Origin: Ilex aquifolium
Lineage: Eukaryota > Streptophyta > Magnoliopsida > Aquifoliales > Aquifoliaceae
Reading direction: 5' to 3'
Assembly (NCBI GenBank): GCA_951799425.1
Contig: OX637394.1
Coordinates: 40,225,642 to 40,289,641 of the forward strand
DNA length: 64,000 bases
Shown here: positions 1 through 64,000 of the stretch, piece by piece
Numbering within the stretch: the stretch's first letter is position 1
Layout of the letters: every line of letters starts with the position of its first letter
The notes under the pieces: model-generated
What the model was told of the DNA's origin: nothing
What the model saw: only the letters and a program-made list of their open reading frames with translations
The model's database searches: none
Translations under genes and position numbers: made by a program

Positions 1-352
1 TGGGCGAGGTGGTGCAGCAACTCAGAGAGGACGTCGCAGGAGAGTCGATGGGGGCACTGGACAGCATTGACTCCATAAGTGGGGGTGCCAGGGATGCCGG
101 TGGTGACACCTTTCGCTGGTCGGGTGACATTGATGGAGATAGTCATGGTGTAGGCGACACCGAAGTCCAAAGCAACGCGTCCCAGGGCGACGCCAAAGGA
201 AACATGGGTGAGGGCTCTAGGCATAGGAAGCCCTTGAGCGACACCGACCGTGGCATGATGGATGGCGCCTTGGGCGCTAGTGCCAAGAACGGAGAGGTCA
301 TTCTTAGGTGGCGTGTAGAAGGGCGACAGCTAGTCTGGGTGCTGGCCTAGGC

Positions 353-470
353 GATGCCAGCCTGGGCGCTGGCCTGAGCGACGCCTGCATGGGTGCTGAC
401 CTGAGTGACGCCTGCCTGGGCGCTGACCTGAGCGACGCCTGCCTGGGCGACGCTAGCCTTGGCGACGTCT
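353..470. repeat. 27-bp GC-rich minisatellite
   Basis: Units begin at 353, 380, 407 and 434 and share a GACGCCTGCCTGGGCGCTGA-like core. The last unit degenerates into 15-bp sub-repeats. Translated on plus it gives a nine-residue LSDACLGAD-like repeat, but this is a consequence of the 27-bp period. It lies in the leader of the left-edge retroelement. Confidence 0.7.
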
Positions 471-998
471 TGCAGTCGTTGGCATGCACTGGTTGGTACT
501 GGTACTGGTCTTAGCGACGCCAGGGAGGCCTAGGCGATGCTAGGGGATGTAGGTGGTTCGAACCATGCCAAAGAGGCCTGGGCAAAGCCAGGAGAAGGGA
601 GCGGGCGCTGGGGTGCCGACCGGAGTATCAGAAAACCATGAAAAAGCGACAAAACTTTGAACGACCAGAACTTTGTGCTCGGTTGTCTGTTTGAGGCAAA
701 TTTTTTTGAATTCGGGTATTTTTTCAAGATCTACGACATATAAACAGCCAAAGGGGGTTTGGGCAACAAATTTCCCCAAAAAATGCTTCTTTCTCTTTGA
801 ATTTGAGTTTTTAACCCCAAATTAGTGAAAAAAAATAAATTTTGCATGTGTCTACTTCTCGCTATTGATGGCGAAACCTCGTCATGATGTGACATGTCAT
901 CTTCTACTTGGTGGTTCATGAATGAGATTGTTCTTGCCATTGGAGGTAGGAAGACTATAAGGAAAGAATCAAATCGCTTCCCACAGACAGAGCCAAAC

Positions 999-1560
999 TG
1001 ATGATGCACAAAACGGTCTTATGAAATATCAACAGTTGAATGTGTGATAAAGTGTAATTATTGGATAATTAATAGAGCAATCAATGACAATATAGTGGTT
1101 CGGTCCGGGTGACCTACTCCACTCCGAAAAAAGGTAACGGTAGTCGGAGGACCTTTTATTGATTAAGTAAGGTGAACGAGAGAGAGAGCAATGGTTAGTC
1201 CCGGGAGGGATACAATAGGTAGGAGAGAGAAAAACTATGTGTGGGGTGTGTAAAGATAGATGTCTTCTCATGTAGAGAGAACTTATAATTTATAGGCACA
1301 TAGCATTTGTTAAGACGGTGACATGAGAGTAAATGTACTAGCTCTCCGGAGAGGATAACTACAAAATGTAAGTACAATTAAAGATTGTCTTGATCTTCGA
1401 GAGCAGTTATCTCGGTAATTACTCCCCACGTGCACTAATCCTTCTGGACTCCTTGAACTCTGTACTGGGCCGAATCCGTGAATTGGGATTGACCTGCTTT
1501 GTAGTTGATTTGGACCTATCTCATTAATTGAGTCTGACCCAGTTAAATCTGAGCTCGTCA
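999..1560 (-). repeat. 5' LTR of the left-edge retroelement
   Basis: This is a 562-bp block starting TGACGAGC on the minus strand and ending in CA next to the primer-site motif. It contains a TATAAATTATAA-like box near 1290-1305 on the minus strand. On the right it meets sequence at 1562 that is also found at 47425 without any LTR, which supports the right boundary. Confidence 0.5.
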
Positions 1561-2040
1561 GAATTGAATGATTTATAATAATTTATTAAAAAGAATAATT
1601 TTATACAGAATATATTTTTAATTCCATAAAAAATATAATCTAATATTAAAAATAATATTTCGGTATAAATTTGATAGATGGCAAGGGAGAAGCTGTGTAG
1701 ATAAAGTTCACTGTTACAACGTACACGTTGGCTCAGTCAAACTTCAAAACCTTTTTTTCTTTTGACCAAATAAGTATCAGGCTGTCAAATAAACTTTTCC
1801 CTTACTTCTTGACAACTTTGATGGGACATTCACACCCCTCTTCTTCTGCTATTGGTATAAAAATCTCATATTTTAAGAAGTTTAAGTGTAATTTATTAAT
1901 AGACTAGTTATTGTCTGTACCTGAAGGCACAGAGTAATAAAAAATGGTAAATAATAAACATATTTGTATTCATATCCAAAATCAAATCACAAACATGGAG
2001 GAGAGATAAATGAATTTAAGCATCGGATGTAGTGGGGGTG

Positions 2041-2345
2041 AGAGGTGGTGGTGGTGATGGTGGCAGCGATGGTGATGGCGATGGCGGCGACGGTGGTGGC
2101 GGTGACGGCGACGGCGACGGCGGTGGTGGAGATGGGGGTGGTGGTGGTGGTGGTGATGGTGGTGGTGGTGATGGTGGTGACGATGACGATGACGATGACG
2201 ATGACTGTGGTGGTGGTTGTGGTGGCGGCGACAGTGGTGGTGGCGATAGTGATGGTGGCGGCGGCAACGGTGGCGGTGGCGACGGTGGCGGTGGCGACGG
2301 CGATGACGGTGGTGGCGGCGACGACGGTGGTGGTGGTAGAGGTAG
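2041..2345. repeat. GGT/GGC/GAC-rich microsatellite
   Basis: A degenerate triplet repeat of about 300 bp. All long open frames across it (poly-Gly, poly-Val, poly-His, poly-Pro) are by-products of the triplet period. It lies inside the small Helitron, and the corresponding tract at 61320-62060 is more than twice as long. Confidence 0.9.
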
Positions 2346-2401
2346 AGGTAGTGGTGTGACAGTTTCAAACACTATTTTTTTAAAAAAAAAATAGTTATGA
2401 A

Positions 2402-2614
2402 AAATAATTTCTAGAAATACTTTTAAAATGTCACTCCAAACACACCCTTAGGGACCTTTTTTTTTTTTAAATAAATAATTTCTAGAAATATTTTTAAAAA
2501 GTCACTCCAAACACACCCTTAGAGACCTATTTTTCTATTAAATAAATAATTTCTAGAAATACTTTTAAAAAGATACTCCAAACACACCCTTAGGGACCTA
2601 TTTTTCTATTAAAT
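2402..2614. repeat. Three tandem 71-bp repeats
   Basis: Units start at 2402, 2473 and 2544, each with AAATAATTTCTAGAAATA and CTCCAAACACACCCTTAG. The related Helitron at 61198 has a single degenerate unit at 62095-62170, so the array expanded within this copy. Confidence 0.85.
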
Positions 2615-3236
2615 TTGGGGTGTTAATATTAGCCGTTAGATTAACTTTAAAGTAAAATTTAAAGTGATTTCAACCGCGAATAGTAAAATTCATTTTGTTT
2701 GTCTTTTGAGATTTGAATTGTAAGCTACTTTATTATATAGATATGTTAATAGATATTAAAATAAATCAAAGTGTTACAAATCTTGGAGAATTTGTGTGTA
2801 ATATTTAAAATATTAATGCTCCGTTTGGTACAATCAAAAAAAAAATAGAATGATGGAAAGTTGAAATAATGAAAAGTGGGAAGGATAGATAAAACATCAT
2901 GTTTGGTAAGGAAGAAAAGTAGAAAAAATAGAAAAGTTGATGGATTAACTTTCCTTCCAACTCATCAAAATCAATCCCTCTAAAATTGGAAGGAAAGTGG
3001 ATAAAAATTTAATTATTTGTGTTGAGATGTATCAGGCTGTCAAATAAACTTTTCCCTTGCTTCTTGACAACTTCGATAGGACATTCACGCCCCTCCTCTT
3101 CTGCTATTGGTATAAAAATCTCATATTTTAAGAAGTTTAAGTGTAATTTATTAATAGATATGTTAACGGATATTAAAATAAATCAAAGTGTTACAAATCT
3201 TGGAGAATTTGTGTGTAATATTTAAAATATTAAGAG

Positions 3237-5230
3237 TCTAAGTAATTAAATAACAAATCTCAGAAGCCTGGTGGATGTAATTCTCTCTTAATCAAATTGG
3301 GCTATCCAACCACTACAATATCCAACCAGTCGGGTCACCCAACCCAAAAATTAAAGCCCAGACTCTACACAGCAGCAGCTTTACTTCAGACTAACTCATT
3401 AGGGGTAATTTACAATTAACACCCTTGAAATATGCATATAATTTTTATTTGGTCCCTCAAGTTTCAATTGGTATAATTACACCCTAAAATTTTTAATTGA
3501 GTTTCAATTCAATCCTTCTTTTTAGATCTATTAAAGAATTCCGACATAAAGACATCACATAACTTACCCATAAGGATACATATTGTCCATTAAAAAATAT
3601 CTCTCTAAAATACATTGTTTATTTATCTCTTTGCCTTACAATATTTCTCAATTTCTCATTCTATATCTTCTTCTTCGTTTTTTTGGTTATTTTATTTTTC
3701 TTTTTAATTTTCCTCAAAACCAGATCTTCACCAGATAAGTATAGTCATAATAATTTTCCTCAAAACCAGATCTTCACCTTTAACCTAAGTCAAGTATTGG
3801 CCACTGAAGATCATATAGTCATAATAAATTGGTGAGTTTTGATGTAAGGACTACATTGAAACTTAATTAAAACTCTAAGAATTTAATTATTATAATTAAA
3901 ACTTCAAAAACCAAATAAGAATTAGATGCATATTTTAAAGGTATAAATTATAATTTACCCAACTCATTAATAATGAATCATTATTAACTTAACTTATGCC
4001 AAAAAGAAAAACGGCAAAAAAAACCATCAACTATACCACCTATGTAACATGCCTTAATTGCATTTCCCCTTTTTCAATTAATGTAATTTGAGGATGGATT
4101 TAGATTTCATGGACTTAATTTGAGAGTATAATGTATTATAACCATTATATTAACAATATAAAATTAAATGAAGTTCACAATCAATTCAATAGTCAGAATG
4201 CATTAAATATTTGAATTAAGTTTTTTTAAATTAGGTACAAATAAATTTTTTTTTTATAAATTTATAGGGGATTAACTTTATTTAAAGGGAATTCTTATCA
4301 ACAGCAATAACTTTTGTCCGAAGACACTCTGTAATATAAATTTTTTAGTATCTACTGTGTAACATTAATATTTTTTAAAAATAAATTATTTCAATTTTTT
4401 ATTTAATTATTTAATTGAAAATTAAAATAAATAGAGAATAGTAGTTTAGAATCACTATGTTCCTTTTAGAAATCACGAGAAAGCTAACACGGGTTTGCTT
4501 TAATGCTAAAACTAAGGCAAATGCATCCATCTTTATTTATCAAATATTTGTTCTCGAAAGTCTTTGTTTCTGTGTAGAAGTAAACTCTCTAAATTTATGA
4601 CCAATCTTTCTTTCAGTACTCTTAAAACAAATAGGCAAACGTCAGCTTTTTTTGAATTATACAAATTCTTCTATTGATGAATAACAACAACAAAGTGGAA
4701 AAACTATTTCAAAAGATACTTTAGAAAAAATAGGAGAGAGATAGGTATGGATTATCGAGGTTGTTTGATATTAGTAAGTGTGTTAGTTACTTAGTTGAGT
4801 TATTTGAAATTTGGGGCATGTAGAGAAGATAATTTTTTTGAAACGAAAAAAGATATTGAAATGAATTTTGTATCATTAAATCAAAGTATATGAGAATTGG
4901 ATAAATTTTGACTGCTATTGTGTTTTATAAGTTGAAAATTTAATTTCTTAGCAATGATATTAGATAGAGTTTTTTTTTGGTCAGAAATATTAGATAGAAT
5001 ATAGGTATTAGGTAGTTCATTATTAAAGTAAATAGAAAAAAAAAATATTAGAAACAAAAATTGAACTCATAAAGAATTTCTCCAAAAAAAAAAAAAATTC
5101 CAAAAGAATTTAAGAATTCCAACCTAAAACCTGTCCCAATACCAACTTACTGACACAAAAAACACAAATTCCTATGCCCGTTGTAACCATGATTCCCGGA
5201 ATTCCAATCGATCCCAATTCCTGAATCCAC

Positions 5231-5232
<2 letters not shown>
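3237..5232. other. AT-rich spacer upstream of CAT copy 1
   Basis: I see no gene here. The block is AT-rich with poly-A/T runs and no convincing long open frame. Its last part should hold the promoter of CAT copy 1, but no TATA box stands out clearly enough to call. Confidence 0.5.

Positions 5233-5271
<39 letters not shown>
5233..5271 (+). repeat. (CT)n tract in the CAT copy 1 leader
   Basis: About 19 CT units end 33 bases before the ATG. CT tracts are common in plant 5' UTRs. Copy 2 lacks this tract: shared sequence between the copies begins just after it, at CTCCGCTAGAAAG. Confidence 0.85.
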
Positions 5272-5273
<2 letters not shown>

Positions 5274-5303
5274 CTAGAAAGAAGGGGACACCCAACTCTA
5301 ACA

Positions 5304-7151
5304 ATGGTTGATTCTAACACTGATTCTCAAATCTCTCAAGATTTGATCACTCCTCTAAATACCCATTTCGCCTCTCACTCCAAATCCTCCGCCGTGGAAC
5401 CACCACAACCACCACCACCAAAATCCTACTGGCGATTCAGCAAACAAGACTTCTTCCCAGAACCCTCATTCCAAAACCTCTCCACTTACAGAACAGCCCT
5501 GTCGCAAACCTGTCACCGTCTCAAAGACCGCCTTTTTGGCCGCTCGACCGATGCCAATGAGCTCATTGACCTCAAAAAACAATCTGAATATGACATGAAG
5601 CAATGTCTCACATGGTGGGACTTGATTTGGATGGGTTTTGGCGCCGTTGTTGGGTCTGGAATTTTCAGTATCACCGGTCAAGAAACACACAACGATGCTG
5701 GCCCAGCTATAGTTCTTTCTTATGCCGCTTCAGGCCTCTCTGCATTGCTATCGGTATTCTGTTACACTGAATTTGCTGTGGAAATACCTGTGGCAGGTGG
5801 GTCTTTCTCATTTCTTCGAATCGAGTTGGGTGATTTTCTTGCTTTTATAGCTGCTGGTAATATTTTACTAGAGGGCGTTGTTGGTTCTGCTGGGTTAGGG
5901 CGTTCATGGTCTTCTTATTTTGCTAGTATGATAAAATCTGATGCCGATTTCCTTAGAATTCGAGTGAACTCCTTTGCTGAAGGGTTTAATTTATTGGACC
6001 CAATTGCGGTTGTGGTTTTAGCGATTGCTAGCACTATAGCTATGAGTGGGACACAGAGGACATCTTGTTTGAATTGGATTGCTTCTATTTTCAGTGCTGG
6101 GGTCATAGTTTTCATTATAATTGTTGGGTTTCTTCATGCTAAGAGCTCGAATTTGGTACCCTTTTTCCCATTTGGCGCTGAGGGGGTGTTCAAAGCTGCA
6201 GCAGTTGTGTATTGGTCTTATTCTGGATTTGATTTGGTTGCAACTATGGCTGAAGAGACTAAGAAACCGTCTAGAGATATACCGTTGGGTTTGGTTGGTT
6301 CAATGTCTATTATTACTGTGGTGTATTGTTTGATGGCATTGACACTTGTCATGATGGTGAATTATACTCAGGTAGATGTCAATGCAGCCTATTCAGTGGC
6401 ATTTGAGAGAATTGGGATGAAATGGGCTAAGTATTTGGTGAGTATTTGTGCTCTTAAGGGAATGACTACAAGTCTGCTCGTTGGTTCTATGGGGCAAGCT
6501 CGATACACGACTCAGATTGCGAGAGCTCATATGATTCCCCCCTGGTTTGCTCTTGTACATCCGAGAACAGGAACCCCCATAAATGCTACTCTATTGGTGA
6601 CCATAATTAGCTGCATTGTGGCTTTCTTCACTAGTTTGGATGTTTTATCTAGTGTGTTATCATTTAGCACACTCTTCATTTTCATGCTTATGGCTGTTGC
6701 ATTACTTGTTAGGCGATATTATGTAAAAGATGTTACTCCAAAGCATGGTTTAGTTAAATTTCTTTTGTGCCTTTTTGTTATTTTGGGTTCATCGATTGTG
6801 ATAACAGCACTTTGGAGTTCTAATAAGAGAGGATGGATTGGTTATGCAGTGGCTGGTGCATTCTGGTTAATGGGTACACTGGGGATGGTGTTGCTTCCGA
6901 AGCAGAGGGTTCCAAAGGTTTGGGGTGTTCCACTTGTTCCATGGTTGCCATCATTGTCAATCGGGATGAACGTGTTTTTGATTGGATCCTTGGGTGGGGT
7001 GGCATTCTTGAGGTTCTTCATATGTAGTGCTGTTATGCTAGTTTATTACCTGGTAGTTGGCGTCCATGCAACTTATGATGTTGCCCATCAAGATAACCAA
7101 GAAGTGAAAATTGAAGACGGGAAAGGAAATGCCAATCAAGAAATTTCGTAG
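5304..7151 (+). CDS. Cationic amino acid transporter, CAT1/5/8 type (copy 1)
   Basis: An intronless 615-residue protein of the amino acid/polyamine/organocation superfamily. Plant CATs of this clade take up basic amino acids with protons, mostly at the plasma membrane. A cytosolic N-terminus (1-100) has a Pro-rich stretch and the SYWRFSKQDFFPEPSF motif typical of AtCAT5-like proteins. The first membrane segment follows, with CLTWWDLIWMGFGAVVGSGI at 101-120, then many hydrophobic segments (family usual: 14). MAEETKKPSRDIP is the conserved loop and GQARYTTQIARAHMIPP a second family motif. The C-terminal CAT domain runs from PKVWGVPLVPWLPSLSI to GVHATYDVAHQ. The start was chosen as the first ATG after the CT-rich leader. 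The N-terminus is about 33 residues longer than AtCAT5-like proteins. Copy 2 at 40632 differs at about 26 aligned residues. Exact substrate and membrane are inferred from the family. Confidence 0.93.
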   Translation: MVDSNTDSQISQDLITPLNTHFASHSKSSAVEPPQPPPPKSYWRFSKQDFFPEPSFQNLSTYRTALSQTCHRLKDRLFGRSTDANELIDLKKQSEYDMKQCLTWWDLIWMGFGAVVGSGIFSITGQETHNDAGPAIVLSYAASGLSALLSVFCYTEFAVEIPVAGGSFSFLRIELGDFLAFIAAGNILLEGVVGSAGLGRSWSSYFASMIKSDADFLRIRVNSFAEGFNLLDPIAVVVLAIASTIAMSGTQRTSCLNWIASIFSAGVIVFIIIVGFLHAKSSNLVPFFPFGAEGVFKAAAVVYWSYSGFDLVATMAEETKKPSRDIPLGLVGSMSIITVVYCLMALTLVMMVNYTQVDVNAAYSVAFERIGMKWAKYLVSICALKGMTTSLLVGSMGQARYTTQIARAHMIPPWFALVHPRTGTPINATLLVTIISCIVAFFTSLDVLSSVLSFSTLFIFMLMAVALLVRRYYVKDVTPKHGLVKFLLCLFVILGSSIVITALWSSNKRGWIGYAVAGAFWLMGTLGMVLLPKQRVPKVWGVPLVPWLPSLSIGMNVFLIGSLGGVAFLRFFICSAVMLVYYLVVGVHATYDVAHQDNQEVKIEDGKGNANQEIS

Positions 7152-8914
7152 TTGGTATGATATCTTAGAACTTACAGTGATTGGCATTATAGTTCATATT
7201 ACTTCGGACTTTTTGTGAACAGCCTGAATTCTTATGTCCTTTTCCTATTTAAATCCTCTCTCTTACAAACTCGAGGGAATTAATCGGACCTTCAATCTAT
7301 TCTCCGTAATGGTTGTAGTATTTACAATGCAATTGCTCTTTTTTCTTGGTCATGATGAATTCTGGGCTTCATGATTCTTTTAATACAGCTCTTAGATGCA
7401 ACACGAATCCACACTCTTGAAATTTATTAACTTTACGTCCTTTAAGTGAAAATATCCCTATGGTTAACTAAAGGGATTGGGCATGTCCCTAGAAGGCTAG
7501 AATTCCATCTTCTGTACTTAAGAGAAGTAAAATTTGAAGGGAGAGAAGTAAATACTACTATGTGGCTGCATCTAGATATGATGGTATAGAATTTTGTTTT
7601 TGGTATACACATTACTAATATTTTAGTAGTGTTGCTAATATTATACTTCTGCTTTTATTAGGACATCTATGCTAGATATACCTAAGGTATTTATGATATT
7701 GAGAAGAAATCATATAATACCTTTTCCTCTTTGTTTCTACTTTTGTTCCTTCTAGCCTAATTGGAGTTAACTTTATTTTGTTAGAATAAGATTGCAGGTT
7801 GAGCCAACTTTCTCAGAGCAGATTGACCTTTGAAATGTTTGTGTAATGTTATGATATTTGAGGTCTTAGTTATGTGTAGATCACTCTGTAATGTATTGTG
7901 TTGAAATGAAATTATAGGGAGGATCTATTTATCATAGTTGTCATTTTTATTCCTTTTGCTAGCCTTTTTGCTATGATGTTCATAAGGTTAAACCACTGCT
8001 ATCAAACTTCCAGTAAAAAGAAAGAACACTTATTTTTTCCCTGCCACAAAATTAGTGCATTAATTATGGTTTACTTCCTGTTTTTTGGTCTCTGTGCTTA
8101 CAAGACTTGTTAGATGAAGCAGGAAACAAAATTCGAGAGGGGGAAAAGAAAATTCCAATCAATTGTTCTATGGCGGGTATGATGGTGTGCAATTTTAATT
8201 TTTATACAATCATTCCTGCAATTATAGCGATCTTGCTCAGAAGTCAGAATAATATGCAAATTATAAACAATCAAAAAAAGTATATTCTATAAACTTTATG
8301 GGGAAAAAGTGTGATAGAATTCTTAGGGTATATATTATTGAGATGTGACAATATAGTATCTTTCCCTTGTCGTTTTGACTTTTATTTCCTCTTGCTTATT
8401 GGATTAAACCAAAATCAACTTTCTCCTCTAAGGTTCAAGTAACTTTCTCAATGCTTGATCTTTATTTTAATTGAATCATGTCATAATATTTGAGGTTCTA
8501 CTTTAGTACATATGCCAAACACCAAGCCTTGGTGTGAACCTCTTATAAAGAAAGGAGAAGCCTCAAATGTTGGCGTTTGAACTAGCTTTGATATTCTGAT
8601 CCTCACTTTGTAAGCTCATAAACTCTGAATTAGAATCACCTTTCTGTATATTAAAGTATGCTTAGTTTTTATTATGCCTCCTTCCTGAGCAGGTATGTAT
8701 TTTGTTTTTCTTCTTTTTTTTTTTTTGAAATTCTTCAAGCTGCAGATTGTGGGTTGGTGAATATCATATCAAAATATTGATCACTCCCTCTGGGTAAGTA
8801 TTTTAAAGATGTGCTTAACCAGCTGGATGGCAAGACGAAATGCAAAGGGATATGCGCAATATGAGGGGGAAATATAGCTTCACCATAATGAGAACAACAT
8901 TAGCAGCAACTGTG
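7152..8914 (+). other. Downstream flank of CAT copy 1, shared with copy 2
   Basis: Non-coding sequence collinear with 42381-44160 and very similar, with only small indels. It includes the 3' UTR after the TAG stop. A short open stretch at 8107-8292 is present in both copies but has no recognisable domain, and copy 2 carries a stop in it, so I do not call a gene. Confidence 0.75.
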
Positions 8915-8919
8915 TAAGT

Positions 8920-9081
8920 TGTTAAGTTTAGAGAGTTAACACAATATTAAAGAAAGACAGAGAGTGATAAAAAACATGACCTACCTCTCACAAACCACTT
9001 GTATTTATAGTTAACATACAATAATAAGAAAGACGTATACACCCTCTTATATTTACATATAATACCCTAATACTTTTAACA
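8920..9081 (-). repeat. 3' LTR of the copia element
   Basis: A 162-bp LTR, TGTTAAG...TTAACA, nearly identical to 15274-15436. The minus-strand purine-rich tract GAGGGAGAG abuts its inner edge. Confidence 0.93.
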
Positions 9082-9088
9082 CTCTCCC

Positions 9089-10200
9089 TCAAGCTGGACT
9101 ATATATATCATATAATCCAAGCTTGGAACAAATTGTTGTAAGACGTGTACGACTCAATGCTTTGGTAAACATATCTGCAAGCTGATCTTCAGATTTCATA
9201 AATGGAGTCGTAATCTCTCCAGCTACTATCTTGTATCGAATAAAGTAACAATCAACCTCAATATGTTTGGTTCTCTCGTGAAACACTGGATTGACAGCGA
9301 TATGGATAGCTGCCTGGTTGTCACAAAACAACTGTAAAGGAGGTTGAACTGGAATTCCAATTTCCTGGAGGAAGTGTAGTAGTCAAGTCAACTCACTCGT
9401 CGTATGCGCCATTGCCCTATACTCAGCTTCAGAACTGGATCTTGCTACCATGGGTTGTTTCTTACTTTTCCATGAGACAACGTTACCTCCTAAGAAAGTA
9501 CAATAACTAGTGGTTGATCTCCAATTAGAAGGAGAGCCAGCCCAATCAGCATCTGAGAAACCTTCCACTCTAAGATGTCCATTAGCTCGATATAACAATC
9601 CAAGGCCAGGAGCACGTTTGAGATATTGCAAAATACGAGTAACTGTCTCCCAATGTGGTACATTAGGACACCCCATAAACTGACTTACTATACTGACTGC
9701 GTAGGAAATATCCGGTCGAGTAATAGTGAGATAATTGAGCTTCCCAACCAATCTGCGATACCGACTTGGATTCTCAAACAGTGCACCATCATCCATCAAC
9801 AATTTTTGATTCGGATCCATAGAAACATCAATCGGTCTACCACCCAGCAAACCTGCTTCCTTTAGCATGTCAAGTACATATTTCCTATGTGATAAACAAA
9901 TACCCTGTTTAGATCGAGCCACCTCAATACCCAAGAAATACCTGAGTTTTCCCAAATTTTTAGTATGAAATCGATCTTGCAGGAAAGTTTTTAACTTGAC
10001 AATCCCCTCAGAATCATTTCCAGTAATCACAATATCGTCTACATAGACCACCAATAGAACATATCCGGCATCCGTCTGTCTATGAAACACAGAATGGTCT
10101 GTCTGACATCGAAGAAGACCAAACTCTAAAACTGCATCTAAAAACTTACTAAACCATGCCCTTGGTGACTGCTTCAAACCATACAAAGATTTCTTTAACT
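9089..10200 (-). pseudogene. copia reverse transcriptase and RNase H region
   Basis: The minus strand carries the copia RT motifs MYGLKQSPRAW and YVDDIVITGND, then RNase H with SDADWAGSPSNWRSTTSY, SSSEAEYRA and a LADMFTKAL tail close to the 3' LTR. It is part of the 8920-15436 element and a broken fossil. Confidence 0.9.
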
Positions 10201-10344
10201 GACATATACTTTTACCATACTCCCCCTGAGCAGTAAACCCAAGTGGCTACTCCATGTATACCTCTTTAACCAGGTCACCATGTAGGAAGGCATTCTTGAC
10301 ATCTAACTGAAACAAGGACCAATCAAGATTAGTAACCAAAGACA

Positions 10345-12223
10345 TCAAGATACGAATAGAAGAAATTTTGGCAACAAGAGAGAAAGTCTCCTCATAATCA
10401 ACATCATATGTCTAAGTAAAGCCATTTGCAACAAGTCGGGCTTTAAGACACTCCACAAAACCATTCGAATGAAATTTAATAGTATACACCCAACGACAAC
10501 TAACAGTTCGTTTATCAAGAGGTAAAGGAACAAGATCCCAAGTCCCATTATGATGTAAGACATCCATCTCCTCCTCCATAGCTTTCCTCCAACCCGGATC
10601 AAATAATGCATCCTGTAAGTGCTTAGGGATAGAAATAGTAGATAATTGAGAGGTAAAACAAGAGAAGACAGGAGACAAGTCATTATATGAAACAAAATGA
10701 GCAATAGGATGATTAGTAACACACAAACGAGTACCTTTTCGAAGAGCAATAGGTAAAGAGTCTAAATTACCTGATGCACCAGGATCAGAAGGTGACAAGG
10801 AAGACGGTACGAGCACCTCAGTCGATGAGTGAGGACGACGAGAATATACACGAAGAGGTAAAGTAGATGGTAACACAGTAGGCAACGGAATATCTGATGA
10901 TGAGGGAAGAGATAGTAGTACAAGGGACGACTCAAAGTCCATATCCAAATGCTAAGCAGGTGCCGAATAATATGGAACATATTCCTCAAACGTGACATCG
11001 ACACTAGTAAAGTATCAGCGCAGGGAAGGACTATAGCAACGATACCCCTTCTGTGTGCGGGAGTATCCAAGAAATACACATTTGGTAGCCCAAGGGTCAA
11101 GTTTATCAAACCCAGGGCCTAAGTTGTGAACATAACAGACACATCAAAAAACCTTAGGAGTTAAGGAAAATAAGAGTTTACTAGGAAAAATGACAAAATA
11201 TGGGCTTTGCCCATTTAACACAGAGGATGGCATACGATTAATAAGATGACAAGCAGTGAGAACAGTATCACTCCAAAAACATCGGGGAATATTAATCTGG
11301 AATAACAGTGCACGGATAACTTCCAATAAATGACGGTTCTTGCGTTCAGCAACACCATTCTGTGGAGAGGTGTAAGCACAAGAAGTCTAATGAATAATGC
11401 CAGTTTTATTAAGATAAGCTGAAAAATGATCATATTCATATTCCCGAGCATTATCAGAACATAAAATACGGATACGACAACCATACTGAGTTTTTTTTTC
11501 CTTGCGAAAGGTCTCAAATATAGAGAATAATTCAGAATGAGCTTTCATCATAAACAATCAGGTCACACAAGAATAATCATCCACAAATGACACAAAATAA
11601 GGATATTTATTAAATGAAATATTCTTTATTGGACCTCATACATCAAAATGTACAAACTCAAATGCACTAGACACACGATTATTGACTATAGACTGAAAGG
11701 ACACACAGTGATGCTTATTAAGTTGACAAGCTTCACAAGACAAAGACGACACATTACTAAGACTGAGAACTTGGCACTTCAAATTCTGGAGAGATAGATG
11801 TCCAAGACGACAATGCCATTGAAAATGAGACAACGAGGTTGCTAGAACCCGAGTAGATGAATCAAAGTCAAAGTAATATAGACCACCAGCTTCATGCTCC
11901 GTACCAATCTTCCTCTTCGTCTTGAGATCCTGAAACACACAAGAAGAGGGATAAAATGTTACAAAACAATTAAGAGAACGTGTAATCTTGCTAATGGAAA
12001 GTAAACTAAAAGGAAATTGATGAACAAATAACATAGAGGATAGGGACATATTTGGACTCAATTGAGTAGTCCCCAAATTTGAAACTTTAGAAGAAGTACC
12101 ATTAGCAAGAGTAACAGTGTGTGTGGAAGGAGTAGACCGATAGGTAGAAAAGACATCAGACGCACCAGTCATGTAGTCAAAAGCGCCAGAGTCTATGATC
12201 CAGGGACTGCGAGTGGAAGACAA
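10345..12223 (-). pseudogene. copia protease, integrase and early RT region
   Basis: On the minus strand, from right to left, are the protease active site (WIIDSGAFDYMTG), the GAG-pre-integrase motif WHCRLGHLS, integrase-like stretches and the RT N-terminal motif RKAMEEEMDVLHHNGTW. Family order is intact; the reading frame is broken in several places. Confidence 0.85.
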
Positions 12224-12247
12224 TAAACAAGTGGAAACGGTACCTGA

Positions 12248-14269
12248 CTAGGCAAAAGTAGAAGTGGAGGAAGATGGAACGACCTGTTGCTGAGACATGA
12301 ACTGAGCATACTCCTCCCGTGTAAGAGTAACTAGCCCGAAATCAGGTGGAGCAGATTGAGGTATAGAGGCAGGAATCGAGGTGTCATCCTGATAAGAAAC
12401 CTGATTAGCAACACCCGAAGTCTTGCCATGTAAATCCCAGTAATAATCAACAGTGTGGCTTCCACGACCACAATGAGAGCATGAGCGAGACCTTGACCTC
12501 CCTCCACGACCTCCAGTACGGCCTCCACGACCACCTCGGGAACTGTCACTATGGCCACTTGCAGGGGCGGAGCCAGAAATTTTTTTGAGGGTGGGCACAC
12601 TAGTATGTCTTGATTTTTTTTTAATAGACCGTAAAAGTTCATAAATTTATATTTAATATTTTTAAAACATAGAAGATTAAAAATCGATATACTCATGAAC
12701 AAAAAAATAATAATTAAAACTTCTTATCGAGAATGCGACTAATTATTATTACTTACAATTGACCATGGTATGCTTTTATTATTTGAAAGTGTTACAAATT
12801 AATTTTATCAATAACATTTCTTTTATAAATAAAATCACGGTAACAATCTTCTATTTATGATTGTATAATTTACTACATAACGACACACATTTTTATATAA
12901 TAACGAAATAACCCTAAAATTTTAAAAAAATTATAAAATAATATCAATATGTTCAAAACATATTCGGACATGTCTAAAAGTTAACAATTATATTAGTTGT
13001 ACCTAATTTGAGATTTAATTGATGGAGACCCAATGATTTGTGACCATTGAATAGACAGTAGAATTTATTAAATATTAAGACTATTATATTTAATATCGCA
13101 ATGTATTAGGTCCTAAAATTAGGTTTCAATAACATTGTTCAAAAAGTTAACAATTATTTAGGTATGAGTCTATTTAAATCAATATCACCTAAACACAATA
13201 TTATGGTGGGCACAATTAAATATGGTGGGCCAAAAGTTTTGTTTTTAATGTTGGGCCAAAAATTTTATTTTTTTAATAGGTTTGAGTGGATTGTGATAGG
13301 TCAAAATTTTGATTTTTTTAATAAGTTTGGGTAGATAGTGATGGACTCAAATTTTTTTGTTTTAAATGAACTTAATTTTTTAATTTTTTTGAATAAATAA
13401 TGTGGGCCTAACATTTTTATCTTGAGATTTGGGTGGGCACAAATAATATACTATATAAATATATAATATATATACATAACTAAAAAAAAAAAAAAAATTT
13501 GAGGGGGGGCACGTGCCCACCCTGGCCCATACCTCCCTCCGCCCCTGGCCACTTGGGACAACAAGAGCTGAACGATCAGTAGACACACCAGTCTCCATGT
13601 GGGATGAATCGGTGAAGAAGGTAGCACGCTGCAATCGGGAGAAAACCTCCAATAGAGATGGAAGACTAGAGCCACCCAAAATCTGAGAACGAATAGACTC
13701 GTATTTAAGTTTCAAACCAACTATAAATCAGACAACATTCAAATCCTCATTTTGCTTCTGCCAAACCGCTGCATCAGTAGTAAAATGGTGGTAGATCTTC
13801 AACTCCTCACACATTTCCCGAACATGAGAGTAATAGTCCTCAAGACTCAGAGTACCCTACTCTAGACGAAAATGTTCTTGCATACTTCATATGCACGAGT
13901 GAAATTCCCAGTGCCAGAATACATGGTGGCCAAGTGATCCCAAATCTCTTTGGCCGTGTCGAGATAAAGCAAAGTAGAACTGATACTGGGCTCAATACTA
14001 TTCAATAGCAAGGAAATAATCTGAGCATCTTCTTGGTCCCACTTATCATACCCAGGAGTACCTTCCTTGGGTTTAGTGTCCACTAAGTATTTCTTAAAGC
14101 CTTTACCTCTAAGAAACACTTGAGCAGATCGTGACCACAAAACATAATTCGTCACATTGAGTTTAACAGATGTCATGGGACCATTAAGTAGAATCGTAGG
14201 AGAAAAATTCGGTGGCATGGGTGTAGTAAGATCAGCCTGACTATCATCATCTTTATTCTTGGGTTCCAT
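12248..14269 (-). pseudogene. copia gag region, split by a hAT element
   Basis: The minus strand begins with MEPKNKDDDSQADL and a UBN2-type gag core (NYVLWSRSAQVFLRGK, EIWDHLATMYSG). A zinc knuckle, CSHCGRGSHTVDYYWDLHGK, lies at 12420-12485, just before the protease. A 986-bp hAT element is inserted between these parts. This is a fossil. Confidence 0.85.
12562..13547. mobile_element. Non-autonomous hAT transposon nested in copia gag
   Basis: A 986-bp insertion bounded by the perfect 8-bp target duplication GCCACTTG (12554-12561 and 13548-13555), with 11-bp terminal inverted repeats CAGGGGCGGAG. The subterminal motifs GGGTGGGCAC and GGTGGGCACGTG also match in inverted orientation. The interior is AT-rich with no transposase. 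The 8-bp duplication and CAGGGGCGG ends are hallmarks of plant hAT elements. It must be younger than the host copia element. A diverged relative lies at 59118. Confidence 0.92.
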
Positions 14270-14397
14270 AATAATATAGCAATAATAGAACCAAAGGAAA
14301 AAAAACCTTTTTAGTAAAAGAAGGAGGCTGGAACCCAAGAAAGGCTGGAAGAACAATGGACGAACACTTGACGAAGCCTGAAAAGTGGACTAGGTAC

Positions 14398-14820
14398 CTA
14401 AACCGGACCAAAATTAGTGGCTGAATACTTGAACCGGGTGTGAAACACCTTCTGGATAGATGAACCGGACCAGGGAAGGCTGAGGGACGCCTGAACCGGA
14501 CCAGGAAAGGCTACTGACTGCCTAAACCGGGCCAAGAACACCTGCTGAAAGTTTGAACCGAACAGAAAAATAGGAGCTGAAAGTCTGAACCAGCCTGGAA
14601 GAACTGAACAATGCTGAACCGGAACTAAACAGGACCAGATTGAGGAGAACCGGGTCTGAACCGGACCAGACTGAGGAGAACCAGGTCTGAACCGGACCAA
14701 ATTAAGAAGAACCGGGGCCTGAACCGGGTCTGAACCGGTCTGCTAGATGAACCGGTCTCCTGCTGGACTGGACCAGCTATCTCAACTGGGCTGGGCTGAA
14801 CCGAACTAGACTCGGCTTAA
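14398..14820 (-). repeat. Degenerate GAACCGG repeats in the copia leader
   Basis: The plus strand repeats TGAACCGG(ACCAGG) many times at irregular spacing between the copia gag start and the 5' LTR. It is an untranslated-leader tandem array and has no gene. Confidence 0.7.
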
Positions 14821-15273
14821 AACAATCCAAACCCGCTTAGCCAAATCGACCCAAACTGACCCGCTAAGGGTCGTCTTCTCCACTGCTAGGGTTTTAATTG
14901 AAACCCTGTTGCTCATTGTGTCGCCTCAACGATGCAAACACTCGTCGACAGTGCAGGTTCCCGACGACACAACCACCATGCCACCACAACAAGTCTCTAA
15001 CGATTAGTACAACCACCACCAACGATGTGACAGCTCTACCGCCGACGATGCAACACCACCTCCTCAACAAAGTACGATTAACCTCTACACCACACCCACA
15101 CTTGTGTGGTTATTAAACCAACACCCATGACCTAAAGGCCATGATCGCGGTTCTTGCAACCGAGCCAAGAATCGCAACAGAACAGAACAAAGAAGAAGAA
15201 AATAAAAAAGGAAGAAAAAGTCAAAAATCGAATAATATTTTTTTTTAAAAGGATTAATCTTGATCTGATACCA

Positions 15274-15436
15274 TGTTAAGTTTAGAGAGTTAACACAATA
15301 TTAAAGAAAGACAGAGAGTGATAAAAAACATGACCTACCTCTCACAAACCACTTGTATTTATAGTTAACATACAATAATAAGAAAGACGTATACACCCTC
15401 TTATATTTACACATAATACCCCTAATACTTTTAACA
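15274..15436 (-). repeat. 5' LTR of the copia element
   Basis: A 163-bp LTR with the primer binding site TGGTATCAGATC directly inside it on the minus strand. It is nearly identical to the LTR at 8920. Confidence 0.93.
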
Positions 15437-15441
15437 TAAGT

Positions 15442-17683
15442 AATATATGGAAAGAAGATAAATCATGTAACAAAATAACTGTTATGGATTTAAATGAAAG
15501 TAAATGAAGGAATATGGTAAATTTCTGTGAAAACTGGCTGGCTGGTAAAGAATTGGGAATCTCATATGTTATGTTTACTTCTAGCAAGATAGTTTCGAGA
15601 TTGTGGCTGGATTGTTTGTTTGGGAATTTTAGTTTTTGCTTTGCATTCATCTGGTTTTGTAAAGGATTATTGGTGGACTGGAAGTAAGCCAAGGGGCCTT
15701 AGCAGAGTCTTAGAATGCCCTCAAAATCTTGTACATATTTCGTTTATACAATGCACGCTTGCCTACTCAACAAAAGCTTCATTTACATTAATATAGTAAA
15801 TGATTTCAGTTTTCAAACCTTGTAAGGACTAGTCTTTTACCAGCACATCTACAACCATATTTGGCGAGGTTTGAACCTGAGACTTTCTAGTCGGGGAGGT
15901 AGGCCTTGGTCATCCGGACTAACTACGACGTTACTTAACTCTAATATTTTGTAAAATTGAAAGGTAAAGAACAGTTGGAGCTTTAAAATTAACAATTAAA
16001 GAGACTATTTCTATCTTAGAAAGTGATTTGAACTGATACCACTTATTTTATTTTATTTTTTTTTTTAAGAAAAGTAGGAATTTTATTCCAAACAATGAAG
16101 TAGTTACAAGAAGCAAAGAAACACCTTCTAAAGGTATGAGAGTTAGCTTTAACCCTTCATAGGCTACAACCAACTTAATTACATTTTTGAGTTTCTTAAA
16201 ATGAAAAATAATCCTGTTTCCAGCTTCAAAGACAAAATTCTGCTTGTCTGCCTTCAAGAAACCCAGCTACATACCACTTATAATATGTGTTGTATGTTCA
16301 GTATGTGAGATACATGAAGTTTCATTACTGGTACCTTGTGTTGTGAAAGAAGATTTGGTTCCTTTGATTACTAAGATTCAATTTCATCAGCATGTTCAAA
16401 TACAGTTATGATAATAATAGTATTTCTGTGTTTGATCACTTTTTACTCAATGCCAAATGTTTTGGTTCAAGGGACTTGGCTTTTATTTTATTTTATTTTA
16501 TTTTTTGTGTGTAGACAATGCAGATCAGAGAAGTGGGCAATTTATGAGAAAATAAATTACACATTGAAACATAGATCATATTTGTGAATGTGAAATTTGA
16601 ATACGAAATTTAGGTTGGTCAAAATTAAAAAGATGTATTTAGTTAAAATAGTGTCCTGAAAGAGGTGAAAAATAATAAGAATTATCATGTTGTAGAAAAT
16701 GACAGACCCTTCTTCGATTGTGTTCGGGACAATGGCATTAGTGTTGGTGTATTTTTTTTTGTTACAGGATGTTCAGACTTGTGTTGATTTACTCTCTCGA
16801 ACTTGGATATTGGTCATCATAGCCTGAGCGAGTTTAAAATACATTCCCTGAAGAACAAGGATGATTGATCCTAAAGAAATATAAAAAGTGTTGAATCTAA
16901 GACCTTTGAATTACTAGAAACTCGATTCAATCACTAAACCACCCTTAAGTGTTGGCAGCAGTGCATTAGCAGCAATGGGAGCAGCATTTTATGTAAGCCT
17001 CTGGGTTCCATAACATCAGCTGCCCACCGTTCCAGCCACTTTTTAACAGTCCTGGTCGACTGGTCCAAAGTTTTCAACTTCTACTTCATTGCAGGCAATG
17101 AAATTGGTTGAAATTCACTTTTTATTTTGAGAATCTCCATTTATGCATAAAGCAGGGTTTCCTTTAACTATTTGTCACAGACAATTAGGATTGTTAATGA
17201 GTTGTGTCGTGTCGGATTTGTATTGTATAAAAACTGTATCAGTTAGTAGTGTCAACTTTTCTCATTAACATGAATCTGATAAGATAAGAAATTTAAAATA
17301 ACATGACTGATTAAAATGAATAATAAATGAGTCAAATTAGTGTTAGACATGAATAACATATTTAATTGATATTGTAAGCGAAAAATAAGTACTTTATAAT
17401 TTTTTAAATTTCTATATATAGTATCTTAAGAGTTGAATTAGAATTAAATAAATTCGTATTGATAATAATATTGAAACGAACATATCAAGAACTGAAATGA
17501 CACGACACAATACCAATTAGCACCCCTCGTTATAAGCAGTATTTAATAGGATTGTGTCATTTTTTATCGTGTTCGTGTGGATCCATTTTTTTTATAAATC
17601 TGTTCATTTATCACTTAAACCCGTTAAATTTCAACTCAAGTCTACTAATTCTGTATCAATTATGTGGTAAATTTGCAAATCAT
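15442..17683 (+). other. Distal downstream flank of CAT copy 1
   Basis: Non-coding, collinear with 44160-46268. Shared sequence stops at GATTTGCAAATCAT (about 17682 and 46270), so this is the distal edge of the duplicated unit. Copy 1 differs by the LINE-like insertion at 16046 and by lacking about 70 bp present around 44520-44600. Confidence 0.75.
16046..16270 (-). mobile_element. 5'-truncated LINE or SINE insertion (225 bp)
   Basis: A 225-bp insertion flanked by the 10-bp duplication ATACCACTTA (16036-16045 and 16271-16280). On the minus strand it ends in TTTGGAATAAAATTCCTACT followed by an A-rich tail, as plant LINE 3' ends do. The CAT copy 2 flank at 44850-44870 has the single uninterrupted ATACCACTTA. 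A 69-residue open stretch inside is not recognisable. LINE is more likely than SINE because I see no tRNA-like boxes. Confidence 0.75.
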
Positions 17684-17820
17684 CTAGTCTATAATATAAA
17701 ACAGGGCAGACTTCAATAAGTCTATCTGACGGTCTCAAATAGACTCATCCAACGACTACCAATATCCCTCTCAAAATCATTCACATAGCACCATGTCTTT
17801 CAGGCACGAGTTACCCCTAG
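17684..17820 (+). mobile_element. Very short Helitron-like unit
   Basis: It starts TCTATAATATAAAACAGGG near 17688 and ends TTTCAGGCACGAGTTACCC then CTAG at 17820, so both Helitron-type termini lie within about 135 bp. The 3' end resembles the minus-strand 3' end of the RepHel element (TTCAGGCACGGACAATTG then CTAG). The exact left edge is uncertain by a few bases. Confidence 0.4.
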
Positions 17821-18180
17821 TCTAGAATATAAAACAGGGCGACTTTTACAAATTCATCATACGGTCTCAAATTCATTCATCCAACGGCCACAAACATTCC
17901 TTTCATTTCCCTCCAAATTCATCACATCTTACTCATAATTTTTTTTTCACAATCAGACCTCTTAGTCAACTCTCAGCCGCCTCTCCTCAATCTCCTCATT
18001 TTTTCCTCCTTTCTGTCAAACAAGCCATGCCTCTCCATCTCTTATGTTTTTTTTTTTTCCACCCTATGTTAGTCCTCTCTCTCTCTGTTACGCCCCAGCG
18101 ACACCACCAGCAACACCACCACAGCCACTGCCAATTCGTCAGCAACACCACCACCACCACCGCCACTGCTAACTAAGGAT
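17821..18180 (+). mobile_element. Second Helitron 5' end, tandem with the first
   Basis: TCTAGAATATAAAACAGGGCG follows the CTAG of the preceding unit directly and shares its 5' terminal sequence, including ACGGTCTCAAAT and CATCCAACGRC. I could not find its 3' end, so the extent is a minimum. The following CACCAC-rich stretch (18085-18175) is low complexity. Confidence 0.4.
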
Positions 18181-18780
18181 GACAGTGGACCGAAGCGGGG
18201 GCGGGGGAGTGTAGTCTTCATCCCCGTATCCGCTTAAAAAAACTCTGTCCATTCCCGATCCACCCCCCGTTAACGGGTATAATTTTCTTCCCCATCCCCG
18301 TCCGCGGGTAAATTTGTAATCCCTGCCCCGTCCCCCGTCTTCACCTCCATCCCCACCCCCATCCCCTTATCCACCCAAGCCCAAGCCCAAGCCAACATAA
18401 TCCAAAATTCTAAATAAACCTAGCATTCTAAATAATCCAACATAATTATAGAAAATTATAACATAATTAAAAATTTGTCATTTAAAACATAATACAATTA
18501 AAATTTTGTCTGCAACATTATTCAACAAAATATAATTAAAAGTTTGTCTTCCTTATAAATTCAAAACAATATCATGCAACACAACATAATGTAACATAAC
18601 ATAATTCAACATAAAAAAATATAAAAGCACAAAGATCTACACTTTTATAAGCTAAAACCATGAAAAAAAATAAAAAAATCAAAAAAAATCAAAAAATAAA
18701 AAAAAATTCAAAAGAAAAAATCATTCAATAATATGTAGATTTGTATTCACAACACACACACACAGACACACAGATATATA
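18181..18780. other. G/C-run block and AT-rich spacer, no gene
   Basis: 18181-18370 is rich in CCCCGT/GGGGCG runs that recur at 19425-19500, suggesting two members of one repeat. 18400-18780 is AT-rich with poly-A runs and a CA repeat. No coding signal is seen. Confidence 0.4.
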
Positions 18781-18784
18781 TACA

Positions 18785-19370
18785 GGGGTGGCTCCCTTTA
18801 CGACACGTGCACTTGCATTAAATGATCCCACGAGAGGATGAAAAGACAGGTCACGTGACGAAGATATCATTGAAATCGGTCATCAACCGAGCCGAGCTAT
18901 TCAAAGAGCTCGGGAATAAAGAGAAAATGTCGGTCCTTATCATGACCGAGCTGTTCCATACAATAAGTGAAGAGCTCAAGGGATGCCTATAACTCAGGAA
19001 TTTTGGTTAAACAAAGAAGCATGATTATAGGCTTGGCAGGAGGAATTGCTGGAGAGATCTCAACTTCCCAAACAGAGTCGCCAAATTGAAGGAAGGTGTA
19101 CCACCTTAAATCGAAAATCGTGGAAACCCTAAACAAATAGGGATCTATAAAAGGCATCAGGAGCCAAGGTGAAAGGTACGCTGAACTCTCCTTGTCTTCT
19201 TACAATTGCTCATTTCCATTACTGACTTAAGCATCGAAGTGCCTTTGATCGAAGCACTTCGATCTTGGGCAGTTTGTTCGTTTTGCAGGAAGGGAAGACT
19301 GAAAGATCAAATTCAGAGCTCACTATTACCAGAAATATCAACCATTTATTCCAGTAGGAGGTAATCTCAT
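18785..19370 (+). repeat. LTR-like relic
   Basis: The block has the look of a plant LTR: a CTATAAAAGGCATC promoter box at about 19146, a 5'-UTR-like stretch, and the TGACTTAAGCATCGAAGTGCC motif that is common in the R/U5 part of plant gypsy LTRs. No primer site or internal region follows, so a solo LTR is likely. I could not fix TG/CA ends or a target duplication. Confidence 0.4.
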
Positions 19371-21405
19371 TTTTTGCCTCTTACAATCTATATATATAAT
19401 GATGATAATAATAAAGGGTAAAGCGGGATGGGATGGGGGCAGGGTGGGGGTAAGTGTCAGTCCATCCCTGCCTTCATTCCCGCACTGGTTTATACGGGTA
19501 TCCACGTATACGTCCATCGTCCAATACGTGTGGTTCATCCTCGATTCAAATGAGACGAGTTTGGACGAATACCCATTTTTACCATGTCCACTGCTATCCC
19601 CTCCCAGGTATCCCTAATGTCTCTCTCTTACACACACACTAACCCCCATCCTCCCAAACCTCTTATTTGCCCTTTCTACGCAACACCACCCCCACCCCTT
19701 CTCTGCTCTCTCTCACACACACATTTAATGACCCCCCCCCCCCCCCCAACAAAAGCCTTCTGCCCCAACCCCCCACTCATCACAAGCCCTCTCAACGATC
19801 ATGTTGTCTGCACACAGCCCCATAAACATGCCTGACACACACATACACTCCACCCCCTCTTCGTTCTCACTCAACCACCGGCAGCGACGCCACCATCCAA
19901 CGGCAACAACCCATGACATCATCACCCAAAGTGGCTTCGGCAAGGTATGTAGCTGCCCTCTCTATCTCTCTCTTTGCTCCTCTCCATCCCCTTTGTCTCT
20001 CCCATCTATCTCACTCAATCGTCAAACTACCCACAAAACCCCAAAATGCCACCACCTATTTTGGGGTCTTGTATCTTTTTAAAATTAACCTATTAATTGT
20101 GATACATTTAATGCATGCAAATATTTACTCTAGAATCCAAATGGTCACTTTTGTGTATATGCTAAACCATGGACTGTTATTAGGTATTATTTGGGGACAA
20201 ATTAGGAATAAGTTATTGTACTTTTATCATGTTATTTTCACTCAAATTTTTACATTAGGAAAATACAAGTTTTTTAAGTTACTGTACTTTTATCAAGTCA
20301 TTTTTACTCAAATTTTTTACTTAAATTTGAATTAACATTCGAGTAAAAAGTTTAATTTGATACAAAACATTATAACGGAAAAAATTCAAATAATGAAAAT
20401 TTTAGTTTCCCTTCATTTCGTATGAGTATGAATAAAATACTGAAAATTGTTTTAGTTTATTTTTACTGAAATTTAAGTTTGAATAAAAATTAGAGATGCC
20501 CTCATTAGTCTGGATAACATGTCTATTTGGTTTATTTATAAATCAAGTTTTAAAATTGAACTTGAAATTGATTCATTTAACAGTATAATTTAGTTTCGCT
20601 CAAATATTTTGTTGCACAATCACGTTTGTTTTAATCGTTGTTAAATATAAATGTTTCAACCACAATAATTAAGTTTATTTATATTTAATCTTTTAACCAC
20701 GATAAAAAAAACGTGTTTTGCACAAGGACACCCTAACGTAGCAGTTGTATATATTTCTATTTTCATACAAGAAAACTTGGGTGTCTTAGTGAACTTATTT
20801 ACATTTGGTAAATTTCGTTAGTTCAATTAGGCAAGCAGTTGGTTCAATTGTTCTTCTACGTATTCTTTTTTTCGAAAATTGTTGATATTTTTTTCATGGA
20901 TGTTTGGGTTTGTTGGGGTGTTATTCTAGATTTGTCAAGAGTTGGAGGAGGATCCAAGGTTAAAAATCAATAGGCCTTTGTTCCAATGGTATTTAATTAT
21001 ATTAAATTGATTTAAAAAAGAAAAAAATATGTATTATAATTGAAAGTCAAATTTATTTTAAAAAAGTAGTTGGTAACTTAATTCTATGACAAATATCAGT
21101 ATGAAGGTCTTTGAATCAAATTATATGATTAATCAAATCTATACCACTATTTTTTAAATTAATAATTAATAAAATATTTTTTAAAAATAAGGTTAAAATA
21201 GAAAGTTCGACAAATTTTTGTATGGTTACTATAGACCACGTGGCCTTGCTCACGTGGTGTGCATAGCCAATAAGGGCCTGTTTGATATGTTTTTTGGGGG
21301 GGAAATTAGAAGGGGGTACACCAAATTAGACTTAATTGTAAAAAAGTACACACAAAAAAAATGTTGGGTAATTAAGTCCTTAATTTTGATACTTTTTGTA
21401 TCTAA
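19371..21405. other. Repeat-derived spacer, no gene
   Basis: This includes a C16 homopolymer at 19732-19747, CT/CA-rich low complexity at 19620-19990, a possible splice donor (GGCAAGGTATGT at about 19937) that I could not tie to an exon, and AT-rich sequence. 21290-21405 is the outer arm of the foldback element interrupted by the PIF element. Open stretches on both strands here look fortuitous. Confidence 0.4.
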
Positions 21406-22792
21406 GAGCATCTCCAACTACACTCAGCAAAATAGCTACTCAAAATATATTTAAATATTCAATTCACTACTTTAGCTAGCAACTTTTTAAAATTCACTCA
21501 AACCACGCTCTCTATTTTAACTGATTACTTCAACTAACTTTAACTAACTTTCAATAATATAATTCAAAAATGCCACGTGGCATAACACGTAAGCGCCATA
21601 ATGATGACGTGTCGTGTCATGTCATCAAATTTTAAATTTTAAATTTTAAATTTTACAACGGTCATATTTATAACGGTCATATTTACAACGGCATTACTCT
21701 GAGGAGGTGCTGCATAAGAAAAGATCAAATTGTCATCAGGTTAGTGAAGAATTATGCTTCAAGCATATTAAAGCACAACGTTGTTATCCAGTATATGCTT
21801 CAAGCATACTTGTGTGATTAGCCTATATTGACTATCTAGATGTGTGATTAGCTAACTCTAGATGTGTGATTAGCTTTATGCTGTAACTGACTGCCCTAAC
21901 TACCTAACTCTGTATATTGCCTTGACTGAGAACTTGTGTGATTAGCAACAGCAGCAGCTTTCAGCTGCTGCATTAATAGTAGAATGGAGTAAGGGTTGGA
22001 GAGAAAAGACTTTGAACGCTAACAACTCATTTTCAAAAATGATTTTCGGAAGTTAAACTGAACAGAAATAGAGCAATACAAACCAAATCACAATCACTAA
22101 CAAATAGCATCCACTTCCATAAATGAACAGAAAACACCATGAATTCACACAATCTCCATAGTCAACTTTATACAAAACAAAACAACACTGTCAATTAAGC
22201 CAACCGTAGGAATCCCTTATGATACACCAGACAAATCCGTAGGAATCAATAATTTTCATTTCCCATCTCATGGAAACATCACTTGCCAAACTGAAGACAA
22301 CCCACTCATTTAGTTGCCTAAAGATCCAAGGCATGTGCCGAAAACTCCATTGTATACACAGCATAATGATCATCATCAATTAAAGTCACCCTCTTGCCAA
22401 ACAATCAAAACCCACACTTGTAATTGGTTAAAACTTCAACACATATGCACTAAATGACCATCATCACCTGCTAAATCAGCAAAACCACAAGGGTGATTAC
22501 CCAAAATTCCAACACCAACCAAAGGCACCTACTTCATGAAACAAAATATTCCCCAACGTAGATTACTCCAAATTTCAACACGAACACACCATAATAATCA
22601 ATTGATTATCATAACAGTCACCACTACCTCTATATACACAATTCAAAACACCCACTTGATAAATAATCAAAAACTAGTAGATTAATCTACAACATCATGC
22701 AGTGAAGCATTTCTATTACAGAGTTCATCAAAAGACAGTCAAAGAAATTATATTGATGGGCAGTCAAAATCTAACGTATCAAGTAAAGCTAC

Positions 22793-22863
22793 CTTGAACG
22801 CAATATAATGATCAGTCTTGTTGTCCAGTTGCATAGAACATGAGCTTTGCTTCCTCAATTCAA
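22793..22863 (-). pseudogene. Captured VAP27 exon (MSP domain piece)
   Basis: A 71-bp minus-strand exon between an acceptor (GTGAAAG) and a donor (TTCAAG then GTAGCT). It encodes ELRKQSSCSMQLDNKTDHYI then AFK, matching the start of the MSP domain of plant VAP27 (vesicle-associated membrane protein-associated protein, FELKKQSSCSLQLTNKTD...AFKV). The codon phase at both edges matches a phase-1 intron before ELKKQ. Flanking intron-like DNA came with it. No other VAP exons are visible, so it is a fragment without full function. It lies inside the PIF element. Confidence 0.85.
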
Positions 22864-23145
22864 CTTTCACAACAAAACATTCCAAGAAAATGATCAATAC
22901 CCAAATAGAAATTGCAATTATACAAAATAACAAGCAAGAAAATTAGGCCAAATAAAAAACAAAATATCGATTTTCAAGTTCGATTACCGAGAAATTAGAT
23001 AAAAACATGAAATTTTGAATCTTTAGATCATATAGCCCTAATATACTATGACCTCCACTCCACATAATCGGTTTAATTTCCCTGGAGTAAGAGAATTAAA
23101 GTCATTATCATGGACTAAGATAATTGAGGAAGAATTTCGGAGATG

Positions 23146-23500
23146 TTAACACACACACACATAGAGGACCTTCTTCATTCGAGATCCAGAAGACTCATCA
23201 CCATTATTATCATCCTCTTCACTGGAAAGACTCAGCCCCTCCTTACGCTCTGGCCTATACTCCTCATCATCTTCTTCTCCCACCTTTCGTTTTCCCTTCT
23301 TCTCACTCTTCTTCTTGGTTTTCTGAACCGAACCCATCAAAGAATTCACCATTTTATGCAATCCCAAAGCCTTCATTCTCGGTCTGTTCTCCTCAATTCT
23401 TTGCATCTCATAGTCTGACACCTTCTGGGTCGCCCCATTTCCTGGGGTTTCGAGATCTTCAAAGCTTGAATCCGAGTCGTTTTCTTGTGTTTCCTAGTCT
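23146..23500 (-). pseudogene. Captured exon of an unidentified acidic/basic protein
   Basis: The minus strand reads coding-like from about 23500 down to 23160: a Ser/Asp/Glu-rich start (DSDSSFEDLETP), then YEMQRIEENRPRMKALGLHK, a Lys-rich run (KTKKKSEKKGKRKV) and an acidic region. The YE..R..RI.EN..RM..LG pattern occurs near the N-terminus of several plant nuclear proteins (for example some B3-domain and CDCA7-like proteins), so a host exon is likely. In frame, a stop precedes the first codons I list. The coding-like stretch ends near a GTCCTC donor-like site. The source gene is not identified. Confidence 0.55.
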
Positions 23501-23787
23501 GAATGTTCCGAACAATGATCGGTGATGGTGCTGGGTTTTGGTGGATGGCGGTCGGTGATGGTGCTGGGTTTTGGTGGTGGCAGTCGGTGATGTTGCTGGG
23601 TTTTGGGTGGCCACGAACAGGGATTTTGGAGGGAGAGAGCTCTGATGAGAGAGAATGTTGCTAGCCACAATTGATGAGTGAGAATGGGGGGAGGCAGAAT
23701 AGCTAGAGCCGGTTGGAGCCAATTTTTTTGAATTGGCTCAGCAAAATAGCTAAAAAATGCTATTTGTTGAGCCTGTTGGAGATGCTC

Positions 23788-24738
23788 TAAGTACATTATT
23801 TGAATTTTACTGATTTTTTTGTGACATTTTTGTCCTTCATTGATCTATGTGTATTTTTTTTGGAAAGTGGTGCATTAAACATCTCCTAGTTTTATGGGAG
23901 AACTTTAAAAAAATACGTATGAATCAAGGTGCATTAAAGATAATTCAAAATTTAGATAAAAGATTTAACATGAAGTATATATAGATATAAATTCAAACAA
24001 CTATATATATACGAATTTATAAATATATATTTATATATATATACATATATATATAAATTCAAAAAAGTATATATATACGAATTTATATATATATATATAT
24101 ATATATACTTCCTGTTAAATCTCTTATCTAAATTTTGAATTATCTTTAATGCTCTTTGATTCATGTGTATTTTCTTTTGGAAAGTGGTTTTATTTTCAAA
24201 TTATATTTATGCATTAAATATTTAATACTACTAGTTTTATAGGAGAATTTTAATATTTCGTTTATTTTAGAATATATCACTTGTTTGAATTTCAAAATTT
24301 GTTAATATCCGAACTCCATAATATTGTAACAAAAACAGTGTGACAAATACACTGTAACAAAGACAGTGTAACAATACACTGTAACAAAAACAGTGTTCAG
24401 TAGTTTTGTGCATGTGGTAACAAATTCAAAACGGAGATGGACTGATTTGAATGAAATTATATGAAAATATATGTTTGACAAAATGTAATAGTAGAATCTT
24501 TTGTGTATATAGCTTGTTACACTGTTACACTTTTATTGTTACATTATTACACTGTTATTGTTACACTATTACACTATTCGGATATTAAATTAATTTGAAA
24601 ATAAAACCACTTTCCAAAAAAAAAAGCGCATGAATCAAGGTGCATTAAATATAATTTGAAAACAAAATCACTTTCCAAAAAAAATTCGCATAAATCAAGG
24701 GAGAACATACAAATATAGAATATTAAAGTTCTCTCTCA
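23788..24738. repeat. Foldback element with nested inverted repeats (copy 1)
   Basis: Inverted arms include 23912-23970 against 24105-24170 (GAATCAAGGTGCATTAAAGA / TCTTTAATGC...TTGATTC) and 24178-24203 against 24593-24616 (GGAAAGTGGTTTTATTTTC / GAAAATAAAACCACTTTCC). The inner part repeats ACAGTGTAACA and its complement TGTTACACTGT. A second copy in the same orientation lies at 39484-40270. It has no coding content and is most simply a MITE/foldback nest. Confidence 0.7.
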
Positions 24739-25245
24739 TATATATATACTAGCAATTGTCCGTGCCTGAATGCACTGCGTTACTTGTAAAAAATGAACAA
24801 AAAATTCTCCAAAGCAACAACACATATACAAATACATCAGGAAAAAAAATACTAATAGAACCAAATCAAATTTTACAATCTTTAAGTAATAAATGAAATC
24901 AATAAAAATTTTCTTGTATTCGTCACCATTACCATAATCCAATTCAACAACAAAACATAATTATAAACTCAATCCACCAATGTAATAAATATCTCAAACA
25001 AAAAACTATCCACAAATGCAACCATCTACATAATAAAAATAAGTTCACAAATGCTATCAAAAAAATAAGTTTTGCCATTTGAGATTCCACCAGCTTCCAA
25101 AAAAATGAATACGACCTGTATTCATAAAAAATATTATATTTAGATGTTTTTTCATTCTCTAAAAACATACAAATATTTTTTTCAATTCATTCACATTCTA
25201 ATAATAAAAAGATTGAGAAATCATATTTACCTGCAAAATATCGCT

Positions 25246-26530
25246 TCATAAGTTCTGATGTTCATTGTTGCTCTGTTGAGCTTCCCAGTCTTCTAATGCT
25301 CGTAAACAGATTAAGTCATTTTCGATTTCTTCTAACAGATCCTCCAATTCTATCATATCTAGGAAGCCATTCTCGAACTGCATATGAATGAAGTCAATCG
25401 GCCACGAAGATGGAAGCGTGTTAACAACAGCGTACAACATTATTGGATTATTCGGACCAAAACCTTTTTGTCTCAGTTCTCTAAATAATGATTCTTTCTT
25501 TTTTATATGGTCCATGACATCTGATTATGGATCCATTTTCTCTGTCTCAAACTGTATCCACAGTGGATGGATCTTGCGCTCCGCTTCTACTAATAATTGT
25601 ATAAATCGTACCGCACAGGTTGGTCGATCGTGATTAAAAAATTTTTCCTTTGCAGAATCTCAAGTGGTGGGAAGGGTCTCTGCTATTTTCTGCATAATAT
25701 ACTCTTCACTAATGTTTTTCTCTGCATTTTGCAGCATACGACCTAATCTAATTTTTTCAAACCCAAACTCTGAGATTGGGGTTCTATCTTCAAAAGAATC
25801 ATTTTCAAATTTATCTACTATGCTTGATACTGCCAAACGCATACTACGACGTACATAGATGGGAGGGTGTTCTATATTATCTGTACATAATATAAAAGTT
25901 ACAAATTAAATTGATAATAATAAAATTAGCAACAGTTAACCAATATTACAACAATAATTTTTTTTTTACTATCACATGTGATCTAATATTATAAGAATAA
26001 GACCAACAACACACCAATAACAATAAGAAAATAGAATAATTAAAATGTCCATGTTATTATTCATTGTTGCAATATTATTATTGATAATCATAAACATACA
26101 ACAATTAAACCAAGAAGATAGACAACAAATATATAAATCCATGCATATGAATAAAATTCAAAGAATATTAAAATAGTGTGACTTACTCATAAACATTAAC
26201 TGAATGGTTTAGCCTTGCAGCTTGTGATTGAATGTAGTATTAAACAATGTAATTAATGATTCAATCTTCCAGTAGTTCATTGAACTTTTTCTTCATCACT
26301 TTTCTGAATGTTCTTGTGTCAATGCATATGCGAAACCTCAAGTTGGGAGAATGGACAACAACCTAGTTTTACAGGAAAAAAAGAAAAACAAATCTTAGTG
26401 GAATATATAGAATTTATAAAAAAATACAGTTCAATGCAACAATATAAGGATCGAGTTACCTTATTACGATAACCCCATCGGTGAAGTCGCGTTGTATTTA
26501 TTCTTTTCAGCTCTTTAGCCAATTCACACC
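25246..26530 (-). pseudogene. Unrecognised multi-exon coding remnant at the Helitron 3' side
   Basis: The minus strand shows coding-like blocks between the helicase and the Helitron 3' end. One reads AKELKRINTTRLHRWGYRNK and ends at an AAG/GTAACT donor (about 26461). A second, after a TAG acceptor at about 26370, reads VVVHSPNLRFRICIDTRTFR. A third (25842 to 25246) contains RTPISEFGFEKIRLGRMLQN and ends in EDLLEEIENDLICLRALEDW then a stop. In-frame stops interrupt the last block (for example around 25660 and 25530). I do not recognise the family. It may be a captured host gene or an accessory Helitron gene. Confidence 0.45.
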
Positions 26531-26718
26531 AATCCTATAGATATTGAATGATGATAATGTAAAGTTAACATGATTATTTTAATTCTGTATATTCAATATG
26601 AAAATTTTGTAACTAAATGGTACCATTTGTAAATAAATGAATAGGAAGTCTTATAACAAAACTTTAGGGTAAACGATGTTTGATGTGCAATTCGACGCAT
26701 CTTCAGGAAGAAAAACAC

Positions 26719-27417
26719 TTAACGATCAGAAGATGTACATCTGGATAGTGCCACATACAGGTGTCCATTGCTAAACACTGATATGCGCAAATCAACCCCA
26801 ACGAATTTGACAGATTGTCCTTGAGATTTATTGATTGTCATAGCATATGTTAAGCGCACAGGAAATTGACGTCTTGTCATTTGAAAAGGTAATTCTGAAG
26901 ATGATGGTGTAAGTGATATTCTTGGAATGAAGACTAAATTGCCTGATAATGGTCCATTCAGAATCTGAGCTTCAATTACACGTGAGGCACATCTGACAAC
27001 CATTAATCGTGTGCCATTACAAAGTCCATCTTTTGGCACCAAATTGCGCAACAACATTATTGGGCAACTTATTTTTAACTCCAACTTAAATGGCGGTAGT
27101 CCTGAAGGATTTAGAGAGTTTAGATACTCATTCGGAAAACGGTTCATGATAGCATGATCGAGTTTCTCATCTTCTGAAATTTTGTCTGCAGCTAAATATG
27201 TAATAGTATCACCAGGGGATATATTCAATTCTGCAACATTTATAGAACTAACATCATCATTACGTGCAGAAAGAATTGTACGTTCAGTTAGATAATCCGG
27301 GGTCACTGTACCTGCCACATCTAAATGCGGGTAAATTCTGAATATCAATTCTTCTAGATTATGACATTTGTGTATTGTTGATGGAAGTTCTATGATTTCT
27401 TCTGGATTGGTTTCAAC
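26719..27417 (-). CDS. Helitron PIF1-type helicase, C-terminal exon
   Basis: This minus-strand exon follows a 93-bp intron (27418-27510, GTAATAATT...TTTTAG). It encodes the second half of the SF1 helicase: [38 protein letters not shown], then [16 protein letters not shown] (the family's motif V/VI region) and [10 protein letters not shown] near the end. Reading across the intron gives an uninterrupted frame (ANFLMEV then [10 protein letters not shown]). It is part of RepHel and acts in unwinding during rolling-circle transposition, as known for the family. Confidence 0.85.
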
Positions 27418-27510
27418 CTAAAATTAAAATTGGGAAGTAAATTGAGCGAAGAGGAATAAATACTAATAAAAAATAATATTTCATAAAATTATTGATGAAT
27501 AAATTATTAC

Positions 27511-29148
27511 CTCCATTAAAAAGTTTGCAAATGCAGCATTTCTAAAATCCGTGTGAGTTAAGCGCATGTTTAAACCCAGAGTCAAAACATGTATATCCCT
27601 CCACAAAAATGATCGCCTCAACGATGCACCCACAAATTGCTCGCGGACTCCTCTCGATATAACTGGCAAGATTTGTCGAAAGTCTCCGCCAAGCACAACA
27701 GTAATATCCCCAAATGACTTTTTATTATCACGAATATCTTGAAGGGTGCGATCCACTGCCTCAACGCAATGTCTATGTTGCATAGGTACTTCATCCCATA
27801 TTATTAGTTTTGTTTTTCTGAACAATTCTGCATGCATCGATTGTTTGGTAAAGCCACAAATCGAATTCTCAAGCACATTTAAGGGAATACAAAATGTTGA
27901 ATGTTTCGTGCGGCCTCCCATCAATAATAAAGATGCAATGCCAGAAGAAGCAACAGTAACAACAATATGTCCAAGGCTACGCAATTTCATTGCAATTGTA
28001 TTGTAAAAAAATGTCTTCCCTGTCCCGGCACCCCCACTCAAGAAGAAAGTAGTTCCTATATCTTGAAACACTGATGAAGTGATTTCAGCATAAGCAACGT
28101 GTTGTGCATCATTAAGGAGATCAACATTACTTTGTGCATTTGACTGTTGCGCTTCATTCTGGAGTTTTTGATGTTCAAACAATAGTCTATTACCAACTAT
28201 TGCATTCCAATTTTCAATCGGTTGTGGCATTGGTGAGAAGTCAATTAAGCTTTTGCCTAACTCGTGGAGCAATTGATTCAGCAAATATAAACCATAATCT
28301 TCGATTTGATCCTGAATTGGATTTGAAATACCAAACATTGTACGAATCTTGGGTTTAAGATCATCACATATATGCACTGAAAACTGGTTCCATAATACAA
28401 GTGGATATAGCGGAGAGTATTCAGTTAGAATAATACCGAACAATCTCCTCAACTGGTGTCCCGTTTTCATAATTGAAGCCTCTTGAAGACATTGTATCCA
28501 TTCGACATCATCTTCTAGAAGACTTCTTGCAACACATGCAGATTTGAAAGAATCATACATAACGTTGTTTACTGTGCACATGTTATCAAATGATGTTGGT
28601 CCTTTGACAACTGTTAGTAGCAAACGCAGATAAAAACGCTCACCTGAATTTGGGCTTGCAAAGTACATCCTGCCAATTACATACCCCCTTTGTCTAGGTG
28701 TCCATATTGTGGTTTTCTTGTTCCAAACGAATTTTTCTGGAAATTCTTGATAGGTTAATGCACGTGCAGATTCATTCTTAGCACAACCTTTGAAGAAACC
28801 AATCAAAGTTGTATCACGTTGTGCACCTCTTGAAATGATTGATTCAAGCGATTCGTCCGAATTAAAAACAACACGATGCATCCCTGGTAAATGAAGTTCC
28901 AAACGTATAACCGATGGAATCTCTTCATGTAAAGGATTACCAAATATTTGCCAAGCAGCCTCTGGAGATCCAATATACCTTGCATCAAGATATTGTTGAA
29001 TTTCATTTCCTCCTCCCAACACCATAGTGGTGCGATCATGGCCTTTATAAATGTACTTATGGATGTATTTCACGCATCTTATTCCCGCACAAACTTCCAC
29101 ATTAATATGACAGTTGAACATTCTTGAAAGATAAGGATTGTATGGCAC
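27511..29148 (-). CDS. Helitron Rep C-terminal part and helicase core
   Basis: A long minus-strand open exon of about 545 residues. It begins with the Rep tyrosine-region motif [13 protein letters not shown], then a linker. The helicase follows with Walker A GGAGTGKT, Walker B IIWDEVP, and [20 protein letters not shown], typical of PIF1/RRM3-like helicases in plant Helitrons. It ends at a GT donor at 27510 and continues at 27417. This piece has no internal stop, so the helicase core looks intact. Confidence 0.9.
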
Positions 29149-29271
29149 GACATCTCTATTATCAACTTCTTGGCCCTTAACAGTATAAACATGACTATTA
29201 TCACGACGACGATAAACAAGATATCCATCATCGTCTATGCTTGTTGATTCTACAAATGTCCGAGGGTACCT

Positions 29272-30482
29272 TTAAGTACATACACCATTTTCCATACATA
29301 ATGCATGTGGATTTCGAACACCACATGGTCCATGTACCATACAACTCTTGATTGTATAAAAAAGAAGAGGATCTTTGTCTGGATCAGGAAATTCAGCACA
29401 CACTACCTTGTCTACCTGAGAACATATCTGTATTTTGTCTAGACCATGAAGGAACAAGAGTGCATGCATGTGTGGTAGCCCTCATTTTTGAAATTCAATC
29501 GTGAAAACATGTGCTACCTTTTTACCAAATATGTTTTTCGTCTCTATCATCTTCATCAAAAACCTCCTCTTTAACTCAAAAACACGGCAACTAAATCTGG
29601 ACAATCAACATGTTGTTGATGTTCTAACAGAGCTGAAGAAATTTCAGGCCAATTAGGATTTGTAGTCATGGTGAGAAAAATATCTGAGTGTTGGTTGTAA
29701 CGTGTGATAGCCATTGAATCTTGATAGATTTCAAACATATGTTTTGCACTGCCAGTGAATGAAGATGGCAAAATCATTCGTTGACCAATTTGATCAGGTC
29801 TCGATTCATCTGCACAAACATCGGTAAGTCCCTGGAAAAGTTCTACACGGAGCTTTGCTTGATTAAGCTTATAATATGTCAATCGATTTTGTTCAGTAGA
29901 GGCCCAAGCATCTACTACGAACTCCTGAAATAATTTTCTCCCTCTCAAAATTGTTGAATACTCAGTATCACGTTGAAACATGTGATACCTATAAAATTGC
30001 AACTAAGTCAATCGATTGGTTGAAGGTCCACCATGAGATTCGTCCCACAGTCTCAATTCAGGTTCTCATCCAAGCTCATCATAAGGAAACAGTAACACAT
30101 AATGTAGAGGTAAATATACAGGGTGACATTCATTAATTTGTATCAGCCCATTATTCTCTCTCATATGTAAAACGATATCTCTCATTCCACTTAATTCAGT
30201 TTCATCGCCCGGTAATATTACCGTAATTCCATCTGTTATTGGGAGATTATACCGACGTCAATCTATGGAAGAACTGTAACGAAGATAAGCAGGCAAATTT
30301 TGACCTGCCACGTCTGATTGACTTAAAATCTCATAAGCCTGCTGATATTTTTGTGGAAATGGATTTACGTGCAACAAACAATCTTGAATAATTTTCAAAA
30401 CATCCCGTTGCAAGTGAGGATTTCTACGACTACGAATGTCTAAAGCTGAAGTAGAGTCATAAATGTATAGTTGGGAGTACAC
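29272..30482 (-). pseudogene. Helitron Rep (HUH) domain, interrupted
   Basis: The minus strand encodes the Helitron_like_N/Rep region: FLTMTTNPNWPEI (about 29650), a GLPHMHALLFL block holding the HUH motif (His-Met-His, about 29464-29475), then CMVHGPCG and NPHALCMENG. In-frame stops occur in it, including one just before GLPHMHAL (TGA at 29482-29484) and one near 29273, and 30002-30250 also needs a frame change. The nickase is therefore probably inactive in this copy unless the gene is spliced differently. Role by family: nicks and joins at the Helitron ends. Confidence 0.8.
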
Positions 30483-30497
30483 CGCATCTTGACCTGG

Positions 30498-30833
30498 TTA
30501 TGGCAGAAGTGATCCAGTCCGATGTCGTAATTCTCCATGAATAGTGAATGATGTAGGACCCCTTCCAGTGATTAATCTTGAATCCAAGGTAGCACCAAGA
30601 CTTGTAAAAGCATTTGCTGCATTATACTCGCAGGTATGTTGACGAAACGATTTTGATTGTTCATCATTGCCATCATACAACGCCTTAAGTGCTGAAGGAG
30701 GTGTATTAAGTGGTGGTATTCTAATTTTTCCTTGTAAACAACATGTTCCAAACAGAGGGTGTCCTGCAGGGGAATGTGATAATTGTTCAGCCTTCCAATG
30801 TAAAGCTGAACAATGAGGACATGGTACATTCAT
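30498..30833 (-). CDS. Helitron N-terminal zinc-finger-like exon
   Basis: A minus-strand open block of 111 residues with CPHCSALHWKAEQ, then HPLFGTCCLQGKIRIPPLNT and FTSLGATLDSRLITGRGP. This Cys/His pattern followed by FTS.G is the standard region just ahead of Rep in plant Helitrons. It probably joins the downstream Rep coding with a change of frame near 30490. Confidence 0.75.
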   Translation of the reverse strand: MNVPCPHCSALHWKAEQLSHSPAGHPLFGTCCLQGKIRIPPLNTPPSALKALYDGNDEQSKSFRQHTCEYNAANAFTSLGATLDSRLITGRGPTSFTIHGELRHRTGSLLP

Positions 30834-30985
30834 AATTCCGAGTGAATGGCGACCTTCTACTCCGTGTGTTCGAGGATCAAACCCAACACTACATAAATTA
30901 AAGTTAAATATATAAGTTAAAAACTTGTGGTTATAGTGATGCCTTCAATCAAGCTCATAAATAATAACATTAAAAAAGCTGTAAT

Positions 30986-31290
30986 TTATAACCACCTGGA
31001 GGGAGCTTGCATCATGCTACATTCGTCTAAATTCGACATTTCTTGGAATATGGTCGTAATAGACGATGACCCCGTTTCATTTATTACAATTTGTTCTACT
31101 GCTTGCATAGGGATTTCCATGGAACAAATGGAGGGTGGTTCCATTTGCGCCGTGGTGCCTTCGCCGAGATTGCCTTCGCCTAATTTTTGTGGAGACATTT
31201 TTCGAGGCATAATGACCACAGATGATGACCTTGTCAAATTTAATTGCACAGTTTGTTCTGCTATACAACCTCAGGAATTTCCGTAGGCAT
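30986..31290 (-). pseudogene. Second copy of the Helitron N-terminal linker module
   Basis: The minus strand has RSSSVVIMPRKMSPQ, then GEGNLGEGTTAQMEPPSIC. This parallels GSSSLPTMLRENPPH and EGNFVEGTSVQSTPPSIG in the first module (32021-32200). Together with the second KRQLAQRARRERERS this shows an internal duplication of one or more exons. It may be used as coding sequence or be a leftover. Confidence 0.5.
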
Positions 31291-32344
31291 GGGATTTGGA
31301 TTGAACAAAAGATCTTTTGACTGTCGATCTTTCTAGTTGAGCTAGATGACGGCGGCTCGGTGTCAACCTAGGAAAAATCCTAGGTTGAATGCATGGACGT
31401 TCCGATCTCTCCCGTTCCCGACGTGCACGTTGTGCTAACTGACGTTTTGATATATAATAATTATCGTTGGATGTCTACAACATAATTAAAAGAATCATCG
31501 TTGTGAACATAAGCAATTATATATAAATTTCTTAATTGTTGAATTCGACATTCATACCACTTGAGGTTCTGTATTTTCTTTTCCTTTGCCAGAAGAGCGT
31601 ACTTTTTCTTTTCCTTTAGAGTTAGCGGTCACCATGGTAGTTGCCTTTCTTTTTTCCTTTCAACAAAACAATATGTGTAAGTTAAAAACCATTCTAGTTA
31701 AAAAGCATAATGCATATATCATTATATTTAAACTTCTTGTTACCATTTCAGATATGTGAAGGCGGTTAAGCTCATGTTCATCACGAATCACAACGCCTAC
31801 GTTGTTTTTCCGAAGTAACTAGACCTAGAAATTTTAAAAAATGTAAAACTAAATTGAGCGATATGAAATAAGAAGTATCAAATGAGTCATAAGAATATCG
31901 ACTTACTGCACGATCTAGGTCATTATCCATCTGTGGAAAGATGGTTAAAAAAATTGTAATTAGTGAAGGATTATATATTATGAAAGGTTGTAAAAGAAAT
32001 CTATTAGAGAAAGATCTTACATGGCCAAAAATAGTAATGTTGTTCATGGCACCAATGGACGGTGGTGTCGATTGCACCGAAGTGCCTTCAACAAAATTGC
32101 CTTCATAAAGATTATGTGGAGGATTTTCTCGAAGCATTGTAGGTAGAGATGATGACCCGAAGACATTTGTTTGAATAGATTTTTCAGCTAGAAACTCAGG
32201 AATTTGTCCAGGCACAGGAATTTGTGCAAGCACAGGAGTAGACTGACTTGTAAGACGTGCCGATCTCTCACGCTCCCGACGTGCACGTTGTGCCATTTGA
32301 CGTTTTGTTAAAACATTATCGTCGATTGCCATTGCGTTCGACAC
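31290..32344 (-). CDS. Helitron N-terminal basic exons (putative)
   Basis: The minus strand starts at an ATG (32344) with MSNAMAIDDNVLTKRQMAQR then ARRERERS, and reads to a donor at 32019-32020 (CAT/GTAAGA). Plausible small exons follow: 31907-31930 (MDNDLDRA, between CAG and GTAAGT), about 31749-31812 (LLRKNNVGVVIRDEHELNRL, donor ATG/GTAACA) and 31560-31634 (MVTANSKGKEKVRSSGKGKE). A further exon at about 31476-31290 has a second KRQLAQRARRERERS module. I infer that these are 5' exons of the Helitron gene. The KRQ.AQRARRERER motif is common in plant Helitron proteins. Confidence 0.5.
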
Positions 32345-32582
32345 TTTTTTTTTTCCCTTTAAAATACAATAAACATGAGATCATAAGAATTTCAATCTAT
32401 ATACATAGTTACAGCTTCATTCAAAAAAATAGCAAGGAAGTACAGTTTTCACTTTCTTTGGCAAAAAAATATGCAAGTTACCTTTTTTTTTTTGCTGCAT
32501 TGTTTGGTTTTGAAATAGATACAACTTATTTGGGGTTTGTTATAGTTTTTGGTTTTAGTTTGGTTTATTACAGAGATTTTGA

Positions 32583-33420
32583 TTTAAATTATTGATGAAC
32601 TAAATAATGTTTAAGATATTTATGAACTAAATAATGTTTAAATTATTTATGAACTAAACAAAGTTTAAATTATTTATGAACCACATAAAGTTTAAATTAT
32701 TTATGAACTAAATAATGTATAAATTATTTATGAACTAAATAATGTTTAAATATTTATGAACTAAATAATGTTTAAATATTTATGAACTAAATATTGTTTA
32801 AATTATTTATGAACTAAATATTGTTTAAATTATTTATGAACTAAATAATGTTTAAATTATTTATGAACTAAATAATGTTTAAATTATATAGGAACTAAAT
32901 AATGTTTAAATTATATAGGAACTAAATAAAGTTTAAATTATTTATGAACTAAATAATGTTTAAATTATTTATGAACTAAATAATGTTTAAATTATTTATG
33001 AACTAAATAATGTTTAAATTATTTATGAACTAAATATTGTTTAAATTATTTATGAACTAAATATTGTTTAAATTATTTTTGAACTAAATAATGTTTAAAT
33101 TATTTTTGAACTAAATATTGTTTAAATTATTTATGAACTAAATAATGTTTAAATTATTTATGAACTAAATAATGTTTAAATTATTTTTGAACTAAATATT
33201 GTTTAAATTATTTATGAACTAAATAATGTTTAAATTATTTATGAACTAAATAAAAGTTTAAATTATTTATGAACTAAATAAAGTATAAATTATTTAGGAA
33301 CTACATAAAGTTTAAATTATTTATGAACTAAATAATGTTTAAATTATTTATGAACTAAATAGTGTTTAAATATTTAGTTCATAAATAATGTTTAAATTAG
33401 TTATGAACTTAATAATATTT
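32583..33420. repeat. 27-bp AT-rich minisatellite, about 30 units
   Basis: The unit TTTATGAACTAAATAATGTT then TAAATTA repeats with few changes for about 840 bp. Near the right end (33363-33385) a unit appears in inverted orientation (TTTAGTTCATAAATAATG). It lies upstream of the Helitron gene start, inside the element. Confidence 0.95.
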
Positions 33421-33661
33421 AAATAACCAATCCAATAACAACAAAATATTTAATTGTAGCTCACAGATTCTCAAATAAAACATAACATGGATTAACAAAC
33501 TAAAATACAATATAGACCAACTACCAATGTTGGTAACATTTCAACATCGATGCAAGATGAAATTTTCAGAGGAATAAATATACGGAGCATTTTATTTCAA
33601 TAGAATATCCATTTCTAGTTGGAAATTAAAGGCCAGGAAAATTAAGCCTGAGAGCATTTAC

Positions 33662-33731
33662 CTGGTTCACGGCGATTAGTGTGGACAACTATAATAGAAG
33701 TGAAGTCCTTCTTCTTTGCATATTCCACAAT
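33662..33731 (-). pseudogene. Captured RPF1 exon (Brix domain piece)
   Basis: A 70-bp minus-strand exon between acceptor TTCTGCAG and donor CCAG/GTAAATG. It encodes IVEYAKKKDFTSIIVVHTNR then REP, a close match to the plant ribosome production factor 1 (RPF1) stretch that precedes DALLI...LP.GPTAHF in the Brix domain. RPF1 acts in 60S ribosomal subunit assembly in the nucleolus. No neighbouring RPF1 exons are visible, so this is a fragment carried by the Helitron, in the same orientation as the Rep gene. Confidence 0.8.
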
Positions 33732-34436
33732 CTGCAGAAGCAACAGGATAAAGGCTTGAGTTGCATATCTAATGTCTTATATATCGTTATATACTCTAAA
33801 AAAATATAAGATTCTATCCAAAGCAGAATCGAACACTAATCATGCAATTTATAGACATCGTGCAATGCAGAATCGAGCACTAATCATGCAATTTATAAAT
33901 TAAACCAATCTAAACTCTAAGGACCCTTCATATCATATAAGGTCAGTCACTATTTGTCCAACAGCGGGACAGTAACCATTAGGCCAACCACTAACCTCGT
34001 TCTTCATATCATATAACTATATAAGCTCGCAAGAAGGAAATACAGACCAATAAGAGGACAGTGAATGAGGGAAGACTTCAAATTTTGCTGACTTTGCACA
34101 ACAAATGAAATCTTGATCAAGAGTCTACTGTAATTTCAGAGTTCAAAGTGAGGGCAAGCAGTGTCAGATTATCAGCATTACTCAAACTCACCATTATAAC
34201 ATAATAAGCTATAAAATTGATATGAAGTTAAATAAGTCAATCAATCAAAACTCCATATGGGTAATTGGGTGTCACGATTACACTTGTGGAATACAACCAA
34301 AAAATTGTAATTTTAGAACTCAGACATGAGAATATCAAATGCTTAATAAGAATCTTAAAAAACCTTAAAGGAGGGAATGGGAAACACATTAATGAGCAGA
34401 AAATGCAATTAAAGCATGATATTACTAACATATATC

Positions 34437-35268
34437 CCGCCTATTTAACTAACATATATCCCGTGATAGTCCGCTCAAGACACCAAACATTTAACTAACA
34501 TAATAATCATGGCCACCTAATGGTGATAAGACATGTGGTTCAAAGACATGTTATGAAGTCCATCTGCACTGGATTTTCTAGTCTGCACTGGATTGTTCTG
34601 TCTTGGCATGATGGTGGGATATGCAAGCACAGTCTGATTGCATGGTCTGTTCCTGCACTCCTCATTTGCAGGACTGTATGCACTGGTTAATGCTGCACTG
34701 GACTGGGACTGCTCTTCAACTCATACAGCTGGGGTTTGCAGGCAGGATCTGTTTCAAATTTTGGACACTATACTGTAATTAGAATTGGTTAATTGTGCAA
34801 CCTCCTAATCTGAATATACTCCTAACCTCCTGATCAGTTTCTGAATATACTCCTAACCTCCTGATCTGTTTATGCACAATTGACAGAAGATTGAAAGTGC
34901 AACCTCTAATCCACCACCTTAAACTGGACCATCAATGGCAGCAACTAAAGGTTTTCTTGCAGCTAACCAGTGAATGAATCAAAAAAATGATTAACATTAG
35001 GAGAAGCTCGAGATAACGGGAAAATCAAAAAGTGGAATACCTTCAGAAATGTCTGTGACAAATTCTATTGACATAAAAGCAATCTCTATTTGCTCTGTTA
35101 TGAACCATATATCCTGCCCATTTAACTAACATATATCCCGTGAAAGTCCGCTCAAGACACCAAACATTTAACTAACATAATAATTATGGCCACCTAATGG
35201 TGATAAGACATGTGGTTCAAAGACATGTTATGCAGTCCATCTGCATTGGATTTTCTAGTCTGCACATT
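34437..35268. repeat. About 160-bp direct repeat pair inside the Helitron
   Basis: 34437-34595 and 35107-35265 share TTTAACTAACATATATCCCG through CCATCTGCA and TTTTCTAGTCTGCAC. The captured hydratase exons lie between the two copies. Confidence 0.85.
34895..35085 (-). pseudogene. Captured enoyl-CoA hydratase (MFP2/AIM1-like) exons
   Basis: Two minus-strand exons. 35041-35085 (after an AATAG acceptor, donor GAAG/GTATTC) encodes IAFMSIEFVTDISE. 34895-34962 (acceptor GGTTAG) encodes AARKPLVAAIDGPV then, after a TAA, GGGLEVAL. Joined across the 78-bp intron the sequence matches plant peroxisomal multifunctional protein (SIDIISDLLEAARKPSVAAIDG...LGGGLELA), which hydrates enoyl-CoA in beta-oxidation. 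The TAA replaces the Leu codon (TTA) expected in LGGG, so the copy is inactive. It lies inside the Helitron. Confidence 0.8.
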
Positions 35269-35289
35269 GATGGGTCATGTGCAGTAGAA

Positions 35290-35660
35290 CACACGTTTTG
35301 CAATTCATTTCATAATCTGGCCACCCGACTAAACCCCATACCCACTTTTTGCGTCCTCGTAAAAGTTTTAAAAGCCTCAAAGACTATCTTTTCGAACAAA
35401 CCCAGCAATCAATGAGTTCCAATAAACAAACATCTCTTTGTGGCATATTTTCAAATATCATAAATACATCTCCCAAATACCCAAACAAACGGATCACCTT
35501 GAATGCCATCTAGAACTCTAAGTTACCCTGTTTAACTAAACGGGACAGCATGTCGCAGTAGATAAGCAAAAGCTTCTTTTGAAACCACAATTCTTGAATA
35601 CCCATTTTCCGTTGTCACCCACACTGAACCTTATCTGCTTAGTCACATATGGAGTCACAA
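35290..35660 (-). pseudogene. Captured pentatricopeptide (PPR) gene fragment
   Basis: The minus strand contains pieces of PPR repeats in shifting frames: NGYSRIVVSKEAFAY (about 35560-35610), then CDMLSRLVKQGN, IFENMPQRDV (35428-35459) and YWNSLIAGFVRKDSL (about 35375-35425). These fit the P-L-S pattern (MPQRDVVSWNSLIAGFV) of organelle RNA-editing/processing PPR proteins. At least two frameshifts and several stops make it a dead fragment. It lies inside the Helitron, in the same orientation as its gene. Confidence 0.65.
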
Positions 35661-38045
35661 ATCGAACTTGGCGTATGAAACTTGAAACCAAAATCAAATA
35701 CTTAAAAAGGTATAATCTTTAGGAATGGTTTGATGCTTTTGGATGGAAGCTGTGATGAGAAAGCTAGAGAGAGTCACATGACCCATCAATGTCAACTTAA
35801 GTAGCAAACAAAACTATATGACCAGTGACAAATCAAGCAAATGTTAAATGTTAAATGCAGTCCAAGCAAATAAGCAGATATAGAACTTGTAGTTACATGT
35901 TAAATGACTGTTAAATTTGCCTTTTTTTTTTTTTTACATCATAATGCATTTAAAAATAAAGCTAAAGAAATTATAGCAAAATTTGCTTATTAACAGAATA
36001 CCAAACAGTCATAGTATGGATATGAGATATATATGTCAAACAAAATTACATGTCTTACAATTCATAAAATACTACTTGAAAGCTAGGATACCACCTTAAA
36101 TTTCTTGTGTTGCACAAAAGGTTTTACAGTCGGTGAAAAGACTCAAGAATTTTCTATGATACAGGAAAAATACAAAGGAACGCAGAAGAAAGCTCCATGC
36201 CAGAGCAATCAAGAAGCTGTTGTCAGGGCAATAGGTGAACAGTGACTGTTCACCCTGATGCATCCAGTATTACTCAAACTAACCATTTTAACATAATAAG
36301 CTATAAAATTGAAAGGAAATACAGACCAATAAGAGGACAATTGAAGCAGTCATAGTTGAAGCAGTCAAACCTTAATTGCCAGTAAACCCATCTCAATCCA
36401 TCTAGAGTCAAAAAATCACTAAAAATATATATTTTCTAGTAACAGCTAATAAGCATTTTTCACTCACATACGCACACTCATCAATTATCTGTTTTCCTCT
36501 TTTTCTCATATAACCTAATAGAAAACTTCATTAGAAATGGAAATTACAGCTCATATATGAATACAAACCTTTTAGTTGGGCTGCAATGACAACATAGCTA
36601 GTATAAACCAATCATGCATGATTAATAAAAAAAAAAATGAGGATCACTGTGTTGACTTCAATTTAGTTGTTTACTTAAGTTCTTTTGGAGTCCATGGATC
36701 TGTGGCCAATAAAAAATTCAAATTAAACCATCTAGAAGTCGCATTATAAGATGTGTAAGCTAACATACAAAACTCAAACAACATACTTCAAACGAAATTC
36801 CTACCATGACAAAGACATTGTTGAGTCAAACAATAATCTTCTTCAGAAAACATTGCTAAGCAAAATGCATAACATTCATTATCATACAATGATCATCGAA
36901 CAAACTCAAACACATCACTCACCCCAGATATTCCAAAAGGGTCCAAATCATAGTAAAAAAAAGTGAGGTGGTGCAGTAAGTTATGTGTGTCTCGCCTATG
37001 ACCATTCTACAAAAGGAAATATATTTAATAATCTACCTTGATGCATCCAGCAGGGAGAACAGTCACATGAACAGTGACTGTTCACCCTGATGCATCCAGC
37101 AGGGAGAAGAAGAGGGCAAGCAGTGTCAGATTATCAGCATTACTCAAACTAACCATTATAACATAATAAGCTATAAAATTGAAAGGAAATACAGACCAAT
37201 AAGAGGACAGTTGAAGCAGTCATAGTTGAAGCAGTCAAACCTTAATTGCCAGTAAACCCATCTCAATCCATCTAGATTACTTAAAACAAAAGAAAACAGA
37301 TGATAACAGTGTAGATTATTAAATTCAATCTACAATGACCACTCAATTTTAAATGAGGGTAATCGCACCTAATAATGCGACTTATTTTTAAGGTAATCAT
37401 ACTATGTTTTTATTCGAGATGAGCAGAGCGACATCCTGTTACTTCTCTACAATGGTGTTTAATGGTGCGGGTGAACCATTAAACACATCTGTTTTCAAAA
37501 ATCAGTGGTGGCAAACCACATATCACATAAATATTTGATTGTCTGCTGAATAATCTGATATTTAATAATCTTATTTCCTGCAGTCTGAATAATCTGATAA
37601 CAGTCGCATTATCAGGTGTCTGCTGAGTAATGCTGCAGTGGTGTTCTTTACAGTGGTGGATGCATCAGGGTAGCTTACTGTTGGGCTTCTTTACAATGGT
37701 GGGTTCTACAATGTACATTATTATAATGTGCATAATAATGTACTATCAACCCATTTGATCGTGATTCAGGGGCATTTGATCGAACAGCTTGTGGGCAGAA
37801 GAGCAAAACCAACCCAAACAAAATTCAGAGCAGAATAAATGCACATATCACAGCAAAATGTGTCCAATCCAATACTTGATTGGCAACAGAGGCAAAGAGG
37901 CAACAAAGGTTAAGATCTGAACCGTATGTTGGGGCTGGCGCCCGCGAGAGAGAGAGAGGAGGTGGTAGAATTTCAAAGCATAAACCAATATAGGAAAATA
38001 AAACAACCAATACAGGAAAATAAAACAACCAAAAAAGTAAGACCA

Positions 38046-38430
38046 TCAAAATAAAATATGCATAATTTTGGGGGGTAGGGGTTCGGGTGAGTATGGGTGT
38101 GTGTTGTGAATAAGAGCAAGAATAGAGAAGAGAAAGAAAAGAAAGGAGAGATGGGAGAGAATGAGACTAACCTTGGAGAATGAGAGGCAGCCGGAGTTGC
38201 TGATAGAGGAGAGAAGAGGAACCACAGGAAAACCAAACTCAACCAAACGAACTATAAGATTGTGGAAGAGATAACAGTCTACCATCCCTGTTGGGAGAGA
38301 TAGAAGCGTGAGAGAGAGAGATGCGTGATAGATTGGGAGAGAGAAGCGTGAGAGAGAGAGGCATGAGAAAGAGAGAGGCGTGAGAGAGAGAGAGACGCGC
38401 GAGAGATAGGCTTCTTCATGGGCGGGAAAA
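38046..38430 (-). other. GA-rich leader-like block near the Helitron 5' end
   Basis: The minus strand is CT-rich at 38290-38400 (GAGAGAG on plus), followed by a short open stretch ending CTCATTCTCCAAG at a GTTAGT donor-like site (about 38172). This looks like the 5' UTR and first exon of a captured gene, but the encoded peptide is not recognisable. Confidence 0.3.
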
Positions 38431-38674
38431 AAAATTTAGAACTAATCGTAGACCATGGGATCAAAATTTTTTGAGATGATCTGAACCGTCTTTTATGTTG
38501 GGATTACGTTGTCCGTTAGATTTGTCTCAAAACGATCTGGACCTCTCTTTGTCTTTTGGATTCAAACTTCGCTCTACTTTATTTTATATATATATACTTG
38601 TTACTTGTTTGAATTTATATATATATATATATATAAATACGTATTTATATATATATATACATGTTTATATGTAT

Positions 38675-39483
38675 TAACAAATACACATTAATCAAGGTGC
38701 ATTAAAGATAAGAGATTTTGAATTAAATGACCCTAAAATGGGCATTTACGTCTTTGTATCTCAGCTGTGTACTTTTTTCCAAAACATTTTGTTCTATGTA
38801 TTTTTTGTCAAATAAGTCTAATTAAGTGTACCGGCTTCCAAAGAACCCGTTTTTTTGGAGGGGTTTGGATTGACTTGTCTAAATCCTTTCAAACCTAAAG
38901 ATGGAATTCAACATTTAATATTGTTCATACTCATGTTTGGTATGCGCAGGGATATATGACTATTATGATAATATATATGTATATAAATGACTATTGTGTC
39001 CCTTAACCAATTTAATCTAAACATGAGTATGGATATATGAGGGATATAAATATCACTTGAATGTGAAACCCCCAAACCCACATATGAAACCCACCCCCCA
39101 TGGGTTTCATGAAACCCATGAACTTGGGTTTCATAACCGGGTCATGACCAGGCCAGATTTCAAACCCTAAACTACATGCATAGTTATCAAATATGGATTT
39201 AAGGGGGTTTAGTTCCCAACCCATGTTCCAAAACTCCCCAAAATCCACATACCAAACAGCCCCTAAATGTCTTCCCGTCACCAATTTGTTAGAGAAAATT
39301 TTAAAAGAGTTCTTTGGAAGCCGGTACACTTAATTAGACTTATTTGACAAAAAGTACGTAGAATAAAATGTTTTGGAAAAAAGTACACAGCTGAGATACA
39401 AAGATGTAAATGCCCATTTTAGGGTCATTTAATTCAAAAACTATTATCTTTAATGCACCTTGATTCATGTGTATTTGTTAATA
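38675..39483. repeat. Large inverted repeat (arms about 180 bp)
   Basis: 38675-38856 and 39309-39483 are reverse complements at roughly 95% by eye, from TTAACAAATACACAT to CCGGCTTCCAAAGAAC. The 450-bp loop starts CCCGTTTTTTTGGAGGGG and has AAACCCA-rich sequence, with no gene. The most likely reading is a MITE/foldback element. The RepHel Helitron ends about 85 bp to its left. Confidence 0.85.
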
Positions 39484-40385
39484 TATATATATTTGTTTGA
39501 ATTTATATATATATATACTTGTTATTAAATATCTTTTCTAAATTTTGAATTATCTTTAATGCACTTTGATTCATGCGTATTTTTTTTTTGGAAAGTGATT
39601 TTATTTTCAAATTTTATTTATGCATTAAATATTTACTACTACTAGTTTTACAGGAGAATTTTAATATTTCGTTTATTTTAGAATATATCACTTGTTTAAA
39701 TCTCAAAATTTGTTAATATCCGAACTCCATAATAGTGTAACAAAAACAGTGTAACAAATACACTGTAACAAAGACAGTGTGACAATACACTGTAACAAAA
39801 ACAGTGTTCAGTAGTTCTGTGCATGTGGTAACAAATTCAAAACGGAGATGGACTATTTTGAATTAAATTATATGAAACTATATGTTTGACAAAATGTAAT
39901 AGTACAATATTTTGTGTAAATAGTTTGTTACACTGTTATTATTACATTATTACACTATTCGGATATTAAATTAATTTGAAAATAAAACCACTTTTCAAAA
40001 AAAAAAACGCATGAATCAAGGTGCATTAGATATAATTTGAAAAAAAAATCACTTTCAAAAAAAAAATACGCATGATTCAAGGTGCATTAAAGATAATTCA
40101 AAATTTAGATTAGAGATTTAACAACAAGTAAATATATATATATATATGGAATATTAAAGTTCTCCCATAAAATTAAGAGATGTTTAATGCACCACTTTCT
40201 AAAGAAAATACACATAAATCAATGGAGAATTAAAATGTCACAAAAAAATCAGTAAAATTCAAATAATGTACTTAAATACAAATAAGTATCAAAATTGAAG
40301 ACTTAATTACCCAATATTTTTTTCTGTATATTTTTTTACAATTAAATCTAATTTGGTATATCCCTCCCAATTTCTCCATCGTAAA
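39484..40385. repeat. Foldback element copy 2, with the PIF empty site
   Basis: This matches 24075-24738 in the same orientation, and 40180-40385 matches 21290-21405 plus 23788-23895 in inverted orientation. In the latter the PIF element is absent and a single TTA (40272-40274) marks its target. No coding signal. Confidence 0.75.
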
Positions 40386-40408
40386 AATACCCGCTCATCA
40401 ACCAAGCT

Positions 40409-40789
40409 GTGCTCATGGACGAAAAAGGTCGCTGTCCTGTTTTGTTTGGGGGAGTCAACAACCGTTCTCCTTTAACTCTAGCAATGGTTCATCCTTACAC
40501 TGATTCTCCGCTAGAAAGAAAGGGACACCCAACTCGAACAATGGTTGATTCTAACACTGATTCTCAAATCTCTCAAGATTTGATCACTCCTCTCAATACC
40601 CATTTCGCCTCTCACTCCAAAATCCTCCGCCATGGAACCACCACCACCAAAATCCTACTGGCGATTCAGCAAACAAGACTTTTTCCCAGAACCCTCCTTC
40701 CAAACCCTCTCCACTTACAGAACAGCCCTGTCGCAAACCTGTCACCGTCTCAAAGACCGTCTTTTTGGCCGCTCGACCGATGCCACTGA
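40409..40789 (+). other. Overlapping upstream ORF on CAT copy 2
   Basis: This frame contains the ancestral CAT start (MVDSNTDSQISQDLITPLNT from the ATG at 40541). It leaves the transporter frame after a 1-base insertion in an A run (CCAAAATCC at 40617-40625, against CCAAATCC in copy 1) and stops at 40789. A 60-bp partial duplication of the start region precedes it: ATGGTTCATCCTTACACTGA at 40483 resembles ATGGTTGATTCTAACACTGA at 40541. If transcribed, it would compete with the start at 40632. Confidence 0.7.
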
Positions 40790-42380
40790 GCTCATTGACC
40801 TCAAAAAACAATCTGAATATGACATGAAGCAATGTCTCACATGGTGGGACTTGATTTGGATGGGTTTTGGCGCCGTTGTTGGGTCTGGGATTTTCAGTAT
40901 CACCGGTCAAGAAACACACAACGATGCTGGCCCAGCTATAGTCCTTTCGTATACCGCTTCAGGCCTCTCTGCGTTGCTATCAGTGTTCTGTTACACTGAA
41001 TTTGCTGTGGAAATACCTGTGGCAGGTGGGTCTTTCTCATTTCTTCGAATCGAGTTGGGTGATTTTCTTGCTTTTATAGCTGCTGGTAATATTTTACTAG
41101 AGGCCGTTGTTGGTGCTGCTGGGTTAGGGCGTTCATGGTCTTCTTATTTTGCTAGTATGATAAAATCTGATGCCGATTTCCTTAGAATTCGAGTGAACTC
41201 CTTTGCTGAAGGGTTTAATTTATTGGACCCAATTGCGGTTGTGGTTTTAGCGATTGCCAACACTATAGCTATGAGTGCGACACAGAGGACATCTTGTTTG
41301 AATTGGATTGCTTCTATTTTCAGTGCTGGGGTCATAGTTTTCATTATAATTGTTGGGTTTCTTCATGCTAAGAGCTCGAATTTGGTACCCTTTTTCCCAT
41401 ATGGCTCTGAGAGGGTGTTCAAAGCTGCAGCAGTTGTGTATTGGTCTTATACTGGATTTGATATGGTTGCAACTATGGCTGAAGAGACTAAGAACCCATC
41501 TAGAGATATACCGTTGGGTTTGGTTGGTTCAATGTCTATTATTACTGTGGTGTATTGTTTGATGGCATTGGCACTTGTCATGATGATTAATTATACACAG
41601 GTAGATGTCAATGCAGCCTATTCAGCGGCATTTGAGAGAATTGGGATGAAATGGGCTAAGTATTTGGTGAGTCTTTGTGCTCTTAAGGGAATAACTACAA
41701 GTATGCTCGTTGGTTCTATGGGGCAAGCTCGATACACGACTCAGATTGCGAGAGCTCATATGATTCCCCCCTGGTTTGCTCTTGTACATCCGAGAACAGG
41801 AACCCCCATAAATGCTACTCTATTGGTGACTATAATTAGCTGCATTGTTGCTTTCTTCTCGAGTTTGGATGTTTTAACTAGTGTGTTATCATTTAGCACA
41901 CTCTTCATTTTCATGCTTATGGCTGTTGCATTACTTGTTAGGCGATATTATGTAAAAGATGTTACTCCAAAGCATGGTTTAGTTAAATTTCTTTTGTGCC
42001 TTTCTGTTATTCTGGGTTCATCAATTGTGATAATAGCACTTTGGAGTTCTAATAAGAGAGGATGGATTGGTTATGCAGTGGCTGGTGCATTCTGGTTAAT
42101 GGGTACGCTAGGGATGGTGTTGCTTCCAAAGCAGAGGGTTCCAAAGGTTTGGGGTGTTCCACTTGTTCCATGGTTGCCATCATTGTCAATCGGGATGAAC
42201 GTGTTTTTGATTGGATCCTTGGGTGGGGTGGCATTCTTGAGGTTCTTCATATGTAGTGCTGTTATGCTAGTTTATTACCTGGTGATTGGCGTCCATGCAA
42301 CTTATGATGTTGCCCATCAAGGTAACCAAGAAGGGAAAATTGAAGACGGTAAAGGAAATGCCAATCAAGAAATTTCGTAG
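40632..42380 (+). CDS. Cationic amino acid transporter, CAT1/5/8 type (copy 2)
   Basis: An intronless 582-residue transporter, nearly identical to copy 1 from the Pro run onward (about 26 differences). All family motifs are kept: SYWRFSKQDFFPEPSF, CLTWWDLIWMGFGAVVGSGI, MAEETKNPSRDIP, GQARYTTQIARAHMIPP and the C-terminal PKVWGVPLVPWLPSLSI. A 1-base insertion puts the ancestral ATG (40541) out of frame. The start chosen here, ATG 40632 in CCGCCATGG, is a new Met where copy 1 has GTG (Val). The resulting protein starts MEPPPPKSYWRF, close in length to AtCAT5-like proteins. The shared sequence with copy 1 starts only about 40 bp before the ATG, so the promoter differs. Function as for copy 1; expression is uncertain because of the upstream ORF. 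Confidence 0.88.
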   Translation: MEPPPPKSYWRFSKQDFFPEPSFQTLSTYRTALSQTCHRLKDRLFGRSTDATELIDLKKQSEYDMKQCLTWWDLIWMGFGAVVGSGIFSITGQETHNDAGPAIVLSYTASGLSALLSVFCYTEFAVEIPVAGGSFSFLRIELGDFLAFIAAGNILLEAVVGAAGLGRSWSSYFASMIKSDADFLRIRVNSFAEGFNLLDPIAVVVLAIANTIAMSATQRTSCLNWIASIFSAGVIVFIIIVGFLHAKSSNLVPFFPYGSERVFKAAAVVYWSYTGFDMVATMAEETKNPSRDIPLGLVGSMSIITVVYCLMALALVMMINYTQVDVNAAYSAAFERIGMKWAKYLVSLCALKGITTSMLVGSMGQARYTTQIARAHMIPPWFALVHPRTGTPINATLLVTIISCIVAFFSSLDVLTSVLSFSTLFIFMLMAVALLVRRYYVKDVTPKHGLVKFLLCLSVILGSSIVIIALWSSNKRGWIGYAVAGAFWLMGTLGMVLLPKQRVPKVWGVPLVPWLPSLSIGMNVFLIGSLGGVAFLRFFICSAVMLVYYLVIGVHATYDVAHQGNQEGKIEDGKGNANQEIS

Positions 42381-45300
42381 TTGGTATGATATTAGAACTT
42401 ACGGTGATTGGCATTATAGTTCATATTGCTTCCGACTTTTTGTGAATAGCTTGAATTCTTATGTCCTTTTCCTATTTAAATCCTCTCTCTTACAAACTCG
42501 AGGGAATTAATCGGACCTTCAATCTATTCTCTGTAATGGTTGTAATATTTACAATGCAATTGTACTTTTAGTCGAAAATGCTCTTTTTTCTTGGTCATGA
42601 TGAATTCTGGTCTTCATGATGCTTTTAATGCAGCTATTAGATGCAACACGAATCCACACTCTTGAAATGGCTGTAGCTAAATTTGGTATATTAACTTTAT
42701 GTCCTTTTAGTTAAAATATCCCTGTGGTTAACTAAACGCATGTTCCTAGAAGGCTAGAATTCCTTCTTCTGTACTTAGAGAAGTAAAATTTGAAGGGAGA
42801 GAAGTAAATACTACTATGTGGCTCCATCTAGATATGATGGTATAGAATTTTGTTTTTGGTATGCACATTACTAATATTTTAGTAGTGTGCTAATATTATA
42901 CTTCTGCTTTTATTAGGAAATATATGATAGGTATACCTAAGGTATTTATGATATTGAGAAGAAATCATATAATACATTTTCCTCTTTGTTTCTACTTTTG
43001 TTCCTTCTACCCTAATTGGAGTTAACTTTATCTTGTTAGAATTAGATTACAGGTTGAGCCAACTTTCTCAGAGCAGATTGACCTTTGAAATGTTTGTGTA
43101 ATGTTCTGATATTTGAGGTCTTAGTTATGTGTAGATCACTCTGTAATGTATTGTGCTGAAATGAAATTATAGAGAGGATCTATTTATCATAGTTATCATT
43201 TTTATTCCTTTTGCTAGCCTTTTTGCTATGATGTTCGTAAGATTAAACCACTGTCATCAAACTTCCAGTAAAAAGAAAGAACACTTATTTTTTCCCTACC
43301 ACAAAATTAGTGCATTAATTATGGTTTACTTTCTGTTTTTTGGTCTCTGCGCTTATACGACTTGTTAGATGAAGCAGGAAACAGAATTCGAGAGGGGGAA
43401 AAGGAAATTCCAATCAATTGTTCTATGGCAGGTATGATGGTGTGTAATTTCAATTTTTAAACAATCATTTCTGCAATTATAGCGATCTTGCTCAGAATAA
43501 TATGCAAATTATAAACAATCAAAAAAAGTATATTCTATAAACTTTATGGGGAAAAAGTGTGATAGATTCTTAGGGTATATATTATTGAGATGTGACAATG
43601 TAGTATCTTTCCCTTGTCGTTTTGACTTTTATTTCCTCTTGCTTATTGGATTAAACCAAAATCAACTTTCTCCTCTAAGGTTCAAGTAATTTTCTCAATG
43701 CTTGATCTTTATTTTAATTGAATCATGTCATAATATTTGAGGTTCTACTTTAGTAAGTATGCCGAACACCAAGCCTTGGTGTTAAACTCTGATAAAGAAA
43801 GGGGAAGCCTCAAATGGTGGAGGTTGAACTAGCATTGATATTCTGATCCTCACTTTGTAAGCTCATAAACTCTGAATTAGAATCACCTTTCTGTACATTA
43901 AAGTATGATTAATTTTCATTATGCCTCCATCATTAGCAGGTATGCATTTTCTTTTGCTTCTTTTTTTTTTCTTTGAAATTCTTCAGCAGATTGTGGTTTG
44001 GTGAAGATCAGATCAAAATATTGACCACTTCCTTTGGGTAAGTATTTTAAAGATGTGCTTAACCAGCTGGATGGCAAGACGAAATGCAAAGGGATATGCG
44101 CAATATGAGGGGGAAATATTGCTTCACCATAATGAGACCAGCAGTAGCAGCAGTTGTGTAAGTAATATATGGAAAGAAGATAAATCACGTAGCAAAAGAA
44201 CTGTTGCGGATTTAAATGAAAGTTACTAAATGAAGGAATAAAATTCTGCGAAAACTGGCTGGCTAGTATAGAATTGGGAATCTCGTATGTTATGTTTACT
44301 TCCAGCTCGATAGTAGAGAGATTGTGGCTGGATTTTTGTTTGAGAATTTTAGTTTTTGCTTTGCATTCATCTGGTTTTGTAAAGGATTATAGGTGGACTG
44401 GAGGTATGCCAAGGGGCCTAAGCAGAGTTTTAGAATGCCCTCAAAATCTTGTACATATTTCGTTTATACGATGCACGCTTGCCTACTCAAGAAAAGCTAC
44501 ATTTACATCAATATACTAATTTTTTTTTCAATTATTTCTGATTTACATTGACGTGTCTAACCTACTTGCCCTTGGGGAGCTGCCAAGTGGTTTGTGGAAT
44601 GATTTCAGATTTCAGACCTTATAAGGACTAGTCTTTTACCAGCACCATCTACCACTCATCTTTGGCGAGGTTTGAACCTGAAACTTTCTAGTCGGGGAGG
44701 TAGGCCTTGGTCATCCGGACTAACTACGATGGTTACTTAACTCTAATATTTTGTAAAATTGAAAAGTAAAGAACAAGTTGGAGCTTTAAAATTAACAATT
44801 AAAGAGATTATTTCTATCTTAGGAAGTGGTTTGAACTGATACCACTTATAATATGTGCTGTATATTCAGTATGTGAGATATATGAAGTTTCATTACTGGT
44901 ACCTTGTGTTGTGAAAGAAGATTTGGTTCCTTTGATTACTAAGATTCAATTTCATCAGCATGTTCAAATGCAGTATGATAAAAATAGTGTTTCTGTGTTT
45001 GATCACTTTTTACTCAATGCCAAATGTTTGTTCATTGTTTTGGTTCAAGGGACTTGGTTTTGTGTGTGTGTGTGTGTGTGTGTGTGTAGACAATGCAGGT
45101 CAGAGAAGTGGGCAATTTATGAGAAAATAAATTACACATGGAAAATGTAGATCATATTTGTGAATGTGAAATTCGAGTACGAAATTAAGGTTGGTCAAAA
45201 TAAAAAAAAGATGTATTTAGTTGAAATGGTGTATTGAAAGAGGTGGCAAATAATAAGAATCATCATGTTGTAGAAGATAACAAACCCTTCTTCGATTGTG

Positions 45301-46268
45301 TTCGGGACAATGGTACTTGTGGTGTATTTTTTTTTTTGTTACAGGATGTTCAGATTTGTACCAACTACTTTCTCGATTTTGAATATTGGTCATCGTAATC
45401 TGAGCGGATTTAGAATATATCACATGAAAAATAAGGGTGATTGATCCTTAAGAAATATAAAAAGTGTTGAACTTAAAACCTCTGAATTCCTACAAACTCG
45501 ACTCAATTATTGAACCACCTTTAAGGTCGGTAGCGGTGCATTAGCAGCAATGGGAGCAGCATTTTATGTAAGCCTCTGGGTTTTCCATAACATCAGCTGC
45601 CCACTGTCCCTGCCACTTTTTAAGAGTACTAGTCGACTGGTCCAAAGTTTTCAACTTCTACTTCATTGCAGGCAGTGACATGGGTTGAAATTCACTTTTT
45701 ATTTTGAGAATCTCCATTTATCCATAAAGCAGGGTTTCCTTTAACTATTTGTCACAGATATTTAAGATCGTTAATGAGTTGTGTCATGTCGGATTCGTGT
45801 TATATAAAAATTGTGTATGAACTAGTAGTGTCAACTTTTCTCACTAACACGAATCCGAATCCGATAAGATACGAAATTAAAAATGACATGACCGATTAAC
45901 AAAAATAATAAATTGGTCAAATTAATGTTAGACATAGATAACATAATTAATTGATATTGTAAGCAAAAAATAGGTACTTTATAATTTTTTTTAATTTCTT
46001 TACATAGTATCATAGGAGTTGTTTTAGAATTAAAGAAATTTGTATTGACAGGAATATTGAAACAAACATATCACGAACTGAAATGACACGACACAATACC
46101 AATTAGCACCCCTAATATATAAGTAGTATTTTGCAAGTTTTTGTCATGTTTGGTCGTGTTCGTGTCAATCCATTTTTTTTATGATTCTATCCGTTTATTA
46201 CTTAAACTCGTTAAATATGAACCCCAATCTACTAATTCCAAATCAATTATCTGATAGATTTGCAAATC
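42381..46268 (+). other. Downstream flank of CAT copy 2
   Basis: Non-coding, collinear with 7152-8919 plus 15442-17683. It lacks the copia and LINE-like insertions, showing a plain TGTGTAAGTAATATATGG at 44155 and ATACCACTTA at 44850. A (TG)n tract lies at 45060-45087. Open stretches here are not conserved between copies. Confidence 0.75.
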
Positions 46269-46283
46269 ATATCTTAGATAGTT

Positions 46284-46312
46284 GGTGGTGAGGAAGAACC
46301 ATCCTCACCACC
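46284..46312. repeat. Perfect 11-bp hairpin at the duplication edge
   Basis: GGTGGTGAGGA and TCCTCACCACC flank a 7-base loop, about 15 bp beyond where similarity to copy 1 ends. Confidence 0.8.
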
Positions 46313-46391
46313 GACCCTTTAGTCAGTTGCTGTTATGGATTACTATATCTAAAGGTAACATAGAAAGCAGGGGAGATTGGGAAAGAGGCTT

Positions 46392-46393
<2 letters not shown>

Positions 46394-46422
<29 letters not shown>
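46394..46422. repeat. G29 homopolymer
   Basis: 29 consecutive G on plus. Its length in the assembly may not be accurate. No gene is nearby. Confidence 0.85.
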
Positions 46423-47424
46423 TGGATAAGAGAGATGAGAAAACAGAGAAAAGAGGTTGTGGCATTATTTCAAATTCAAGCACAAGGATTGCAGATGAGA
46501 CCCAGTTCTTATCCGATAAACTTTTTAGGTCAAAAGAATAAGAAAAGAGAATGATTAAAAAACAAAAAAGTAATTTACTTACTTAGCATATCTTCTAAAT
46601 GTAGCTTTTCTGATTTCTGTTGATATTTCAGCTTTATGAATGATTTTGGATGATCTCAATTGTGAACACACTATAAGCATGAAGATCTATGCATGTGTGA
46701 GATTCTCTTCAAGTTGACTAAATAAAATTATCGAACCTATATGGATAGTGCAATGGTGCGTGAGGTTGAAATTGAAGTAAATCATAAATTCGAACGTGTT
46801 TAGTTCAATTTACTCTCTAAGTTGCCCAGTTCAGTCAAAGATAAGACATTTACGTCAGGATTAAGGTATTCATGTGGGATAAATTTCTCATGGTCTGGTC
46901 ACAAAAGATTATTAAAATTCGAACTTAAAACGTCTGAATTTACAATTCGTCTCTATTACCACTTAAGTTACTATTCAAATTATTTTTATTTATTTATTTA
47001 TTTATTTTTAATATGTAGACTTTTCTCTAATTGATTCGAATTACCGACACACAATTGTATAGAAAGGTGCTGTGACTACACGGGTGGGGTATATAATTGG
47101 GTAGGATGAAAAACCCAAAGAAAAGGTGAAAGTGACCACATGAGTGTGGTATATAATTGAATTGAATGAATGAATCTTTTTGGGTAGGCCTGTTGTACAG
47201 TTTATTCAGTTACAACTTACAACTTTCAATCAAAGTTTTCTGTGTGGGTGGCTTCACTTTTCACTGTTTTCATGTGCTGGATAAGACATTCAACTCTGCA
47301 ACTTTTATCTCAATCCAATCAAATATACATGGGATAAGGGATATACTAATACTTCAGCATCATACCAAAATAATATTTAATAGTAAATATTTAATCAGTA
47401 TTATACCAAATTTTTTTTTTCACG
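46423..47424. other. Spacer, no gene seen
   Basis: AT-rich non-coding sequence with a TTTA repeat at 46980-47010. No conserved domain in any open stretch. Confidence 0.45.
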
Positions 47425-47720
47425 GTATATTGAATGATTTATAATAATTTATTAAAAATAATAATTTTATACAGAATATATATATATATTTTTGTATAAA
47501 AAATAAAATATAATATTAAAAAAAATAATATTTTCGACACCGTAATTGAATTTGATAGAGATGCCAGGGGAGAAGCTGTAGATAGAGATCACTGTTACAC
47601 GTCGGCTCAGTCAAACCTCAAAAACCTTTTTTCTTTTGACTAAATAAATATCAGGCTGTCAAATAAACTTTTCCCTTGTTTCTTGGCATCTTCGGTGGGA
47701 TATTCAGGCGGCCCCCCCTC
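47425..47720. repeat. Block shared with 1562-1830
   Basis: ATTGAATGATTTATAATAAT through GGCTCAGTCAAAC and ATCAGGCTGTCAAATAAACT matches 1562-1810, upstream of CAT copy 1. Here it lies downstream of CAT copy 2, so it appears to be the spacer between CAT units. Confidence 0.75.
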
Positions 47721-48420
47721 ACAACCACAATGCTAGTGGGATAAGAATCCCACATTTATTTATAAAATTGATCTAATTCATATGCAGGCTATTTAATAAT
47801 TATGACAGTTCGTTGAGGTCACATCGAAAAAATTAAATTTCATTTCAAAATTGTTAAAATGTTTAAAATGTTTTTGTTTTTATAGAATTCAAAACGAATC
47901 ATTAATTAAAGATTTAAATTCTTATATTTCGAAATATTTAGATAAGTTTTGAGGTGGTTCGACATATTTCGACTAATGTTGTAGAAATAAATTTTTAAAA
48001 TTTTCTTTGTTTCTTTCAAATTCACCGAAACTATGCAACTGAAATAAAATTTTGATCATTTATCACATGGTTATAACGTAAATTTGAAACATATATAAAC
48101 TTGGATGAATCATGCACATTGAATAAATTGGGTCGAAGCTACAATATCAAGATGCTATGTTAGTAAAGTGGTACTATTTGGGATTGATGTTTAGTAACAA
48201 TTCAACCGTTTTTTTTTTTTTTGATAACTCAATTCAACCGTTTTAATCACATATTTCAATGTAAATATCGAATGTAGGCCAATTACTTGTACATCATATT
48301 TAATGATTAGGAAAGATCGAATCTAAGATTTACGTCTCATTCTTTGTTTAATTATTGATTCAAAAAGATTCATGCATTATTTTCTAATTATCTTCTCTTA
48401 AATAAAATATTCATGAATTC
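47721..48420. other. Spacer, no gene seen
   Basis: AT-rich, with simple T runs. I see no coding, RNA or terminal-repeat signal. Confidence 0.4.
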
Positions 48421-48620
48421 TGAAGGGTGTTTCAATGGTTGGACTTGTCTTCTAATAACCCAAAAGTCTCAAGTTCAATATTGTCTCACATCTTCTAAGG
48501 GTTAGCCACTCTTATCCCTTTAAGGATATACTCTAGACTAACTCAAGTCACAGTGATCAGCCGCTGAACTCGAGGAAATAGTCGACGCAAACTTAGACAC
48601 CCTGTAACAAAAAAAAAAAG
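48421..48620 (+). mobile_element. SINE-like element
   Basis: About 190 bp with a tRNA-like head (TTCAATGGTTGG as box A, AAGTCTCAAGTTCAAT as box B), a body with GCTGAACTCGAGG and ACTTAGACACC, and a 3' A run at 48608-48619. A related body lies at 50500-50575. I could not fix target duplications. Confidence 0.45.
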
Positions 48621-49319
48621 AACCTCCAAGAGTTCTGGCGAAAGATCTCCCTCTAAGGACCTCTCTTATCTACCAACTTATGATGCTGGAAAAACAAGAC
48701 TACTAAACAGATCTTCACCATATCTATCTTTAAATCAATTCTGTAAAAATACAGTGAGACGATCCACCAAATACCTAACTTATGACCCGGAAGGATAAGT
48801 TATGCTTCTCAGCTCTTGCTTAACCTTTTAGTCAGGAGATATTCATTCAATGTAATGTAATGTGTGAAGGCGATCGAAAGTTGTTTCGTGGAAACATCAT
48901 ATTCATAATTTGAATGGGAATCCTAACAAGAAAATTCTAAATTGACAACAAGAAAAAGAATGATAGATCTTCCTTTTTGACCAATTACCTGGCCATGGGA
49001 GGGTCTCTATCTCTCTCCTTTCTATCGCAAGTGCCACGCGGCCCGAAAACAACTCATACATTGTATATCCATTGAAGACCAAGCTTTTGGTGACAGTTCT
49101 CTAAGACATGGAAGAGGTATGATAAAGTTGGGGGACCTCCAAACTACTATGGATCACTTATTGTGGGATCACTTACAAGGGGTAGAGTTCAATATGTTAG
49201 GATTTGTTTTTTTTTTTTTTTTAATCTTTTGTGGTTGTAATGAGACTTTATTTTTTTAAATACCGAAAACAAAATTTATGTATTGTTTTATATCTGAGGA
49301 TAGGAGAGAGATTGTGTTA

Positions 49320-49452
49320 TGTAATAGTGAGATTAGACCCCCAAATTAGAGTTGAGAGGCCTGTCTATCACTGGACTGAGGAGGAAATTAGCTAAGGTAT
49401 GTGTAAACTGATTCGGACATCCCTGATCATTGAATTAAAAAAAAAAAAGAAT
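49320..49452 (+). mobile_element. SINE-like 3' fragment
   Basis: GACTGAGGAGGAAATTAGCT...TAAACTGATTCGGACATCC followed by an A run. The same body appears at 53545-53605 inside the GA 2-oxidase intron 2 and at 58395-58465. Probably a 5'-truncated SINE family member. Confidence 0.35.
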
Positions 49453-50203
49453 TGAAAGAAAAAAATGTTTTAGTCACACGATGTACCTATTACCTGAGTT
49501 GAAGAAGAGGTAAAGGTGATTTGTTGTGCATCATGAAGTGTTGTTCTCAAAATGGAATCCTATTTCTTCCGAAATGACATCATTTTGTATTCAACATGGC
49601 ATCATTTCGGGATTAATTCTACTAATAAAAGATCTTCACCTTAGACAAGATGGGGACGAGAATTTATGAATTGTTTGATACGATGTGTTTCAAAATCAAT
49701 TTCTTACCACCAGGGGTAGACTACGAGGTTAGGATTTAAGGACAAATACACACATTAAATTCGATTCTTATTGGTAGCTTTTTAAATTTAATGAATATAT
49801 GTAATTTTCCAAAGAATTATTCAGCCTACCTTGTAAAAAAACAATGGGATGGTAGTAAAATTGGCCCAACTTGACTCTGGCAGAGTTACCCCTGTGGCCA
49901 TAAGTTCCATAAATGCCGCCCCTCCTCTCTCTCTCTCTCTCTCTCTCTCCAATCTCTGTCACTCACTCTCACTCTCTTCCATGTTTTCTTTTTCATGATT
50001 TTGATGAGTTGAACGTTCAGACTATAATTTCTTGAGAGGATGAGCACACGTGTTGAAAGGGTAGCCTCCACTTGTACAGTTAGATGTGGACGCGTGGATG
50101 GTCGGGTCACCATGGTCGACGTGGACTCTTATTATTCGTAGCTTTTTATGTCGGTTGAAATCCACCCTATTAGTAGTCTTTATAATTGCTGGCATGGGCA
50201 CTT

Positions 50204-50237
<34 letters not shown>

Positions 50238-50639
50238 ATACACAAAGGTCTTTGAAACATGGGGGCAGAGGCCCACGACACAATTGGCATGGCCAAAAAG
50301 TTGGGCTGAGTCACTGACTAGTCACCGGTCAGCTGTGAATTGGACAACTCTTCCTTCCAAGTTTGGCTGCCCCCCCGATAAATATTTACGAACAACACCC
50401 TTAAGAATGATTTGAGCCTAATTTTTTTATAATTAAGAGATTTTAAGTTTAATCTTTTCTTATATCTCTTAAGAATTAGTTATTTGTGTTTTTTTAGGGG
50501 CATGTTTTAATTCAATTTAAGTCATAATCGTCAGTTGCTGAACTCGAGGGAGTATTCAGCTCAAACTTGGACACATCCTGATCATACTTATAGCACGACA
50601 GAGCAGAATTATGAATTTAATGGACACTAAGTAATTCAG
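49453..50639. other. Spacer with CT/GA tracts, no gene
   Basis: It contains a (CT)n at 49924-49949, a (GA)n at 50204-50234 and a SINE-like body at 50500-50575. Open stretches across the CT/GA tracts are artefacts of the repeat. Confidence 0.5.
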
Positions 50640-51072
50640 TCTGAGCTTCTAAGCTCTTTGAGAATTGGATCAAGGGAATGAGATTAAAACACATAAAGTT
50701 TATAGTGATTCACCAACTTGAAAACTCAACTACGATTAGGCTACAATTGCTTGTTTGTATTATTGGGGGTTATGCCCCTTATTTATAGACGGCCCCGAGC
50801 TTCCTTGATTCTTGGCGTGATTTTTGCTCCTCCTTATAACGGTTGTGGAGTGCGTTGGGTCAGCTACGATTCTTATGTCTGGATAGTGAATGTTGTTATC
50901 GAGGGGATGCTTGGTGAAAGCCAATTGTCTTCTATGCTGCATTCCTTGAGATGCAGATGTAGGGAGCTCGAGGTTTGCAGTCGAGGTCTATAGGCAACCG
51001 AGCTCCCGACCTAAGAGAGTATGACTTGAGTTACCGAGCTCAACCTTAGACATATTCAAGGTGCTATCACAT
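50640..51072. repeat. Possible LTR fragment
   Basis: The block contains a GTGATTCACCAACTTGAAAA stretch and CCCTTATTTATAGACGGCC, and ends in GAGCTC-rich sequence. Both features are typical of plant LTRs with a TATA box. No TG/CA ends, target duplication or internal region could be tied to it. Spacer to about 51900 follows without a gene. Confidence 0.3.
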
Positions 51073-51916
51073 CCTATAACAAATACAAAACTAAATATAT
51101 TTGTGAAGATTTAAAAAACTAAAAATTTTGATGCCAACAATCCGAAATGAGGGTAGGCACAAAATTATCATCCATGAGTTTGATTTTGATTGGTCAAAAA
51201 CCGTTTACAAAATAAATCCTGATGAACTTAATTATATATACACATCCATATAAATACTTCAAAATGAGTTAAACATATCATTAATACTATAAGGTTTAAA
51301 CATTTAGTCTATAATCTCAGTTTCTCCCAATAGGTATATCATATTTTTTAGATGATGCAACATTTTATTCAAAGTGAAAAAAAAAAAAATCCACAATTCT
51401 ATCCGACTTTTATCTTAGGACAAAATACTACATGTGACGATCTTGGTAATTTTAATCTAAATTTTCTCACTCGGGCTTTTCTGAATATCTCTTTGCTAAC
51501 TTATTAAGTAAGTTAATTCGAGATTGAAATTAGACCTGAGAGAGACTAGACTTCTAATAACAGTAGGTGCGCCATCAGTTGAGGAGAGTTGTTCAGAAAG
51601 CAGGGGTTATGAGCTCTTTCTTGTTCCGGTTCTGACATAAATTAATAAAATTTGAATTTTAAAAATTCCATAATTGCTCTTCAATTAAATTGCATTTGGT
51701 TAGATTCCTTTTTACCTTAAACCTTTCCCTTTCCAAAAACATCGTGGTAAAGAAAATATGCTTTCCTAATCATCCAAACAGAAAAATAACAACACTCCCA
51801 GTCCCACGTCAATGCAGGTCTTCCTGATTACATCATTCCTATTCCACATTTCCACCACTAAATCTTTGATTTATAGCATACAATAAATTAATTATAACTC
51901 TCTCTCTCTCCCCCCC

Positions 51917-51924
51917 TATAAATA
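51917..51924 (+). promoter_or_regulatory. TATA box of the GA 2-oxidase gene
   Basis: TATAAATA about 200 bp before the ATG and just after a CT/C run. A CT-rich leader follows. The position fits a plant core promoter with a leader of about 170 bases. Confidence 0.6.
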
Positions 51925-52123
51925 GCTAAGCAGAACCCCGAGCTCTGTGTTAATCTATGTCTCTCTGCTCACAGAAAAGAAAACCAACTCCATACCATTT
52001 GTTCATTTCAACAACACTCTTATTGATCAAAATACTTCCTTACCAATCTCTTATTTTCCTTTCTTTCCCACAGAATCAGATTTTTTTTTCCCCTTCTTTT
52101 TCTGATCCTAAACTAAACCAACC

Positions 52124-54067
<1,944 letters not shown>

Positions 54068-55091
54068 TGTTTCCCTACACCTTGTTATGCAAATGAGTTT
54101 GTCAAGACTCAAAATCTAAAAGCTTTTGAATTGTTGATCAAACTTCTTGTTTTTTTTGTACTTACCCTTCTTTTCTCTCACACCTTTTGTGATTACTTTT
54201 GTTTTTAGTAATACAAGTTCATAATTATTGTCACTTGTATTTACCTCGATAAATCAACGACACACACAAAAATATGGATACCATACCGAGGATGAATTGT
54301 CGGTTTTAGAAATTAATCTTTCCTTTATTTTTTCATTTTCTCGCTCTCACCCAGCTTGTTAATAATTACATATTCATCATTAGAAAATATTATGTATCCT
54401 AAATATGCAATCCAAATTTGCATCTCAAATGATGGAAGATCGTTGGATGAGTGAGTCTCATTAATACAATACTATGTAACTCAAATTTACATCTCCTTCA
54501 AATAAAGGAGGACCGTTGGATGAGTGGGTCCCATTAATTATTGTTATATGTACTTGCCATTGGCAACAAAAGAAGCCTCAACAATAAATTGTTACCCAGA
54601 GATAAACATTAACTTGGGACGTGTTGAGGTCAAGTGTGTATGACACTTATCTAAATAGAAATTACCTTTCGGAAGAGGATAGGATTAGCTTTAAGGGATG
54701 TAGTTCCCTTGGAGTAAACTTTTTTTTTTTTGTAACACTAACTTGGGTATCGCTCAACGTTGTCTTATCATAAAATCTACTTGAATATTATTTGTCCACT
54801 GTTAGCTACAATGAATGATTTGAAATTGAGGGATCTATTATTGGATAGGATCTGATTTCTTTTTCACCCATCGGATGCTTTAGCCATTAAAGTTCGAACA
54901 ATTTTTGGTATTTGATTCTCTGGTGACTCTGCATCAACTGATCAACATAATGGGTTGTATAAACATGGAGAAAGTGATAAGAAGGTAATTCAAATGTGAT
55001 TTGGATGTTGAGGGTTCAAGTAGCGAAAAGTCTCTTCATGTGTGAAGATAAGATTACATACAAGTGATCTTTTAGATCTCGTAGTGAAAGA
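54068..55091. other. GA2ox 3' flank and spacer
   Basis: It includes the 3' UTR. A direct duplication of about 65 bp is seen at 54416-54465 against 54479-54540 (both with CCGTTGGATGAGTG...CATTAAT-like sequence). No gene. Confidence 0.45.
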
Positions 55092-55331
55092 AGTCTCATG
55101 CATTAGACCGTGTTTGTTTTTAAAAAAAAATTGTACGACATATGTAATTTCACTAATAACAAAAAGCTAACAACACACAATTTAGAATTTTATTTTGATA
55201 ACCGATAATGGCGATCTTAGTCAAGAGTGTTTTTAGACTCTGGTTGTTTCTCTGGTTGTTACATAAATTTGGGATGTTCATAGTCATTCACAAAATACCT
55301 ATACATCAAACACGGTCTAATGTATGAGACT
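55092..55331. mobile_element. MITE (240 bp)
   Basis: Inverted arms AAGTCTCATGCATTAGACCG (55091-55110) and its near complement CGGTCTAATGTATGAGACTT (55313-55332), continuing inward to GTGTTTG / CAAACAC. TA occurs at both possible ends (TAGACCG / CGGTCTA), as for Stowaway-like elements, but the boundary is ambiguous because the flanks are also inverted. Confidence 0.65.
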
Positions 55332-58269
55332 TTTGTTATTGTGGGATCTAGAGGATCACATGCATATAGTCTTTACCTCGACAAACGAAAAGACTGCTTT
55401 TGCGACTTCAACCCTCGAGATATCTTTCGTAAGACTCGAATGAAGAATTTCGATCAAGATATCTTTTGCAAGGCTCGAATTAAGATTTTGAGTTATTGGC
55501 AATTAAAACTCAGCCTTCCAAAGGTTTGAAGTTGGGATTTTAAGGTTCTGACATTCAGTGTGCTCAACTGGCTGAGACCATTTTTCAAAACACCCATAAA
55601 TATAATAAAAATAATTGTAAAATATTATAAATAGAAGTATGATATCAAAATTTTATTTTTTTTCGTACCACAGTCAAGTCAAGTCCCCCAAAGAAACAAC
55701 TGGCACAACCAATGGCTTCTGACAAGTGCCAAATCCAATATCAAGAAGTACCACCTTTCATTACACTGACCTGTGAGGCAGTACAATTATATGTCAAAGC
55801 CTTTTTTGCCTTGTTGAACTGGCTTTGAGGCTTAGTCAGGACCTTGTAGTTGTAGAGGATGGACCATTGAGCCATTGTAGCACATTGGTTGTCTGGAAAC
55901 TTGGGAAGAGGCAGTCAGTGCTGTAAAACTTGGGGCTTGGGAAGGACATAACTAACATAGTTGGTATCCTGTGGAGATTCATGTCTTTTGAGAAATGTGA
56001 AACAAATAAATGCTTACCATGTGTGTCCTTTGGGACAGATGGGACTCGAACTTGTAACTTTTGCCTTATCATGACGATGTTTTGATCGGGCTAAAATGTC
56101 CTTTATTAATATAATATAAGAATATTTATTAATTAGTAATGAACATTACATTAGTAAAAAGAATATAAGTCGAAACATCTCCCGATTGAGTTTCGACAAT
56201 TGGTATAATTGTCAAACTTGATTCACCTAAACAAGAACATTATAAGTTCTTGCATACTTTCATTCAACCAAATCCAACACAATGTTGTTGCATATATACT
56301 TTTAAATAAGTTAGGTGGTAATACAATATCACAACTTAGAAAACCTAATTCTAAACCACACCAACATTTTACTTCTTCATACACAACGATCTTTTGAGTG
56401 ATCCATCTACGTGATTGTGTTGTGTATGAAGGAATGAGATGGTGGTGCGGTTTAAAGTCAAATTTTTTGTCTCTTTTCGTTTAGACAATTTAGCCGACTT
56501 TTTGAATCTTTAGAGATTATGATTGCTTATTGTCTTCCTGTTTTTCGCTGTGTTATAAAAAAAAACTGTTGAAGTGAATGTTTAAACTTTTAGATGAGAT
56601 GATGGTTTAACAAAAAATTTATCAACAACCAAGTACGTAAACTTAATTTAGGCATCATCAATAGTGACTCGTCAAGTTTGTGTTCATTCGAACATAAAAA
56701 AACACATAGAAAGTTGGAATTTTTACATGAACGATACCGATTTGTTTAACATATTTTTCCCTCAATACAGTAAAAACATAAAACAGATCTCATTTACTCT
56801 GAGGAAAGAAAGATTGCTAACATTCAACAGAGGATTCCAAAAGGGCATGAAATAATTAGAGCAGGGTCGGTGCCTAACAAAGGGAACACTAACTGATACA
56901 TGAAGTGACAGAGAGATTGAAGTGGTTGGGAAATTCTAAAAATAAAGAAACATTAGCTCAGAGAAACAGTGTGCAGAAATTAATGGAGTTGTCTGAGTGT
57001 TCTTGGAGGACACAACAACACCAACAACACAGTCATGTCCAGCAACCTGAGAAGTAGGTGCAAGCCTGTCGATCCTGCTACCCTGTAAGCATGTGCTGGG
57101 AAGGTAGGAGGCACTAGTTACCCCTAATATGACTGCGATTCAGCTACATGTTTTTGGTGGGGAAAACTTCTTTTAATTGTAAATTCATATCTTATCACGG
57201 TTTTTAAATTTCTTAATTTATCTCTCCGATAACGTTTCACATCACATCAAAACGGTCGAAACGATCAGTCTATATGTATGTGTCAAAATGAGTGATTATA
57301 GATAAATTTATTATAGTAAAAAGTTTAGCGGATTAAAAAATTAAAATATAAGTAGTAAAATAAATTGTCGAATCCAAATGATCTGAGTTATTATCGTGTT
57401 TTATGTTTTGTTTTATTATGTACATATTATTAAGTGTGTGTTTATGTGTAAGTGTGTGGTTTTGTGAATAATCACATACAAATATATAAATTTCATGTAT
57501 TTTTTAACTTTTACAAATGACATGTTTCATTATTTAGGATCGACTAGATAAATTCTATTTTATTATTGTATTCTATTAAGTACAATATTTGTCACTATAA
57601 TAAAAGGAGAGGGCATGGTTTAGTGTTTTCATAAAATATTTATAATTTTTTTTTATTCCCTTTTAAGTCTTTAACCAATTATAACTCTGTCTTTAACTGC
57701 ACTAAATTGTGCAACTCTTTCTTGGTCTCTTCTACGTATCGCATTTTTCTCTTTCACTCTCAGTATTTCACTCCTTTATAATCACGTATATGGGTGGTCG
57801 TATGCAAGGCCCCTCTAGTAACTAAACTAATATAGTTTCCACTAATGTAGTTAGTTATTCCTAAAAGAAAAAAAAAAAAGTGGCGAGAGTAGCTAAATGA
57901 CGCTAAGAGATCAAATTCCTATCTTCCGTCTTACAGAAGATTATTTCGTGATTCCACCGTAGATATTTTGGCAGACTCTCGAACTTTTATTGAAAGTTGA
58001 GGGATTTAGTTACTTGGACTAATTCGTTGTAATTTTAATAGTCGGAACATAATACATTTTGTAACAAGTTAGCGACTCTTCTTTTGGGGGCAATTTTTAT
58101 AACATCAAGAATCAAAATTCAACATACACTCCTACTGTGTAGTGTCATATTCAAAGCATGTGACATCAATAACCCAATAAGAAACACATGGGAGATGTTC
58201 TTATTGGATCGGAGGTGCTTACAGAGCATCAATGGGACCATTTTCTAATATAGTCCCATCTTTGACCCG
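55332..58269. other. Spacer, no gene seen
   Basis: Long AT-rich intergenic sequence. A minus-strand open stretch at 55836-56072 has no recognisable domain. No RNA gene or terminal repeats could be supported. Confidence 0.4.
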
Positions 58270-58470
58270 TTCAACTCAGAGTGATGGGATGAGCTATAAA
58301 TTCAGACATTCTGAGTTCGAATATTGATAATTTTTTGGGGTCAGACCATGAAAAATTTATACTTCATAAATACCCTAATTCTAACGTGGATGACCTGTCT
58401 TTGATCGGACTGAGAAGGGTATTAGTCGAAGTACACGTAAGTTGATCTAAACACCCCTTCAAATTTCAAC
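58270..58470 (+). mobile_element. SINE-like element
   Basis: GATGGGATGAGCTATAAATT with TCTGAGTTCGAATATT (box B-like), then GGACTGAGAAGGGTATTAGT and TAAGTTGATCTAAACACCC. The 3' body matches 53545-53605 and 49358-49440. Confidence 0.4.
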
Positions 58471-59117
58471 ACGATACAAACCAATAATACACGACTCGTT
58501 ATTAGCCATCAATACAGAGCTTGGTAAATATTGGCACATTGATTGTTTGGAAATTCTATGGGCTTTGAGAACCCAAATTTAACAAACAGTTGAGGTTGAA
58601 AACTAAGTAACTTTTGACCTAACACCATGTGAGCAATTATTAAAAGTTCAAACATATTTGGGACATAAAGGTCCCACAAAGATATGGGTGGGAAAGTTTG
58701 GCATTGGAAACCCTTGGCATGTGTGTTGAGAAGGTGAGGTCTAATCTTAAATGGTGCATTGTATTAGACCTTGGAATATATCATGGTGAGAATTTTTCAA
58801 AAGCATGGATTTGGCATGTACTTTTTTTTTTTTTTGGGTGGTTTCATGTCATCCTAGATTATTGTAAATATCTCAATGACCATTTATTTTCAAATCCCTA
58901 TGTCTAACATTTCATATGTTTGGTGTGCACATGATCAACCTTGGGGGATGGACCCATTGGTCTTGACTCCATCAACAAACTTTTATTATGTAAGAGATCT
59001 TTGAATTAATTTTTTCTACTTTTTTTAAAGATTTTTTTTTCTCAATTTTTTTTGGGAGTGGGAAGGAAAAGGTGGAAGAAGATAAGGTTAGAACTTACAA
59101 TTACTTATAGAAAGGAG

Positions 59118-59768
59118 CAAGGGCGGTGGCACGTTCAAGACTCTGGGGGCAATTGTCCCCATTGACTTTTGGATGACACTTGCATATATAGTCTTAAAAA
59201 GATTATAACCAAGTTAAAATTAATACATTACCCCTTTAACTTTTTAAAAATTTCTATAGTAATCTAGTTCATTTTTCCTAATAAATTATCCATCATCCCT
59301 AACCCAAGAAAATAAATGTTTTACATTTGTATTGAATAAAATACATGTCAAATACCTTGATTTCTACATTGACCAAAGACTATAATTCTCTTCTATTTAA
59401 TAAATTATCCTTACTTTTTGTTGCACAATTATATAGTTACCATTAACTCATCATAGTCTAGTAAAGCACAATTAGATGCAATTGGTAAATGGTCCTAACC
59501 CAAAAATATTTTTTACTCTTTCAAAGAATTAACTCAACATGAAAAAAGATAATTTCAACTAAACTTAGAAACAAAATGAATGATGATTTTATTGCGGACT
59601 ATTTGATTTTGTGCATTGAAAAAATATTGCGAAGAAATTTAGGATAGAATCAATCAAATAGAAGCATCTTTGAGAATCAAAGAACATCACATTCCACTAT
59701 AATATCATTCAGTCTTTGATTATGTAATATTTTGCCCTCACTGATCTACAATTCTGGCTTCGCCCCTG
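59118..59768. mobile_element. Non-autonomous hAT element (651 bp)
   Basis: Left end CAAGGGCGGTGGCACG; right end, read on minus, CAGGGGCGAAGCCAG. These resemble the hAT element at 12562. Flanks GAAAGGAG (59110-59117) and TACAGGAG (59769-59776) agree at six of eight bases, so a decayed 8-bp duplication is likely. The interior is AT-rich with no transposase. Confidence 0.6.
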
Positions 59769-59844
59769 TACAGGAGTAAACTCTAACCACTAAGTCACCC
59801 CCTCAGCTCTAATTTTGTCTACTTCCCATAAGATTCATCCCAAT

Positions 59845-60045
59845 ACACCCATTTCTTTTTACCAAAGAAGGGTGCATAACTTATATTCAGGTAGTTTCTA
59901 TAACTATAGGAATTTTGATCGACCATGCTTCTACTATGGCATTTGTACCTTTAGATGCTACTATAGTACTATTAAGAGAATTAGCTGCCAGAGGTGCCTA
60001 TCCAGCTCTAGCTATTTTAGATTCAACTTTAACTATGCTATAATT
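59845..60045 (+). pseudogene. Plastid atpB fragment in the nucleus (NUPT)
   Basis: ACCAAAGAAGGGTGCATAAC, ATTCAGGTAGTTTCTATAAC, TTTAGATGCTACTATAGTAC and GATTCAACTTTAACTATGCT follow the plastid ATP synthase beta gene in order. One frame reads LDATIVLLRELAARGAYPAL then AILDSTLTM, against [20 protein letters not shown]...DPLDSTSTM in AtpB. Divergence is substantial, so this is an old plastid-to-nucleus transfer with no function as a gene. A mitochondrial source for a plastid-like copy cannot be excluded. Confidence 0.8.
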
Positions 60046-61197
60046 TATGAAAATGTGCAAAATAATTAAAAGCAAACTTTGCAATAAGTCTTACGACACT
60101 ATAAAGATGGGCTTTTTCTAGGGTGGGGTTTTGCTTTTTTTTTTTTTTAATATGTTTTTAGCTTTTTGGGTTTTTATGTTTCTGAAGTGGGATAGCTTCT
60201 GCACATAGGGCTACAAACTCAGGCAAGCCAGTTGAAGGGCCAAAAACCCAAAATTGAACATGCCATGGTTGAGGCCTTAATGTTAATTTTAGTTGGGCCT
60301 TTGGTAGGATTGGCTTGTTACTTCAATTGATTGGTTGGGTGGTTTTATGTTTTACTAGCCTAGACCCATGGCAAGTGTCTTGATGTTTTGTATTTTGATG
60401 ATAAGGCATTTTGACAACAAAAGCTATGAATATATGCAATCACTCATAAATTATACACACTATAAACATAAGAGTTTTATTGCAAGAGTCGAACGTAAGG
60501 CCTTGTAATAACAACTTGTGTAATCGTTTTAATTCGAACATTTTTTCAGACAGAATTGTGAAAAACAGACTAAGAATAAGTAAGTATGCAAAGTAAATTT
60601 CTTATACAATTATAATTGTATTTTTTTTTTCCTTCCACTTTTCATGATATTAAACAAGCACATTTACACCTAAAGAACCTAGTTTATTGATTAGTATGCT
60701 TTGAACCAATGTGTTAAAGTACTTTTATTTGCTGATAATTTGATACCTTTGGTCCATCTTCCTACCCATTAATTTGATACCTTTGGTCCATATTCCTACC
60801 CATTTGGTATCGGATTCCATACTTACACGTAAGTAAAATACTATCGGGACTTTATAAATTATAACTGTGAATTCTATCCAACCTTGAAATTCACAATTAA
60901 TCGAATGATTATAATAGATTAGGTTCCTAAATTAGAGCTCTTTAACATTAAGACTGAAAATAACAACTATTGAGTTCAATCAAACATATGTTTGATGAGC
61001 TCAGAGTGTTAATTATATATTGACCACCAAAAAATAAATAAATAAATAATATAGTTATTCAAATTTTTATTTAGTTGGTAAAATAATAAATTTGTAATAT
61101 AATGCAATTAGATTGAATTATAATAATATATTTTCAAGTAGTATAAAATTGACTTAATAGTCTATAGATTATAAATTATTTATATTATATTATATTA
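60046..61197. other. Spacer, no gene seen
   Basis: AT-rich intergenic DNA with a short tandem duplication of TTTGATACCTTTGGTCCAT (60738 and 60772). No coding signal. Confidence 0.45.
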
Positions 61198-62306
61198 CTA
61201 GTTATTGTATGTGCTTGAAGACACAAAATAATAAAAAAAATGGTCAACAATAAATATATTTATATTCACACTCAAAATTAAATTACAAACATAGAGTAAA
61301 GAAAATAATTTAAGCATTGGTTGTAGTGGGAGTGAATGGTGGTAGTGGTGGTGGTGGAAAACGGTGATGGTTGTGGTAGGTGATGACGACCGTGGTGATG
61401 GTGACAGTCATGGGTGGCAATGGTGATGCTAGTGGGGCAACGACGGGTGTTTTTGGACGACAGTATGATGAATTATGGTAAATAGCAATGGTGGTGGTGG
61501 TGGTAGATATGGTAGGGGTGAGTGACAGTGGGTGGCGACAGTGATGGGCGATGACAATTGGTGGTGGTAAGTTTGATGGGGGTGGGTGATAGTGACTGAC
61601 GACGATGATGAACAATGATGGGTGGTGGTGAGTTGTGATAGTAGGCGGCGATGAGTGGTGGTGAGCAACAATGGTAGTTGTAGGTGTTAACGATGGACGA
61701 CGGTGATAATGGTAATAAATATAAGAATGAGATGAAAATTGTGGTGGGTAGTGACGGTGGATGACGGTAATAGCAATCGGTGGTGCGTGGCGATGGTGGT
61801 GGGGCAGTGGCGACCCGATGGTGGTGGTGGTGGGGATGAGATGGTGACAGTAGTGGTGGCGGTGACGACAGTGGCGATAACGATGGTGGTAGTGGTGGTA
61901 GTAGGGTGGCGGCAGCTGAGGTGGTGGTGGTGGGGCGGTTGGTGTGGTAGTAGTGGTGTGAGTGGCGATAGTGGTGGTGACAATGATAGCGGTGGAGGTG
62001 GTGATGGGGTGACGGCGACGGTGGTAGTAATGATGGTGGTGGGGCGATGGGGGTGGAAGTGATGGAGCAGTTTCAAATACTATTTTTTTTTTAAAGTATT
62101 CATAAGTAGTTATAAGTTGTAGAAGTACTTTTAAAAAGTCACCCAAAATACACCTTTAGAGGTCTATTTTCCTTATTAAATTTGAGGTGTTAATATTAGC
62201 TGTCAGATTAACTTTAGAGTAAAATTTAAAGAGCTCTTAATCACGAAAAGTAAAAGCTATTTTATTTATTTTTTGAGATTTGAATTGTATTGTATTTTGT
62301 TATATA
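61198..62306 (-). mobile_element. Non-autonomous Helitron, second family member
   Basis: On minus, CTAG at 61198 preceded by CAATAAC and a TGTCTTCAAGCACA stretch matches the 3' end of the element at 1904. The 5' side (TTTATATAACAAAATACAAT near 62306) matches less well and has lost a clear TC start. It shares the flank of the triplet tract and the AGTACTTTTAAAAAGTCACC unit with the first copy. There is no gene. It lies 250 bp upstream of the tRNA synthetase start, so it could affect its promoter. Confidence 0.75.
61320..62060. repeat. Large GGT/CCA degenerate microsatellite
   Basis: About 740 bp of degenerate GGTGGTGAT/GGTGGCGAC triplets. The 278-residue His/Thr/Pro open frame on minus and its partners are by-products of the triplet period. 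Confidence 0.9.
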
Positions 62307-62492
62307 AATATAAATATATATTTATATATACAAAATAAATATATAAATAACAAATAAATATAATATATAATTAAATTAGCGAGTTTTAATCTGCTGCGAT
62401 TTCTTATTCGAGTTCGCACCATTCTTCCCAAAAAAACCGCCCCTCTTTTCCAAAACCCTAAATTCCACTCATTTTCTGCGCCACCGAAGGAG

Positions 62493-62513
62493 AAGAGAGA
62501 GAGAGAGAGAGAG
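62493..62513 (+). repeat. (GA)n in the tRNA synthetase leader
   Basis: AGAGAGAGAGAGAGAGAG about 45 bases before the ATG, typical of plant leaders. Confidence 0.7.
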
Positions 62514-62556
62514 TCTTCACGAAATCTAAACCCTAGCCTTGTTCACATATCTCTGC

Positions 62557-64000
62557 ATGGACGGCGAAGCACCTGACCAATCCCCACCTTCACAATCCAT
62601 GGCCTCCTTGTCAGTCACCTCGCAGCCACAGGATCAAGGCTCTTCTTCCAGTTCCTCCAATTCCACAACCCAGTAAGACCATCACTCTCTCTCTTTCTCT
62701 ATGCATACACATATATCATTTTCTATATCTCTGAGTTTATGAATTTGATGCTAATGGTGTGAATTTTGGTGAATTTTTATGGCATTGTTGAAATTGCAGA
62801 ATGAGTGTGGAGGAGAAGTTCAGGATTGTGAGAAGTATTGGGGAGGAGTGTATACAGGAAGAGGAGCTGATGAATCTTTTGGCCAATAAGCCTCAACCTG
62901 TTTGCTACGACGGGTTCGAGCCCTCCGGTCGAATGCACATTGCTCAGGTCTCTGTTTCTAAAAGGATTTTTACTACTACTACTACTACCAATTTTGCTAT
63001 AATTCTGTTTGTTCATTTCGTGAGCCAAATTAATTTTCAGTGGATGAGAGGTACTTAGTTGGTTGTACTTATTCTTATCTCATTGCCTATGCATTCTATT
63101 GATAACTCGTTTGTGTTATTATTACCCTTTCAGATTCTATTTGTATTGTAATTCAAATTCAGTCTTATCATGTTGGGTTTTACATAATGCTTAGTTTTCT
63201 ATCTGGAAATGTGAGATTCACACTCTGAACAGGAGAAAATTGATGTTGGACAGTGATAACTAATCTTTCTGTAACTTATTTACTGAAAAGAAAATAATCT
63301 TTCTGTAACTTTTAAGTCGGTTCCATGCAGCCAAATGAAGCGTAAGTGCTTTTTAAACGACTGTTTAAGTAGGTCTACAACCATTTCCTGTTATTTTTTC
63401 TTAATAGCTACTCTGTCTTATAATGAATTGTTTTGTATATTTCATCCGGGATATATTTGCTAGAATTTCATACTGGATGTAACTACTCAATGAACCACCT
63501 TGTTCAAAGTTATATGACCTGTAATGATCCAAGGTTTCATTTTTATTTTTTGCTCCTATTGTTTTACCATTACTTGATTCTACGATAGTCATACTAATCA
63601 CGGTAACACAAATTTTTTTTGCATTGAACTGTTGCATTTAAGAGATGCCATAACAACTACTGCAGGATTGGGGTTCGTTTAGATTTGCTTATTACTAATT
63701 TTAGTTGTTCCTTTTCGTTTTATTGCTGAACAGGGAGTAATGAAGGTGGTTAATGTCAACAAATTGGTTTCTGCTGGTTGCAAAGTAAAGATTTGGATTG
63801 CGGATTATTTTGCTCAGCTAAACAACAAAATGGGGGGCGATTTGAAGAAAATCCAGACTGTTGGAAAGTATTTGATTGAGATATGGAAAGCCGTGGGGAT
63901 GAATTTGGATGCAGGTCAAGTAGAGTTTTTGTGGTCTTCTGAAGAGATTCTTTCTCGGGGACATGAATACTGGCCACTTGTTTTAGACATAGCTCGAAGA
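62557..64000 (+). CDS. Tyrosine--tRNA ligase, cytosolic (5' part)
   Basis: Class I aminoacyl-tRNA synthetase that charges tRNA-Tyr in the cytosol. Exons: 62557-62672, 62800-62947 and 63734 to the window end, all GT-AG and in frame (177 residues seen). Residues 1-39 are a Ser/Gln-rich N-terminal tail (MDGEAPDQSPPSQSMASLSV...). The conserved part starts MSVEEKFRIVRSIGEECIQE at residue 40. The HIGH-type motif is EPSGRMHIAQ (79-88), followed by KLVSAGCKVKIWIADYFAQL and EFLWSSEEI...YWPLVLDIAR, close to plant cytosolic TyrRS (At2g33840 type). The KMSKS loop and anticodon domain lie outside the window. Met40 is the second codon of exon 2 and could be an alternative start. Intron 2 (62948-63733) holds no other gene. 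Confidence 0.93.

Follow-up and report, generated by a model that had tools for sequence, protein, structure and literature searches.

The window, by which we mean the whole stretch of 64,000 nucleotides of Ilex aquifolium DNA that was analysed (C4:40225642-40289641), contains on its minus strand a Helitron whose insertion site is an AT-rich part of a fold-back, MITE-like repeat, hereafter the target repeat. Remains of a Rep/helicase coding region lie inside this element together with exon pieces of RPF1, MFP2 and PPR type, all on the minus strand and therefore in the same orientation as the helicase and, as the sequence-only reading of this DNA had stated, the Rep gene. The features, in window coordinates, are as follows:

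23788..24748, no strand: one part of the target repeat, outside the Helitron, with an inverted arm at 23788-23908
24749..38592, minus strand: whole Helitron, ~13.84 kb, its ends set by sister copies
24749..24777, minus strand: 3' terminus, with the imperfect hairpin GTGC-ATTCAG-GCAC, then CTAG, then host T (24748)
25249..25905, minus strand: second reading-frame region, between the helicase and the 3' end, also present in sister L014
26719..30944, minus strand: decayed RepHel region identified by Pfam domains, with several stops and a frame change
within 26719-27417, minus strand: Pif1 2B domain (PF21530, E 6.5e-17)
within 27481-29271, minus strand: PIF1 helicase (PF05970, E 1.2e-70)
29574-30002, minus strand: Helitron_like_N (PF14214, E 2.5e-34)
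32583..33424, no strand: minisatellite of 27 bp, ~31 copies, separating the Rep region from the RPF1 module
33425..33895, minus strand: RPF1 module common to sister elements, made up of the exon 33731-33662 and what is left of the intron
33731-33662, minus strand: RPF1 exon, 70 bp, starting in phase 0 and ending in phase 1, with acceptor AG and donor GT present
34895..34962, minus strand: MFP2 exon 2 piece (translation AARKPLVAAIDGPV, a stop, then GGGLEVAL) with an acceptor AG, a TAA in frame at 34921-34919 and no donor GT
35041..35094, minus strand: MFP2 exon 1 piece (...SIEFVTDISE) with its donor GT; where it starts was deduced from an AG that the gene also has
35387..35509, minus strand: decayed PLS-type PPR piece with a broken frame, from PDB and Pfam searches
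38577..38592, minus strand: 5' terminus, from comparison with sister termini; family TCTATATAATAAAG, here TATATATAAAATAAAG
38613..40274, no strand: other part of the target repeat, outside the Helitron, with an inverted arm at 40154-40274; its extent past 38853 is inferred

The ends of the window Helitron rest on its sister copies, since its own 5' dinucleotide is TA and shuffles of the same sequence fold as well as its 3' hairpin (z 0.22, with -0.83 for L020 and -3.42 for L028). In the sister copies the family sequence starts with TCTATATAATAAAGTAGAGCGAAG and ends with GTGCCTTCAGGCACGGGCAATGACTAG or near variants, and the 3' hairpin reads GTGCCTTCAGGCAC, of which the window has an imperfect version followed by CTAG at 24752-24749. 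At the 5' terminus the family TC is read as TA and two extra A are present; because of the TA repeats this end (~38592) is placed to within a few bases. Among the terminus rows of the fetched loci, leaving out those that begin part-way through the terminus or match it only over a short run of A and T, TCTATATAAT was present in 19 of 20, preceded by A in 14, by G in four and by C in one of the 19. At the 3' end, CTAG is followed by T in the window and in six of the eight sister matches covering most of the 3' query, the exceptions being L010 and L022. The family termini have the form expected of Helitrons, i.e., TC at the 5' end, CTRR after a short hairpin at the 3' end, and insertion between A and T; for target-site duplication, the L022 paralogous site was compared with the window junction, and both lie in TA repeats that make them unreadable to the base. 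The four cases of a preceding G are head-to-tail junctions (L011, L012, L016 and L024), in which CTAG is joined to TC with no host bases between; the window copy itself has no such junction. Head-to-tail Helitron junctions have been reported from maize and bat, and ours resemble the maize ones in that CTAG is joined to TC, giving a G/T junction, and differ from the maize case in that the four lie in fetched sister loci and none at the window copy (PMC2267711, in excerpt). As sequence features, they would bear only indirectly on rolling-circle (peel-and-paste) transposition.

At L022:79-1451 the target repeat has a paralogue with no Helitron at the corresponding point; there the equivalent of 38848-38613 continues directly into that of 24748-23976; the last ~20 bases before the window 5' end are unaligned, and the junction lies in TA repeats. 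This copy is itself interrupted at another point by an insertion of ~8.3 kb with a family Helitron copy (L022:1451-9769), so that the target repeat has been hit more than once. Near the Helitron, fold-back, MITE-like repeats with inverted arms of 120-230 nt were observed, among them inner arms at 38623-38852 and 39303-39532; they probably represent the target repeat together with additional nested copies. Farther out, on the plus strand, a duplicated gene region lies on either side of the Helitron (5268-8919 and 40505-44163, 94% identical), with homology running on to 17683 and 46270, respectively; we take the duplicated gene to be cationic amino-acid-transporter-like. The first duplicate alone contains an element at 8920-15436 with terminal repeats (8920-9081 and 15274-15436) that are 98.8% identical, presumably Copia-like, and the second duplicate has a 5-base overlap at the matching site.

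The coding region of the Helitron combines Rep with a Pif1-like helicase, as RepHel proteins do, with broken frames in the window copy; given its several stops and its frame change, the element is probably no longer autonomous. Pfam gave nothing better than E 0.17 for the second reading-frame region (25249-25905), and RPA was absent from the window reading frames scanned with Pfam. The 27-bp minisatellite was also matched in some sister copies. A search of the whole window with Rfam at gathering scores returned no matches.

The RPF1 exon is preceded by TTCTGCAG and followed by GTAAATG, with the translation IVEYAKKKDFTSIIVVHTNRREP. Using an RPF1 protein as tblastn query, we found an RPF1 gene at C1:11589256 (~11.59 Mb; L026) with exons on both sides of the corresponding one; that exon (C1:11589491-11589559) encodes the same residues bar one and lies between neighbouring RPF1 exons, which bears out the proposal that an RPF1 exon resides in the Helitron. 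The next exon of the C1 gene occurs at a single place in the genome. Searched alone, the window exon had no match in PDB or Pfam. Over the module, identity is 91.6% to L030 (286 bp) as against 81.6% to the RPF1 gene (174 bp). Since the module is closer to the two partial copies L029 and L030 than to the gene, its direct source may have been another repeat, i.e., the RPF1 sequence may have been acquired second-hand. L029 and L030 were rejected as RPF1 genes in their own right, as they have two RPF1 exons without the middle one and no later exon in the 5 kb fetched. They are repeat copies on different contigs (L029:1-2735 and L030:2-2833), 96-97% alike until the match ends; the element type and ends of this repeat were not found.

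For the hydratase-like piece, the sequence-only reading had left the choice between MFP2 and AIM1. The peptide across the 35041/34962 junction, with X at the stop, matched Arabidopsis MFP2 (2wtb) at E 1.3e-8, the next best PDB match being at E 0.007, and on this basis we assign the piece to MFP2; the two consecutive exons with their intron (35094-34895) were confirmed. An MFP2 gene in which both exons are matched and further MFP2 exons follow lies at C4:1213719, on the same contig as the window and 39 Mb away, and the following MFP2 exon was also matched at four other places with 63-75% identity. L034-L036 have a 719-bp stretch of the MFP2 gene, 87-88% identical and bounded by the same two edges; the window piece is a trimmed part of this capture. 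A Helitron 5' end is present in L036, and none was seen in the 3.3 kb of L034 or of L035. In the window, homology to exon 2 stops exactly at the exon end of the gene. The same edge, exactly at the end of exon 2, was observed at L034:1546, L035:1724 and L036:1546 (gene, L040:1726). Because the right capture edge coincides with the end of exon 2, the donor of that exon is missing, so that the claim of intact splice sites stands for the RPF1 exon and for the inner MFP2 intron and fails for MFP2 exon 2. The in-frame stop of exon 2 is shared by all ten non-gene copies that reach the codon, and the gene has no stop there.

The third piece (~35509-35387) is a frame-broken PPR fragment, as had been suggested. 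With X at the frame break it matched the designed PLS-type PPR repeats of 9kfx at E 1.1e-17 summed over three repeats, the best single repeat scoring 19.7 bits; Pfam PPR_2 gave E 0.014, under the model cut-off, and the 41-aa open part alone had no Pfam match. At the protein level the piece occurs at nine places in the genome, and no PPR gene or donor was found among the five that were read (window, L019, L037, L056 and L057). L056 and L057 share the frame break and contain a Helitron 5' region. The places C1:42.759 Mb and C4:49.040 Mb were considered as PPR donors and discarded, both having that 5' region and that break. The parent genes expected in the same genome were thus located as related genes for RPF1 and MFP2 and not for PPR. 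The description of the three genes as unlinked is loose, as the MFP2 gene shares the contig of the window; the RPF1 gene is on another contig.

Our searches covered the 800-Mb genome (103 contigs). The exact 33-bp family 5' end was found 258 times, and a reversed control pattern not at all. The RPF1 exon occurs at 32 places, comprising the gene (L026), the two partial copies (L029 and L030) and 29 copies including the window, all 29 with Helitron-like flanks on at least one side and three with a truncated exon (L053-L055). Of the non-gene RPF1 loci, 19 were fetched at ~10 kb, and 16 of these have a Helitron terminal region, with both ends in at least nine; none was seen in the ~10 kb of L018, L019 and L025. 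The MFP2 piece occurs at 12 places, one of which is the gene. The cargo is mosaic: RPF1 and MFP2 are combined in L014 and L032, RPF1 and PPR in L019 and L023, and MFP2 and PPR in L037. All three pieces were found in the window copy only, among stretches read of 0.3 to 10 kb each, and other such copies may exist beyond these stretches. Around the RPF1 exon, 18 of 19 Helitron-type copies are 95-99% identical to the window (L028, 91%), on which basis the capture looks older than much of the spread of the family.

The proposal that the pieces derive from host exons and lie within a Helitron is well founded, given the related RPF1 and MFP2 genes elsewhere in the genome, as in gene-capturing Helitrons generally, and the target-repeat paralogue without the Helitron. 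Based on these data, we consider it very likely that the window holds a degenerate, formerly autonomous member of a large Helitron family, whose cargo stems from separate, old captures and whose modules are now a mosaic. A single-event origin of the RPF1, MFP2 and PPR combination is unsupported, since sister elements have some of these modules and lack others. Host DNA would have been picked up in separate, old events during rolling-circle copying; family members would then have multiplied, dropped different parts and exchanged segments, so that present-day copies would be mosaics of the same modules and the window pieces pseudogene remnants. Transcription through such an element could give RNA spliced at the surviving sites and would be expected to give no readable fusion of three genes.

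The occurrence of RPF1 without Rep in many sister copies, together with the inverted repeats of 121 bp (93% identical; 23788-23908 and 40154-40274) that flank the whole region, could also be taken to mean that the gene pieces form part of another element, a Pack-MULE or an additional Helitron, inserted into the Rep-bearing one or enclosing it. We regard this as quite improbable, because the arms are outside the ends of the Helitron and are assigned to the target repeat: they are missing in eight of the nine sister loci with two ends, and a target-repeat copy is present in the ninth, L022. A Pack-MULE would have its captured DNA enclosed by terminal inverted repeats of its own, which these arms are not, and Rep-less sisters have 5' and 3' ends of the window type with the RPF1 module in the same order. 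The sequence-only reading had envisaged read-through transcripts that join the three pieces; that such transcripts form a functional chimeric coding RNA is less credible still. Chimeric transcripts do come from maize Helitrons (PMC4528327, in excerpt), all gene pieces lie on one strand, and the acceptor and donor of the RPF1 exon as well as the inner MFP2 intron sites are intact, so that spliced RNA from the captured pieces is possible. A readable fusion, however, is not supported by the reading frames: the stop in MFP2 exon 2 is common to the ten non-gene copies that reach it, this exon ends without a donor, a direct join of MFP2 exon 1 to the RPF1 exon loses the reading frame and runs into stops, the PPR piece has a broken frame, and it is in the window alone, among the stretches read, that the three pieces occur together.

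There is also little probability, in our judgement, that the RPF1 exon is kept by selection within a transcript of the Helitron itself, e.g., as a 5' exon upstream of Rep, even though it lies on the same strand and upstream of the Rep region in the Rep-bearing copies (window, L009 and L013) and has a similar position in those lacking Rep. Among 15 copies with intact flanks, the exon has four non-synonymous and seven synonymous changes and a rate of 0.157 per site, about half that of the flanks (0.30 and 0.315; Fisher p 0.06); this subset, however, was picked after the data had been seen. It was used because copies with non-homologous flanks inflate the flank rates in the full set, and it drops 11 of the 26 copies, either for a flank below 88% identity or for one too short in the fetched piece (e.g., L052). 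All 26 full-exon copies, a count that excludes the truncated exons of L053-L055 as well as L029 and L030, gave 14 non-synonymous to nine synonymous changes (p 0.05-0.14, depending on transition bias), and the three further copies with a truncated exon also speak against constraint. Moreover, at least 258 family 5' ends stand against about 29 RPF1 exon copies, and five of the eight other Rep copies (at least 94% identity), i.e., those on C5, C2 (49.8 Mb), C7, C16 and C4 (14.4 Mb), have no listed RPF1 exon within 100 kb, which argues that the exon is not a needed part of the Helitron. The substitution counts leave selection on the exon ambiguous. There is equally little probability that a single RPF1 exon is under coding constraint in one Helitron lineage as an exon of the element's transcripts; if true, a ribosome-biogenesis peptide would be spliced into Helitron products.

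That Helitrons capture genes was already known, and capture from more than one gene is documented in plants. In maize and rice, fragments of several genes are found in a few elements, and after duplication the maize copies lose different parts of one and the same capture (Sweredoski et al. 2008, PMC2575219, in excerpt). The Helitron described here resembles these gene-carrying elements in having several exons per gene and in the retention of differing portions of the same capture by different copies; unlike the non-autonomous elements treated in that study, it combines RepHel remains with RPF1, MFP2 and PPR pieces. With the rice family DHH_Mothra it shares TC...CTAG ends with a hairpin, blocks of tandem repeats and a captured gene fragment that predates the radiation of the family; the DHH_Mothra mother element, however, has a PHRPA gene and no RepHel, whereas the window has RepHel and no RPA in the frames scanned with Pfam (Roffler et al. 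2015, PMC4683698, in excerpt). A literature search for Helitrons with RPF1 or 'ribosome production factor' returned no Helitron paper among the matches listed.

The window is a further case of an established process, namely capture, amplification and trimming of host sequence in plant Helitrons, and it opens no new question. It provides a detailed example of host exons being gathered, trimmed and reshuffled in a family of plant Helitrons, the same genome also offering two related genes and a target-repeat paralogue. It also illustrates a hazard for annotation: splice sites or open frames survive in many of the 29 RPF1-exon and 11 MFP2-exon copies, so that these could pass for genes.
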